A stretch of 64,000 nucleotides of DNA from NCBI GenBank assembly GCA_947184155.2, contig CAMXCT020003168.1:519286-583285 (forward strand), written 5' to 3'. Of this stretch, positions 1-64,000 are shown piece by piece. Position 1 is the first letter of the stretch; every line of letters begins with the position of its first letter. Origin of the DNA: Cladocopium goreaui (taxonomy: Eukaryota; Sar; Dinophyceae; Suessiales; Symbiodiniaceae). The translations under genes and the position numbers were made by a program. The notes below the pieces were generated by a model that saw only the letters and a program-made list of their open reading frames with translations, was not told the origin of the DNA and did no database searches.

Positions 1-1
1 C

Positions 2-880
2 ATTGAAGCTGCGATGCTGGATCTGAGTGTGGCGCAAGAGGAGACTTGTCCTGCTGGGACGCTGTATGTGCTTGCTTGCGACAGGAGAGAAACCGGCCAC
101 CTAGCCATGGTTGGAGATGTTGAATTTTGTCTTCGCCTGGCACAGAGGGCCAGCGACTGGGAAGGATCAGTCCTTGCTGTTGGGCCAGTTCGCAAGATGG
201 ATTGCTTTGATATTCTAGCTAGCATGCCCATTGACTGGGCCGCTTTGCAGAAGGAGGTAGCCACGGACAAAGAATTGCAAGCGGCAATGACTGCCTGGAA
301 GAAGCTTCATCCGAAAGCCGGCGCCGACAAAGGTCGCAAACGGCCGGTTCCGGGGCCCAGGCAGGGCGTTGGTCCTGCGAAGCGCTTCCATGCTGCGCAT
401 CCTGGCCCACCGATCAGTGACGATGAGACATGGGGGGGCGAAGGTTCCTCGCAATCAGCACCTGCATCTGACGTTGAATTAGCACCAGATCAAGAGGCAG
501 GGCCGCAGGCCAACGTTGCGGGCCGTAGGCAAAAGATGAGGCGAGGACAGATTTGGGGCACCAACCCCACCTTTCAGATTGCGCCTATTCACGCTGGCGG
601 CAGCCCTGTCCTGACTGGTTGGGGTGCAATCTGCGGGCTCCATTCTGACCCAGGCAGGCCAGGCCTGCAATGCAAAAAAGCAATGACCAAAACTGGGTTG
701 AGCGATGCGGAATGCCAGCTGAGGTTGAAGAGATGGCTTGTGGAGGGCCTCAACGATTCCGATTGGGGAGCCAATAAGCGCGCAAGTCACGTTAGCCTGG
801 GTGGAGTGCAGTTAAGCCAGTTTGACAGCGGCCTGGACGAAGCATCCTTGGACCGCATGGTTTCGCACCGTTCGACCTAG
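2..880 (+). CDS. Unidentified protein, C-terminal part, cut by the left edge
   Basis: The frame is open from the first bases of the window to a TAG at 878-880; the first ATG is at 14, but the frame has no stop before it, so the true start is probably outside the window. About 290 residues are visible. The middle (near residues 90-185) is low-complexity, rich in Gly, Pro, Lys and Arg with an acidic stretch. The C-terminal third is compact and contains a Cys/His cluster (ICGLHSD, then LQCKKAMT) followed by a predicted amphipathic helix (LRLKRWLVEG). This C-x2-H...C arrangement could bind zinc, but I do not recognise the family. It lies on the same strand as, and upstream of, the Lys-rich gene and the cytosine methyltransferase, separated by about 560 bp of AT-rich DNA. 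Confidence 0.55.
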   Translation: MEAAMLDLSVAQEETCPAGTLYVLACDRRETGHLAMVGDVEFCLRLAQRASDWEGSVLAVGPVRKMDCFDILASMPIDWAALQKEVATDKELQAAMTAWKKLHPKAGADKGRKRPVPGPRQGVGPAKRFHAAHPGPPISDDETWGGEGSSQSAPASDVELAPDQEAGPQANVAGRRQKMRRGQIWGTNPTFQIAPIHAGGSPVLTGWGAICGLHSDPGRPGLQCKKAMTKTGLSDAECQLRLKRWLVEGLNDSDWGANKRASHVSLGGVQLSQFDSGLDEASLDRMVSHRST

Positions 881-882
881 AA

Positions 883-905
883 GGCCACAGGCCACAGGCC
901 AGGTT
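883..905 (+). repeat. Palindromic GGCC motif, doubled copy
   Basis: GGCCACAGGCC is repeated back to back and followed by AGGTT, directly after the stop codon at 880. The same core (GGCC, three bases, GGCC, then a purine-rich GTT) recurs at about 1677, 2559, 4703, 4961, 7424, 8986 and 9007, inside and outside coding sequence. Confidence 0.6.
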
Positions 906-1445
906 CTATAGCTGGCTCTATATATATATATATAGTCTTGTTTGTACAGTTCTTCATTCACATGGAGAGATCGCCCGAGGCATGGAAATAATGCGCCGCC
1001 AGATCCGTGCAGATGCATCAGGTTTCTTTTTTTTCCGTACACATCAAAGCATATCAAACAAATTTTCGAAAATTCAAACAATTTTATCAAACACATAACA
1101 ATTTTCAAAACAATATAACAATGTTTCTTTTCGTACATAACTCTATGTTTTTCGTACATAACTCTATGTTTTTCGTACACAACTATAGGTTTTTCGTACA
1201 CATCATATTTATACATTGTTTCGACAATTGTTTCCGAAAATTCTCGAAATATTCTCAATATTTTCAACAATAGGTAAAATATTTAAGATATTTTCCGTAC
1301 ATATCCAAATATTGGCAGCCTTCGTACATATCTACACATTGGCAGCTTTCCCCAGCATGTGCAGCCGCTGTTTGTACTGACCACTCATCTGTCGTCCTGC
1401 AGCCTATTATGTTCGATTCGAACCCTGCTGACTGCGCTTCAATCA
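906..1445. other. AT-rich intergenic stretch with a 21-bp tandem repeat
   Basis: No credible gene. At about 1133-1215 a unit of about 21 bp containing TTTTTCGTACATAACTCTAT is repeated three to four times with drift; TTCGTACATA recurs again near 1321. A short TA run lies at 918-936. Likely 3' flank of the upstream gene and 5' flank of the next. Confidence 0.6.
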
Positions 1446-1794
1446 ATGGCCAGTCCAAGCCAGAGTTCGTCAAGTGCCTCTGATGATGAAGACAGGCCCA
1501 GTTCAAGTTCCTCTGAGGACGGGCAGCAAGCAGCTGCGCCTTCTGTGGCATCGACTGCCGGGGGACAGACACGCATCTGTCACGATTTGAAGAAAGCTCG
1601 GACATGTCAGCTGTGCAACTGCTCCTCATCTGACGAAAGCCCTCTAGACTATGTGGGGGAGGAGATCTTCCCCGAGGCCTCTGGCCGGGTGCCTTGGAGA
1701 AGCTACGATAGAGTAAAAGCGCAAGATGGGGAGACAGTCCGGGTTCCAAGCGGCAGGTTGTGTTTGATTTGCTTCAATGTCTACAGAGCGTTGG
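1446..1794 (+). CDS. Exon 1 of a Lys-rich nuclear-type protein with Cys/His cluster
   Basis: ATG at 1446 opens 116 codons. A Ser/Asp/Glu-rich N-terminus of about 50 residues precedes a Cys-rich segment: CQLCNC near residue 58 and CLICFNVY near residue 107. The two CxxC pairs about 45 residues apart could form a zinc-binding unit. The frame runs past the exon into an AT-rich hydrophobic tail that looks intronic. Joining after the G at 1794 to 1949 keeps the frame and uses a GC-AG intron, common in dinoflagellates. Family not recognised. The motif GGCCTCTGGCC falls inside the exon and is translated. Confidence 0.55.
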
Positions 1795-1948
1795 GCTCCT
1801 CAATTGCAATTGTGGTCCCTATAATTCTCTATATAATATATTTTCTTTTGTTTCCCACCTAAAGGTTTATAATTAGGGGTTTTGCTGACCACTGGCCGAG
1901 TTGTTTTGTTGGGTAATATGCGTCATCATCCCCTGTGATCAGCTGCAG
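1795..1948 (+). other. Candidate GC-AG intron
   Basis: 154 bp, AT-rich, starting GCTCC and ending AGCTGCAG. Its removal leaves a split Gly codon and joins ...RALG to LNKTYP in frame. The GC donor and the G after the acceptor fit known dinoflagellate intron habits. Confidence 0.5.
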
Positions 1949-4125
1949 GCTTGAATAAGACGTACCCAAGCGTCGATGCATATTACAAGCACGTTTCCCA
2001 AAAGAGCAACCAGAAAGATCACACAGGCTTTTTGAGCGCCAGAAAGGAGTGGGTCAACCAACACAATCAGGCTGGCCCTGACCGCAAACGACTGTTGAGC
2101 AAGACAGAGCTCTTGGAAGCCAAGAAGAAATTGAATTTCCAGAAAAGGACTGGCGGCAAATTTCTAAAGCCCAAGAAGCAATTCGTCGAGCGTGACTCGT
2201 GGGACCCCAAGCTGCATGGCGGTGAATATGACCCTTCAAAGGAGGTGGCAGAGAATTTGTTTGGAAAAGAGGTCAGAGGAGTTTGGATCCTGAAAGGTCA
2301 GAAAGGAGTTTATGATTTCGAGGAGTTTCAGGAGGCTGCAATGGAAGAAACCGAAAATATACACGATAGCAGAGACGCACCGTTCTCAGAAGTAGCTCTC
2401 GCACGCAAGAAAAAAGCTGCACTTGACCAGTTCACACAAGGCTCCCAAGCCAGGGAAAAAAATGCAGTCGAACATGTCGGCCAGGAACTCAGCATGGAAG
2501 CTTTGGTGGCCACACTCCAGGGAAGCGGTCCCAGTGCTAGCTCCTCTGCTTGTGCTGTGGCCTCTGGCCAAGTTGAGAGCGAGCCTGATTCAGAGTCAAG
2601 TTGCAGCGGTGAGAACAAGTCTTCGGAAGAGGAGGAGGAGGCAGAAAACATATTCGGACCTTGCAAGAAGAAGCCTCCACAGTCAGGGCAAGGAGGCGTC
2701 GCTCCTAAACCTAAGCCCACCCCATCGAACAAGGCCGCCAAGCAAGTGAAGTCCAGCGCGCCAAGGCCGGCTGAGGCAGCAGTTGCCCCGAAGCCAGACC
2801 GAAGGAGTGGCTCAGCGCGTGAAGCGAAAGGGCCGCAGAGACAGGACACCCAAGACAGCGGCAGCAGTACGTTCTTGGCTGACGGTAGGGCTCAAAGGGC
2901 TTTGCGGAACTTGTTAGAGAAGAAGAACGAGCTGAAGAGTAAGCTGGACGAAATTCGAATGGATGACAGCAACCCAGAACCTGATGCTCATTCCCAGGCA
3001 GCCTTTAAGCAGAGCTGCGCAGACAGAGTTGCCACTTTGAAAAGCTTGGGCCGACAAGCCAGAGACTATTTCAGACGAATGGACAAGAGTTCCAATAAGG
3101 AATTCTTTGAAGACGGCATCCATGCCCTGCAAGAGGTTGAGACCAAATCGGTGGCTCTGCAGAACTTGCTGTCGTCGGTGTCTGCACCAGGTTCTTTGCC
3201 TGATGCGATTGTGAAGGCATATGACGATGCGGCAGCAGTTATTCCTTCTATGGGCACGTGCTTCCAATTGAGGTATGCTTTGGCAAAAGCTTCTCAGTGC
3301 TGCCTCTATTCAGAGTACGACAAGTTCTGTTCTCAGTTTCTGCTGGAGTGTGACAACATGAAGAACATTAGCCAAGCCATTGGCAAAGCCAAGCTGGAAG
3401 AATGTGTTGTGGCCGAGATTGAGAGCCGAGTCTTGTTGAATTTGCGAGCCATCAAGCCAGTTGATGTCCAAGCTTTGGCCGCTGGCAAAGGTGATGTGAG
3501 CAGCTTTACAGAAGCAGAGTCAATCTTGAAGGCCGTGTGCAGAACACAGCGGGAACACGGCGACAGCTTCCTTGGACACTCGCTGGGCTATGCATGTTTG
3601 GTGGCCGCTGGCCTGGTTAGCTCTGGGGACTTGTCTGCCACGCGTGAAGCTTTGGATGACTTGAACGAAGAAGAAGAGACGGACGATATTAGCGGCATCA
3701 AGCAATTCTTTCTCAGTCATACAGTGGGCCAATCTTTGGTTGACATGGCTACCAGCCGAGTTTCTTCTGGGGAGACAGAGGCTGATGCCATGGAGGATCT
3801 AAAAAAATTCGAATATGAATTGCAGCCTTTGGCCAGCCTAGCAGGCAAGAAAGTCAGAGGTGTGAAACTCATTACCGAGCTTTTGCAGCCTATTCAAGAC
3901 TTGCTGAAACAGTGTGAGAAAAGGGTGTCTGCTTTGAAGGTTGGCAAAGCAGCAGCTAAGGCCACCAAGGAGGAGGCCATGGAGGCAAAGTTATCAAACA
4001 AAGCCTATGAGCGATTGCATGTCCTCCTCGCTGGCCACGAGAAAGCATTTGGTGCTGCAGCCCGAACCCTCTTGGAGGCCGAGTTGAAAGCCAACCTGTC
4101 GCAGAACGTGCGCCTTGGTTGTTGA
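1949..4125 (+). CDS. Exon 2 of the Lys-rich protein: helical, charged central region
   Basis: The open frame of about 725 codons begins just after the CAG at 1948; its first listed initiator would be TTG, which supports an internal exon rather than a gene start. The N-terminal 100 residues are basic and fairly ordered (YPSVDAYYKHVS, RDSWDPKLHGGEYDPSKEV). Residues about 190-320 are Ser/Glu/Lys/Pro-rich and probably disordered. From about 320 to the end it is almost entirely alpha-helical with coiled-coil character. I recognise no catalytic motif. The frame stops at a TGA at 4123, but a GC donor at 4110 would link in phase to the next coding block at 4571; this junction is inferred. The function could be a structural or chromatin-associated protein; unknown. 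Confidence 0.55.
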
Positions 4126-4570
4126 ATGTTTCTTGGTTTTTGAGGCGCACAGCTTCCATTTATCAGGGCTCACGCTACCTGAGTTTGGTATCAATATTTG
4201 AACATATCCGGCTCTTCTGTCATTTATTATACAATTAAACATCATTTTCTATTCACAGCCACATATCGAATGCCTATTATGTGCACTATAGACTCAATCG
4301 AATCGGACTAATCAGAACAAGGGGTGGTAGCCCGCCAGTTGCAACCAAGAGCCGGCACACCCAACCTATTTTTTCAGACGTGTAGCTTAATTTGATTTCC
4401 ACGAAATTGTAGCCACAAGAGAGTCATGTTGGATAGGACTGGACGCATCTTGCAATGTATCTGTATAATCTCCTATCATCATATCATAATTCCTATGACA
4501 ACATATTTTTTAGATATGATAGCCCTGATGTGCTATCATTTATTTGATTTGATTCCCTTACGCATTGCAG
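4126..4570 (+). other. Candidate intron
   Basis: AT-rich, with no coding potential, and ending TTGCAG directly before a new coding block. A GC donor at 4110 would give the correct phase. Confidence 0.35.
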
Positions 4571-5130
4571 GAAGCATCTTCTTGGTCAGGGCAAAGAAAA
4601 GGATGACGCCGCGCAACCCGCTTCATTGGCTCAGCTGGATGAGCTCTTGCCCAGCATCCAGCACACGTGCATTATGGAACACGGATTTTGGAAGCATGGC
4701 TCGGCCACCGGCCAAGTTGATAGCGTCCTGAAAGACTATGAGGCAGTGTCGGCTATGCTTTGCGCCATGTTCAAATTCGTGCGCGACACAAGCCAGAAGA
4801 AGCAAGTAGACGTAGCTCCGGCAGATTTAAGAAAATGGATCGAGTCCTTGCCGAAGCGATTGCCGGACTGGATTGGCGAAGAGCTGTCCCAGCAGGTGCA
4901 GGATCAATATCTGAAGATCTGCGAGGGTAAGCAACAAGCTTTGGCTTCGGAAGGTTTGGCGGCCATAGGCCAAGTTGTTGACCAATGTCTTGCTAAGACA
5001 GTGCCAGCATTGTCTGCTGAGGAGCAACAACACATGTTGTTGAACATACCTCGCGGAAAGGAGGTGAAGGGTTTGGCAGCTTCTTTCTTGGAGGCGCTTT
5101 CTTTCGGACCGTCCTGCCTTCACAATATTG
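4571..5130 (+). CDS. Exon 3 of the Lys-rich protein: helical
   Basis: The coding block follows TTGCAG at 4570 and reads KHLLGQGKEKDDAAQ and onward, continuing with mixed helical sequence (MEHGFWKHGSATGQVDSV, KRLPDWIGEELSQQVQ). The open frame continues to 5360, but the tail after about 5150 is AT-rich and looks intronic; GT dinucleotides at 5064 and 5131 are both possible donors. Two copies of the GGCCnnnGGCC motif (4703, 4961) lie within it, translated as ATGQV and AIGQV. No recognised domain. Confidence 0.5.
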
Positions 5131-5484
5131 GTGAACATGACCATGGATTGCAAATCTTGTGGCTCACCCAAAAAAAAGGGCTAATGCCGGGTCACCCCTT
5201 TGTTCAACTACCTGTTTCAACATTTCTCTGCGTTATTACATGTATCATTCCACCATGTGCCCAACAAACACCACATCAAGTCATAAGTCATACCCCATCC
5301 TGTGCCCAAGAGAAAATCGTAGTGACCGTGTCATTTATGTATATATTATTATCGTCTTAATATTTAAACATTGTAACATTGTCATTGATTGTTATTAGTT
5401 AGTTATTAGTAACTATTAGTAGTATTAGTAGTAGCTATCTGTTTCAAGCCCACAAAAGCGTTCTGCGCTGGCCTTGCCATGCAG
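5131..5484 (+). other. Candidate intron
   Basis: AT-rich with TTATTAGTAGTATTAG runs and no coding potential; ends CCATGCAG at 5484 directly before exon 4. The exact donor is unresolved because the two options give different phases. Confidence 0.4.
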
Positions 5485-6741
5485 GTCGTTGGATGGGCAA
5501 GCAAAAGCAAAAAGTCCGAAGCAGGACAGAGAAGTATGGCAATGGCTTTGTGTCGAACCAGCGAGGGTTTGGAAAAACTTTTGGCCGCAAAGGCGCCGAC
5601 ATCAGACTTGCAGGAAACCCATCTTGACAAAGCAGCGCCATGGCTCGGGTCATTGTCTTCTTCATCAACGCAAATGTTGCTGGGCCACCTCCTGGATGCA
5701 AAGCGAACCCACGCTGTGGCGTACGCCAAACTGGGAGGCATCAACATGCCAGCAATCAGTGACGAGGGAATGTATCGTAAGTCTGGGGTGCGACATGTCG
5801 GAACTTTGGCTGATTTGAGCCGTGTCGTGGAGGAAGACATCAAGAGAATGAAGGACTTGAGGTCAGCCCTGTCGAAGCTGAAGTCTTGCAAATTTGGTTC
5901 GGAAGGGGACTCCCCGGGTTTGACAAACATCACCAAATTTCAGGAAAACAATGGATGGTATCCCTTGGACCCCGTTCCTGGTGAAGCTGATAGCCTTTTG
6001 GCCTGCAAGGAAGCAAATTTCCATGTTGCAGCTGTTGCAGCCATGTGCCTGCTTCGAAGCGAAAGCATCCAAGGCGGAACTCCTGACCCAAAAGCATGCA
6101 AACAACTTACAGACATCACCATGACTCTCAAGCTCAAGTTCAATCTTTTGCCAGAGAGAAATGGAGACCTGCGCAAACATGGAGCAGCTTTGCTTGCAGA
6201 GTGCGAGCGTGCATCAGCAGGGAAAAAGCGGAAGAGCGACGCAGCTGAGGACCCAACTATGAACAGCTCTGCAAAGGCACCGGCAAAGGCTGAGAAGGCA
6301 GAGACCACAGCCGCCCTAGCAGTTGCAGAGTCCGTAGCCACAGCAAAAAGCGCCGAGAGCCCAGCCTGCCAGGGTGAGCAAGCTGCATGCGATAATGCAG
6401 CGGCTCTTGGTAAGGAGGCCGATGCCGGCGACGTTGATGACAGGCCCGAGAAGGAGGAGAAGGTCAAAGACAAAGAGAAAACAGAAAAGAAGAAAGACAA
6501 GAAAGAGAAGCAGAAAGACAAACAAGATAAGCGCAAAGACAAAAAGGAGAACAAGAACAAGGAAGACGCAAAAGAGAAGAAAGAGAAGAAAGAGAAGAAA
6601 GAAAAGAAGCAAAAGGACAAGAAGGAGAAGCCGGATGAGGACAAGTCTAAGGAAAAGGCAAAGAAAAAAGAAAAGAAAGAACGAAGCGATGAAAAGACTG
6701 ATGGTCAGATGCTTTCCAGGGCATTGAGGAAACAGCTGTGA
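5485..6741 (+). CDS. Exon 4 of the Lys-rich protein, ending at an in-frame TGA
   Basis: About 418 codons after CCATGCAG. The first 210 residues are mostly helical and ordered (MLLGHLLDAKRTHAVAYAKL, RKSGVRHVGTL, CKQLTDITMTLKLKFNLLP). Residues about 245-310 are Ala/Glu/Lys-rich, and from about 320 the protein is an extreme Lys/Glu/Asp repeat (KKDKKEK-type) of nearly 100 residues, probably a disordered or single-alpha-helix segment. The TGA at 6739-6741 is followed in the same frame by 52 further sensible codons, so the stop may be a nonsense mutation or be bypassed by splicing. Such basic tails suit nuclear or nucleic-acid-binding proteins; this is inference. Confidence 0.6.
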   Translation, partial: VVGWASKSKKSEAGQRSMAMALCRTSEGLEKLLAAKAPTSDLQETHLDKAAPWLGSLSSSSTQMLLGHLLDAKRTHAVAYAKLGGINMPAISDEGMYRKSGVRHVGTLADLSRVVEEDIKRMKDLRSALSKLKSCKFGSEGDSPGLTNITKFQENNGWYPLDPVPGEADSLLACKEANFHVAAVAAMCLLRSESIQGGTPDPKACKQLTDITMTLKLKFNLLPERNGDLRKHGAALLAECERASAGKKRKSDAAEDPTMNSSAKAPAKAEKAETTAALAVAESVATAKSAESPACQGEQAACDNAAALGKEADAGDVDDRPEKEEKVKDKEKTEKKKDKKEKQKDKQDKRKDKKENKNKEDAKEKKEKKEKKEKKQKDKKEKPDEDKSKEKAKKKEKKERSDEKTDGQMLSRALRKQL

Positions 6742-6900
6742 AGTTCACCCAAGAAAAGAAAGTCCAAAGAAATTGTGGACGAGGAGGCCGTTGACCCCGA
6801 GCCCAAAGCTACGCCGCAACCCAAAGGCAAAGGCAAAGCCAAAGCGAAAGCTGCAGCAGGCCAAAGCAAAGGGAAAGGCAGAGGCAGAGGCAGAAAGTGA
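6742..6900 (+). pseudogene. In-frame continuation of exon 4 beyond the TGA, with NLS-like motif
   Basis: The same reading frame continues from AGT at 6742 to a second TGA at 6898. It encodes SSPKKRKSKE, an acidic stretch, then a GKGKAKAKAAAG and GKGRGRGRK tail. PKKRKS resembles a classical monopartite nuclear localisation signal, and the GKGKG/RGRG ending looks like a natural protein C-terminus. The upstream TGA could have come from CGA by one C-to-T change at a CpG. Alternatively a small unrecognised intron removes it. Confidence 0.5.
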
Positions 6901-7346
6901 TCCTTGTTGGGTCTCAGACCAAGTTTTGACACGTTCCTTCTTTAGAAGGGTGCTGAAGCAGCCGCTCTTGGTGGCATGTGCGAGCAGCAGGCACACACAC
7001 ACATGGGAGGCAGAGAAAAAATGCGGAGTGACTGTATGCATAATTTCTTACCCAGCTGCCCAGCCGCAGGTGTTGCATGAACCAAACAGTTTGCAGTCCA
7101 CCCTGCATGTTTTCCAGAGCCGTTTCCCCGCATCGTTTTTGGTTCAAAGTGAAGCTTCTACAGCGGTCGTTTGTGTTGTGCATGTTTCGCATCCAAAGCA
7201 TATGCAGACGCATGACTTAACTATACGACCTAAACATGTCATGTGATGTTTTACGGCAATTCATCATACGGGCCCCACCAAACGCTTTGACTTTCTTTTT
7301 TGCGTTGCCTACTGTAGAAGGCGGCTGAGCGCCCGTGAGTCTTGCC
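6901..7346. other. Intergenic spacer before the methyltransferase
   Basis: No convincing ORF. Low-complexity CACACACACA at about 6993-7002. CTACTGTAG at 7311-7319 could be a splice acceptor for a 5' untranslated exon or a trans-splicing site, which cannot be settled from sequence alone. Confidence 0.5.
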
Positions 7347-8999
7347 ATGGATAAGACACCTGAAAGCAAGCGCAGGCGGCACTTGCAGGGCCAACCTTCT
7401 AATGCAAGCGAGGTGTCGTTTTCGGCCACCGGCCAGGTTACAGAAGATGACATGGTCGATGGTTGTTTGGTCTGCGCCCTTGCGCTGGAGAATTTGCATT
7501 CTTTTAGAGACAAGTTTCCAGGAGCTTCTGTGTTGCTAGGGCTGTCGCCTTGTGACACTTCGGATGAACCCGTGGTCCTCACTTGGGGCTCGTGCTGCTC
7601 TGGAAGTGAAGGCGTGAATTTTGCCTTGCAGGCTATCCAGCTAGCTTTGGCAAAGAATGGCTTTGCTATCGTGTTCCAACACCTCTTTTCATGCGAATCC
7701 AACAAAACAAAACGGACGTGGATCAGCAAGGTCATCGAAGCTGGCAGCGTGTTCCCGGAAAATGGGGTGCAAGGGGCCCATGGCAACCAGGACCCTTGTA
7801 TTTTCACAGACATTGCCCATATGAAGGACGAGGCCGCCAAATGTGAGAGCCACAAAGGAAAATGTCAGGTTAAGACTGTAGATGTTTTGTTTATCGGCAC
7901 CTCTTGCAAAGACCTTTCGCGACAAAATTGTCACGTGGACAGATCCAAGCCAGTCCTGGCAGAGGCTATGTCTCGAGGGGGCTCTGCCCAGACGTTCAAT
8001 GGGCTCCTAGACTATTGTGAGGGCTACAGGCCGGCGATGGTTGTATACGAAAATGTAGATGCTATCGATGATAAAATCACCGCCAATGCAGAGAACAATC
8101 TGACCATTCTCATGAATGCTATGCGGACACTTGGTTACCGGGGACAAAAAATCATGACTGATGCTCAGCACTTTGGCTTGCCGTGCAGGCGTCGCAGGTT
8201 GTACATCTTGTTCGTGAGCGAAAACAACAGCTTACTACGGTTCGGAGATGATGGGGCCATTGGCCGGGCGTTTAGCAAGGTAAGAACGTTGGTGACAGCT
8301 ACCATGCGGTCGCCACCGTGTGCGACAAAGTGCTTCTTGAAAGAATCCAATCCTGAGCACGCAGCGCTGTTGCGAAAAAGGCTAGAAGAAGCACAGGAAA
8401 CGGCGGCAAAAAGACAGGAATCCAAAAAAGCACCGCAAAACACCTGGGTTGAGAAGCATATGGCTCATGCTGACCAGCTTGGTGTTCGATGGGCTGCGAA
8501 TGTGCCTCAGGTCTTGTCCCAGAATCCTTGGTTTCAATGCTTGACGCACAGGGAAGCAGACGCTTTGAGACTATCCAGAGTGGAGTCGCCCCATTCAGCA
8601 TTTCGAAACTTGAGCCAAAGTGTGGGCCGTATTAATTGCCAGTCCTTGCAGCCGGATGGAACACATGTGGGGCCCACCATGTTGCCAACGCAGCTTCTTT
8701 GGATTGAGTCTGCAGAGCGAATCATGATTGGCGAAGAAGCTCTGATGTTCCAAGGCTTCCCCATTCTTCCAATGATGAGTAAAGTGGAATTGCCAGGCCC
8801 TTGTTCCACCCATGCCTTGTTGCAAGATTTAGCTGGCAACGCCATGGCCCTTCCGGTGGTTATGGCGGTGTTCCAAGCTGGGCTCGCTTCTTTCGAAATC
8901 GCGATGTCCGATGACGAAGAAGACGAAGAAGCTGAAAGTATCCAGCTGGATGTCGAGACAGCTTTGGCTGCTGTGGCCAAGTTGCGGCCACCGGCCTAG
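7347..8999 (+). CDS. Cytosine-5 DNA methyltransferase-like protein, stand-alone and intronless
   Basis: ATG at 7347 in a good context (GCCATGG) opens 550 codons; an in-frame GTG at 7335 is less likely. The C5-MTase motifs appear in the right order: motif I-like SAM site WGSCCSGSEG (near residue 80), motif IV FIGTSCKDLS (near 182) with the candidate catalytic Cys, motif VI VVYENVDAI (near 232), motif VIII QHFGLPCRRRRLYIL (near 274), and motif X-like GNAMALPVVMAVF (near 498). The Pro before the catalytic Cys (usual PCQ) is Ser here, and the motif VIII Gln is Cys, so it is divergent, but Cys, ENV and the Arg cluster are kept. The expected reaction is SAM-dependent methyl transfer to cytosine C5 in DNA; an RNA substrate cannot be excluded. 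The C-terminus is acidic. No chromatin-reading domain is seen. The family resembles methyltransferases reported in dinoflagellate mobile elements (from memory). Confidence 0.75.
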   Translation: MDKTPESKRRRHLQGQPSNASEVSFSATGQVTEDDMVDGCLVCALALENLHSFRDKFPGASVLLGLSPCDTSDEPVVLTWGSCCSGSEGVNFALQAIQLALAKNGFAIVFQHLFSCESNKTKRTWISKVIEAGSVFPENGVQGAHGNQDPCIFTDIAHMKDEAAKCESHKGKCQVKTVDVLFIGTSCKDLSRQNCHVDRSKPVLAEAMSRGGSAQTFNGLLDYCEGYRPAMVVYENVDAIDDKITANAENNLTILMNAMRTLGYRGQKIMTDAQHFGLPCRRRRLYILFVSENNSLLRFGDDGAIGRAFSKVRTLVTATMRSPPCATKCFLKESNPEHAALLRKRLEEAQETAAKRQESKKAPQNTWVEKHMAHADQLGVRWAANVPQVLSQNPWFQCLTHREADALRLSRVESPHSAFRNLSQSVGRINCQSLQPDGTHVGPTMLPTQLLWIESAERIMIGEEALMFQGFPILPMMSKVELPGPCSTHALLQDLAGNAMALPVVMAVFQAGLASFEIAMSDDEEDEEAESIQLDVETALAAVAKLRPPA

Positions 9000-9022
9000 T
9001 TGTTGCGGCCACAGGCCTGGTT
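8986..9022 (+). repeat. Two GGCC palindromic motifs flanking the methyltransferase stop codon
   Basis: GGCCACCGGCCTAGTT at 8986 overlaps the TAG stop, and GGCCACAGGCCTGGTT at 9007 follows it. Both match the motif seen throughout the first 9 kb. Confidence 0.6.
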
Positions 9023-9595
9023 CTTCAGCTGCAAGGCCAGCGTTTCAGCCCACAAGCGGCCAGACTTTGTTGCCCCGTGTTAAAAGAAAATTGCGTGCTT
9101 CTCAGCTGCGGGGAAGGCACCCAATTGTTTTCCTACTTGCTGAGCCCTTTCTCTGACAGTTGTTTTAGGTTAGGATTTCCCAAACTCAAATATCACATGT
9201 CCACCATATTTCGACACATACCGCTTCACCCGTCATCAACATGGTCCTGAGTCCTAGCATTTCCTGTCAAACATGCGTGTTTCTTGAAAATGAAAGTGTT
9301 TAACTCGGCTCGTGTGTGTGTGTTATGGCCGTAGCCATAGGCCATGCAAACCTCTGCAAAGCATGTTCTTTTGATTGTATCGTGGCGTGTTGTGTGAGAG
9401 TTAAGTTAAGCTCAAGCTGCTCATTTGCAGGGTAACATCATTTCAGCCGACCTATTGTTTTGAGTTTTGACATTTTGAAAGCCTTTCAAACTTGCCAAAT
9501 GTCCGAGCGGCCCTACTTGAACGCCCATGAGAATGCGAAACCTTGCTTCAAGAAAATTTGGGGATATGTTCAAACCAATCAAGACAATAATATGA
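9023..9595. other. Gene-free 3' flank
   Basis: No credible ORF and no repeat beyond a short GTGTGTGTGT at about 9311-9322. Base composition falls towards AT here, marking the right boundary of the gene-dense block. Confidence 0.5.
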
Positions 9596-9862
9596 ACCAA
9601 TTTTGAAACAATTTAAACGCAATTCAAACAACAATTTAAACAATTTTCAGAAAATATACAAGCAATTTTCAAGGCAATTTAAACAATTTTCGAAACAATT
9701 GAAAAAATCAAGACAATTGAAACAATTTAACAACAATTTAAACAATTTTCAAAACAATTGAAACAATTTTCAAAACAATTTAAACAATTTTCAAAACAAG
9801 TTAAACAATTTTCAAAACAATTGAAACAATTTTAAAAACAATTTTAGAAAAATGAAACAATG
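9596..9862. repeat. Degenerate AACAATTTTCAAAACAATT minisatellite
   Basis: About 14 imperfect copies of AACAATTT(TC/AA)AAAACAATT, period about 18-20 bp. Entirely AT-rich; no coding potential. A related AACAATTTTC pattern is also seen near 1090-1120. Confidence 0.7.
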
Positions 9863-9981
9863 TTCGGGGGTTCCATTGGGGTTCCGGTAACACAGAGGTT
9901 CTAAGAACATTCAAAGTATAGGATTTGCTTGCATCGCCAATGGAGAGTATCATGGGGATAATGGAGAAAATCAGGATGGCA

Positions 9982-10116
9982 CATATGGGAATGGGTCAAT
10001 ACCTAGGATTCCCATATTTTTAGGGATGAATGATGAATAGATATAAATCATCATAAATCTCAGCAATTTTTAGGGACGAACAGAAGGGTCCCAGGGTTTT
10101 GCCGCATAGCCATATG
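9982..10116. repeat. Small inverted-repeat element, family E (copy 1)
   Basis: Begins ATATGGGAATGGGTCAATACC and ends GGGTTTTGCCGCATAGCCATATG. It is a diverged relative of the copy at 21027-21138, whose ends are inverted repeats (ATGGGTATGGATCAA and TTGACCCATCCCCAT). Confidence 0.5.
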
Positions 10117-10186
10117 AAGCCATCATTCAAGCGGAGACGGGTCCAGTTTAGATGACTCATCGGCCCGTCATCCAGTTTTTTTTTTT

Positions 10187-10265
10187 GTGGGATTCTGTAT
10201 ATATATATAATGTTAACTTAGACACCCAAATTTGGCTAAGCATTAATATATATATATATAATTAT
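10187..10265. repeat. TA-rich microsatellite pair
   Basis: Two TATATATATA runs (about 10198-10208 and 10246-10261) within gene-free DNA. Confidence 0.7.
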
Positions 10266-10508
10266 GCGTAGTGATAGTTGTATAGTCTTACTTATTTGAT
10301 TAGTATTGTTGAATATTCCCATGTTATTCCCATGATTTATGATTGACCCTATTTACGGTGAGTTTCTCCAGATATGTTAACGTTGGTTCTTTTAACCATT
10401 CAAACTAGAGTTCTATCATGTTATATCCTCCCAATTCCAAACGTTCACCAAGCAGCCATCACAAGTCAGCTATCCCATCAACTCCGCAGTTTTGGGGGCC
10501 CTTTTCAG

Positions 10509-10576
10509 GAGACGAGCATACGCTGATTCGCCTAGAGCTGAAAGAGGTGCTGCACGAGGAGTACGATGATGACTAA
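10509..10576 (+). CDS. Candidate terminal exon, acidic C-terminus
   Basis: After CCCTTTTCAG, a polypyrimidine tract plus acceptor, the frame reads DEHTLIRLELKEVLHEEYDDD and then TAA. The helical, acidic ending looks like a natural C-terminus. The same frame is open upstream (STPQFWGPFSG), so the exon could begin earlier, at CTCCGCAG. No family recognised. Confidence 0.35.
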
Positions 10577-13225
10577 GGAGTGAAGCAGGGGTCACGCAAC
10601 TGAAAAGTGGTGATGTCACTGTTTCACCAAGAAAAACGCTGATTTCATGGCTCTTTCTCCAACAAACATGGTGATTTTTGTTATGGCTTTTTTAATGACC
10701 TAAATGAGCTATACCCTAAAGAAAATCAAGGGAGAAGGAGGTTGAACTGGTTTAACTATCAACAAATGGATACAGCGACTCAATGGGATTTGATGGGAAT
10801 AGAATAGGATAACTATAACCATTAACAATACTGTTACTGGATCCATAGAACTAGGGTTGAACATGGGGAACATGGTGTTGTTGGATGGTCAAGTTATATC
10901 AAAGAAGCATGAAGAATGGATCTAGTAGGATATATATATATATATATTGGACATATAATAAGGAAAATATGGTGGATGAAGCAACACATGGTGATTTAAC
11001 TAACAACATACTAACAACAACAATGAGGAAACGAAGGAACATCGTGCTAAATGGGTAACCATTACACCAAGCAGCCGCAGGACCTGCCTGGTCCACTGCC
11101 AATCCGTTGCCCAAAAAGATTGGCCGTGCAACGGGTGGAATGGGGAAGGACAGCAAGGATGGGCTTAACATGGCTTAAAAGGACTGACCAAAAATATTGG
11201 TTGCTTTACAAATCCTTTCCCCTGGTGTATTGGATCCATTTTTGGGGGTCGATCTGGGTATGTTTTACTATGGCTGCAGGATTATTACGTAGAAAAAACA
11301 TACAGAACCCATTTTTGGGTTCACCCAGGGTGTATACCCCTTTGTCGAGCCATGTCCGAATATCTTTGAGTATGAGCCGAATACACCTGTGTTAGTTGCA
11401 GGTTGCAGGTACTTTCTGAGAAGATGTATGCTAGAGTCAGAGTGAATATTTCCTTCCCTGTTCTCATTTCGATGAACGATACCCAATCTCGAGCAGCACC
11501 AAATGTGACACCATATGACACCATCTGGGTGATTGCAATGGCCTTACAACGCTTCTTTGGTTTCACCGGATGCAGAGTCAAGAAACATGGTGGACATTAA
11601 TTATGGTGCTATAATTCTGATGCTAACCAACGTTGGAAACCATGATTTAGTTACATGTTTCAACAACCGTAATACGTGCGTTCTGCGTTTTTGGGTCATC
11701 ACCCCAGGCCGCAACGCATGGAAGTGAGCTGGCGGTCCAGGTGTACGGTTTGATAGAGGGGCCATGGATGGGCAGTGGGATAAAACCATGGTGAAATCCC
11801 CAAATCCCATGGTGAATGATTTGTGGTTAATGGGTTATCCATGGTCAATTGGTTATGAAATCCCATGGTTAACGATTTGGTTAATGGGTGTTTGAATGGT
11901 TAATGAAAATTGCTTAGGAAATGATGCAATACGAAATTTTGGTTATGATGCTTTGAATTGATGGGAATGATGGGTATGATTGGTTAATGGCTTATCCATC
12001 TCCATTTGAAATTCACATTTCATCAGCATTTTTCATATGTTCTGATGGTTCTGACATGGGGAGAGAGACGCATATTATGAGTGTGGTGATGAATTGGTGA
12101 TGCCAATTTTCTTTGAGGTCATTTGCGAGTTGGCTTTATCAGGACCGTGATAGATCAACCCAAGACCGGCACCAAGCCATCCAAGTTTTCTTGGGCTTTC
12201 CCAACCCAAAGTTGGAACCACAACCGATCCAGCGGAAGTTCCGGGTTGCCCATGGTTGCCCAAAAAACCATGAAGGACACTCCACTTTTGACCGGAGAAA
12301 TGATGATCCACCATGGGAACTGAAAAGATCCCTTGAGGCACTTGGAACTTTGCAAATGATAAAGCATCAGATCGGTTCTAGGGGTCTAGAGGTACCAAGC
12401 TCATTTCAGATTGAAAACAGGAGATATATACAGTAACTTACAGATATATATATATACTTATATTTAATCTCTCAAATCCAGGGTTTCTCATTTTGGGGTA
12501 TTGTTGGTGAAGCAATGGTAAACCATCAACAGAAGGGCGCTTTACCATTGTTTCACCAACATGATATTTGGATCTAGATGGGAGATTTCCATTGACGGAT
12601 CCAGGCTCTGGTGGCTGCAAGGTCCGATGTGGACATTCAGGTGCCACACAGAAAAAGCCATCCTGGCGGGATGGAAGGATTCAAAACCAGTTGAAATGGC
12701 TTCGTTTGAAAATATCGTAACCGTAACCCCCACATGGTTTATCATGGAAAAAATCCATGATTTTATCATTAACGTATCGCTTGTAAATAGCTGAGGATTC
12801 AGATTGAACTCCCCAAAGATGAAGATGATTGACCTCCTATCACACCATCTGAATGGGTGGATGAACATACAAAACTACCAGCTGAATTTTGCTGTGAACA
12901 GTAGAGCACTATGGTAAACTGATCCATGCCGAAATGGAGTGAGAGTTGGTGCCACCAGTTTCTCCTCCCCTCAAGTTGATGAATCCATGATAATTACTGT
13001 AACCGGTGAATTACACGTGAAACAATCCACCATTTACAGATGATATTCCCATAAAAACCAGCATTTTTGATAGGGGATTTTCCCATGAAAACTTCCATGT
13101 ACTTCGATGAGTCCCAGCTATAAAGCTCCATGACGTTCCGGGATTTTCCATCGCCAGTGCGGCCCTGGTCCTAGGAGATATTTGTATCCATCATGCTACA
13201 CCAGCGATAAAATGAAATTTATTTA
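10577..13225. other. Long gene-free stretch
   Basis: AT-rich sequence with scattered short palindromes. Between about 11770 and 12330 there are many CCATGG and GGTTAATGG repeats (ATCCCATGGTTAA-type) in both orientations, which generate spurious ORFs. A possible small coding island at about 11075-11140 (PQDLPGPLPIRCPKRLAVQR) is too short to call. TA runs lie at 10929-10948 and 12446-12455. Confidence 0.5.
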
Positions 13226-13333
13226 AGGGTGTTTCCTAAAATGGGCTACATAACCCAGTTATCATCCTTATTTTTTTTTGGGCTTTTCCATGGGCTTTTC
13301 CATGAAATAAATCAATCATTTTAGGGTAGCAGC
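13226..13333. repeat. Small inverted-repeat element, family D (diverged copy)
   Basis: Left end GGGTGTTTCCTAAAATGGG, right end CATTTTAGGGTAGCAG, matching the TTTCCTAAAATA/TATTTTAGGAAAC ends of the element at 35669-35783. It ends about 50 bp before the candidate exon at 13384. Confidence 0.45.
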
Positions 13334-13383
13334 CATTGATGGAGACCTTCAAATCCTGATGGCACTGGCCTTTTCCTTCCGAG

Positions 13384-13439
13384 GATGAAGAGGGCAACAC
13401 CGCGCTTCAAATCGCCACTCAGCTGCCAGCTTCGCAGAG
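13384..13439 (+). CDS. Candidate exon, ankyrin-repeat-like
   Basis: Preceded by the pyrimidine-rich acceptor CCTTTTCCTTCCGAG. Reads DEEGNTALQIATQLPASQR, resembling the start of an ankyrin repeat (D.xGNTALHIA). The donor would be GA (GAACTT). One repeat is too little for a firm family call. Confidence 0.3.
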
Positions 13440-13730
13440 GAACTTTTTTCGGTGGGGTGAAAACCGGGTTCCTGTTGTATTGTAGTGTCTGGATATGTAC
13501 AATGTATATGTATATATGGTGTATATATATACATATATGTATATATATTATATCATATATATATAATATATAAATATATCATATATACATATATAACTAA
13601 ATAACTATTATAGGCGAGTTTGAAGATGTGATGAATGAATCCAAGGATCCAATGTCATGCAACCCTCTAGTCTCTAGTCTTGTACACGTATTGATCTGTT
13701 GCTTCAATAGTTTTACAGGTTTTACAGCTT
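13440..13730. repeat. TATA-type microsatellite and gene-free DNA
   Basis: From about 13498 to 13600 the sequence is almost pure TATATG/TATATA runs; the rest holds no gene. Confidence 0.7.
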
Positions 13731-14042
13731 GAGCATCCCCAAACTCCAAGCTTTCAGGCCTTGCGGTGCTATCACGGCCACGTGGCGTACACGCGGCAGA
13801 GTTTACTTCGCAGCAGTGCTTGGAGGGATCATGGACACTTATGCAGTCTTTTCGGGAACAGAAACCAGAAGATGATGGATTGTCCTAGTACTGGGGTAGC
13901 CATCAGCCACTGGCATAGCCCACACCCCACTGTGGAATTTGCAGCACGCCAGGTCGATTCTCTTGCAGAGCCGGGCGAGCAAAAAGACACTGACCAGTGG
14001 ACAGCAAAGTGGGAAGATAATCCGTTGAACTTGATTCTCTAA
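13731..14042 (+). other. Possible coding islands, frame unresolved
   Basis: 13741-13850 is open in two frames, one hydrophobic (VYFAAVLGGIMDTYAVFSG) and one charged (HVAYTRQSLLRSSAWR). 13925-14035 reads VEFAARQVDSLAEPGEQKD after GTGGAATTTGCAG. The GC-richer composition and CAG boundaries suggest exons, but I cannot choose the frame. Confidence 0.25.
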
Positions 14043-15480
14043 ACTGGTAAAATATACCCAAACTCCTGCAATTGCAAGAAGCAAAGATTCAAAAGATGCA
14101 AAAACCCACCAAAAAGCCATGCGTCGGCCATGCCCAGTGAATACTTACGAAGTCTGCCATGCGTCAGCTGGGGATGGGTACTCGAACCCAAACGAGATGA
14201 GATGATTTTGCAACAAATGAAGTATAAATGACCAGTTGACATTGGAGCTGTCCCCTGGCAACCTTTGGCACCAACCGAGTCACCGATGTTTTCGTTAGAA
14301 GTTCATCTGATTTAGTGTATATATTACTGTATATAATTTATAGATGTGTATATCATATCCATTATAATGTCCAGCAATTTTCTGAATGAGCGCTCAAGAC
14401 CCACAATGGTTGATGCTTTCAAATAGTCTTCCTCTTCCACCCCAATCTGGTTCCCAGGCCCCAACTAGCTGTAACTAGCAACGTAGTTGGGGATGGCTTG
14501 AACATTACCCAAAGCAGTTGGTTGGTTTATGCCGTTCAGAATGACCACAATTTAGGATGCCTAATCGCCCATGTGTCTTCCCACTGCGGGCCTTACAAAG
14601 ACGAAACACCATGACTGTCGCTGCTTTTTCGCACGGCTCAAGAGTGGCAACGGGAAAAAGGTGCAGGCGAGAGCCAGGCTGCGACCTTAGGTTTGTCCAA
14701 AGATATGGCTGTTGATATTGGGAGTTTTATTAATGGATATTAAAGATATTGGTGATATGGCTGGTGATATTGGGGTATAACAATAGTCCATCGTGGACTT
14801 ATAGTAACTGGTGTATGGCATTGGGTTTACCACATGAATTCTATTGCCCATATGCTCAATATATGGAATATTTACCTACATTTACCCAACAAATGGCCCA
14901 AATGTAGGTAAATATACCAGCACCATGGAGCATCTGGGTTGGATAAAGAAAATTTACGGAAAATATTAGGAGAACAGCAGCCATGATATTGTGGTGATAC
15001 AATGGGCTGGAGCCAGTGGATACTGAGATGGCCATGATCGCCCACGATGGAAGCTGGGGTAACCGGGTACTCGGTTAGTTTGGAGAAAGCCATTTTATGT
15101 TCTCTGGTAGACCGCAATCGAAACTTCTCCATGGTCCATTGTTATCACTTTGTACGGGTAAACTAAGTACAGGGTATGCGTTCATGTTGGATGGAGTGTG
15201 CTTCATACAAGATGATTATTAGATTTCTCATCGGTATCAGATGGTTTTAAGGTTTAAACATTTTTTGGATTGAAATTAATTCAATTACCGTGGCTGCGCT
15301 GCATGTATATGCTGGATGTTCCATTGCCATTCTTCACCGCAGGGTACCCAAAAAAATGGTCCAAGCGAGCCCAGTCACCAGTAACTATGGGGTGATTCAT
15401 GGGAATTAATGGGAATTAATGGGAATTAATGGTAATTTAGTGTTATTCATTAATGCCCATAGATCACCATTACTTCCCAT
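14043..15480. other. Gene-free stretch
   Basis: AT-rich intronic or intergenic sequence. GGGAATTAAT is repeated three times at 15401-15431, and TTTACCTACATTTAC with its inverse lies near 14870-14915. No supported gene. Confidence 0.5.
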
Positions 15481-15481
15481 G

Positions 15482-15645
15482 ATGTCTGAAAAAGCTCAGT
15501 CCCTAAGTCCGACTGGTGCCCCATCTTCGACTGGTGGATCCTGGAAAAAAATCCTGCCGAAACCAGGCGCCATGACCGAAGAAGTATGCAACTCAGAGCC
15601 AATGGCGCAGAAATTTGAGCCAGTAAACAGCAACAACTCAAGCTT
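15482..15645 (+). CDS. Candidate exon, Ser/Thr/Pro-rich
   Basis: ATG at 15482 opens SEKAQSLSPTGAPSSTGG, then KKILPKPGAMTEEVCNSEP and onward for about 55 codons before low-complexity AAAAACCATC repeats begin. Composition is more coding-like than the flanks. The start, the ends and the family are all uncertain. Confidence 0.25.
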
Positions 15646-15700
15646 CCAGATGTTTTCAGATGTTTTCAGCACACTTTTTTTTGGGGTACAAAAAACGTAC

Positions 15701-15768
15701 AAAACCCATCAAAAACCATCAAAAACCATCAAAAACCATCAAAAACCATCAAAAACCATCAAAAACCA
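15701..15768. repeat. 10-bp tandem repeat AAAAACCATC
   Basis: Seven near-perfect copies of AAAAACCATC; no coding meaning expected. Confidence 0.9.
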
Positions 15769-15915
15769 CGCTTCTCAGGGAGACTCCAATGGGTTTTTTC
15801 TCAAGGTGATCTGCTTTCAAACATCCCGTCCAAGGTGCCGGAGCCGGCCAGTCCTGGCAGCCCCACGGAGGTCGGTTATCTGCCACACATGGGTAATTTA
15901 GAGGCCTACTAATTA

Positions 15916-16015
15916 CCCTCTGGTAATTTAACATAGCTATTGAAAATGGCATGTTTTAATGGGAAAATCAACTATAAATGGTCATTTTCAATAGCTATGT
16001 TAAATTACCAGAGGG
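15916..16015. mobile_element. Palindromic MITE, family A (copy 1)
   Basis: 100 bp, ends CCCTCTGGTAATTTAACATA and its inverse, flanked on both sides by TA. Most of the element is one imperfect palindrome (TTGAAAATGGC.../...CATTTTCAATAGC). Non-autonomous: no ORF. The TA flanks fit a Tc1/mariner (Stowaway-like) target duplication. Confidence 0.8.
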
Positions 16016-16496
16016 TAAGATTTTACCAGTGAACATGAGAACTTTAAACCAGCCTAAATGTGGATTGATAATGATAACTAATGATAACTATAGGGATATT
16101 ATCTATATATATAATACATAGAGCAAGTGAAAGATGGATATGGCTGGGTTTGTCAAAAAGACATGGGGAATTTCACCAACAATATAACAATACTGATATC
16201 ACATGAGATACAACTAATGGATCCAAACGAGTGTGACCAACAATGTGGAGGAGTCGTCAGGGTGTACTGGGAGGCCATATGATTGGTTGATATTGGTTGA
16301 TAGTTGCAGTGGGGTTGTAGTAGCTGGTTTTTGCAGATAATTGTGACATACATAATAATACATATATATATGATATTATATAGTTATATAATATATTATT
16401 TATATTATTACACATATCTATAGTACATATCTATAGTAATCTATAGTACATACATATCTAACATATCTCTATCTACAATGCCTACACATTACATAC
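16016..16496. other. Gene-free AT-rich DNA
   Basis: TA-rich runs at about 16105-16115 and 16360-16400; a CATATCTATAGTA pattern precedes the tetranucleotide array. No gene. Confidence 0.6.
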
Positions 16497-16563
16497 CTAC
16501 AATAGATAGATAGATAGATAGACAGATATATAGATAGATAAATAGATGGATAGATAGATAGAC

Positions 16564-16594
<31 letters not shown>

Positions 16595-16671
16595 TAGATC
16601 GATGAATGGATGGATGGATGGATGGATGGATGGATAGATGGATGGATGGATGGACGGATGGACGGATGGAC

Positions 16672-16702
<31 letters not shown>

Positions 16703-17045
16703 CGGATGGACGGATGGACGGATGGATGGATGGACGGATGGACGGATGGATCGATGGATGGATGGACGGATGGACGGATGGACGGATGGACGGATGGACG
16801 GATGGACGGATGGACGGATGGACGGATGGACGGATGGATGGATGGACGGATGGATGGATAGATGGATAAATGGGTAGATAGGTAGATAAGTAGAGGAAGA
16901 GTTAGGTGGATAAGTAGATAGATAGCTAGGTAGCTAGCTAGATAGTTTAGTAGCTAGATTGCTAGATAGGTAGCTAGATAGCTAGCTAGATGGCTAGATA
17001 GCTGGATAGCTAGCTAGACAGCTAGATTGATATATAAATATAATT
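16497..17045. repeat. GATA/GATG/GACG/GCTA tetranucleotide array
   Basis: About 550 bp of 4-bp repeats: GATA first, then GACA, GATG alternating with GACG (16603-16862), then GATA and TAGC blocks. All three forward frames are open through the GATG part, which explains spurious MDGWMDG-type ORFs. Confidence 0.95.
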
Positions 17046-17728
17046 AAATATATACGATCCGTTTTTTGGAAAAGCAACTAGCAACTCTAATTGTCACAGT
17101 AGCGCAAAAAACACACCCGCAGGCTGCGCAAGTGGATGAAGAGTCAGCCAGCCGAACGCGCCTTGGCGTTGCAAACTAATAGTTTTCTGGGAGTTCACCA
17201 GTTGAAGATTGGGATTCTGGTGAAACACCGTGAAACATGGGATACATGATGGGTTTGATTACCAGCAAACAAATGCGGAGAAAAAAATACCATGAGAGTA
17301 CCAACAAATGAGGATACGGCATGATACAAGCAATATTCTATACTTTGCCCTATCCCCAGTGACTCATATTTGACTATTTTGTAGGGGATGAAACCATAAA
17401 AAAAATAAGAAGCATTGGTGGTTGGTTGTTGCAAACATATTCAATCACCACGATCCCTAGTTGTTGGGATGTTGAACCCTGATGGACCGTTGCAGTTGTG
17501 ATGCGTTGAAATCACCAATCCTCATCCGAAATCCTTTGCTCACCTGGAATTGAACATTGTCATTTCAAAAAATAAACAAACTCATAAAACAGGACGTCTC
17601 ATAATCCAGAAATCAATCTTATCTTACGGGAGTGTCAATCATGCCATGCTTTGATTGCAGCATCACCTTGCTTCAAGTGACGACTGCTACACCTTCACAA
17701 AGGCGGGCGCAGCCACGTCGGCGCGGCC
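17046..17728. other. Gene-free stretch with possible short exons
   Basis: Mostly AT-rich. A GC-richer island at 17100-17165 (VAQKTHPQAAQVDEESAS) and another just before 17729 may be exonic, but their boundaries are not clear. Confidence 0.4.
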
Positions 17729-17817
17729 ATGGCCAGGAACATCAGGTTTGAGCTGCTGAGTAGCAAGGTTTGCACATTGGAAGTGCAACCAGATATGACC
17801 ATCGAAGAGTTGAAAGA
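17729..17817 (+). CDS. Candidate first exon, ubiquitin-like N-terminus
   Basis: ATG in a good context (GCCATGG) opens MARNIRFELLSSKVCTLEV, then QPDMTIEELKE. The pattern of two short beta strands followed by a helix beginning TIEELK is typical of the first half of a ubiquitin-like beta-grasp fold, common at dinoflagellate protein N-termini. Coding character ends near 17817, where GAGGAC would supply a GA donor; a family D inverted-repeat element starts ten bases later. Confidence 0.5.
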
Positions 17818-17827
17818 GGACTGGTTT

Positions 17828-17933
17828 CATGTGTTTGGTTTCCTAAAGTGGGTCAAAAACAATAGATTTCAATACTAAAATGATCTAATTTTAGATGATT
17901 TGGGGTATCCCCATTTAGGAACCCCCCATGTGG
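17828..17933. repeat. Small inverted-repeat element, family D (copy 2)
   Basis: Left end GTTTGGTTTCCTAAAGTGGG, right end CCCCATTTAGGAACCCCCCA. It immediately follows the ubiquitin-like exon, so it forms the 5' part of the intron. Confidence 0.55.
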
Positions 17934-18219
17934 TTCCAACTATGTTGCGATGTCTCATTCATCCTTTTTGATTGTTTCCAGGTTTGCTGTTTTTTTTCCA
18001 CCAATTGTGCTCAAAAAAAATGGTGGATATTGTAAGCACCCCCCAATCCCGACACTTGAATTCTAATCCATGTGGTCTCTTTCTCAGCCTTTGAAATTGT
18101 AAACGTGGTTTCATGATCTCCAAAGACCACAGAAGTATTGGGGTACCCTTAAAGAGGATAGTCAATACATAATTTTATGCCCGCCATTTTACTGGACATG
18201 TTCAACATAGTCTTGTGCT

Positions 18220-18789
18220 ATGCCTATGTATATTCCTGCTTGGGGCTCACCAGAGGAGCTGAAGTCTTTCCACCCATCCAACGACGAGGTCATTGAGTGT
18301 GTCAGGGCAGAATCTGGCCGTGCAATGGAGGAGTTGCTGGACGCATCCCGGACACTGAAACCCTCCGGCCGAAGGCCTTCTGGGAATGCAGGTCTTTGTT
18401 GCGGCTTACTCTGCCTTTCAAGACTGCAGCTCCTTGACAAGATTGACCCTTTCACAGTCTCTGACAACCATTGGGACTAGTGCTTTTGCTGGCTGCAGCT
18501 CTTTGACGAGTTTGGCTATCCCGGAGTCTATAACTGCCATCGGGGAGGGTGCCTTTAGCAACTGCAGCTCCTTGACAAGTTTGATCATCCCGGAGTCTGT
18601 AACTGCCATCGAGGCTTCCACCTTTCTCAACGCTCTTTGACAAGTCTGACGATGTCACAGAGCGTGGCAGCCAGCAGCTCTTTGAGAATTTTCGCAATCC
18701 CTGACTCTGTGAGATCGGCCATCCAAGAGGTATCGTCGATGAATCAAAAGGCCGAAGCTTCGCCTGCTGCAACAAGTAGCCTCTGGTAA
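18220..18789 (+). pseudogene. BspA-type leucine-rich repeat segment with frameshifts
   Basis: 18220-18385 is open and reads EELKSFHPSNDEVIECVRAE and onward. From 18386 a second frame gives three BspA-type (LRR_5) repeats: DCSSLTRLTLSQSLTTIG, then GCSSLTSLAIPESITAIG, then NCSSLTSLIIPESVTAIE. At about 18634 the expected TGCAG of a further CSSL unit is missing (AACGCTCTTTG), shifting the frame; the repeat pattern resumes in another frame (SLTSLTMSQSV, SSLRIFAIPDSV) to a TAA at 18787. Such repeats usually mediate protein-protein binding. The lost bases make this stretch look degenerate, unless unusual splicing repairs it. It may belong with the ubiquitin-like exon upstream. Confidence 0.65.
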
Positions 18790-18895
18790 ACTAACATAAC
18801 TATACAATACTATACATAGCTATGGAAATCACCATTTTTAATGCATCAACTATTTCTATGGCCATTTTCAATAGCAACATGTTAGTTTATATATG
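18779..18895. mobile_element. MITE, family A (diverged copy 2)
   Basis: Left end CCTCTGGTAAACTAACATA; the right arm (CATTTTCAATAGCAACATG, then TTAGTTTATATA) has lost the terminal CCAGAGGG. It directly follows, and contributes the stop codon to, the leucine-rich repeat segment. Confidence 0.6.
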
Positions 18896-19028
18896 TTTAT
18901 ATCAGATTTCGCCAACCTTCCAAAGGTGACCCCACACAGTCACAACATGTCACGACTGGGTCAGCTTGCGATCGAATCATGCCATCACGAATTGTGCTTG
19001 GTCTCAATCGTCCCCTTTCAGTGGGTGC

Positions 19029-19167
19029 ATGGGTTTGTCAAAACATTGGGTCCCCCAAATGGTTGTTAGGGACAGTGGTGATTAAGCATCACCATTTCGC
19101 CCCAAAATGTTTGTTTTAATAGCGAACATGCTTACAATTGGGCATACCTCATTTTCAGACAAACCCA
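19029..19167. repeat. Small inverted-repeat element, family C (diverged copy)
   Basis: Ends TGGGTTTGTCAAAACATTGGG and CTCATTTTCAGACAAACCCA, matching the family C ends at 24300 and 44766. Confidence 0.5.
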
Positions 19168-19376
19168 GATATCATGTATCACATATCATCATATGTCTGT
19201 TGGTCCCGCCAAATTTGTACCACCGTGTTCCATCTTCCGCTGAAGCCTGTAGCAAAAACTCGCGCGGAAACAACAAACATGTAGGTTCTTTACCGGCATC
19301 GATGCGGAAGCGGGAAAGAAGAAGGGCTCCAAGGACAAGAACAGGCGCTTTGCTATGGAACATGTGATTTTTAACT

Positions 19377-19510
19377 ACATGGTAATGGGTCAAAACTTAT
19401 GACCTTTCCATAGTGTTTGGAATAAGCATCCATAGATCCCAGCTATTAAATCTATTGAGCAGCTATTATAGGGTACCTAGGGTACCAGGGTTTTGACTGA
19501 TAGCCACATG
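19377..19510. repeat. Small inverted-repeat element, family E (diverged copy)
   Basis: CATGGTAATGGGTCAAAAC at the left and CAGGGTTTTGACTGATAGCC at the right, related to the copy at 21027-21138. Confidence 0.4.
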
Positions 19511-21026
19511 TGCCACATGTTTGTTTGTCAAAGTAAAAAAACAAAATTGATTCGACACACCCCATTTTCTTATGTTAATCAACAATTCTTGGACTTCAAT
19601 CATGATAATCATGATGGATTGATGTGACAGGGTTTGCATTGTCGTTTTTTTAAAATTCATTTGGATATTCTTTGTTTTTGATGTTGGTTTTAATTCATTT
19701 GGATATTCTTTGTTTTTGATGTTGGTTTGTCTATTGATAACATAAACTGATTATGTTTTTTGCTATGGTGTTTAAGGCCTGCCATGATCCATTGGTTCTG
19801 TGCAGATTCTATGCAGTTGGGAACATGATACTCGTACCACAATGATTTATTTTGGGATTATTTGGATATGGAATTTGGAAAGCCAATAGATCGGAGATCT
19901 ATCCTCCTGATATACAAGTGACCTGGAGTAAAACACTTTTCAAATGGTACTATGGAACGTTGGCGTTTCCCCTCTTTTGGAAGGCTGCATCTGTCCAAAC
20001 GTCCGGAGAATTGGAGGGGGAAATTCACTGCCCTGACAATGATGGAGGGGATTTTCCAGGACAGTTTCTATACCCAAACTGTTATGGAAAATCCCCTGGG
20101 GAAAAACCATGGCATTCACCATGTTTCTTCCGGGTCGCAGGTTCCGGAACTTGGAATCCACAGATTCAGGGAACAAAATCATCCAGCACTTCCAGGCCGT
20201 TGCAAGCTGGAAGAACAGGGTATAACCTTGGATGAAAACTGGTGATGTGTAATTTGTGTGTTATATTCTAGAAATTGGGGGATTCATACAAGTAGGGGAT
20301 TGTTAAGAACACCTGGTAGATTTTCAGCGAAACTTCATCAACATCTACGTGAATTTTAAATGAAGACCCAACGAACAAATGCGGGTAATTCAGCCAAAAA
20401 TTGGGATGCACCGCCAACGAAAAGAATGGGATTTGACTCGGGTTGACGACAAATGGTCAATCCTGTGCCACAGATGGCTACAGTAAGTGATGCAACACAT
20501 GAACATGGCTATGGAAGGTACAACTAAACAACTGCGATTCATTGATGTCATACAGATTTCAAAACAAGCTTCAAAAATTGCATTCAGAAAATTGGAAGGA
20601 TAAAAAACATAAAGTATAGATAAAGACAATGTGACACTGTCCCACTCAACGGCTTGGCATGGCCAACATGGCAATGGGAAATCCCCCAAAATGATCCAAA
20701 ATGTAGGTTTTGATAGAAAAAATATCTATGAATGGGTGATTTTCCATTGCCATGTCTGATTGCCGAAGGATATATAATATTATATATGTAATATTATATA
20801 TATAATATACTTATATATGTATATACATGCATATTCAATCACGTGTATGGGTCAATATCAAATAAGCCACAAATTAGATTGCTATCCACATACCAGTGGA
20901 CTGTGGAATCTGTAGATGGGATGCGAACTACTAGACTACAGTGTTGTTGTTTTTAAACAACTTGTTTGATTTGTCTGAGAATAGGTACCTCCAAATCCCT
21001 ATGGTTAATCATCCTGTTCCCTCCTT
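19511..21026. other. Gene-free stretch
   Basis: AT-rich. A direct duplication of TTTTAATTCATTTGGATATT at about 19650-19705 and TA runs at 20770-20820. ORFs at 19850-20245 are two overlapping frames without recognisable protein character. Confidence 0.5.
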
Positions 21027-21138
21027 ATATGGGTATGGATCAATACCTATGAATACCATTTTTAGGGGGATGAACATCCATTTACCAGCTATTTTGATGT
21101 TCACCAGGGGTACAGGGTTTTGACCCATCCCCATATGG
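21027..21138. repeat. Small inverted-repeat element, family E (best copy)
   Basis: Left end TATATGGGTATGGATCAATA, right end TTTTGACCCATCCCCATATG. About 112 bp; non-coding. It is followed by ATAGATCCC repeated three times and then by a candidate exon. Confidence 0.6.
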
Positions 21139-21209
21139 CTATTTCGGGGGGGTATACCTGACAAAGCCATAGATCCCATAGATCCCATAGATCCAGTTGA
21201 CGACTTCAG

Positions 21210-21291
21210 GACCTCACCAAGTTGGCGAATTCACTGGACCTCCGAATGGAAGCATTGTTGCGAGAACACGAGCAGGAGCCGCTGGCTGCCG
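21210..21291 (+). CDS. Candidate coiled-coil exon
   Basis: After GACGACTTCAG the frame reads DLTKLANSLDLRMEALLREH and continues EQEPLAA to a GT donor (GCCG|GTGTC). Helical and charged, and richer in GC than its flanks. Confidence 0.45.
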
Positions 21292-21339
21292 GTGTCATGT
21301 TGTGGAGGTTATATAAGGCTACTGTAGATGTTTTTTGGC

Positions 21340-21612
21340 CAGTATACAGCAAAAACAGATGATCATTATAGAACATTGCAGACGAAAATCATTAGAGATC
21401 ATGTGAGATCTCTCTCTCTCTATATTATTAATTATCTGTAGACTTTTTTAGATCATTATTGATCATCATAGATCATGATAGATGTTCATAGACCTTTATA
21501 TAGATCATTATAGATCTTTGTAGATCACTGTTGATCATTCTAGGTCATCATAGATTGTCGAGCATTAAAGATCATTGTAGGTCACTAAAGACCCTATGTG
21601 TGTGTGTGGGGT
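21340..21612. repeat. Degenerate TAGATCATTA repeat
   Basis: About 20 drifting copies of TAGATCAT(T/C)AT with some GATCATTG variants, followed by a TGTGTGTG run at 21597-21624. Confidence 0.7.
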
Positions 21613-21624
21613 GTGTGTGTGTGT

Positions 21625-23109
21625 TTTGTTCCAGGTCTATACCAAGCATCATTTATCCTTTTATGGTTTTCAGAAGCAGACAGTAGAGACTTTGAAGGGG
21701 AACTTTTGGGTAGCTTGATGGGCCACTTACCAGCTGGGTGTGAAGCGCAGGGTGCAAGGGGTTTAGCCACAATCTGCCACAGTCACAAACATTGAACCCC
21801 CTAACCTGATATTTTTTTTTGCACTGAAATGGATCATTTTGGTTGTCGGCCTTTCCAGCTCTGGGACGTAGCCAGGGGACAGTTCACCACGTCCATCATT
21901 CCTGGCAGGATTTCTTCCTGGCCTACAAGACGCACATGTACACCGTCCGGAGCTCACAGTGTTGCCATAAATAGTAATGTTATTGATGCTGGTTAGTACG
22001 AGGAAGCTCCGAAAATCACCTCGCTTCAGCCAGAGCAACATATTCTCTACCGGCCATTTTAGTATTGAAACCTATTGTTTTTTGGGTTTCTCCATGTTTC
22101 CCCTATTTTAAGAAACTCACATATTTATAGATCACTTGCTCAGTTGCTTTTAAAGACTCAACCTCTTTCGGAAAGCACGAACTTCTGGGTAAACGTCAGT
22201 TGATTTTTTTCGAGGCAGATGGGGATTGGTCATGGCCCATGATCAAATTACTGCAATTTCTTGTGGGTGTGTAATACATCAATTTATGCATCTGTACATT
22301 GACATAGTGAAATAATGTGAAATAATGTGAAGTGATGTGAAAGAATGTGAAATATATGATGTGTATATAATGGAGTTTTCAAAACAAAAAATCACTAGAA
22401 TGATGAGATTTTTGAAAAAAAACATATTCTATCTACTTCATCATATGTATAAACATACATGCATCATATATATATATATATATGATTATAATATGTATAC
22501 TGAGTATATAGCCAGTATAAACATCTATTCTGGATGCACATGCCACCATGGTCTCATAAAAGAGGTGCAAAAGGAGATCAAACTGCTCCGGATGAAGGCT
22601 CCGCCGACAAACTGAAGCAGGGATCAAGATTTTCACCAGAGACCGGGGAATCTCCAATGGTAACCAGTTTATATCGTGATTTCCAATGTTGTTCATGTTC
22701 TATCTGATTCTATCTGTTCTATCCGGCATAAACAATGTCTGATGATCCTCAATTTCCCATGTGTTTGTTTTTTGTTTTTTAACGTGCCAATTAGATACCT
22801 GGTTAATCTATGGTTAATCTATGGTTAATCTATGGTTAATAATTGGAATAACAATATACCTGGTTGGTGGTGACTGGAACATGGCTGGATTATGCATAGG
22901 ATCTCATGACTTGGGTCTCCGTTCAGAACGGAGATATGTAACATTTATTGAACATTGGCCATAGATCCTCATTCCATAAGAGTTTTTAAACATGTTTAAA
23001 CCATCTTAAATCAACATGTTTCATGATTGACATGGATTAACATGGAAAACAGCCCTTCCCATCTTTTCAGGATACAAAAATTTTGCGGATGGGATTCGAT
23101 CCTTTTTAG
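21625..23109. other. Gene-free stretch with fragments of repeats
   Basis: Contains CTATTTTAAGAAACTCACA (family D remnant, about 22110), GTGAAATAATGTGAA repeats (22305-22345), TA runs (22465-22485), a possible helical coding fragment at 22558-22610 (EVQKEIKLLRMKAPPTN), four copies of GGTTAATCTAT (22800-22835) and a family B left end at 22859. Confidence 0.5.
22859..22910. repeat. Family B inverted-repeat element, left end only
   Basis: CCTGGTTGGTGGTGACTGGA, then ACATGGCTGGATTATG, matching the left part of the copy at 28846. Confidence 0.5.
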
Positions 23110-23164
23110 GCGGAACAAGAAGAAGCGAAGACGCGAGAAGATACCAAGATCAAGGCTCTGGAGG
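23110..23164 (+). CDS. Candidate coiled-coil exon
   Basis: CCTTTTTAG acceptor, then AEQEEAKTREDTKIKALEG to the donor GAGG|GTGAG. Strongly helical and charged. Confidence 0.45.
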
Positions 23165-24299
23165 GTGAGTTGGTCCGGGGCCCAAGGGCGAGCTGCGACT
23201 TCCGGTGGGGTCAAGGTAGTTGGGATCAGAGGTTTCCCAAAATGGAGCCCCCAGTCGTGGCAATTTCCATAGGGAAAAATGATGATTTTTTTGCATGAAA
23301 TATATAAAAATTTAGGAGTAGTCTAGTTTCAGATGTACCCAAATGTCCACCAAATATTTGAAACCACCACCAGCTACTGTAGGGGATGTGTCAAAAAATC
23401 AGACTAAGGGAACACAGATTTGGGTCATGATTTGTATGAATTATCCATGTTTGGGTATCAAATGTTCTCACATTTCCATGTGGGTGTTTCGGTGTTTCTC
23501 AAAAATAGGATGCCCTTTTTCACCACGGGTTTCCCCATGAAAAGTTATCAGTAACATGGATGGTAACTTGGGTCCCCCGTGACTTTGGAAACCATCATGA
23601 GAGCCCTGTGAATTCATTAATCCTCATCAAGCTGATGGGCAAATACCCACTATCTTCACTATTATCTCCTAGTGTGTTGATGTTTAAGCCGCATTTTAAA
23701 AACATGTTTCGGCGAAAAATGTGAGCCCCTACTATATCCATCTGAGACCTTTTTCAGATGCCATAGTGGGTTATGATATGACCATGTCCAGATGATTTTC
23801 CCCTTGATCCCAGTCCCATCCACAGATCTTGGGCAATACAAATGCCATTGGCCCCTGGGGGATCATCTGGGATCCCGAACAGGATCATCGGACCATTTTC
23901 CACAGCAATATTCGGAAAATGACCAATTACAAAGGATCTGGGTAAATTATAACGACCTCACTGTGACCTCACTGGAATCATGGTTAGTAAGGGAAATCAT
24001 GCCCACGTGGCCTTAATTCAGGTTGGGGAATTATTATAATTTACCCAGAAAGGCTGGGGAATAATCCGATCTTGAATTTTCCTGTGGAAAATTCCATGGA
24101 TATTCCATTGATATCCCTTTTTGAATCCCTAGATGGCTTGAACTGAACACTCCTCAGCTGGAACATCTCTTCACCCTGAGGATCGCTTCATGACGCAGGC
24201 AGCCTGAAAAAACCCGAGCATTCCGTGGGAGGGGGTCCTGAGCCAGGAGGGACCCCAAGTTATCATCTATTTGTTTTCTTTTACTGTAATCTTTCATAC
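23165..24299. other. Gene-free stretch
   Basis: AT-rich intronic sequence; no repeat above background and no coding island that I can support. Confidence 0.5.
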
Positions 24300-24402
24300 G
24301 GGTGTGTCTGAAAATAGTGTACCCCTAAACCCAATGGCTAATGATCATTATCCCCATTAAATGGCTATAATTGGGAATATACCCTATTTTCAGACAAACC
24401 CA
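24300..24402. mobile_element. Inverted-repeat MITE-like element, family C (copy 1)
   Basis: About 103 bp. Ends GGGTGTGTCTGAAAATAGTG and CCCTATTTTCAGACAAACCC are inverted repeats; the interior matches the copy at 44766-44868 in reverse orientation. The terminal CTATTTTCAG resembles a 3' splice site. Confidence 0.7.
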
Positions 24403-25220
24403 TATATAGCAAATATTAAGCACCCAAAAAGAAAGATAGAAAAGTTTGGAAGCCTGAAAAAAACACATATGAAGTAGGATATCATTTGTAACATCCTGGA
24501 AACACCGTGTCTATCCGGGGGGTGACTATAGGGAAACTAACACTGGGACAGACCCAGAACTTGAGTTTTTGGATGGTTTTTCCAGGGACTTTTTGGAGAT
24601 TCTGGATAGCTCAAAAACAACCACCTCAAGAAATGGGTAGATCACCACTACAATAAACTATTCTATCATATTCTATCCATTTGTTCGTTCCTGAGAGGTG
24701 AAGCCAGGGTATCAGTGCTTTCACTTTCAACGAGTTCTGGAGGTGACGCAAGTACTGAGTAGTGGTTCAAGCACATGACCAAAATCTTCTTCGTGTTCTC
24801 GATATGGCTTTCACATTCAATCACATTCACATCGCAAATAGTGACCAGCGCACAAGCAATGCACTTTGGGTATACCACGATTTTTCGCAGATCTTTGAGG
24901 TGGTGATGTTCCTATGAAAACTGATGAATGTGGTAAGCCTAATGATGAACCACATCCCAGTCATAGGATTATCCCGTTATACACGCTTCAATTGGACGGG
25001 CCTATTTCCAAGACATGGGATTCTTCGGACAATCCAAAGGGTGCCAGTCATATCGCAATAATATTTACTATAGTATTCCAGATTATTCCAGTAGTTATGT
25101 TTTGTTATATCATAACCCACAGGATCCATGTATTTATCATCAATATACCCCATTTATGTTAGCATATATACCATATATGGATCCTATGGGAAATCGGCGG
25201 TCCAATGCCAGTCATCGCAG
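24403..25220. other. Gene-free stretch
   Basis: No supported gene; a minus-strand ORF near 24666-24878 has no recognisable features. Confidence 0.45.
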
Positions 25221-25278
25221 GCGCTCCGACTGGATGAACTCTGCAAGGGCTACAAAAAGGAGGTGCGACGAGTCCGAT
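25221..25278 (+). CDS. Candidate coiled-coil exon
   Basis: GTCATCGCAG acceptor, then ALRLDELCKGYKKEVRRVR to the donor CGAT|GTCATG. Helical and basic. Confidence 0.45.
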
Positions 25279-25697
25279 GTCATGATTTTCATGGGTTCTC
25301 TGCATCAGTTAATGTAGTGTTAACATGTAACATCCATTAACTATATAGTGCTACATAGATCATTTAAAAACCATGATACTGCAGTATGGTTATACTGGGA
25401 TCGGGTAATATGATTCTTACATATATTCTTATACTATCACAACTAATTGGGATTTAAACATGATTCAAAAAGGGGGTATTCATGGGTATTCTGTCATTTT
25501 CCATGAACTGGGAATCTAGTACCCAATCAATGTTTCAATTCCATGATGATTTGGGTGTTTTGAAAACTGTTGGGTTTACCCTTTCAAAGCTTTGCAGCTG
25601 GAACCATACTCCGGAACAGAGTTCGGGTTTACTGCTGGATTTCCCACGTGAAAAAATCATAGGTAAGAAGAATGTTATCATAGGCGGCTCTCACCAG

Positions 25698-25764
25698 GTT
25701 GATAAGTGGAAGGCCAAAGCTGAAGCACTTGATGAGGCGGGGATCAGCAAAACACCAGTTGAGG
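25698..25764 (+). CDS. Candidate coiled-coil exon
   Basis: GGCTCTCACCAG acceptor, then VDKWKAKAEALDEAGISKTP and VEG to the donor GAGG|GTCGT. Helical and charged like the exons at 21210-25278, and probably part of the same gene. Confidence 0.45.
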
Positions 25765-25789
25765 GTCGTCCTAAGCCCTCTGATTGCAC

Positions 25790-25960
25790 ATGTGTATGTG
25801 TATATCTATACATACATAAAGATATAGAAAGCGATATATATATATAATATATATACACATATTTATTATTATTCTCATAGATATAGATAGATAGATAGAT
25901 AGATTGATTGATTGATTGATTGATTGATTAAATTGATTAGATAAATAGATAGACATAGAA
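25790..25960. repeat. TATA, GATA and GATT microsatellites
   Basis: TGTATATC and TATATATAATATATA, then TAGATAGATAGATA and GATTGATTGATTGATT runs. Confidence 0.9.
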
Positions 25961-26490
25961 TGGTTTGTCTATTACTAAAGCATGGTTGATGAATCCTTTC
26001 TTGCTAGTTGTAGACCCTCCCTGACCGGGGCCACCAGACGAACTGAATCAATGGATTGTCCCAGAGGGACCAAATTTCAGCGAAATTTCAGCGAAATTTC
26101 ACCTCTTCAAAGATGACGCGTATGTTCCCTTGCTACCTCAATGATTTTCAGAGGGTGACTCCGTATTTTCGTGAAGCTCTATAAGTGCATGTAAATCCCT
26201 AAATAATCCTATATAATCCTATATAATCCTATATAATCCTATATAATCCCTTAATATTTCTTGGTGACATCCCTCCAAATCCCAATTTTTTTCAATGTAG
26301 AACTCACCTGAAGGATCGCAGATTTCTGGAGGATCAGATCAAAGGCGAGTCGCGCCTGCGGCGTCGCCTTTGCTTTGCGTTTTCCTGGTGATGATTCGGA
26401 TGGTGAGAATGTCATTATAATAATAGGATGTATATACCTATAAAAGAATAGCTATAGAATGATATTATTTTCTCTTTGGTATGGTATAAT
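25961..26490. other. Gene-free stretch with one ambiguous coding island
   Basis: CCTATATAAT is repeated about five times at 26205-26250. A GC-rich island at about 26300-26390 is open in two frames (FLEDQIKGESRLRRRLCFAF or SDQRRVAPAASPLLCVFL) and probably exonic, but the frame is unresolved. Confidence 0.4.
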
Positions 26491-26629
26491 ACATATAGGT
26501 ATATGGATCAATAGCTATACTGTAAATAGATTTTGTCATATTTTTTGGGCATCCAGCTATGATAGCTATGGCATGCTGCATCCTCCCGGCTATGGCTTGA
26601 TGTTCACCTGACCCATCCCGACATATCCC
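26491..26629. repeat. Small inverted-repeat element, family E (diverged copy)
   Basis: ACATATAGGTATATGGATCA at the left and CACCTGACCCATCCCGACAT at the right; related to 21027-21138. Confidence 0.4.
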
Positions 26630-26832
26630 AAAGGACCTGTATGTTCCTTCCTAACATGTATGATCAATGGTGAATACACTATGAATGCCTATGATTAATG
26701 GATATTAATGGTCTATTCCACTATTCCTATCATTTAGTGAATTGATGTGAATTGTATATTCCCAATGATTAATGGTATATTCTTATCGTTCGTGCTATAT
26801 TTCAAGTCGTAGGTTGTTCCCTTCGTTCCCAG

Positions 26833-26924
26833 ACTTCGCTGGGATGCTGCCTCCAGGTGCCAAGCGGCAGAATAAGGTGCGGCCCACCGGGCCCACCCCA
26901 CGCTTCGACTGCTTCGATATGACG
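26833..26924 (+). CDS. Candidate exon
   Basis: CTTCGTTCCCAG acceptor, then FAGMLPPGAKRQNKVRPTG, then PTPRFDCFDMT to the donor GACG|GTAG. Good coding composition. No recognised domain. Confidence 0.45.
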
Positions 26925-27062
26925 GTAGATCAGGTGGTAGGAGATGCATGGAGATGCCATTAAGGGATACAACTAATAAAAAAACAGCACTTATGATAAA
27001 ATGGACATCTAAATCAGTTCCAAAGTCTTCTTCAAATCCACACTTTTGAGCTGCACTTATAG

Positions 27063-27136
27063 GTCCTGTGCTCACTGGCTCGGCGGCGACACCGCGCATG
27101 ATAGCATGGCACTGCAGTATGGCCTGCGTGACACAG
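27063..27136 (+). CDS. Candidate exon
   Basis: CACTTATAG acceptor; the most protein-like frame reads CAHWLGGDTAHDSMALQYGL and RDTG to the donor CACAG|GTTGG. Phase does not match the preceding candidate directly, so an exon may be missing or a boundary misplaced. Confidence 0.4.
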
Positions 27137-27183
27137 GTTGGTCCTTTCAAAGATGGTTGATGTCCATGCCCACAAATAAGATG

Positions 27184-27289
27184 ACTGGCTGTTGGTTTGG
27201 AACATGAATTTTGTTTTTCCAGATATTGGGAATGTCATCATCCCAACTGACTTTCATATTTTTCAGATGGGTTGAAACCACCAACCAGA
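27184..27289. mobile_element. Inverted-repeat element, family B (copy 1), with acceptor-like interior
   Basis: Left end ACTGGCTGTTGGTTTGGAAC, right end GTTGAAACCACCAACCAG. Inside lies CCAACTGACTTTCATATTTTTCAG: a branch-point-like CTGAC, a pyrimidine tract and CAG. Confidence 0.65.
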
Positions 27290-27616
27290 CGATGATTTGA
27301 TGATCCCGACTTTCATAGTATAGGGTAGCGGCTCACTCACCGACCACCAGAACAACACAGCGGCAGCAATTCATTTCCAGCCATGAAAAGTTCAGAGAAG
27401 GCAAGCTCCTCACTCTCCGAGGCGGGAAAACTGGAGAAAGGGGGCCATGGCGGCCATGGGTTGCATGAGAACTGGCGAATCCTGTAGATGTCTCTGGCGC
27501 GAAATGGCATGATGTTTATGGAAAATGGCTTCACCCACATGGACCACCAACAAGCCACCAGGATTAACGAACTCGAGATGAGCCATAAGCCCATAGCTTT
27601 CAGCGATCAAAATCAG

Positions 27617-27685
27617 AAAGCTCCAACCCTCAGCGAAGGAAAAGTCCAAGGAGGCAAAGAAGCAGGAGGTCGACGCGGGAGAAGG
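27617..27685 (+). CDS. Candidate charged exon
   Basis: AAAATCAG acceptor, then KLQPSAKEKSKEAKKQEVDA and GEG to the donor GAAGG|GTCTG. Highly charged and helical. Confidence 0.4.
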
Positions 27686-28570
27686 GTCTGAAGTTAGCCA
27701 ACTGCGGTTTGTTTGATTATCAACGGATTTATACTGTTCAATATATGAGGGCTTTGCTCCAGATTTTCCCCATCATCCGATTCCAAGAGACTAGTTGCCT
27801 GTGCTGATTCTTGAGATAGAACAATCCTTGACCGTGTGACTCACCTTGATTCCAATTGCATCCAATTGTGTGAAATGGATTCATGTTTATTGGTTGATAG
27901 ACCCTTCTTGTATTGTTTGTCTTGATTATGTCTTGATTCAAAATGATCACTTTTCTTGGCAAATGCCTCCCGGTGCTCATTGCTTAACAACCGCATTCTT
28001 GATGGTTCGCTCAACGCTTACATCGTTCGCTCAACTCAGCGCTTTTTTCGGGCCTAGGCTTGGTGGTTTAACGTGGGAATGGTTTTGAACCACGTCAAAA
28101 TGTCAGATCTGGGTGGTCCACTGTTTGTGTCGTTCTAGACTGACCACATAATTTTCGCGATATCCAATTTTGACCAAACGCAATGTCCATCGGGTTGCAG
28201 ACCTATTTCCACAGATGAACAGTATCCCATGTCCTGCTGGTAAAGTCACCCCTTGTTACTTCCCATCCCAAATTCACCTCAGCAATTTTGCCACCTGTGC
28301 ACCGGAAACGTCCATAGTCTGGTTGTTGGCAGCTAGGGGTAACACATGATCCTGTGTGTCACTCAAACACATATCTAACCCAAGAATTTCAAATACTGTA
28401 GTTCTGTATAGCATAGTATACTCTAGTCTAGCAACGTTTAGTATAGTATAGTAAACGTTTAGTATAGTATAGTATAATCAGTACAATATACATTAATATA
28501 CGTTAATGTACCATAGTATAGCTTGTTTTGTTTCAGTATCGTTTTTGTCATCGATGCTTTTTCCCATCAG
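27686..28570. other. Gene-free stretch with TAGTA repeats
   Basis: Repeated AGTATAGTATAGTA at about 28390-28520. No supported gene. Confidence 0.5.
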
Positions 28571-28618
28571 ATGGTCCGTTTGCTGCACGGCAAGGCTCCG
28601 GCAAAGCAAAGCTCACAG
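28571..28618 (+). CDS. Weak candidate exon
   Basis: Follows TTCCCATCAG; reads MVRLLHGKAPAKQSSQ or, in another frame, GPFAARQGSGKAKLTG, with a GA donor. GC-richer than the surroundings, but the frame is uncertain. Confidence 0.25.
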
Positions 28619-28845
28619 GAAAAAGTTGCCATGGCAATGGGGATTTCCCATTGCATGGGGAGATGATTGGAGGGTTTGATCATATTCATATTTAACATTT
28701 AATATCTGAGCAAGAGTCAGACTTGGAGGTTTTCCATGCTGTCCTACACAAACACACCCTTTGCTGGTGATATCAGTGATATCTCTCCGTGGTTTTACAA
28801 CGTCACAACTCTTCCAAGGGATGAGAACAAGTTTCACTTTCTTTT

Positions 28846-28949
28846 CTGTTTGGTTTGGAACATGGCTGGATTATGACTTTCCATATATTGGGAATGTCAT
28901 CATCCCAACTGACTAATTTTTTTCAGAGGGGTTGAAACCACCAACCAGT
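28846..28949. mobile_element. Inverted-repeat element, family B (copy 2), with acceptor-like interior
   Basis: Left end CTGTTTGGTTTGGAACATGG, right end GTTGAAACCACCAACCAG; interior CCAACTGACTAATTTTTTTCAG again mimics branch point, pyrimidine tract and acceptor. A candidate exon begins 53 bp downstream. Confidence 0.7.
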
Positions 28950-29002
28950 TTTGCGTTTCCAATCATAGAAGCGGGATGATCTCCAATGAATGTCCGCTTC
29001 AG

Positions 29003-29104
29003 GGGCCCAACCACCATGCCCCCAGGATGAAGATGGGGAGGATCCTGAAGTTCTCGCAACTGCAAAGGAAGACGCAGAGCCTTGGAAGTCGGGGCTTTCT
29101 GGGG
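29003..29104 (+). CDS. Candidate exon, acidic
   Basis: GTCCGCTTCAG acceptor, then AQPPCPQDEDGEDPEVLATA and KEDAEPWKSGLSG. Good coding character; the donor near 29104 is probably GA. Confidence 0.45.
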
Positions 29105-29434
29105 GATGGGGAGGGGTTTACCTTTGAACTGAAGGGATGTACCACCCGGTGATGAAACATGGCGGAAATCCCCAAGATGCGCAGAATTTCATGGGAAAAT
29201 CATCTGTCACAAATGGGGTCTGAGAACGTAGGGGGCAATCCACAAGATTTCATGGTGATAATTTTCCGATTGGAATACGGCCATATAGTAGGTAGTCCAT
29301 GGTATTCCCTAGTTCAGACACACCCTTTCATGGTGATGTGGCTGTGTAAAAAGAGCTGGTGAGTTGGTGAAAAAAGATGTGGCCATCAACTGCAGCCGTT
29401 TTAACCTCAGCCTCTGCATATCTGCAACGTGCAG

Positions 29435-29553
29435 CTGGATGTGGGCAGTGGATCTCGTCAAGGCCTATGTGCATGCCTTGTGGGCTAGGCCCTTCACCGT
29501 GTTGGGATGCTTGGCACCGGACCGCCGGATCTCAGCTGATGCCACCTTCCCTG
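29435..29553 (+). CDS. Candidate exon, partly hydrophobic
   Basis: CTGCAACGTGCAG acceptor; reads WMWAVDLVKAYVHALWARPF, then TVLGCLAPDRRISADATFPG to the donor CCTG|GTGCC. 119 nt. The hydrophobic first half may be a membrane or buried helix. Confidence 0.45.
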
Positions 29554-29852
29554 GTGCCTGTGAATAGGCGATGGATAGGTATGGCCAACATATTTGGGAC
29601 CGAAATTCTTTGAATCTGTTGAGATTCTGGTAGGTTTGAGGCTCCCGACTTTGAACCCAGACCCAAATGAATCCACATGTTTATTAATATATGGGAGCCG
29701 TCCAAAAACCCCAGAAAGGTTTTTAGTAAAGGACCTATTCTCGCATTTTTCCCATGGTCTAAAACCTGCATCGCGCAAGTTTCGCGCAAGGGCGGCCCAA
29801 GGTACGCGCAAGTACTATTGTTATCATTATTACAAGTACTATTTTTAATTAA

Positions 29853-29861
29853 CATTTTGAT

Positions 29862-29893
<32 letters not shown>

Positions 29894-29926
29894 CTACTAC
29901 TACTACCACTACCACTACCACTACCA

Positions 29927-29969
<43 letters not shown>

Positions 29970-30236
29970 ATTACTACTACTACAACTACAACTACTACCA
30001 CTACAACTACAACTACTACTACTACTACTACTACCACTACCACTACCACTACCACTACCACTACCACTACCACTACCACTACTACTACTACTACTACTAC
30101 TCCTGCTATTACTACTACTACTACTACTACAACAACAACAACTACATTACCACTACTATTACTACTACTACGACTACAACTACAACAACAACAACTACTA
30201 CTACTACTGCTACTACTACTACTACTACCGTATCTG
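29853..30236. repeat. TAC/CAC trinucleotide array
   Basis: About 380 bp of ACT/ACC/ACA/ACG trinucleotides, producing poly-Thr and poly-Leu spurious ORFs. Confidence 0.95.
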
Positions 30237-30316
30237 ATTTAGATCTTAAATATTAATATCTCGAGTTGATAAACATAGATAACCAGGGTGGTAAATAGGC
30301 CATCCAAAGAAAAAGG

Positions 30317-30542
30317 AGCAGATAGATAGATAGATAGATAGAGATAAAGCAGCCAACGCGGTCCGGAAGACATGCAGCAGCAGCCCGGAGATGGTGAGCA
30401 GGAAGGTGTTTCAGAGTGGTTTCAGACCTCTTTTGGGCTTGTTTTTTGGGTACCCCCAGCTTTGGGAGATGAAAAAAGAAAGAGAAAAGGTAGAGAAAGA
30501 GAGAGAGAGAGAGAGACAGAGAGAGGAAGAGGGAAAGAGAGA

Positions 30543-30576
<34 letters not shown>

Positions 30577-32339
30577 AGATGGAAGATGGAGACAAACAGA
30601 AGGCGAGAGAGAGAGAGAGAGACAGAGAGAGGAAGAGGGAGAGGAGAGAGAGAGCGTTGTAAATGGTGAGCAGCGGGGTGTTTCAGAGTGGTTTCAGACC
30701 TCTTTTTGTCCGTAGGCTACCTCAGCTTTGGAGAAAAAACAGGAAAGAACGGGAAAAGAAAGAAGAGAAGGGAGAAAGAGACAGAGAGAAAGAAGAAGTC
30801 TTGAGACGGTGAGCAGGAAGATGTGTCGAACTGGTTTCAGACCTCTTTTGGGGCCGGTTATGGGGCTACCTAGTTCTTAAGACATCCAAAAGAAGGGACT
30901 CAAAACAGATTGTACTTGAAACACATGCGGTCCGGAAAGAGGTGCAACGGTCCGGAAAAGCAAGCACCCAAAACGTAATCTAATCGTAGCGATTGCGGTC
31001 CGGAAAGGCATGCGGTCCGGAACAGCAAGCACCCAAAACGTACTCTAATGTAGATATTGCGGTCCGGAAAGACCTGCAGCGGTCCTAATGTCTACAATTA
31101 GAATACTTTTTGGGTGCTTGCTTTTCAGGACCGCTGCAGGTCTTTCCGGACCACAATGGCTACAATTAGAGTACGTTTTGGGTGCTTGCTTTTCCGGACC
31201 GCTGCATGTCTTTCCGGACCACAATGGCTACAATTAGAGTACGTTTTGGGTGCTTGCTTTGTCTCTGTCTCTTTCTCCCTTCTCTTCTTTCTTTTCCCGT
31301 TCTTTCCTGTTTTTTCTCCAAAGCTGAGTTAGCCTAAGGACAAAAAGAGGTCTGAAATGGTCTGAAACCACTCTGAAACACCCGCTGCTCACCATTTACA
31401 ACGCTCTCTCTCTTTCCTCTCCCTCTTCCTCTCTCTGTCTCTCTCTCTCTCTCTGTCTCTCGTGCTATCCTCTTTTCCCGACCGCTGCATGTCTTTCCGG
31501 ACCGTAATGTCTACAATTAGAATACGTTTTGGGTGCTTGCTTTTCCGGACCGCTGCATGTCTTTCCGGACCGTAGTGTCTACAATAAGAGTACGTTTTGG
31601 GTGCTTGCTTTTCCGGACCGCTGCAGGTCTTTCCGGACCACAATGTCTACAATTAGAGTACGTTTTGGGTGCTTGCTTTTCCGGACCGCTGCAGGTCTTT
31701 CCGGACCACAATGTCTACAATTAGAGTACGTTTTGGGTGCTTGCTTTTCCGGACCGCTGCACGTCTTTCCGGACCGCAATATCTACAATTAGAGTACTTT
31801 TTGGGTGCTTGCCTTTCGGGACCGCTGCAGGTCTTTCCGGACCACAATGACTACAATTAGAGTACGTTTTGGGTGCTTGCTTTTCCGGACCGCTGCAGGT
31901 CTTTCCGGACCGCGACATCTACAATTAGAGTACGTTTTGGGTGCTTGCTTTTCCGGACAGCTGCATGTCTTTCCGGACCGCATGTGTTTCAAGTACAATC
32001 TGTTTTGAGCCCCTTCTTTTGGATGTCTTAAGAACTAGGTAGCCCCATAACCGGCCCCAAAAGAGGTCTGAAACCAGTTCGACACATCTTCCTGCTCACC
32101 GTCTCAAGACTTCTTCTTTCTCTCTGTCTCTTTCTCCCTTCTCTTCTTTCTTTTCCCGTTTTTTCCTGTTTTTTCTCCAAAGCTGAGGTAGCCTACGGAC
32201 AAAAAGAGGTCTGAAACCACTCTGAAACACCCCGCTGCTCACCATTTACAACGCTCTCTCTCTCTCCTCTCCCTCTTCCTCTCTCTGTCTCTCTCTCTCT
32301 CGCCTTCTGTTTGTCTCCATCTTCCATCTTCCTCTCTCC

Positions 32340-32370
<31 letters not shown>

Positions 32371-32605
32371 TCTCTCCTCTCTCTGTCTCTCTCTCTCTCT
32401 TCTCTCTACCTTTTCTCTTTCTTTTTTCATCTCCCAAAGCTGGGGGTACCCAAAAAACAAGCCCAAAAGAGGTCTGAAACCACTCTGAAACACCTTCCTG
32501 CTCACCATCTCCGGGCTGCTGCTGCATGTCTTCCGGACCGCGTTGGCTGCTTTATCTCTATCTATCTATCTATCTATCTATTTATCTATCTATCTATCTG
32601 CTCTT
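30317..32605. mobile_element. 2.3-kb foldback element with long inverted arms
   Basis: The outer arms, about 30317-30930 and 31980-32605, are near-perfect inverted copies of each other over about 600 bp. They begin with a GATA/TATC run and CAGCCAACGCGGTCCGG (CCGGACCGCGTTGGCTG at the right), then TTTCAGAGTGGTTTCAGACC, a GAGA-rich tract and further shared blocks. The inner 1 kb carries 68-bp tandem repeats. There is no credible ORF, so it is non-autonomous or a structural repeat. Confidence 0.8.
31090..31990. repeat. 68-bp tandem repeat inside the foldback
   Basis: Unit of 68 bp beginning GACCGCTGCAGGTCTTTCCG and ending GGGTGCTTGCTTTTCCG; about two copies at 31105-31260 and seven to eight at 31480-31990. 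Inverted copies occur at 30920-31085. CTTTCCGGACC recurs every 68 bp. Confidence 0.9.
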
Positions 32606-32750
32606 TAAATGTATTTCCTTGTATGTTGTGTTCAAGTCTTTTCTGTCTGTAAATTGTTCTTTTCATCAAGGTCAGCTAGACCCCCTGAAGGGGTCTGAAA
32701 CCACTCTGAAACCGCTCTGAAACCACAGAAGTTCAACACGTGCAGAGCTA

Positions 32751-33240
32751 CTTCCCAGTACTACTTCCCAGTACTACTGTGTACTACAAAGCTTGCACAA
32801 ACCACTTCCCAGTACTACTGTGTACTACAAAGCTTGCACAAAGCACTTCCCAGTACTACTGTGTACTACAAAGCTTGCACAAAGCACTTCCCAGTACTAC
32901 TGTGTACTACAAAGCTTGCACAAACTTCCCAGTACCACTTTGTACTACAAAGCTTGCACAAAGTAGTACTACTTTGTACTACAAAGCTTGCACAAACTAC
33001 TTCCCCCACTACTGTACTACTACTACAAAGCTTGCTACAAAGCTTGCACAAACACTTCCCAGTACTACTGTGTACTACAAAGCTTGCACAAAGCACTTCC
33101 CAGTACTACTTTGCACTACAAAGCTTGCACAAGTCTGCACTTGCACAAACTAGTACTACTTTGTACTACAAAGCTTGCACAAACTACTTCCCAGTACTAC
33201 TTTGTACTACAAAGCTTGCACAAACTACTTCCCAGTACGA
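32751..33240. repeat. 41-bp minisatellite
   Basis: About 12 copies, some shortened, of a 41-bp unit starting AGCACTTCCCAGTACTACTG and ending AAGCTTGCACAA. Open in more than one frame but with no independent sign of coding. Confidence 0.9.
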
Positions 33241-33419
33241 AATACTAAGTGAATACTAAATATTTAACATTCGAAAACAAGTACGAGAATAATGATGAAA
33301 AACAACTGAAATGATGAAAGTGATCCGGGAGTGTGGTCGCGCAAGAAACGCGCAAGGTTGGCGCAAGCTCGGCCCAAGAGGCCTTTGTGGGAACAGTAAT
33401 TTAGGACAACCCCCATATA

Positions 33420-33665
33420 TATATACATTACAATAAACATACACTTACACACACATACATATACATACATACATGCATGAATGCATGCATGCATCTATCC
33501 ATACATCCATACAGACACACAGACCTACAGACCTACAGAAATGCAAACATGCAGACATGCATACATCCAGACATGCATACATCCAGACATACAGACATAC
33601 AGACAGACATACAGACATACAGACATACATACATTGATACATTCATACATTCATACATTCATACT
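33420..33665. repeat. CATA/CAGA/TGCA-rich microsatellite
   Basis: ACATACATA, GCATGCATGC, ACAGACAT and TTCATACA runs in sequence; non-coding. Confidence 0.9.
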
Positions 33666-33887
33666 GCTAAAGACCTTGATATGCCCACCCACACAGGCGA
33701 GTCCAACTAGATTCAAAGCGGTCTCTATCAATGTGACGCATAAAGGGATAGACTTAGATAGGATTGGAACTAATTGGATAGATTGGATAGATAGAGAATC
33801 AGAATTGGATACATAAATGATACATACGTAACTTTCTTTTCTTTCTCCACCAAGCCTCTCGAAGGGTGAAACACCAGTGCAGCTCAG

Positions 33888-33975
33888 GAGTGAACATCGT
33901 AGTCGTCTTGATCGTGCCCGGGATCGCCAGACTAGCTGGAAACAACGACCCAGTTCCTTGCCGCATGAAGTTCCG
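33888..33975 (+). CDS. Candidate exon with a membrane segment
   Basis: GTGCAGCTCAG acceptor, then VNIVVVLIVPGIARLAGNND, then PVPCRMKFR; a GC donor (CG|GCCTGG). The first 16 residues look like a transmembrane helix. Confidence 0.4.
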
Positions 33976-34389
33976 GCCTGGGCCTGGCCCTTTTTTGGAT
34001 TAAAAAAAGCCAGACTCAAATGAAGTTTGGGATCCACAATCATTTGTCTATATAAAATTATATATATATATATACATATATTCTCATTTATTAATGTAAA
34101 CTATATATATATATGTATGGTATTCAGATGGATTGTTCAAACGGCCATGCCGTGCGCTGTTGACAGACAAACAGATAATGTATTGCACACTCCCGACACC
34201 CTCAGGCAATTCTAACCTGTTGAAAACCCATGAAACTCGCTCGTTTTGTTTCCTATCCAAACACTACCAACTAGTGTTTGATCTGTATGTTTTTTTTGCC
34301 ATGTTCGGTTGCTCTATCTGGTACTGGGATGGTAAATATGTTGGAAAAGATTGGCACCAGGCATGTGACCCCCGAAATTGGTCACCCGA

Positions 34390-35160
34390 TAAATTGGATG
34401 ATTGATGATTATTGATGATGATTGATTGATGATGATTGATGATGATTGATGATGATTGATTGATGATTGATGATGATTGATGATGATTGATGATGATTGA
34501 TGATGATTGATGATGATTGATGATGTTTGATGATGATTGATGATGATTGATGATGATTGATGATGATTGATGATGATTGATGATGATTGATGATGATTGA
34601 TGGTGATTGATGATGATTGATGATGATTGATGATGATTGATTGATGATTGATGATTATTGATGATTATTGATGATGTTTGATGATGACTGATGATGATTG
34701 ATGATGATTGATGATGATTGATGATGATTGATGATGATTGATGATGATTGATGATGATTGATGATGATTGATGATGATTGATGATGATTGATGGTGATTG
34801 ATGATGATTGATGATGATTGATGATGATTGATTGATGATTGATGATGATTGATGATGATTGATGATGATTGATGATGATTGATGATGATTGATGATGATT
34901 GATGATTATTGATGATGATTGATTGATGATGATTGATGATGATTGATGATGATTGATTGATGATTGATGATGATTGATGATGATTGATGATGATTGATGA
35001 TGATTGATGATGATTGATGATGTTTGATGATGAGTGATGATGATTGATGATGATTGATGATGATTGATGATGATTGATGATGATTGATGATGATTGATGG
35101 TGATTGATGATGATTGATGATGATTGATGATGATTGATTGATGATTGATGATGATTGATA
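34390..35160. repeat. TGATGATGAT decanucleotide array
   Basis: About 770 bp of TGATGATGAT with occasional TGATGATTAT, TGATGGTGAT and 7-bp units. Explains Ile/Asn/His/Gln/Ser ORFs on the minus strand. Confidence 0.95.
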
Positions 35161-35571
35161 GCAATGACGGCAAAGCAACTTGCCAGAAAGTGGTCCCCTG
35201 ATGTCCCCTACATCCAAAAGTGTGATGAACAGCCTAGCACCGCAAGGTCTTATCCATGGGGTTGAGACCCTCCTAAAACTTGGTAGTTTGTGTATCCTTT
35301 GGGAATGGAACAGCCATCAAAATCCATGATTTGCAGATGGTTTACCAGTTTACCTAGCAAGAAAGGATGACTTTCCAGCCATCCAGGTTTGATACCCTAC
35401 ATATTCGGCCGAATGACTGTCCCCTACATTGTCGTCCTGGAGAAGATAGAATATGGACCTAAAAAAAAAAACTCACAAAAGTAGGATTATAATTGAATTT
35501 TTGACATTCTATCTACTTCAAGATGATAATACATGTTTTGATACATGCAATTTGATTCTCATTGGGGTAAG

Positions 35572-35652
35572 CGCGGAAAAAATCGCTGTCAAGGATGAGA
35601 ACGCCATCTCTCACGTCTTCGGGCAGGTGCCGGTGGCTGCGTTCAACCCCCG
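35572..35652 (+). CDS. Candidate exon
   Basis: GGGGTAAG acceptor; reads AEKIAVKDENAISHVFGQVP, then VAAFNPR to the donor CCCCG|GTTGATG. 81 nt. A family D element starts 17 bp downstream. Confidence 0.45.
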
Positions 35653-35668
35653 GTTGATGATATGATGA

Positions 35669-35783
35669 TATGGAGGTTTCCTAAAATATAGTAACCCAAG
35701 CTCGCGGATGGTTTATTTCATGGAAAAACCGAACATGAAATGGATGATTTGGGGGTAGCCCTATTTTAGGAAACCACCATATG
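35669..35783. mobile_element. Inverted-repeat element, family D (best copy)
   Basis: Ends ATATGGAGGTTTCCTAAAAT and CTATTTTAGGAAACCACCAT are inverted repeats of about 20 bp. About 115 bp, non-coding; lies just after a candidate exon. Confidence 0.7.
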
Positions 35784-36852
35784 GGATTTGCTGTTGGTAA
35801 GTATCCAAGGTATATATATATATATAATGTATGTGGTAAGAACAGGGGGTACCGAAACTATTCCAATATGTCAGTTGTCAACAGATGATTACCCCGTGTT
35901 GGGTTATAATATCCAATATAATATATATTGGGGATTATTGGGGAATATGACAACCAATGATAGGGATAAAAACTGTATAAACGGATCAGTATAGTGGGAT
36001 CGCATAGGGGTATTTTCCACGGCGCATGTGAGCTTTGTATAGCTATGATGACATAGTGAAATTCTCAGTCTCCCTTTCCAAGGTACACGCACAACGAAAC
36101 TAACCTAAAACCTGCAGATGGTCTCTTCACATATAACGACCCCAACCGCACATCACTGGCGACATGAGTCAGAAGATTTCCCACCAGGACCAATGTCCAG
36201 TTCACAACCAATGAAGGAAATATTAACATTAAATATATGGGGATGATATCATATTATCATATATATATAATATAATTAAACCCAATGATGTCCCAATAGT
36301 TATCTAAAATGGTGTTTTCCTATTAATTCAGAACCAACGGACGGGAATGGATTCTAATTACCATATCAGTTGAAGCTAGGCACATCCAATATCATCCAAT
36401 GATCCACAAAGATTGTATGATTTTGTGATAGATTCTATTTCAGAGCATGCATGAGTATGAGGGTTGATTCCCATTGAATGAGGATTGAATTCCACATCCA
36501 TAGGTCTGCAGTGGGAATTTAACCCATGACCCCGATGCCCATTGCCATTACTTGAATCCAATTTTCCCAAATCAAGCCGGAATTGCAATCAATTCCGTAG
36601 TGGCTTAGTCCGAAAATGGGGTACATCCCCCAAAATGGCCAATGAAATAGGCAGCATGGTGATTAAGCACTATTAAGCGTTTAGATGATGAACATTGATC
36701 AACCGATTAACAAAGAGTTCTTCGTGGGTATAGCCTATTTTAAATATATTTTTATGTTTTGTTTAAGAAACCCTGATGATTGAATCTGATTCACTAAAGC
36801 GAACACATTCCCATCACCATGGCGAAGCTATCGACACCTTTCGGAAAACCAG
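35784..36852. other. Gene-free stretch with a diverged family C element
   Basis: About 36604-36776 begins GCTTAGTCCGAAAATGGGGT and ends TTTGTTTAAGAAACCC, an expanded, diverged relative of families C and D. At 36105-36165 there is a possible short exon (DGLFTYNDPNRTSLA) after CCTGCAG, too short to call. Confidence 0.4.
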
Positions 36853-36922
36853 GCGTCGATTTGCGTTGCCATGGACTTCCCCGGGTGGTTTGAAGCCGCC
36901 ACGACCATATTCTTTTTCTCAG
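36853..36922 (+). CDS. Candidate exon with hydrophobic segment
   Basis: GGAAAACCAG acceptor, then ASICVAMDFPGWFEAATTIF, then FFSG to the donor TCAG|GTAGG. Likely part of a membrane protein. Confidence 0.45.
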
Positions 36923-37473
36923 GTAGGACGAGACGATCGTGACGATGTTTATTGACTGGTTGGTGATTGAGTGGTTTTTTGATAATTACTCTTATTCAGG
37001 ATATTTTAGGGTGGTCATTCCCGTTGATTAGTATGTTGCATTTAAAGCACCAACCATAGTCTGTTTTTTTTCCCGGAAATAGTCGGAACATTGAGAGGAA
37101 ATCCTGAAATTTGGAGCGCAAATCCCGGTTTGCCTGACAAGTTTACTTCAAAATCAAACCAATGAATCGTCATGGATAAGGATGATGATGATGATGATGA
37201 TGATGAATCTTCCATGACAGGGGTCAGCAGACATGATGGGTAAATGATTCGTAATCAGGGAAAACTCATGGGACATCATGAACGTTCATTGATTTGCCAA
37301 GAAAGATTACCCCAAGATACCACGAAACCGTTGATGGTGCCAAATGGATTTGGTTCCATTCCAGAGCGCTATGGCAATGTGCCCTGTATGTATACTGGTC
37401 TCCTCCGCAGGAAAGTGTTGATTAACGATGATTAACGGTCCTTCTTTTGGGGAGACTCAATGGTTTACTGTCA

Positions 37474-38032
37474 GTGCCGGAATTATAGAACGGAAGTTGA
37501 GGAGTACGAAGGTACGGTTATTTACCGTACCCTGTTGTTCTATAATTCTGTTTTCCTCGGAAGGTGTGAAAAAAAAAAACGTATCTGAATTTACTCCTAA
37601 CTTTTTTCGTCGTTCTATAATTCTTGTCGGAGCGCTGCTGTTCTATAATTATGTTTTCCCCCATTTTTCTCACATTTCCCATTTTCGTTCTATAATTAAT
37701 GTTTCCCGGGCCCCGTTCTATAATTAGTGTTTCCCGGGCCCCGTTCTATAATTCTTGTCGGAGCGCTGCTGTTCTATAATTCTGTTTTCCCCCATTTTTC
37801 TCACATTTCCCATTTTCGTTCTATAATTCCTGTCGGAGCGCTGCTGTTCTATAATTCTGTTTTCCCCCATTTTTCTCACATGTCCAATTTTCGTTCTATA
37901 ATTAATGTTTCCCAGGCCCCGTTCTATAATTAAATTTCCCGACTCCGCGCGGAATCGGAACCCGGAGGAGTACAAAGGTACGGTATTTTACCGTACTTTT
38001 GTACTCCTGGCTCCGTTCTATAATTCTGGCAC
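37474..38032. mobile_element. 559-bp non-autonomous element with GTTCTATAATT array
   Basis: Terminal inverted repeats of about 60 bp: left GTGCCGGAATTATAGAACGG, right CCGTTCTATAATTCTGGCAC, each followed inward by a hairpin GGTACGG...CCGTAC. The interior carries the 11-bp motif GTTCTATAATT about a dozen times in one orientation, with repeated blocks CTTGTCGGAGCGCTGCT and CCCCCATTTTTCTCACAT. No transposase ORF. No clear target duplication seen. Confidence 0.75.
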
Positions 38033-38645
38033 CCGCTGTACACATGTATAACTACGCACCTGAAGCAGCATAGCAATTTCAAAGGAGAGTCCATTTTGGC
38101 GGTTTGAACATACCATGTGCATCCAAAATGGTATCCGTTTTATTGTTAACCCATTCTTATTGATCATTTTTACGACCGTTCTCCCTGGTTTCCAACTTGT
38201 GTAGTGCTAACCCAGGATGAACGGAGACTGCTGGTTGGTTGATTAGGAAGTAACCTGGTTTCCCAGTCATCATGCGGGTACCCCTTTGCATCATCCAAGT
38301 CATTAGAGTCGGGCCCCGCTCAGGGCTTTCAAGTGGCTACGCAGTCTACGAAATTTATCGCCACTGCAAAGAGATGTGGGGAGGGTTTCTCGGCCCTGAG
38401 TGGAACGACAAAAAAAACAGAAATGGAGACCCCATGTTGAGAGCATTTGAGGACCCTGCCATGAGTCGTTTTTGGAAGAACAGTTTCCACTAAAAGTTTT
38501 TCTCATTTTCAGGATCTATGGAGTCTATGGTCTTTGTTAATTTACTGGAAAATAATTTGTGATCATTGTAATATATTGTAATCATGAATTTTCTATGGTC
38601 TATGGCCTCATTTAAAGCTAATCTTCACAAGTGGCGCTGGGTCAG
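38033..38645. other. Mostly gene-free, one ambiguous coding island
   Basis: At about 38325-38400 a GC-rich island after CCCCGCTCAG is open in all three forward frames (AFKWLRSLRNLSPLQRDVG or GYAVYEIYRHCKEMW); probably exonic, but the frame is not resolved. Confidence 0.35.
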
Positions 38646-38697
38646 GAAGCAACTGCCTTTGGGCATCTTCATGGGCGCAGTGATCCCTGGCTTTCCG
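38646..38697 (+). CDS. Candidate exon with hydrophobic segment
   Basis: GCTGGGTCAG acceptor, then KQLPLGIFMGAVIPGFP to the donor TTCCG|GTG. 52 nt. Confidence 0.4.
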
Positions 38698-39785
38698 GTG
38701 AAAAAACAAAACGTGGCTGGGAGAACCCCATGAAAAATGGAGGATTTTTTGGCTGGACAATATGGGACATCCTCATGAAACATTGGAGGTTTATAGCTGA
38801 TTTATAGCTGGGAAGATCATCTATATAATTGGTGAGACTTTCCATGGCCATGGTTGATTACCGGAGGGTAGGTGAGGTGTTCCTTTTGGATTTTTAGGGC
38901 ATTTCGATGGCAAATCCAAGAACGAAAATCTTGAATTCCAAGAACATATCCACTGTAGAGATGTGTTTCAGATTTTTAACTTTGACGTGCTATCTATCCA
39001 GGATGTTCTTGATGTTCGTGGATATTCCATTTTTCCCAAGAATTGATTTCTCCGTCAATACCTTTAGATCCTGGGTTCCACCGTTGATGGCACATCCCCA
39101 AGGATTGTTATGTTTGTTTCCAGATATGTAGAATCTGAATCATGTGCTATCCGTGTGTATGTGTAGCAAATGGAAATATCCATATTGTTAACGTTCGATA
39201 TTATCCATGTATTTTCCATTGTTTTTTGATAATTGTATACCTATGATGAGTTACTATTTTCCTGTTTATAGCAGTTTGGGCAAAGTGGATGATCATTGAC
39301 AGCCCATAAATATCCATAAATCATTTTTTTGAATCATTCATATATACAAAATTATACAAATATACTATATCCTGATTCATAGCAAGTCCCTGAGATGTCT
39401 CTTTTTTGTTTTTTACTTCGGAAAGCCCAATGAATTCGATTGTTTTAAAAGCCCATGGCAAAACCTGTTCAGATGTGTCCTTGAAGCTGCATTGATATAG
39501 ATGTATACTATATTGTTTATCATTGTTTACCCTCTGGTAATTTTTCACGTCGCAATGGAAGCCAATTTGTCCATTTCTGTTCTTTCCCATTCAAAGTGAC
39601 GCTTCAGATGATTTTCCGTAGCAAGAATGTTCAATTCCCGGAGGGTATTTATCCTTATTCATAGCAAATCCCTTACTGCTCTCACTGTTATCCATAATTA
39701 TTCATCATTATTTCCCAGTGGTTTTTCCATCATAATTTATATCATGTTTGGTTTAATGAATCCATCTCAAATGGCATTCTACCAG
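38698..39785. other. Gene-free stretch
   Basis: AT-rich intron-like DNA. A single family A end (TACCCTCTGGTAA) at about 39528. No supported gene. Confidence 0.5.
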
Positions 39786-39939
39786 ATGACCAACACCAGG
39801 ATCCTGTTGATGAACCTCTTCTGGATGGTGGGACTCTTCAACCCCGTCACCGATCACAGCTACGGCCGCGTCCTGGCGCACACGCTGCCGTACCTGGGCC
39901 TTCAGCACCTCGGCCGGAGAGAAGTGCTGAGGACGGAGA
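39786..39939 (+). CDS. Candidate exon, membrane protein
   Basis: TTCTACCAG acceptor; reads MTNTRILLMNLFWMVGLFNP, then VTDHSYGRVLAHTLPYLGLQ, then HLGRREVLRTE, with a donor at GGAGA|GTGTT. Strongly GC-biased third positions against an AT-rich background. One membrane-type helix is evident. Family not recognised. Confidence 0.55.
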
Positions 39940-40502
39940 GTGTTAGGATGGGTTTTCCGTGGAAACATCGTGTGAATATATGCATAATATGTAATCATAT
40001 ATATATATATATATGTGAATATAATATACATATAATATATATATATAATGTGAATATAATATATATATAATATGTATATAATCGTCCTGAAGTTAGAGAT
40101 ATGGGACTTTTTGTTTAGATACTCCTGTTTTATATAAGTGCTTGTTTGACATGTCCATATTCTATCTACTCCAGGATGACTATATAAGTCTATCTATTTT
40201 CATACACATGTATGTATATATGCATATGGTTTTGAGGGACCTGGTGAGCTTGGGGACAATGGAGGATCCTACGATTGTTGGTTTTTCCAACTACACCATC
40301 CAATTGGGACGGTTTGATTTGATGGCAAGATATGGCTCAGAAAATGTACAGTACACGCAAAAATTGATGTAACATGATTAGTTTTTGTTTGTTTTCATTG
40401 GTGCCCTATGTTTGAGCGCCAGTTCTCCAAACGATCTGAGATGGCATTGAAGGCTGGCGTACTTTGCACTGATGGTGTTTGTCCTCATCGCTCTCCGTCC
40501 AG
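39940..40502. other. Intron-like stretch with TA microsatellites
   Basis: TATATATAT and ATAATATA runs at 39995-40080; no gene. Confidence 0.6.
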
Positions 40503-40557
40503 TTTGTGGCAAGTGCCGCCGAGTTGCTTAGCAAAGCGTTTTGCAGCGTTTTGCAGG
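40503..40557 (+). CDS. Candidate exon, helical
   Basis: CTCTCCGTCCAG acceptor; reads FVASAAELLSKAFCSVLQ; donor probably GA near 40558. Confidence 0.4.
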
Positions 40558-41132
40558 GACATGCACTGGCAGGATTTTGATGTTGCAGTTTGGGGATGGT
40601 TCAAAACGTATCAAAACCTATTAATTGCCCCTCAGTTTGGATTTATTTGGTAGGATGAACATCCATTATCCATTTACTGTACTTGATTTTACAAACTGAT
40701 TTGGCATGAAGCCAAGCACCTCTCAAGAATTGAAGGTTGGACCACAACAAACTGGAGTTCCTTCAAAGATACAAGTTTCCACGCATCGCATTGGAGATAG
40801 ACATCAATCATTTGGGTGTAAGTGGGATAGGTCCCATGGTAGCCAGTACGATCAACACTCGAGAAATGGATTCTGTGCAAGAGCAAAAAACTGGGGATGA
40901 TTTGGAGTCACGCTGACTCCGACAGCTTTTTGCGCATGTTATTGTTCTGGGGTCTGCAGTCATAGATATGAAATACTACCTGGAATCACTACTGTACCTC
41001 AACTGACTGTTATATTTTGGGCTTGAAACCACCAACCAGTTCAAGTCTAGCATCAGAGGACATCTTTGCACCGCAACCATACATTGATCCGCTACGGTTG
41101 GTCCACAAAGGAGAAAACCCGAAACTTGTGAG
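40558..41132. other. Gene-free stretch with a partial family B end
   Basis: CAACTGACTGTTATATTTTG then GAAACCACCAACCAGTT at 40997-41042 is the right part of a family B element. No supported gene. Confidence 0.45.
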
Positions 41133-41235
41133 GTGTCCTGGTACGCTGTGACCGTGGTCTATATGTTGGGCCAGCTCTTGGGGTGGTTTATGATCATCTA
41201 CACCTTTGTGGAATTTGCTCGACATGAAGGGACAG
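41133..41235 (+). CDS. Exon of a membrane protein
   Basis: AACTTGTGAG acceptor; reads VSWYAVTVVYMLGQLLGWFM, then IIYTFVEFARHEGTG with a GC donor (ACAG|GCCAG). The first 28 residues make a good transmembrane helix. Joining to 42968 preserves phase and yields GTGENGYKGP. The family is not recognised. Confidence 0.6.
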
Positions 41236-41394
41236 GCCAGACATCACGTGGTGCTACCTTGAGTTTAGCTTTACGAAGTAAAGGGGAGGCTGGCCAGCCC
41301 AGGTACCTGATTATTATTCAGGCGCTTGCTGTTCATTTGAGGACCGGTGGGGAACTTTGGGGTCTATTTCGCGCGCGCGCGCGTCGCCACCGCC

Positions 41395-41658
41395 ACCACC
41401 ACCAGAAACAGCAACAGCAACAGCAGCAACAACAACAACAACAACAACAACCACCACAACCACAACGACAACCACAACCACAACGACAACCACAACGGCA
41501 ACCACAACGACAACGACAACAACAACCACAAGAACAAGAACAAGAACAACAACAAGAACAACAACAACAACAAACACAACAACAAGAACAACAACAAGAA
41601 CAACAACGAGAACAACAACGAGAACAACAACAAGAACAACAGCAAGAACAACATCAAG

Positions 41659-41689
<31 letters not shown>

Positions 41690-41925
41690 TTCACAGCAAC
41701 AAGAACAACAACAACAACAACAACAAGAAGATCAATAACAACAACAAAAACAATAATAACAAGAGGAACAAAAGAAGCAAACACAACAAGAATAACAAGA
41801 AGAACAACAAACAACAGCAACAACAACAACGACAATAACAACAGTAACAGCAACAGCAACTGGGAACAGCAACAACAACAGCAACAGCAACAGCAACAAC
41901 ACCAGCAACAACAACAAAAAAAGAC
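41395..41925. repeat. CAA/CAG trinucleotide array within an intron
   Basis: About 530 bp of CAA with CAG, CCA, GAA and CGA variants, giving long poly-Gln, poly-Asn and poly-Thr frames on + and poly-Val/Leu on -. It follows a GCGCGCGCGCG run at 41370-41381. Confidence 0.95.
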
Positions 41926-42269
41926 ATCGAACTTTATGATCAGAGTGTTGACCGCCAGATCTCAACCGCAAAGAATCTCCGAAGATATATCAGATAGAAT
42001 GCCAGAAAGAATTGCAGAACATTTTTGAGATAAAATGCGAATGCCAGATAGCACGTCAGGAAATATGTCAAAAAAAAATGTACCTTGGTGGGGATCACTC
42101 GAAGAAAGTAATTTGTTCCGGAGGCTTTCAAAAATTGACTTAAGACAGCCAAAATGACGCCTTGTGGGGCCCTGCGCGCATCATTGCCATCAAACGGTAA
42201 GGACACCAAGCATTTGATCTTGGATTCTTTTGTTTCATTCTTTTTGCGCTTTGGCTGTGGTGACGCGTT

Positions 42270-42920
42270 TTGCACCGATACGTTTCTACAAACAGACGAC
42301 GTTACGCACAGAAGCCCTTGCACAGAGCAGTTTTTCCGCGCAGATATTCTTACACAGAGAGGTTTGTGCACAAGAAAACGTTTGCACACAGACGCCTTTA
42401 CACACAGAGGTCTTTACGCAAAGAAGGACATATTTGCACACAGATGCTTTGTACAAAGATGTTTTTGCGCGCATAAATAAAGGCACATAGGCGTTTTTAC
42501 ACACAGAACCTTTTCCACAGAGAAGCCTTTGCACAGAACAATTTTTACACATGTTTTTTTCTACACAAAAAGCATTTGACACAGAGAAACTTGTACACAC
42601 AGACTGCACACAGAGGTTTTTGCAGACCGACTTTTTTGCATGCAGAAACTTCACCCAGAGCAGTTTTTACACAGCAGAAATTTTTTCGCACAGAAACCTT
42701 TACGCACAAAAAAAAAACATGCACAGCAGTTTTTGCAGACAGACGGTTTTTAACAGAAAGTTCTCCGCACAGAAGTCTTACGCACAGAAGCTTTTACACA
42801 CGACATTTTTTACATACAGACGCTTTTACACACAGATGTCTTTACACAGACACAAATTGCACACAGAAACTTGTGCACACAGCACGCGTTTACACACAAC
42901 CAATTTTTACACAGAGAGGC
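42270..42920. repeat. Degenerate ACACAGA...TTTT repeat, period about 18-24 bp
   Basis: About 30 drifting copies of (T)TTTT(G/A)CACACAGA(A/G). Open in several frames on both strands, with Cys-rich or His/Thr-rich translations, none protein-like in codon pattern. Confidence 0.8.
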
Positions 42921-42967
42921 TTTGCTTCCCCTTCTTGTTCGTGTTCCGCCTCGTTTGCAGTGTGCAG

Positions 42968-43110
42968 GTGAAAATGGCTACAAGGGCCCCATGAATCGCT
43001 ACGCGCACGTTTTTGCCTATGCTGAGCCTGGCATCTTGCTCTTCTGCTGGCTTTCCTTGATGCTGCACCCGCTGAAACTGGAGGCGTCCCCCAAGTGCCT
43101 TGGGCGATGA
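42968..43110 (+). CDS. Exon of the membrane protein, in phase with 41133-41235
   Basis: Reads GENGYKGPMNRYAHVFAYAE, then PGILLFCWLSLMLHPLKLEA, then SPKCLGR and TGA. A second transmembrane-type helix (GILLFCWLSLML). The TGA at 43108 may be the true stop, or a donor just before it may lead to further exons. GC-rich codon use contrasts with its surroundings. Confidence 0.55.
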
Positions 43111-44537
43111 CAAGGGGTTCATGACAAAAGGGCCCCAAGGGTTAAGGAGATGTCGATTGATGTCAGCAAAAATCGGTATAGCCTGCGGGGGGGTGACCTT
43201 TGGCGACGCTGTGCCGATGTTCCACATGACATGACCCCAGAGTTTTTCCAGGGGTGCTGGTATGTGCTGGTGAGGTCAAAAGATGAAAAGGCAGAGGTGG
43301 AGGTTTGAAATGGCAGGGCTCTGGGGCCTTGTCTCTGCTCAGTGAGTATGGCCCTGGCTGAGTCAGGTCTGTGTGTCCTGGTGATCAAGTCATGGGTGGA
43401 GATATGGGAAGAGGAACCAGGAAACCTATGAAACCTGAAGATCTAGATGAGTGGTTGGTGATAGCTGCTGGTTTCATCATGTTTTTTTTGTTTAACCGCC
43501 CGCATTTTCTTCATAGCTTTTGTTTTCCTATTATATCCCCAACTGGCTGAGACTTGCCACGCCACTGCGTTGATGACAAAAGTGTCGTGGCAGTCGCGAT
43601 GTAGTGGGTATACATGCATGTGTATAAATTACATATATAATACTGTATATTATCTTGTAATATGCTATACAATGTCATACATTATTATATATACAATATA
43701 TATATTCTACATATACACTATCATACATGTGTGTATAGGTGTGCATATATGCATACAGCAACTGTACAGAACATGTGGCCAGCTCAAGGACACATATACT
43801 AGGATAACTGGTTGATTAACAAAGAAACTGGGAACAGATGGCTAATGAACCAAGACATGGATTATCCAAGTTTACATGGTTGACATAAATGGTTAAGTAA
43901 CGAACAAATGGGGTGGCAAAACCTATAGCATTTGAATACTGTAAGTGGATGAACTCCATCAATCCAGGTTTTTTTTCTACGAATCATGGGCTCTTTGGCA
44001 TCACTTCCAGGTATCTTTTTGCATCTCTTCTGCGGTCTCCGAATGAGTCAAGGAAGATGATTATCATCTGCCCCAGCTGCGTTTTAAGCGCTGGCTGATA
44101 CGCAGGCATGAGAGTTGTAGCTCTGCTTTTGGAATGGCTCAAAAACAACAAGCCCAATAGTGGGAGATTCAATTGGTTTAACATGGTTTAACCCTCAACC
44201 TGACAAGCCATTGATGTTGCCTTTTGAATATGTTGAGCCATACCTGCATCTGTTGACGACTCATAACAAATGAGTTTGAATGTGATCAGCAGATGGTAAA
44301 AAGTCGTGTCAGAGGAGCAGGGTATTGAAGCCTCACAGAAGCACCGATTGATACAGTGATGGATTGAAATCAAACACCTGGAACAACAGGTACTGTATAT
44401 GAATATGTTGAATCTGTCAACATCAGTCAACATCAGTCAACATTATCCATGGATGTTGAAACCATTGCAACAGGGCTTTGACAACAGTGACATGAATAAT
44501 TCTAGATTCAGCCGTTTGGATAAGTTTGTAAATCATA
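43111..44537. other. Gene-free stretch
   Basis: Includes TATATA-rich DNA at 43615-43760. A GC-richer patch after TCACTTCCAG at 44011 (YLFASLLRSPNESRKMIII) could be an exon, but the reverse strand is equally open. Confidence 0.4.
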
Positions 44538-44637
44538 CCCTCTGGTAAACTAACATAGCTATGGGAAATCACCATTTTTAATGGGAAAATCCACTATAAA
44601 TGGCCATTTCCAATAGCTATGTTAAATTACCAGAGGG
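44538..44637. mobile_element. Palindromic MITE, family A (copy 3)
   Basis: 100 bp from CCCTCTGGTAAACTAACATA to TTAAATTACCAGAGGG, flanked by TA on both sides. It ends 43 bp before a candidate exon. Confidence 0.8.
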
Positions 44638-44680
44638 TAACATCCCCAAATCGTTTCGATCACCCCCACGGATTGTTCAG

Positions 44681-44753
44681 TTCGCCAAGGAACGGGCAGC
44701 TGCGCTGGCGGATGTGGTTGCTTTTTGGGCTCAATGTGTTGGAAGCGTTGCAG
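44681..44753 (+). CDS. Candidate exon framed by two inverted-repeat elements
   Basis: GATTGTTCAG acceptor; reads SPRNGQLRWRMWLLFGLNVL, then EALQ (membrane-like); an alternative frame gives FAKERAAALADVVAFWAQCV. Family A copy 3 ends 43 bp upstream, and family C copy 2 starts 12 bp downstream. Confidence 0.4.
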
Positions 44754-44765
44754 AAAACAACCATT

Positions 44766-44868
44766 TGGGTTTGTCTGAAAATAGGATATATTCCCAATGA
44801 AATAGCCATTTAATAGGGATAATGATCATTAACCATTGGGTTTAGGGGTACACTATTTTCAGACACAC
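44766..44868. mobile_element. Inverted-repeat element, family C (copy 2)
   Basis: Ends GGGTTTGTCTGAAAATAGGA and CACTATTTTCAGACACAC; interior GATAATGATCATTAACC matches copy 1 in reverse. Confidence 0.7.
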
Positions 44869-45269
44869 TATTTCCATCATGAAAACACCGAAACACTGGG
44901 ACCCGACTTTGTTGGAGACGGACGGCCCCAGATTTGGATCATTTGGAACCGAAAGGTTGCTGTGATTGTTGTTGGTGACCCCGTTGATCCCAAGTATAGC
45001 GACTTATAAACTATTGCTGTCAGACTGTAAAAGCTGATATTTTACAGATGGACCAACACCACCTTTGTCCCTGTACAACCTTGTCTTTTGGTACAGTACC
45101 TTGGTCACGGTGATTTACCTATGAAAAGTGGTGATTTTCCATAGGCAAATGTTAGTTTACCAAGTTTGGATTTGAGATTTTGCTGATCTTCAATCTCAAC
45201 TGGAGAAAGATGTGGCAGGGCAGGGGTTGAATCACCAGCTGGTCATGGTGCTGGAAATCCTCCATTGAG

Positions 45270-45430
45270 ATCCATGGCTGAGTTCAATGAGGGGTGACGA
45301 CCAGAGGGTAGACGATGACTACCTCGGGATGACGACAAAGGACAAAGTGGAGAAGTTTCAGCTCGACGATGACTTTGACTATGACAACTGTTCGGGACCC
45401 AAAGAGCCCTCGTTGACATCCTCAGACTAA
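45270..45430 (+). CDS. Candidate terminal exon, acidic tail
   Basis: The frame, open after TGAG at 45266-45269, reads SSMRGDDQRVDDDYLGMTTK, then DKVEKFQLDDDFDYDN, then CSGPKEPSLTSSD and TAA at 45428. Looks like an acidic, disordered C-terminus. It may close the membrane-protein gene or belong to another. Confidence 0.4.
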
Positions 45431-46787
45431 TTCTGTGTGCCATCGTTCAAATACCCCTGTTGATTGGTTCATAAAAAAACGGTGTTTCACTAGCTGCTGA
45501 GGCTTGGGGATTGTCATTGTCCGTAATTACCAGGGATACCTAGTAAACAAGCATGGTTAACCATGGGATGGGTAGGGCTATTTTTGAAGGCGTCAGACTC
45601 CACTAGAACTGGAAGTTCACCGAAACAAATTCCCAAATGGAATAGACATGAATAGATCTTTGCACCGCCCAATTTTACCCCGAAAAACACCCTGAAAAAT
45701 GCACCTGGTAAAAATATGAAGAAATTGCTGCGACGATTGATGATTCTCCTGCGTTTTTCCAGGCCCGTTGTCACCGCCAGAGTGGCCATATGACCAAAGA
45801 CCTCGACCAGAACCGAAAATGTGGTCGAGACGACGACCTGGAGACCTCTGGTAGACCCAAGAAATTCAAGCACTTTGGGTTTTTATGGATGATTGCTAAT
45901 GAATGTTAATGATGGTTTATAAATGATGGTATATTCATTACCGGTTGGTCACGTTTTTCTGCCATGCTCTTGTTGGGGAAATTGCCACAGCACTGGCCCA
46001 ATGGGATCATGATCCCTGACGGCCGGCAGCTGGCACGTTGTTTTCAGCGGCGAAGACGGTGATCGCTTCTTTTGCTGATGTAGATGTGTGCATTCCATGT
46101 TCTATCTCACATGATTCTTTCATTTACACATCATTATACATCTATACCAATTTATATCAATTTATATATATCAATCTATATCATTCTATATCATATATTT
46201 ATGGTTTACATGGTTTCTTTTGCTGTTCTACCTGTTCAAGCTGACATTTTTTGGCATTTTTTGGCCGTCTCTTTGGGCTCCGGCATCGCTATGGCTGCGC
46301 CAAGTCGGTAAAAATTATCTGACATGGCCAGGCGGACAGTCACCGCGCCCGTGTCACGATGTATGGCCGGGGATGAGCCAAGTAAGATTTTTTTTATTGT
46401 GAACCAGAAGCCATGTGGTGTCACGATGCTTTACGATATGTTAAGGATATTTTAAGGATATTGGAAAATAGTACTTTAATTTGTGCTTTGCCTTCACAAA
46501 AGTGATGTTATTGATGTTACTAGTATGGAGCATGGAAAGCATCGAAAACACTGAAGACTCTCTCTGTCCAGAAGGTTCCTGAGCTATATTGAAATTGCTG
46601 TTGTTCTTGTTTCACGACGCATTCCAGAACATGCATTATATGATCTTATATTGCATGATTACAAATTCGTCCTTCTATATCAGAATGGCCTTCAAGTGTA
46701 TGGTTATAGTGTTCCGTATATTGATGAACTGTTGTTTTCCTATCATCTGGAGACCTCTACGACTATATGGTTACATCATAGTTACAT
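45431..46787. other. Mostly gene-free, several unresolved coding islands
   Basis: GC-richer islands at 45762-45860, 45995-46070, 46245-46310 and 46325-46380 are open in more than one frame or strand and could be exons; I cannot assign them. Confidence 0.35.
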
Positions 46788-46853
46788 CCTGGTTGGTGGT
46801 TTGGAACCCAACTGACTAATACTGTTCAGAGGGGTAGGTCAACCACCAACCAG
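46788..46853. mobile_element. Inverted-repeat element, family B (short copy 3)
   Basis: CTGGTTGGTGGTTTGGAACC at the left and GTCAACCACCAACCAG at the right with CAACTGACTAATACTGTTCAG inside; 66 bp, an internally shortened copy. Confidence 0.65.
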
Positions 46854-46894
46854 TATCCCATCATTTTTGATCCCAATCTTGACCAGGCCTGAAG

Positions 46895-47023
46895 GTGATC
46901 GAAGGAAGGCTGTCGTCATTCCCAACGCCCCTTGGGATCCAGTATGATCCAGTGGATCCGGTGGCTGATCATCAGCAGGTTCTTAGCGTGGCGTTTCAAG
47001 TGGAGGCTACGTACGTGGACTGA
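46895..47023 (+). CDS. Candidate exon, possibly terminal
   Basis: After GGCCTGAAG the frame reads VIEGRLSSFPTPLGIQYDPV, then DPVADHQQVLSVAFQVEATY, then VD and TGA. A competing frame, GDRRKAVVIPNAPWDPV, is shorter. Lies 40 bp after a family B element. Confidence 0.35.
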   Translation: MIEGRLSSFPTPLGIQYDPVDPVADHQQVLSVAFQVEATYVD

Positions 47024-47121
47024 AATTTCTTACAGGTCAGACCACAGAAATCCCCAGAGTTTTACGGAGTTTGAAGCCCAGAAATGGTGAAAAAGTGTTC
47101 TGATTCCTTTCGAAATTATTA

Positions 47122-47223
47122 CCCTCTGGTAATGACTAACATAGCTATTGAAAATGACCATTTATAGTGGATTTTCCCATTAAAAATGGTGATTTTCCAT
47201 AGTTATGTTAGTTTACCAGAGGG
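47122..47223. mobile_element. Palindromic MITE, family A (copy 4)
   Basis: 102 bp from CCCTCTGGTAATGACTAACA to TTAGTTTACCAGAGGG with TA on both sides; same family as 15916 and 44538. Confidence 0.8.
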
Positions 47224-47398
47224 TATTTATAGGGGAGACCAAAGTTTCCATTGAGCACTGAAAAACCTCTGGCGAGGGGAGTTACTCTCGGATCGTATCA
47301 ATTTTCACGCTTAACATCACAGAAGTACGAATTTATTGAACAGAGATCCAGGAAACACCATATAGGTATATATATGATATATATGATATATATATAGA

Positions 47399-47433
47399 TA
47401 TATGGTATATGTATTATATATATATATGGATAT
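47399..47433. repeat. Left target-site duplication of the LINE
   Basis: 35 bp, starting TATATGGTATATG and ending ATGGATAT, identical to 60261-60295. Confidence 0.85.
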
Positions 47434-48035
47434 ATGGTATAAGGTTTCGGCTGAAGCGTGTTCCCGTAGCTCGGCCGTTCACCCTAGTGGCTGGCTGAGC
47501 AATAGCCGCGGGCGTTGTCTTCTTGTGGCAAGAGCAGCGCCTTTTTTTTTTGTGCTCTGTGAGTACCGTGCAGACTCACACCACCTTTGCTTCTGATCAT
47601 CGTCTACCTCGTTTCTCTTCTTCGAGGACTTGTTGGACTTTGACCTTTTTGTCTTGGCCACTACGTAATTGGCTGCCGTTCGCTCGGCCCACTTACAGCT
47701 TATTTATTTCGCATTGGCTTGCAACCACTGATTGATTTTTCTCAGTGTACGGCTCCCACTGCGGACTTAAGTGTATTGGTCTCTGACAATTTATCAGTGC
47801 ATGGGTTATTTCTTCAAGGTCCTCTTTGCGCTCGTGGTCCTTCATCATTACACCTACTCAGCGCAGACGAGCGAGGAAACAGAGGGCAACTGCCCGCCTA
47901 CTGTGGTTTCTTCACAGGAAAGGCGCACGCAGACAAACCCCTTCTGGTTTGATTCGCATTCGCTCAGTTCTGAGCAAACACCATTCGAGAGATCCAGCAT
48001 TTTTGGACAAGATCCTTACAGCCGTCCCAGTTGCG

Positions 48036-49262
48036 ATGACGAAGAAGCATCCATCTTGGCGGTGCAGCCATTGTCATGTGGTGATGAAGGGAACTTTTCC
48101 CAGGTGCTGGAAATGTGGCTCCGAATGGAGTCAATGCAACGATGCCTCCTTCATTCCCCCGGAGTACAAGCAGGCCTACGATCAACAGGCCGGGCATCAA
48201 ACCCCATGGAATGGAGCCTCATGGCAATCCCAGGGCAGTGGCTCGAGAAGTCCGCGCACCAGGAGCAGAAGGCATCCCAATCGAGGATCTCGACAAGGAG
48301 GAGGTCACCATCAGCAGGACAAAGGGTATGGCAAGGGACAGAATCAAGTACCGATGCCTCAAATGGTACCTATGATGATGCAGTATCCACCACCAATGAT
48401 GCCGACTCCCCTACAGCCGCCGGTGTTACCGACGCAGGGGCAGTCTCACATGATGGACAAGGGTGCAGGCAAGGGAATGCCTCTCCAACCGGTGATGGTC
48501 CCACCACCACCTCCTATGCCAGCCTCGGGGGGGATGCCACAAGCAGCTGGAGCACAAACGTCATGGAACCCCAATATGACCATGATGCAGTTCCCTACAG
48601 CTCCTGCTGCTCCAGCAGTTCCAGTCCCTCAAGAGGATGTGATCAAGGAGGGGAAGGCACAGAAAAACTTGAATCGCCTACTGAAGGAAATGAAGAAAGA
48701 AGAGGATACTCTTTCTCCCAATCTTCAGTCTATGGCGCACGAGCTGAAGAAGCAAGACGAAAAGAGCAACATGCAAGGACTACATTCAGCGGTTCGAGAC
48801 CTAGGCAATGCCAAAAACGACCTGCTGGAGGCCGAAAACGCACGAGTCCAGTTGCTCTCGCAGTGGAAGCACTTCTTGCAACAATCTGTTGTCAAATGGA
48901 AGGAATTCACCATGAACTTTCAAGCTTCAGATTCAGCGCATCAAGCCAGTGTTCAAGCAGCTCGCCTTGCAGTTCGCAAAGCTCAACGTGCTTTCAATCT
49001 TGCTTCGAAAAGGGAGCACATTGGCAAGAACGAACCGTGGCCAGTTTCGGACGACGAAGACGAGGCTGCCGACGAGATGAATGTGGATCCCAAGGAGGAA
49101 AGTGCACAAAAAACACACGATGGTATGAGCTCTATCGTCACGAGCTTAGAGGAGCTCTCGTCCTCGGCCGATCTCCTGGAGCAGCGTGTGAAAAGGCCAC
49201 GGACGTCTCTTACCATCGAGGAGCTGCCAGACCAGTCTTTTGGCAAGGCCGGCGATACGTGA
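48036..49262 (+). CDS. LINE ORF1: RanBP2-like zinc ribbon, Pro/Met/Gln region, coiled coil
   Basis: The first ATG in this frame is at 48036; upstream the frame is open to about 47826 but has no ATG. 408 codons. Residues 7-30 hold WRCSHCHVVMKGTFPRCWKC, a W-x-C-x2-C-x10-C-x2-C pattern close to RanBP2-type zinc fingers, which often bind single-stranded RNA. A disordered, Gln/Pro/Met-rich stretch (MVPMMMQYPPPMMPTPLQPP) follows, then a helical region of about 150 residues (DVIKEGKAQKNLNRLLKEMK, AVRDLGNAKNDLLEAENARV) likely to form a coiled coil, and an acidic tail. The layout fits a LINE ORF1 nucleic-acid-binding chaperone. It stops at a TGA at 49260. The same DNA is also open in the ORF2 frame. 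Confidence 0.75.
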   Translation: MTKKHPSWRCSHCHVVMKGTFPRCWKCGSEWSQCNDASFIPPEYKQAYDQQAGHQTPWNGASWQSQGSGSRSPRTRSRRHPNRGSRQGGGHHQQDKGYGKGQNQVPMPQMVPMMMQYPPPMMPTPLQPPVLPTQGQSHMMDKGAGKGMPLQPVMVPPPPPMPASGGMPQAAGAQTSWNPNMTMMQFPTAPAAPAVPVPQEDVIKEGKAQKNLNRLLKEMKKEEDTLSPNLQSMAHELKKQDEKSNMQGLHSAVRDLGNAKNDLLEAENARVQLLSQWKHFLQQSVVKWKEFTMNFQASDSAHQASVQAARLAVRKAQRAFNLASKREHIGKNEPWPVSDDEDEAADEMNVDPKEESAQKTHDGMSSIVTSLEELSSSADLLEQRVKRPRTSLTIEELPDQSFGKAGDT

Positions 49263-49288
49263 CCGATGGGTACGATCGCCAGGGGCCC

Positions 49289-52200
49289 ATGCTCCTGCCA
49301 GTGATGGACGTTCAGGCTGTCCGACTTCACTGGAACCACTCGATTCTCCAAGAAAGAGACTTCTTGCCGGAGTGGCAAGCGCAAGTTCATGCATCGACAC
49401 TAGCTGCGGAGTTAGGCCACAAGGAAACGCTGGTTGTTGATGTGTTTGCACTGCCTCTCCGAAGGAAGCCACGTCAATCAAAGGTGACATTTGATGAGGA
49501 GGTTGTAGTCTACATGGGGCTGTATGACGACCCGATCTTCCGCAGTGTCACGATGCAACACCATACGCTCTCTTCATGGCAGGGAAAGCCGTGGACTGTT
49601 CGAGCTTTACCAGAGTACCATATTGAAGATGAATTTGAAGAAGGTGATCGAACCAGTTTCATGGCTCGTCGACCTACTAGATTTGCTTCTTCAGATGGTG
49701 AAAGAACATCTGAAACAGCCGCATCCTCCTCCACAACCAGTTCCAGTATGTCGCACTCTTCCACCCGTCAGACTGTGTTGATCCTTCTGGATGGTAGGAT
49801 GCTACCAGCGAGTCTGCCTTGGTCTGATGGAGAGGCACTAGCGACACAAGTTTCTCAAGTGACAGACATCGACAAGTCGGAGTTGCTCGCCGTACATTAT
49901 GTTTCGCATCGTCCCTCTGACTTGGTTCGACAAGATCTGCAATGCTTATTGTTGCAAATTAGAAGCGAAGTGAGACCATCACCCTTTGTAAGTTTGATCC
50001 TCATTGACCTTGAGATTTATGAACCGAATGAAGTTTTGCCTGGTGCATTCCGTCGATTCTCCAAATGGCTGCCGATGACTCTGAACCGGGTCTCTGCCTT
50101 TAGACTTTTGGACCTTGAGCCACTTCTGATCGCACATCCCGAAAGCAGCCGTTTGTGGCACAATCATGTATTGATCCCGGATGGACAAATTTCTCCGCTC
50201 CATCTTGCTGACGGTGATTTCATCAAAGTTGTGATTGGCCAGCATGAGGGAGGTTTTGACTGCAGCGATTCCGATCTTTCCTCCTTCTCGATTGAAGAAG
50301 AGCAGGAAGAATCTGATCAGGTCAGCACCTTGCAACGGAATCCTCCATCGTATGAGATTTTGCCCAGCTTTGCCGATGCTGATCCGCTGTCTCTCCAGGC
50401 CGTGTGTATCTCCGGCAGCTGTGACCAGCTCGCATGCAAACCTAGGGTCAGTAGCATGAATGAGCCTTTTTCATTTTTCGAAGGCACTGGGAGCCACACA
50501 GAAAGGACACACCCTGGCCGTCCACCTCGGGTTGAAAGTCCATATTGGCACCAGGAAATCTGGGACTTGCTTTGTGACGAAGGTGCTACAGAAATGGAAG
50601 AGGAAGGGCCAATCATTTATGTGAAGTCTTTCTTCATTTCGCATGCACACACCACGGTCAATAAAGTGTCCCGCCCATTGAGATTTGATGCAGAACATGA
50701 AACATGGGAGGCCAGTGTGAGGTTCATGTGGGAAGACTTCATCGATCCGACTGCTCCCCTTGAGCTGCTGATTGTAAGTCCTAGCCCGCCAGCGACTATC
50801 TATGAAGGGACTGTCGCCACTGTGCTAGTAGTTCAACATCCGCTGCCACAGAAGTTTGCGATTGTAGTGACTGCGCATCCTGACACACAGGAGATCAGAC
50901 ATGCACGAAGCGCAGCCATTTCAGTTGGTCCTCTTGTGACTCAGACGCAATTGGTCGAGGCGGCTGAAGTCCAAGACCTCTGCAGCAGTCCCGGTTGCAC
51001 CACATGGATTGGACAGCGAGAGCTGCCAGTTGCTGCGGACATCAGAGTTCATGATGGTTTAGGCGTTCAGTTGAAAATACCGGCCACACGAGTTGACCCC
51101 TCGTCACGTAGCATTGATTTGATTGCCTCCCAACAGCCGCATGAAACAGCCAGCACTTCGGTTGAGACGGAGGAAGAACATGAGGACATTACGCTGCTTT
51201 CTTTACAGGCTAACCATCTGCAGGGAATGTTCACTAGCACTCTGCGATTACTGGGCCCAGCCTTGCAGCAGAGAGATGGCAATTTTGAAGTGCCCATTCC
51301 TGACACACATCCAGTGCATGGACAAGACATCAATGACGGAAGACATCTAGATGAATTGTATGAGCACTGGCATCAAGTTACGCCAATCTTCGCCATCTCG
51401 ATTGAAGAAGCAGCAGTTACTTTCACTTCATGGTTTGTGCATTGTAACATTTGGCCCACTTGCGACAATCCCAGAAGGATCACTTTGTTTCCACAGAGAC
51501 AAGACTGGGATCGGCAAATCCGTTCCCTTTGGCGAGACCGTATGCAACCTGGCCAAGCCTTTGAAGTCAGCATTATTGCTCCTGCTGACGACGAGGACCC
51601 ATCGCCTGGTCATATTTTGGTTCACCAAGGGTTAAACAGCAGGCATAAAGGCATACTTCTCAGCACGTTTCATCATGCGGGATCCTCACAGCTGCACTCA
51701 CGACGTGCAGTAGTTGCGCCAAAACGCATTGTTTTTCCGGATCTGGTTCATTTTGCAGGCTTTCATGTTGAATGTCAGACCAGAGAATTTCTTTGCGTAG
51801 GGTTTTTCGGCAGGGAATCACTTGATGAAGTCCGTCCATTGTTTCCTCAGACTGGGGCGCACTTTGAATTGCACCTTGTTGACTGGACATTAGTGCCGAC
51901 TGCCGCTGGACAATCATGCCCTCTTGAGGAAACTGAAGATCATGACATCTCATCGTATATGCAGGCTGACCGACATAGATTCACAAGAGCACCACGCACT
52001 TGCGGTGTCAATCTGCCGGAACAACCGCATGAGAGCAGCCCTTTCCAGTTCCAAATCAATGCGCCAGTATTTGTACCTGGAATACCCTGGGATCTTCACA
52101 CTCATGATGAATTTATACAAGATTTGTTTGAGGCATGGAATCAAGTAGCTGTGGCATGGGAGAATGAGGAGCGATCCAGTTTGATTCTGACATGGTTTGT

Positions 52201-53785
52201 TGATCACCAATGGCCAAACCCACATGGACGCACACCACGAAGTGTGCGGCTCTTTTCGGATTTGCAAGATTGGCGCCGGCAGATCTCGCAGGCGTGGCAA
52301 GACCATGTAGTTCTCGGACAGGAACTGGAATACCACCTTGTCACTCCTCAGCCCTACACTGTTGATCGCCGTATTGCAGCGCATGTAATAGTGATTCAAC
52401 GACCAAATGAACAGTGGGTCACCAATGTCGTCACTTTGTTTGATGAACGGACTCTGCAGACGACTGTGTCACAGCTTGCGATCACTACCCACGAACACAT
52501 CTTGCTTGATAATCTTGCAAGGGTTTTTGGCATTTTTGATGTTTGTTTTGGTACATCGCCAACACTCCTATGCCATGCCTGGTACAGGGACCTTGCCCTG
52601 GCGGCTGGAGCACCAATACCAGGTAGGAGTGGTCTGAGCATCAATGTCCTTGTTAGGCCGCGACCAATTCCACTTCCAGCTGAGGTTTTGGAAGAACGAG
52701 ATGAGCACAGCCTTCTTGTTTTGTCAGGAAAAAGTGTGCCTTTCCAGGATGACTCACAGCATGCGGCATCAATTTCTGGTGTTGATTTTGAGGACGCGGC
52801 CTGTGACAGGAACAGCGCTGCCCAGATTGGACCATCAGCTCTTATTAGCGGTTGCAAAACCGAACGGATTGCGCCCAAGAGCCGGCAGTGTAAAATCTCA
52901 GATCAGCCCAATCAAGGTCTCGCACAGAATGCTGGCTCAGCTCCACACTTGACGCCAGTGCCGATGCCTACACATGCAGCTGCACCTGTTGGAATTCCGA
53001 CCTTTGTTTTTGACATGATGCGTGATTTGCAAGCTCACATGCTCCGCACAGATGGAAATCAACAAGGCTTCGTAGTCAGAGTCTGGTATATCCACCACAT
53101 ACATCGTAGGATGTCCAGGATTGCAAGATATCTGCACTTATCAGGTCCTCCTCATCTGTGGCAGCCGCGCATCGTAGCTCTCTGGGCAGACAGATTAGTC
53201 CCCTTTGAAGCAATCGCAATTTGCTTGGCCCAACCCAGACCTTTCCGTACGACCCATGAACAACACCTTGCGTTTGATTTAATTGTCACACAGGGTGTAC
53301 AAGAACCAAGACGGTCAGGTTTGATCTCGGTTTATCCATCTCACCCTGACCCCACATTTCCGCAATTTGCAGTAGCGGTCTCCTTCCGGCCACAGGTCAG
53401 TGGAGAATGGTTGGTCAGAAAACTTGCTTTTCAACAAGTTTGCCAAGTACACAGATGTCAGATTTTCCATAGGTGGAATGAGATCCCTCAGACGCCAGAT
53501 CTGACACACGAGATGTCCAATGGCGATAGTTTTGACATTCATATCCATCGCAATGGCCCCGGACTAGCTGAGTTGCAGCCCTCACCGCAGCCATCACATT
53601 TGGATGTCCATCCACCTGATGAGGATCAAGCAGCTGCAACTGAGGAAGAGGCGACTGAAGGACCGATCCTTCTCCAGCTCCACAGCCTTTTGCATCAGGG
53701 AGATCCTTCCCTGACGGATATCAAACCGTTGACCAGACTTGTACCTGTTCCTCGACTGAGGTGCCGATCCGCATTATTGGTCTAG
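49289..53785 (+). CDS. LINE ORF2: four copies of an unknown domain
   Basis: About 1498 codons from an ATG 26 bp after the ORF1 stop; the frame itself is open from 47771, across the whole of ORF1. After an N-terminal region of about 420 residues with acidic and Ser-rich linkers come four repeats, starting near 50555, 51347, 52112 and 53007, each 255-300 residues. Shared pattern: a helix, then (S/L)xxWF.xH, then R...L, then W..QI..LW.D...P, then E..I..P.P, then a hydrophobic (H)VIV.Q strand. Examples are FTSWFVHCNIW, ILTWFVDHQWP and VRVWYIHHIHR; DWDRQIRSLWRDRMQPGQ and DWRRQISQAWQDHVVLGQ. I recognise no known family. No catalytic signature stands out. A structural or RNA-packaging role is a guess. 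Confidence 0.75.
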   Translation: MLLPVMDVQAVRLHWNHSILQERDFLPEWQAQVHASTLAAELGHKETLVVDVFALPLRRKPRQSKVTFDEEVVVYMGLYDDPIFRSVTMQHHTLSSWQGKPWTVRALPEYHIEDEFEEGDRTSFMARRPTRFASSDGERTSETAASSSTTSSSMSHSSTRQTVLILLDGRMLPASLPWSDGEALATQVSQVTDIDKSELLAVHYVSHRPSDLVRQDLQCLLLQIRSEVRPSPFVSLILIDLEIYEPNEVLPGAFRRFSKWLPMTLNRVSAFRLLDLEPLLIAHPESSRLWHNHVLIPDGQISPLHLADGDFIKVVIGQHEGGFDCSDSDLSSFSIEEEQEESDQVSTLQRNPPSYEILPSFADADPLSLQAVCISGSCDQLACKPRVSSMNEPFSFFEGTGSHTERTHPGRPPRVESPYWHQEIWDLLCDEGATEMEEEGPIIYVKSFFISHAHTTVNKVSRPLRFDAEHETWEASVRFMWEDFIDPTAPLELLIVSPSPPATIYEGTVATVLVVQHPLPQKFAIVVTAHPDTQEIRHARSAAISVGPLVTQTQLVEAAEVQDLCSSPGCTTWIGQRELPVAADIRVHDGLGVQLKIPATRVDPSSRSIDLIASQQPHETASTSVETEEEHEDITLLSLQANHLQGMFTSTLRLLGPALQQRDGNFEVPIPDTHPVHGQDINDGRHLDELYEHWHQVTPIFAISIEEAAVTFTSWFVHCNIWPTCDNPRRITLFPQRQDWDRQIRSLWRDRMQPGQAFEVSIIAPADDEDPSPGHILVHQGLNSRHKGILLSTFHHAGSSQLHSRRAVVAPKRIVFPDLVHFAGFHVECQTREFLCVGFFGRESLDEVRPLFPQTGAHFELHLVDWTLVPTAAGQSCPLEETEDHDISSYMQADRHRFTRAPRTCGVNLPEQPHESSPFQFQINAPVFVPGIPWDLHTHDEFIQDLFEAWNQVAVAWENEERSSLILTWFVDHQWPNPHGRTPRSVRLFSDLQDWRRQISQAWQDHVVLGQELEYHLVTPQPYTVDRRIAAHVIVIQRPNEQWVTNVVTLFDERTLQTTVSQLAITTHEHILLDNLARVFGIFDVCFGTSPTLLCHAWYRDLALAAGAPIPGRSGLSINVLVRPRPIPLPAEVLEERDEHSLLVLSGKSVPFQDDSQHAASISGVDFEDAACDRNSAAQIGPSALISGCKTERIAPKSRQCKISDQPNQGLAQNAGSAPHLTPVPMPTHAAAPVGIPTFVFDMMRDLQAHMLRTDGNQQGFVVRVWYIHHIHRRMSRIARYLHLSGPPHLWQPRIVALWADRLVPFEAIAICLAQPRPFRTTHEQHLAFDLIVTQGVQEPRRSGLISVYPSHPDPTFPQFAVAVSFRPQVSGEWLVRKLAFQQVCQVHRCQIFHRWNEIPQTPDLTHEMSNGDSFDIHIHRNGPGLAELQPSPQPSHLDVHPPDEDQAAATEEEATEGPILLQLHSLLHQGDPSLTDIKPLTRLVPVPRLRCRSALLV

Positions 53786-56700
53786 GAGAGCTGAGAGAAC
53801 AAGTACCATCATTTGTATCTTTCACAGGTCTGCCCACGAAAGCTCGCGTTCAGCAAGAAATACGCAGTTTCGGTCACTCATGTACAGTAGAAGTAGCTGC
53901 AAATCACACCCTGGCCATCTGTCTTCCGGACCCTTGGCCGTTTGAGGAAGACAAGCTGTTGCTTTTGTTCACGGATATTCAACAGACCTTCCCGGACGAA
54001 GATTCAGCTTTCCTGACTCTGACTGAGCAAACCGATCTGTCCGAAATCCAATTGATGGCATTGCTTCATAAGTTTGGTTTTGAAAAAGCAGTGATTTGCA
54101 AAACCAATTTTTTCCATGCCTCTTTTCTTGAAGTAACCTTCCAGCAAGCAGGTGGTGCTTTGGAAGCTGTCCCCAGTGGGGAAAAAATCCAGAAACCATG
54201 GCCAGTTTATCCCCGTGGTGACCGAATGAAGAATCGTCCTATGTGGACTGCCGGACCTGACGCTCCACTACCAGCATGTCTTTTGGATTTGGGTGTGACC
54301 TTCGATGATTTGCATGCCTTTTTTCATTGTGAAAATGATTATTTATGTCAGCTCACTGAGGGGTTGCCACTTCCACCAGTGACGCAGGAAGCCATTGCGG
54401 GACTCAAGAATCATTCACAGTTTGATAGGCTCATCATCTATGCAGATGGATCGTCGCAGTCAAGACATAAACATGTTGCGCCGGCCCTCAACGAAGAGAT
54501 TGATGTTCCCGATGCCTGGTGCTTCGTTGTGCTTGGAGAAACAATTGTAGACTCTGACACGTTTGAGTACACCCTGTTAGGATGGCATGCACATCAGGTC
54601 AGATATGATGACAAGCATCAGTGGCACATCGGGGCTCACCATGTCGGTTCTGCTATCGCCGAGCGAGAGGCCCTAACTTGGGCCTTCATTTGGAGACTAG
54701 GATACAACAGCTGTATTCCAACTGTGTTCCGTAGTGACTCCTTGCTGACCATCGGACAGGCTGACGGAACCATTGGCTCTCCTGTTTGTGACCAGTCCTT
54801 CCAAACATTGAGAGGATGCTATCAAATTCTGAAGTCTGCTTTAAAGGATGATGTAGAGCTAGACCATGTCTATGGACACCTGAGCGAGCCCTGGAATGAG
54901 CTCACTGATGCTCTTGCGAAACAGGAAGCCAAAACAAGTTTCTTCCTGCCGCGCCCAGAGTTTGACCTTCCAAAATTGCTGCCAAAAATCCCCTTCTTCT
55001 GGATGATCTTTGATGAATCGCATGGATTACCTGCTTTCATAGGTACTGGCTTTGATATTGCGTCACCTGCCCTGCCATCACCCATGCCAGCAGCCTGTAG
55101 TAGTGTTTCCGTTGTACTACCGGGCAAGACGGTACACCACAAACTCAGTGTTGCCACAGCGAATGTACAATCCCTAGGTGCGGCTGAACAAGGATTCGCC
55201 GGGAAGCTTGATTACCTTCGCACTCAGGTCCTGGAGCTGCACCTTAACATAATTGGGATTCAGGAGACTCGTTCTTCAGAGGGTGCTTCGCTGAAACAAG
55301 GCATTTTGCGGCTATGCTCAGGCAGTTTGCAGGGGAAGTGGGGTGTTGAATTGTGGATTAATTTGCACCAGCCTTTTGCCCACATCAAAAAGACTCCACT
55401 CTTCTTTCGAAGGCAGGACTTTCATGTTGCACATAGGGATCCACGCCGTCTGCTTGTCCATATCCAGAATGAGCACTTCCGATCGTGGTGCCTTGTAGCA
55501 CATGCACCGCAAAGTGGCATCGCACTCCGAGACAGACAAACCTGGTGGGAAGAGACACGTGAGATCATTTTGAGGTTCATGCATGCTGGTGAGCAGTTCT
55601 TCATGTGCATTGACGCGAATGCGGGGCCAGGTGTGCCGGATGGCATGTGTGTTTTCAACCCTGGTTTTCGTCACTCGAGTGGGACACCTCTTTTGCGAGA
55701 ATTTCTGGAGGAGTTTGACCTCTGCCTTCCAATTACAAGCGAGGCCCACATTGGCACAGTCACCACATGGACGTCGCCTGATGATGGAGAGTACACGATT
55801 GACTTTGTAGCCATACCGAGAACTTGGCAGGCGGCGTGCCATTATTCTTGCGTTTTACAAGAGTTTGACCTTGCCAATGTGAACATTGACCATTCAGCAG
55901 CAGCGATTGAGTTGCAATGGGCCCAGACCTCTGCCACTCTACCGAAATCACACACTGCACCTGAGGTCTTTGACCGCACTAAAATTGGCAAAGATATTGA
56001 TACTCTTTTGCAGCAACCCATTCAATGCACATGGCAGGAAGATGTCGAAACTCAGGCGAACAAGATCGCTTCGCATTTTCGAACGCAGCTTGCATCCAGC
56101 TATCCTCAGAACAAGCACAAACCGAAGAAGCCCTATGTCTCAGATTCACTGTGGAACCTTCGCTTGAGGAAGATCGCAACTAGACGGGATCTTCGACAGT
56201 GCAGAAGACTCCTCCGTAGAGAAACAGTTGCACGTATCTTCTCAGCATGGCGCAATGGCCCTGATCAGAAAGGCGCTGCGGACCTCTCATTCAACTACGG
56301 CACATCGCTGCGTATCATTGGTCTTCGCAAGTATGTTGAATTTGCAACGATTGCGAAACAGTTGCGTCAGGATCTGAAGCAAAGCAAGCAACAGAATCTC
56401 CAGGAAGTCTTGCAACAGGTTGACCCTGCCACCCCTGCATCCAGGATTCAACAGCTGCTCAAACCTTTTAAAGGACCAAGCAATAAGCTGCGTCAGGGAT
56501 TGGCACCGCTGCCCTTGATCAAAGATGAGAAAGGAGAATTTTGCAGGACAGCTGAGGATGCGCTCCAACGCTGGATCACCTTCTTTGGGGAAATGGAAGG
56601 CGGTGCCAAAACCACGCAACAGGAACAGTGGACACGCTGGAGATCAAACTTGCAATCATTCCTGCAGCATGAGCTAGCGATTCCAGTTGAGGAAATTCCC

Positions 56701-59700
56701 ACGCTGTGTGATCTTGAGCATGCATGCCGACGCTCCGCGGCAGGGAAGGCAACTGGACTTGATGCCATCCCTTCAGAGATTTGTAAATTCTGCCCCCGCG
56801 CGGTTGCGCTCCAATTGTACAGTCTCATGCTTAAGACGTGTACGCATGGACATGAAGCACTGGCACATAAGGGAGGGATTTTATTGCCAATCTGGAAGGG
56901 GAAACAGCTCAAGGACCAGTGTTCAGCCTTTCGTTCCATTCTGCTCTCATCCTGTTTGGGGAAAGTCATGCACAAGGCTGTCCGCACGAAACAGCTGGAC
57001 CTCTACCAGCAATTCTTACATCATCAACAGCTGGGAGGACGACGAGGGACACCTGTGACGCTTGGCTGTCACCAGGTCAGAGCATTCCAGCGCCTGTGTG
57101 TATCCAAGGGACAGCCTTCCGCCCTGTTGTTTATTGATTTACAGGAAGCCTTTTATCGGGTGCTGCGTCCGCTAGTTGTCGATGGACCAGTCGATGACGA
57201 GTCTGTGGCGGCCATGGCAGCACGCATTGACCTTGATGATGGTTTCTTGCATGATCTCCATGCGGCGCTGCAACAGCCATGTGCTTTGGAGGAAGCGGGA
57301 ATTCCCAGCCACTTGAGACGGGCCATCCGTGCCTTGCATACTGACACTTTTTTCAAGTTGCCAATGCAAACTGATCAGGTCGTCACTCAGATTGGCACCA
57401 GGCCGGGTGACTCTTTTGCAGACGTCATCTTTGGTTTCTTGATGGCAAAGGTCCTCCGAAAGTTCCAACAGGCTATGGATGCAGAAGGTTTGCTCATGCA
57501 ATTACCGGAAGCCGACTCGCTCAGCTTTGAAGGCATTGCTTCCGAGGCGAAGGTTTCCTTTGTGGGGCCATGCTGGATGGATGACCTTTGCGTATGCCTC
57601 ACTGCTGCAATGAATGAGCAGCTCCACTCAGCCGTAGGATTTGCAACAGGAGTGATCTTGGACATTTTCAAAGGTTATGCGATGACACCCAATCTTCAGC
57701 CAGGGAAGACCGCGATTTTGTTTTCACCACGTGGTCCTGGCACCACCCGAATGAAACGCAAAATGTTTGGACCTACGGCAGATGGTCATTTCCTCAGCCT
57801 TGGAGAACATCACCCATATCGAGTCCCACTTGTGACTGAATATACCCATCTGGGAGGAAAGGTACATTTCTCTACCAAGCTTCGGAAGGAGATCAAGACC
57901 AGATTGGGTCAAGCACATCAAGAGTTCAACCGCCATCGGAAGCTCCTTTATCAAAACCGACACTTCCAGATGGACAAGAAGAGGGAGCTCTTTCACAGCT
58001 TGATTTTGAGTCGCCTTCTCTTTGGCGCAGAGACGTGGACGTTTCCAGATCAGAAAACGAAGGACTGCCTTCATGGAGGAATTATGAAACTCCTGAAAAG
58101 ACTTCTGTGTTGTCCTGGCCACAGTCCCATCTCTGATGAAGAAGTTCTTTACAGAACGGGAATGCCATCACCCACAACCATGTTGAGATTGCGGCGACTC
58201 CGGTATCTGGGCTCGCTTTTCGAAGTAGGTGACACGGCATGTTGGGGGTTGCTCAATCAGGACTATGAATGGTTGTCTCTTGTCAAAGATGACTTTAGAT
58301 GGCTTTGGCACCAACTACACCATTGCTGCAACCTTGGGGATCCCGCAGCCCATATGCCGCGATGGTTTGAAGTGATCCAGTTCCATCGAGGGTATTGGAA
58401 AAGACTTCTCAGGAGAGCAGCCGAACACTCGATTGGAGTGCAGACAAGGGAATTCTTTGTCGCAACGGCGCACCTGAGGTTCCTGGAGCATCTTTGTCAA
58501 GGAGGTTTTATACATCCGGACAAGCAGGAGAGCTTTGAAGACAGAATGCATCCCCAAGCCTACGGCTGCATGAGATGTCAAAAAGCATTCCGTTCATTGG
58601 GCGGAGAAGGCGCCCACATGCATCGCACACACGGAGAAGTCCATCCTGTGCGACATCTTATGGGAAGTACACAATGTGCAGCCTGTTTGACGGAATATTT
58701 CACCATGGGCAAGCTCAAAATGCATTTGATCCGCTCTACAGCCTGCCGCATCACCTTGATTGGGAGAGGTAATCATGAACCGGCACAACCAGGACTTGGC
58801 TCTACGGAGGACACAGAACGATGGTCACGTTGGGATAACCGGTTACCACCGTTGGCAGCCGCTGGACCTCGACTACCAGATGTCCCCGGAAGTGACTTTG
58901 ACACCGAGCACCGCGAGCTCTATGAGGAGATTGTCCTGGGCATTCTGGACATTGACACGGATGATTTCGAAGCCTTTGCACGGAGTTGCATCCAGAAATA
59001 TCCTATTTCATGGACTCGATGCCGTTTGACCTTGCTTGAGGTACATCAGCAATGTGCGACTGGCTTTTTGGACGTGTCAACCACACACATGGATTCATGC
59101 ATGGCCGCCCTACACAGACTCTCACATGAAGCTGCCTGGCCCTTCCTTGCTCAATTGCATTGTGCTTCCTCGCCGTCAGTGCCTTTGCAAGAAGAGTTGG
59201 ACAGACGCATTCAGGTGGCACAGATTGTACAAGCACGACCTAAGATTCCCCGTCAACTAGGACGCGAACGAGTCTTCTTACACGCCTTCTCGGGTCGTCG
59301 CAGAGCGGGCGACCTACAGCACTATCTCGAAGCTGCCTTTGCACGCAACGCAGATGGTGTTTTGCTCCATGTCGTCTCTATGGACGTCGTGATCGACAAG
59401 GAGTGGGGCGACGCTTGTCGCTCTGCGACACGAGATTTTTGGCTTCAAGGAGCGTTATCGGGGTTTGTACAGGGCGGTTTGTGCGGCCCACCCTGTGAAA
59501 CTTGGAGTCAAGCTCGTTTTGTCAACGAGAACGCTGGTGAAGAGCGTCAACCTCGACCTCTCAGGTCCTTGGAGTGGCTTTGGGGACTGCCATCCCTGTC
59601 ACTCCGTGAGCAGGGACAGGTAGCTGTGGGCAACGAGCTGCTGGTCTTCTCCATTGACCTTCTGATTTGCCTGGCGAGGTCTGAGGGAATAGGAGTGCTT

Positions 59701-60162
59701 GAACATCCAGGGGAGCCGGCTGACGAAACCAAGCCCTCCATCTGGCGTCTTCCGATCATCCAAATTTTGAGGCAGCTACCGGGGTTCGAGTTCGTAGACT
59801 TTGCACAGGGGCTTTTAGGCGCGAAGTCGCCAAAACCCACTAGGTTTCTAACTCCGAACATGGATAGCCTGCCGACATTTTTGCACAAGCATCGTCTTTG
59901 CCCTGATCTTCCGCGTACAGCGGCGATTGGTAAGACTGCGGAAGGCCAATGGGCCACCACGAGTCTTAAGGAGTACCCACCGGCCTTGAATCGAGCCCTG
60001 GGGGAAAGCATTGCACACCACCTTCTGCAACAACCTTCTTGTCATGAAACTGTGATTGATGTTGATTTTCTGGCCCGTTGTCGTTCCATGCATGCTTCGG
60101 ATCTTGGGGAATTTTACGGACCTGATTATCATAACCATCACAGTACGAAAGGCAGAAGATGA
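53659..60162 (+). CDS. LINE ORF3: RNase H, AP endonuclease, reverse transcriptase, zinc fingers, methyltransferase-like
   Basis: The frame is open from 53659, overlapping ORF2 by 127 bp, to a TGA at 60160; the first ATG is 54055, after conserved-looking sequence. RNase H at 54430-54920: LIIYADGSS, AEREALTW, RSDSLLT, GHLSEPWNELTDAL (complete DEDD set). AP-like endonuclease at 55144-55920: TANVQSLG, IIGIQETR, CIDANAG, EYTIDFV, IDHSA. Reverse transcriptase from about 56700 to 58060: TGLDAIPSE, FIDLQEAFYRV (motif A), TRPGDSFAD (B), CWMDDLCV (C), YTHLGGKVH (E). C2H2 and C2HC fingers at 58567-58755 (CMRCQKAF...HMHRTH, CAACLTEYF). From 59272 a Dcm-like module: HAFSGRRRAGDLQ, CGPPCETWSQAR, VLEHPGEP, GAKSPKPTRFLT. 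Mobilises the element by nicking DNA and copying RNA. Confidence 0.9.
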   Translation, partial: RTDPSPAPQPFASGRSFPDGYQTVDQTCTCSSTEVPIRIIGLGELREQVPSFVSFTGLPTKARVQQEIRSFGHSCTVEVAANHTLAICLPDPWPFEEDKLLLLFTDIQQTFPDEDSAFLTLTEQTDLSEIQLMALLHKFGFEKAVICKTNFFHASFLEVTFQQAGGALEAVPSGEKIQKPWPVYPRGDRMKNRPMWTAGPDAPLPACLLDLGVTFDDLHAFFHCENDYLCQLTEGLPLPPVTQEAIAGLKNHSQFDRLIIYADGSSQSRHKHVAPALNEEIDVPDAWCFVVLGETIVDSDTFEYTLLGWHAHQVRYDDKHQWHIGAHHVGSAIAEREALTWAFIWRLGYNSCIPTVFRSDSLLTIGQADGTIGSPVCDQSFQTLRGCYQILKSALKDDVELDHVYGHLSEPWNELTDALAKQEAKTSFFLPRPEFDLPKLLPKIPFFWMIFDESHGLPAFIGTGFDIASPALPSPMPAACSSVSVVLPGKTVHHKLSVATANVQSLGAAEQGFAGKLDYLRTQVLELHLNIIGIQETRSSEGASLKQGILRLCSGSLQGKWGVELWINLHQPFAHIKKTPLFFRRQDFHVAHRDPRRLLVHIQNEHFRSWCLVAHAPQSGIALRDRQTWWEETREIILRFMHAGEQFFMCIDANAGPGVPDGMCVFNPGFRHSSGTPLLREFLEEFDLCLPITSEAHIGTVTTWTSPDDGEYTIDFVAIPRTWQAACHYSCVLQEFDLANVNIDHSAAAIELQWAQTSATLPKSHTAPEVFDRTKIGKDIDTLLQQPIQCTWQEDVETQANKIASHFRTQLASSYPQNKHKPKKPYVSDSLWNLRLRKIATRRDLRQCRRLLRRETVARIFSAWRNGPDQKGAADLSFNYGTSLRIIGLRKYVEFATIAKQLRQDLKQSKQQNLQEVLQQVDPATPASRIQQLLKPFKGPSNKLRQGLAPLPLIKDEKGEFCRTAEDALQRWITFFGEMEGGAKTTQQEQWTRWRSNLQSFLQHELAIPVEEIPTLCDLEHACRRSAAGKATGLDAIPSEICKFCPRAVALQLYSLMLKTCTHGHEALAHKGGILLPIWKGKQLKDQCSAFRSILLSSCLGKVMHKAVRTKQLDLYQQFLHHQQLGGRRGTPVTLGCHQVRAFQRLCVSKGQPSALLFIDLQEAFYRVLRPLVVDGPVDDESVAAMAARIDLDDGFLHDLHAALQQPCALEEAGIPSHLRRAIRALHTDTFFKLPMQTDQVVTQIGTRPGDSFADVIFGFLMAKVLRKFQQAMDAEGLLMQLPEADSLSFEGIASEAKVSFVGPCWMDDLCVCLTAAMNEQLHSAVGFATGVILDIFKGYAMTPNLQPGKTAILFSPRGPGTTRMKRKMFGPTADGHFLSLGEHHPYRVPLVTEYTHLGGKVHFSTKLRKEIKTRLGQAHQEFNRHRKLLYQNRHFQMDKKRELFHSLILSRLLFGAETWTFPDQKTKDCLHGGIMKLLKRLLCCPGHSPISDEEVLYRTGMPSPTTMLRLRRLRYLGSLFEVGDTACWGLLNQDYEWLSLVKDDFRWLWHQLHHCCNLGDPAAHMPRWFEVIQFHRGYWKRLLRRAAEHSIGVQTREFFVATAHLRFLEHLCQGGFIHPDKQESFEDRMHPQAYGCMRCQKAFRSLGGEGAHMHRTHGEVHPVRHLMGSTQCAACLTEYFTMGKLKMHLIRSTACRITLIGRGNHEPAQPGLGSTEDTERWSRWDNRLPPLAAAGPRLPDVPGSDFDTEHRELYEEIVLGILDIDTDDFEAFARSCIQKYPISWTRCRLTLLEVHQQCATGFLDVSTTHMDSCMAALHRLSHEAAWPFLAQLHCASSPSVPLQEELDRRIQVAQIVQARPKIPRQLGRERVFLHAFSGRRRAGDLQHYLEAAFARNADGVLLHVVSMDVVIDKEWGDACRSATRDFWLQGALSGFVQGGLCGPPCETWSQARFVNENAGEERQPRPLRSLEWLWGLPSLSLREQGQVAVGNELLVFSIDLLICLARSEGIGVLEHPGEPADETKPSIWRLPIIQILRQLPGFEFVDFAQGLLGAKSPKPTRFLTPNMDSLPTFLHKHRLCPDLPRTAAIGKTAEGQWATTSLKEYPPALNRALGESIAHHLLQQPSCHETVIDVDFLARCRSMHASDLGEFYGPDYHNHHSTKGRR
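59272..60030 (+). other. Methyltransferase-like domain at the C-terminus of LINE ORF3
   Basis: Residues about 1838-2090 counted from 53761. HAFSGRRRAGDL resembles the SAM-binding motif I (FxGxG), CGPPCETWSQAR the motif IV loop with the catalytic Cys (PPC), LEHPGEP replaces the ENV of motif VI, and GAKSPKPTRFL sits where motif VIII lies. The order matches cytosine-5 methyltransferases, but the sequence is distant from the stand-alone enzyme at 7347, so it is a different lineage. Activity is unproven. Confidence 0.6.
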
Positions 60163-60260
60163 GTGCTCAATTTGCTTTGTTAATTGGTTGCAAGATACAG
60201 TTCCCGGAATTTGAAGCTCGCCGCGACTTTCATAGTCCCAAAAGGCCGAAGGAAAAAAAA
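60163..60260 (+). other. LINE 3' untranslated region and A-tail
   Basis: 98 bp with a small hairpin (GACTTTCATAGTC) and ending GGAAAAAAAA, directly before the right target-site duplication. Confidence 0.8.
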
Positions 60261-60295
60261 TATATGGTATATGTATTATATATATATATGGATAT
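60261..60295. repeat. Right target-site duplication of the LINE
   Basis: Identical over 35 bp to 47399-47433. Confidence 0.85.
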
Positions 60296-60332
60296 CCATG
60301 TATAATGATGACTTGGCTGATTTGCCTGGCAG

Positions 60333-60431
60333 CCAGAGTTTCTTTTGCGGTTCGTCAAGGTCTCCAAATGGCGGGACGAGATTCGAGACTGGCGCAAGCT
60401 GAACTGTTTTGCCACAGCTGAAGAGTGGCAG
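60333..60431 (+). CDS. Host exon downstream of the LINE
   Basis: TGCCTGGCAG acceptor and donor GCAG|GTCTGG bound exactly 33 codons: PEFLLRFVKVSKWRDEIRDW, then RKLNCFATAEEWQ. Phase 0 on both sides, and it joins directly to the exon at 60783. GC-rich, coding-type codon use. Family unknown. Confidence 0.65.
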
Positions 60432-60529
60432 GTCTGGCGCCCTGGCGCCGGGCCGGTTGTCGCTAAACGACCAATGGGATGTTAAAAACGACAAAAACCA
60501 TAGGAAAACCATAGGAAAATGGAGGTTTA

Positions 60530-60632
60530 CCCTCTGGTTATGTCAAAATAGCTATTGAAAATGACCATTGAAATAGTGGATTTTCCCATTGAAAATGGTG
60601 ATTTGCCATAGTTATGTTAGTTTACCAGAGGG
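60530..60632. mobile_element. Palindromic MITE, family A (copy 5), inside a host intron
   Basis: 103 bp from CCCTCTGGTTATGTCAAAAT to TTAGTTTACCAGAGGG; TA on the left, TG on the right. It lies wholly within the 351-bp intron between two in-phase exons. Confidence 0.8.
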
Positions 60633-60782
60633 TGATGTATATTTATTGTATACTTACTGCATACATAAATATGATATCAATATGATTTTATATGGATAGC
60701 ATTTCAATACAACGTGTCATGAACATAGTCATCTTAAAGCCATTTTATGAAGTGAACTGTTTGATGGTTGAATCTCCGCCAG

Positions 60783-60841
60783 GAACTGCAGGAGTCTGCA
60801 CCGGCGCCTAAAACGCCGCGACTTTACTCCACGCATCTGAG
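60783..60841 (+). CDS. Host exon, in phase with 60333-60431
   Basis: CTCCGCCAG acceptor; ELQESAPAPKTPRLYSTHLR to the donor CTGAG|GTGCC. Starts in phase 0, as the preceding exon demands. Confidence 0.6.
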
Positions 60842-61136
60842 GTGCCAGGAGAATCCCGTTTTAACTCCATGGAGGTAGCTGGGTGCTTCGCTGGGAAAAT
60901 CATCGAACTATGGCGGATTGGTAAAATTGCCATGAGTGCCAGAGGGTAAATGGTAAGTGCGAGCAAGCATATTGTTGTTTTTTCAACAAGACAAACCACT
61001 GGTTTGAATTCAGCGGGTTGATATTTTGGAAGAAATATAGACTTTATGTATGTTCATGTCATGTCCCACTAAACGTGGCGGTTGTGCCCGTAGAATGGCG
61101 GTTGTGCCCGTAGAATCATATATAAGTGTAAGATAC

Positions 61137-61167
<31 letters not shown>

Positions 61168-61168
61168 C
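60842..61168. other. Intron-like DNA with a 20-bp duplication and TA repeats
   Basis: TGGCGGTTGTGCCCGTAGAA occurs twice in tandem at 61076-61115; TATATATATA runs at 61135-61168. No gene. Confidence 0.6.
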
Positions 61169-61437
61169 ATTGTAATTTCCAGACCACATCTCTCTGAACT
61201 TGTGCGAGACTGTAATGCAAGGGTTGACAATGGGTGTCAACTATGGATTCAACCTTGGGAGTCACTACCTCATGAGGATTTCGGCTCTGGGTGGCCGTCG
61301 AGGGCTTAGGACGCGACTTGGGAGTCGCCTGCACCTTTCACTCGTGCGAAGCCATAGGAAAAGCGTTTGAGCTCCGGTGGGCTTTGGTGTTGGAGAAGTT
61401 TTTCTTAGATTGGCTACCAGTGCAGGTGATTCTGCAT

Positions 61438-61449
61438 TGGTAGCGGAGC
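61438..61449 (+). promoter_or_regulatory. Primer-binding site for initiator tRNA-Met
   Basis: TGGTAGCGGAGC matches the kind of sequence complementary to the 3' end of initiator tRNA-Met (compare TGGTATCAGAGC of plant copia elements). It sits in two overlapping hairpins: 61413-61444 (GCTACCAGTGCAG with CTGCATTGGTAGC) and 61438-61454 (TGGTAGC GGA GCTACCA). Confidence 0.6.
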
Positions 61450-61519
61450 TACCAGTAGCCGCTCAGCTATCAGTTCCTTTTTCTGGTCCAAACTGTGAGT
61501 GGAAGCTACTTGATCCAGG

Positions 61520-64000
61520 ATGTCAGGGACAACCACTGGTGGGGATGGAGATCAACCAACAGTGCCTGGAACTCCGAATGCGTCGTTGTCGCATTTGCCA
61601 TGGACCATGATACCAAGTTTCCGCCCTGGGGACACAGACATCAATGAGTATACCAAGAAGTTGGAATTTCTGGCAAGTCTGTGGCCGCCCGAGCACTTGT
61701 CGCATCTAGCTCCGAGAGCGGCCATGATGTGTGAAGGCAGTTCCTTCAAGCGTGTGATGAGGCTGGACCCAGCCAAACTCAAGGTGAATACCACCGACGG
61801 CGTGAAGCTGTTAGTGACCACGTTAGGAGGAATCTGGGGCAAAAGCAATTTAGAAGAGAAATTCGAACGTTTTGAACGAGCCATTTACACAACAGTGCAA
61901 AGGGCCGATGAATCGCATGACAGCTACATGGCACGTCACGATTTCCAATTCGAAGAGTTGCTTCAAATGGGGGTTTCTTTTGCAGACATCAGGGCCTATA
62001 TTCTTTTGCGGAATTCTGGTTTGGGATCTGAAGATAAGAAGAAGCTCATAGTGGACTCCCATGGCAACCTGGAATATCAAGCCATTGTCTCAGCACTGAA
62101 ATTGCTCGGTTCCAAGTTTTTTCATGAAGTGCAAGCGGGAAGCAAATTTCCCAACCGCGTCAAGACGTATGACGTCAATGCCGTGTTTGATGAAGACTCG
62201 GGATCAGGCTTTCCAGAAGATGACCATGTTTTCATGGGTGAAACCTGGGATGAATCGGAGATTGCATATGATGATAATGATCCCGATGCCATCGTTTGCA
62301 TGCAATTCGAAGAAAGCTTAGTGGATGCATTGCAGTCCGATGCCGACCTTGCAGCCTGCTACAACACGTACCTCGATGCCCGAAAGAGGATCAATGACCG
62401 CAGTCGCAACAGGGGTTTTTGGGGTAACAGTAAGGGGTCCATGTCCCAGAATAAAGGCAAGGCAAAAGGTAAAGGCAAAGGACAATTCCGTTTCCGGAAG
62501 CCATTGGCGCAGAGGATCTTAGAGTCCGAATGCAGGCGTTGTGGTGCCAAAGGGCACTGGAAAGCTGAGTGCCCGCTCAACCGAGCGAGCACTCCCAATC
62601 CGAATGCTGCAGCTGCCTCGAATGCCGGTGCTTTCACTGGCGCCATCGTCACCGGAGATGCCCATGGAGTTGAGGATGACATGATCCTTGTGACTGAGGC
62701 CCCCCACATGCATGCTCAGGTATCCAAGGGTTTGCACAGTTTTGTTCATATGGTCCAAGTGTCGGAGTCCAGTGTTCCTTCCCCGACCGCATTGGCCAGG
62801 CTTGTGAATTCCCTGAAGAGTCGCCTAAGCCCTCCTCGGCCTGATTTGAAGGTGCCGACAACAGCCATGATCCAACCGGATCTCACCATGGATGTGCACT
62901 TTGTAAGTCACGGACCCTTTGGAATTGTAGACTTAGGTGCCAGTCAAACCGTCATTGGACAACAACAGGTGTCTGATCTCATGCAAAGCTTGCCAAAAGA
63001 TGTTGCCGATCAAACGCAGAGGGTCCCCTGTGACACAGTCTTCCGATTTGGAAATAGCAGCACGGTAGTTTGCCAATATGCTCTCCTGGTCCCCTTGGCC
63101 AAATGGAGAGTCAAGATCTGTGTTGTTAAGAGCCAAACACCATTTCTCATATCCAATAATGTCTTCCGGACGTTGGGGGCCAGGATCGACACCGATCAAG
63201 ATGCTGTGTTTTTCTCCAAGATTCAGATTCACATGCCTTTGAAGTTGTCAGAAAAGAAGCTGTACTTGCTGGACTTTTGTGAATTGATTCGCCGTAGTGC
63301 ACAGGCAGGTGGTCAGGTGTCCGAGGTCCAAAACATGTCTCACATGCCGATCATGAGTGCCCAGGGTTTTTCAACTGTAAACACTGAACATGATGAAAAC
63401 CATAAAGCCTCTCATCATCCGAAGCCAGAAGCTGAGAACACCTCCGATCACCAGCCTTTGGTGTCAAAGGAGAACCAAGCATCCGTGCCTCCCAGTCCGT
63501 GCATTGTGAGTTCGCCGCTGTTTCATGGCCATGTCGAGCTTGGCCGATCGCTTTCAAGCCTTGCAGGTGCAGCAGAAGAAGGCCGAGTTCATGTCGATGT
63601 CCTTCGAAGACCTGTCACAAATGAGGGTGTCGTTTGGGGAAACCAAGGTCAATCAGACCTTTCTGGAAGTGATCGAGGGAGACCCAAAGTATGTTCAGTG
63701 GTTTGCGAAGAAATACCAGAACAGCCAGAAAGAGTCCCACCAAGCGTTCCTGTTCTTTCTGAGCCTCTATGTGGAACGCAAAGAACTGGAGAAGGGACTC
63801 GAGACACCGAGAGGAGCCCCGACATCAAACCACCTCAAGTCCAAAGCCAAGGCCAAGCCGGCCGTGAAGAATCCCTCCGAACATGGGAGCCAGGCATCCT
63901 GGTCCGACCAAGAGGATCCATGGGATGTGATGCAAGGAGCGCAGATGATGCCACTGCCAATTCAGGAAGAGATCGAGGACAATCGTCGCCGACTCTGCAA
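61520..64000 (+). CDS. Copia gag-protease polyprotein (right-edge partial)
   Basis: ATG at 61520, seven bases after an in-frame stop, starts MSGTTTGGDGDQPTVPG; the frame stays open to the window end (827 codons). Residues about 35-280 form the helical gag core (PGDTDINEYTKKLEFLASLW, RFERAIYTTVQRADESHDSY). A KGKAKGKGKG tract precedes a CCHC zinc knuckle, CRRCGAKGHWKAEC, at residue 338. The aspartic protease active site is GIVDLGASQTVIG at residues 468-480, with Leu where Thr or Ser is usual. After about 63525 the more protein-like sequence is in the +1 frame, so the tail of this ORF may not be real protein. Confidence 0.75.
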   Translation, partial: MSGTTTGGDGDQPTVPGTPNASLSHLPWTMIPSFRPGDTDINEYTKKLEFLASLWPPEHLSHLAPRAAMMCEGSSFKRVMRLDPAKLKVNTTDGVKLLVTTLGGIWGKSNLEEKFERFERAIYTTVQRADESHDSYMARHDFQFEELLQMGVSFADIRAYILLRNSGLGSEDKKKLIVDSHGNLEYQAIVSALKLLGSKFFHEVQAGSKFPNRVKTYDVNAVFDEDSGSGFPEDDHVFMGETWDESEIAYDDNDPDAIVCMQFEESLVDALQSDADLAACYNTYLDARKRINDRSRNRGFWGNSKGSMSQNKGKAKGKGKGQFRFRKPLAQRILESECRRCGAKGHWKAECPLNRASTPNPNAAAASNAGAFTGAIVTGDAHGVEDDMILVTEAPHMHAQVSKGLHSFVHMVQVSESSVPSPTALARLVNSLKSRLSPPRPDLKVPTTAMIQPDLTMDVHFVSHGPFGIVDLGASQTVIGQQQVSDLMQSLPKDVADQTQRVPCDTVFRFGNSSTVVCQYALLVPLAKWRVKICVVKSQTPFLISNNVFRTLGARIDTDQDAVFFSKIQIHMPLKLSEKKLYLLDFCELIRRSAQAGGQVSEVQNMSHMPIMSAQGFSTVNTEHDENHKASHHPKPEAENTSDHQPLVSKENQASVPPSPCIVSSPLFHGHVELGRSLSSLAGAAEEGRVHVDVLRRPVTNEGVVWGNQGQSDLSGSDRGRPKVCSVVCEEIPEQPERVPPSVPVLSEPLCGTQRTGEGTRDTERSPDIKPPQVQSQGQAGREESLRTWEPGILVRPRGSMGCDARSADDATANSGRDRGQSSPTLQ
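63525..64000 (+). CDS. Copia second ORF (pol) start, right-edge partial
   Basis: A TGA at 63507 precedes ATG at 63525; an in-frame second ATG lies at 63531. Reads MAMSSLADRFQALQVQQKKA, then FMSMSFEDLSQMRVSFGETK and YVQWFAKKYQNSQKESHQAF, then a Lys/Ala-rich linker. This helical region is the kind that precedes integrase and reverse transcriptase in dinoflagellate copia elements, as I recall. It lies +1 relative to gag, so it is made by reinitiation or +1 frameshifting. Confidence 0.65.
   Translation, partial: MAMSSLADRFQALQVQQKKAEFMSMSFEDLSQMRVSFGETKVNQTFLEVIEGDPKYVQWFAKKYQNSQKESHQAFLFFLSLYVERKELEKGLETPRGAPTSNHLKSKAKAKPAVKNPSEHGSQASWSDQEDPWDVMQGAQMMPLPIQEEIEDNRRRLC

Follow-up and report, generated by a model that had tools for sequence, protein, structure and literature searches.

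The second large open reading frame (ORF2) of a LINE in the coral-symbiont alga Cladocopium goreaui ends in a strongly conserved domain predicted to have the fold of C5-cytosine methyltransferases, ORF2 being the element's core replication protein. The fusion, the predicted fold and the fixation of a cysteine and a glutamate at the catalytic positions are all computed results. With moderate confidence we read the domain as a divergent member of this fold that is now a fixed working part of the LINE family and would methylate nucleic acid within the ORF2 complex. The features of the window, i.e., the whole 64,000-nucleotide stretch of DNA that was analysed, are as follows (position, strand, feature, basis):

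47398..47433, no strand, 5' copy of the 36-bp target-site duplication, AT-rich (direct-repeat comparison)
47434..60259, +, LINE element, ~12.8 kb, bounds set by direct repeat (36-bp exact repeat on each side; 3' end block common to other copies)
47771..53785, +, ORF1 frame, 2004 aa (ORF list, Pfam)
53761..60162, +, ORF2 frame, 2133 aa (ORF list, Pfam)
54343..54990, +, RNase H-like region, ORF2 residues 195-410 (PF00075, E 0.031)
55108..55935, +, endonuclease region, ORF2 residues 450-725 (PF03372, E 0.014)
56338..58200, +, reverse transcriptase region, ORF2 residues 860-1480, with WMDDL (PF00078, E 0.0011, below cut-off; translation)
58228..58920, +, zinc-finger region, ORF2 residues 1490-1720, with two C2H2-like fingers on visual inspection (weak PF23108)
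59248..60060, +, predicted C5-methyltransferase-fold domain, ORF2 residues about 1830-2100 (AlphaFold2, fold search, conservation)
59281..59316, +, motif I position, HAFSGRRRAGDL
59374..59388, +, motif II position, VSMDV, Asp in 215/216
59482..59517, +, motif IV, CGPPCETWSQAR, Cys is ORF2 residue 1912 (nt 59494-59496)
59698..59718, +, motif VI position, LEHPGEP, Glu is ORF2 residue 1981
59818..59850, +, motif VIII-like, GAKSPKPTRFL, Lys is ORF2 residue 2025
60163..60259, +, 3' UTR, ending in a block common to copies L025 and L027, then an A run
60260..60295, no strand, 3' copy of the 36-bp target-site duplication (direct-repeat comparison)

Judged from its sequence, the element is a LINE, with endonuclease and reverse transcriptase in one ORF and a reverse transcriptase that is consistent in relatives. 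The 36-bp repeat flanking it compares with a longest common word of 15 in 300 simulated flank pairs, and the short A run adjoins this duplication, immediately 5' of its 3' copy. No long direct repeat indicative of LTRs was found at the element's ends in the flanks compared, where the 36-bp duplication is present. Rfam gave no hit at gathering threshold, no spliced-leader relic was matched with up to three mismatches allowed, and most shuffled versions of the 3' UTR were predicted to fold more stably than the real one (z 1.47). Pfam found no methyltransferase in ORF1, its sole match being RRM_7 (E 0.15). Among the four relatives scanned, the endonuclease (PF03372) exceeds the cut-off in all and the RNase H-like region in one; the zinc-finger region of one relative (P0089) has a weak match to PF21367. 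The sequence-only reading of this DNA had proposed a fusion of a methyltransferase-like domain to a non-LTR element, and this is borne out, as the domain ends the very ORF2 that carries endonuclease and reverse transcriptase.

An AlphaFold2 model of window positions 59200-60159 could be matched to solved folds over its residues 8-280, corresponding to about nt 59221-60039, close to the 59272..60030 originally assigned to the domain. The best structural matches were DNMT3, DNMT5, DNMT1, HhaI and HaeIII, all DNA enzymes. Where it could be aligned to the DNMT3A/DNMT3B catalytic domain (PDB 6kdp), the LINE domain is 14% identical; hits that differ by less than 1 Z, DNMT5, DNMT1 and HhaI among them, count as tied. 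Foldseek TM-scores were only about 0.3 (rmsd about 8-14 A), and amidases made up four of the 50 listed Foldseek rows. The structure prediction that had been proposed as a check points to a C5-methyltransferase fold at the level of overall fold and did not refute the original proposal. In the model the target-recognition region is very short.

The four motifs named in the sequence-only reading stand in the claimed order within the single open frame (53761-60162, +, 2133 aa). Canonical C5-methyltransferases carry FxGxG as motif I and QxRxR as motif VIII. The LINE domain departs from both: at motif I the F/Y and the first Gly are kept, followed by RRRxGD, and the position of motif VIII is occupied by KPT (Lys in 216/216). 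It does possess the Pro-Cys nucleophile of motif IV and the Glu of motif VI, the latter as EHP (Glu in 215/216). The proposed change from ENV to EHP does occur, and it is fixed across the family, yet small phage C5 methylases have ENP at this place. The Arg-rich motif I may reflect altered cofactor use or direct handling of nucleic acid.

Conservation was assessed in an alignment of 216 domains, comprising that of the window and 215 of 240 listed homologues (the 25 that do not span the domain were left out). G32, R33, R34, G37, D38, S60, G96, P97, C99, H169, G207 and K212 are found in all 216, and D62, P98 and E168 in 215; on the strength of these invariant positions the motif pattern exceeds chance. 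As the 240 homologues were picked up via the domain itself, a control set of 120 listed proteins picked up via the reverse transcriptase was used: 88 of these have the domain, with Cys at the nucleophile position in 85, a gap in two and Val in one. Loss of this Cys in most copies, which would have spoken against the original proposal, is therefore not seen in these relatives. The domain is under purifying selection (dN/dS) and co-inherited with the reverse transcriptase, and it is at least as conserved as the latter, which argues for an important role.

Standard searches, by comparison, returned little. The window's domain had no match in Pfam, PHROG, NCBIfam or PADLOC, nor in PDB by profile, and by sequence PDB yielded only a cytochrome subunit (E 1.2). 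The suggested search against PF00145 gave no match for the window's copy; 11 of 53 relatives match this family weakly (best E 0.035). The phage family phrog_2882 was likewise matched weakly by 12 of 53 relatives (best E 0.067). Two possible sources of the domain were rejected. For a prokaryotic or viral one, no confirmed relative emerged from 44 (viral_contigs) and 166 (genome_contigs) pattern matches, and phage and plasmid matches had E values of 0.5 or worse; for the other, a DNMT5-like ORF elsewhere in the window (7335-8999), BLASTP gave only short pieces (best E 1.2).

The assignment to a Dcm-type fold was too specific, although the C5-methyltransferase fold as such is predicted. Profile-profile comparison gave a probability of 11% to a Dcm-type set, which we regard as grounds to reject a Dcm-type capture, versus 92% to small phage methylases. 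The hhalign score to the seven-protein Dcm-type set (30.7) was above the maximum of 200 column shuffles (26.6), so that the likeness is not zero. For the phrog_2882 methylases the score was 52.0 (maximum of 200 column shuffles 22.2) and fell to background (17.2) when motif IV was masked; at the sequence level the 92% match is thus attributable to motif IV alone.

How might such a domain act? It would bind SAM and form the usual Cys-cytosine intermediate, and it would methylate nucleic acid in the ORF2 complex while target-primed reverse transcription is under way, the likeliest substrates being the nicked target and the newly made cDNA. With so short a target-recognition region of its own, the domain would depend for targeting on the other parts of ORF2, namely the endonuclease, the reverse transcriptase and the zinc fingers. 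The element may thus chemically mark DNA or RNA that it handles. More tentatively, cytosine modification could be built into retrotransposition near-universally in this family, the nicking and reverse-transcribing polypeptide marking each new copy or target. Marking by the LINE of its own copy or of its target gains no support from the element's CpG content: the CpG ratio is 0.69 in the LINE, 0.68 in positions 1-9000 and 0.58 in 9001-47000, so the element shows none of the CpG depletion that self-methylation might leave behind.

Roughly one chance in five might be given to a cytosine methyltransferase acting on RNA, either the element's own or other RNA in the ORF2 complex, in the way that DNMT2 acts on tRNA. 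The short target-recognition region in the model and the lack of CpG depletion fit such a role, and RNA has been proposed as a possible target of a LINE-borne enzyme (PMC5890265, Discussion). Against this, DNA enzymes head the structural matches, though fold does not reveal substrate, and a place at the end of a cDNA-making protein suits DNA equally. Slightly less probable still is a domain that kept the fold and lost catalysis, serving ORF2 in a structural role or by binding nucleic acid, with its Arg-rich loop in contact with the backbone. The Arg triplet of motif I (215-216 of 216), the changed motif VIII and the lack of a profile match to active families at cut-off agree with this, but three residues that a binding-only role does not need are fixed, namely Cys, Glu and the Asp of motif II. 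It is very improbable that the motifs arose by chance or are the remains of a decayed, functionless sequence: standard domain libraries are blank for the window's copy, but predicted fold, invariance and dN/dS contradict it, and 97 of 125 scored genome places (best-ranked candidates only) have no stop inside the match. Conservation and predicted fold led us to discard this reading.

The LINE domain resembles the small phage C5 methylases of phrog_2882, such as gp15 of Lactococcus phage P087 and MarMP of Mycoplasma phage MAV1. Both have, in succession, PPCE[ST][WF]S.A, ENP (EHP in the LINE) with a later W, and K[PR]T; unlike the LINE domain, the phage enzymes are stand-alone proteins, and they differ in motif I. 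Capture of cytosine methyltransferases by dinoflagellate retrotransposons, as stated in the sequence-only reading, is published, in LINEs mostly in ORF1; in Symbiodinium genomes CG methylation is nearly uniform, which is unusual, and PF00145 detects hundreds of methyltransferases carried by retrotransposons (PMC5890265). Among the papers listed by our literature searches, none was recognised as describing a LINE whose ORF2 ends in a methyltransferase domain. As PF00145 is blind to the window's copy and the LINE has at least 125 matching places in one genome, published counts would seem too low, and the present element offers a testable case of a LINE marking what it copies. SymbioDIRS-Dnmt3 and KnitGypsy-Dnmt3 also carry a methyltransferase within the retrotransposon Pol protein, but are DIRS and Gypsy elements with Dnmt3-type enzymes and not LINEs (PMC5890265). 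Among the closest described systems is SymbioLINE-Dnmt, from which our element differs as far as the published description goes: its enzyme lies mostly in ORF1, upstream of the reverse transcriptase ORF, and not at the end of ORF2, it is detected by PF00145, and poly-A tails are absent where our LINE has a short A run; its domain gave no methylation in yeast, a test its authors call inconclusive (PMC5890265). Both are Symbiodiniaceae LINEs with endonuclease, reverse transcriptase and a C5-type methyltransferase domain under purifying selection, and both show a conserved 3' UTR and target-site duplications (PMC5890265).

The open frame ORF2 of the LINE ends in the C-terminal domain, a predicted C5-methyltransferase fold, and also holds an endonuclease and a reverse transcriptase (RT), which bears out the LINE polyprotein with a terminal methyltransferase-like domain claimed in the sequence-only reading.

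53761-60162, + strand: ORF2 open frame, 2133 codons, C-terminal domain at its 3' end

Relatives give the domain order RNase H, endonuclease, RT, zinc fingers and C-terminal domain. The RT region and the C-terminal domain were both matched in 119 of 120 long homologues, and all five regions in 69. Pfam matches of the window's ORF2 were weak and below cut-off (RVT_1, E 0.0011; Exo_endo_phos, 0.014; RNase_H, 0.031), while among four relatives PF03372 passed the cut-off in all, PF00075 in one and RVT_1 in none. The RNase H-like region (ORF2 residues 195-410) precedes the endonuclease (450-725) and the RT; in other known LINEs with an RNase H, it typically follows the RT. By eye, ORF1 (47771-53785) seems to contain several diverged copies of one module, and its sole Pfam match is a weak one to RRM_7 (E 0.15).

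We read the element as a LINE of ~12.8 kb inserted by target-primed reverse transcription, because an exact 36-bp direct repeat (47398-47433 and 60260-60295) flanks ORF1 and ORF2 and because the last 3' UTR block, followed by an A run, is common to the window copy and two genome copies, L025 and L027. The repeat is AT-rich; 300 simulated flank pairs gave repeats of at most 15 bp. In six other copies, two of which (L022 and L023) gave identical alignments, BLAST similarity stops between 60257 and 60304, in some slightly inside the AT-rich duplication. ORF1 and ORF2 are read in different frames and share positions 53761-53785. Contig C2606 of the same assembly, which probably represents the second allele of this locus or a duplication of it since its 99.8% match to 46901-60861 extends into the flanks throughout the stretch compared, has a single frame of 4132 codons (G000:C2606:15903-28299), and the homologous proteins P0004 and P0005 are likewise read through as one protein. 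The split is thus particular to the window's sequence, and reflects either genuine variation or a fault in the assembly. The assembly (1,165,616,438 bases) holds at least 125 matching places, a lower bound because only 125 of 3404 first-look candidates were scored; frames of ~3,800-4,100 codons are frequent among them, and 97 of these best-ranked places have no stop within the match (hand count). No second copy of ORF2 was found elsewhere in the 64-kb window.

For the active site, motif names and canonical forms (I, II, IV, VI, VIII) follow the C5-methyltransferase scheme. Across 216 aligned domains, motif I reads F/Y-S/A-G-R-R-R-x-G-D, the motif II Asp is kept in 215, and the VIII-like motif has Lys in 216 and Thr in 214. 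As these domains were found through the domain itself, a control search was made from the RT (ORF2 residues 900-1400; best 120 of 231 matches taken). A profile recognised the C-terminal domain in 88 of these 120 proteins, near full length in 73; the remaining 32 stop within 160 residues past the last matched region, and a different full-length C-terminus was seen in none of the 120. The 88 carriers have Glu in 85 (gap in 3), Asp in 86 (gap in 2) and Lys in 80 (gap in 7, Gln in 1). The PPC Cys of motif IV, loss of which from most intact copies had been named as refuting the assignment, is present in 216/216 aligned domains and in 85 of the 88 carriers (gap in 2, Val in 1).

The change from ENV to EHP in motif VI, singled out earlier as deserving attention, is fixed in the family (Glu 215, His 216 and Pro 214 of 216) but has a precedent, since the closest wording outside LINEs, in the small phage C5 methylases of phrog_2882, is PPCE[ST][WF]S.A, ENP with a later W, and K[PR]T. 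Profile-profile comparison gave a probability of 92% against these phage methylases and 11% against a Dcm-type set, so that the label 'Dcm-type' is too specific. The score against the Dcm-type set, 30.7, exceeds all of 200 column shuffles (at most 26.6), and that against the phage methylases is 52.0 (at most 22.2 in 200). With motif IV masked, the latter drops to 17.2, which is background, since 95% of the shuffles made under the same mask score less than 17.8. These profiles offer a possible phage origin of the domain as a lead; no relatives were confirmed in viral, prokaryotic, phage and plasmid collections.

In the 65 proteins where none of the five domains is substantially truncated, pairwise identity averaged 0.452 for the C-terminal domain, 0.438 for RT, 0.424 for RNase H, 0.409 for the endonuclease and 0.379 for the zinc-finger region, with 52/291 near-invariant columns in the C-terminal domain versus 90/621 in RT. 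Its distances follow those of RT (Pearson 0.80, matched in none of 2000 permutations; Spearman only 0.30). Median dN/dS among 20 stop-free sequences was 0.117 over the 5 of 190 pairs with dS of 0.05-2, three of them near 1.8-2.0 and most other pairs being saturated. The window differs from L021, probably the same locus, by two nonsynonymous and no synonymous changes.

In the simplest reading, the predicted C5-type active site, carried on the protein that also nicks DNA and synthesises cDNA, would methylate nucleic acid within the complex formed by that protein. The stretch that follows motif VIII is short, which suggests that the domain itself is hardly sequence-selective. Its structural neighbours are DNA enzymes, but RNA may be the substrate. 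The CpG ratio of the element (0.69) is not lower than in its surroundings (0.58 and 0.68), which counts against CpG marking. The Arg-rich motif I may reflect a changed cofactor pocket or lost catalysis.

Other features of the window are:

7335-8999, + strand: C5 methyltransferase open frame, 554 aa (PF00145, 44.4 bits)
16608-16867, 29862-30228, 31472-31982, 32763-33238, 34397-35159: long tandem arrays
30320-31085 / 31819-32579: inverted pair, 95% identity
47115-47230 and about 60527-60641, either side of the LINE: foldback repeat, ~115 bp, ends TTACCCTCTGG / CCAGAGGGTA
61520-64000, + strand: open frame running off the window, CCHC zinc knuckle (PF00098, 22.8 bits, above Pfam cut-off)

The nearest PDB entry to the first is DNMT5 (7r76, E 1.3e-14); by eye it has TSC where PPC is expected. 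The arrays include a 10-bp unit in 75 copies and a 68-bp unit in 7.5. The foldback repeats, ~90% alike and with further incomplete copies at L024 and L026, are possibly a MITE, and the last frame is probably the gag-pol of an LTR element that follows the LINE closely on its 3' side.

A retrotransposon-borne methyltransferase is of a known kind: its capture in dinoflagellates, mentioned in the sequence-only reading, is published, PMC5890265 reporting SymbioLINE-Dnmt as well as Dnmt3-carrying DIRS and Gypsy elements. SymbioDIRS domains gave CG methylation in yeast and the SymbioLINE domain none, which the authors call inconclusive; the orphan SymbioLINE enzymes are mentioned again in PMC12344493. 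A LINE variant with the methyltransferase domain ending ORF2 was not found in the literature searched. In SymbioLINE-Dnmt, as PMC5890265 describes it, the methyltransferase is in most cases encoded by an ORF that precedes the RT ORF and was detected with PF00145, whereas here it ends ORF2 and is barely visible to PF00145; on these two grounds the present family was probably left uncounted in that survey.
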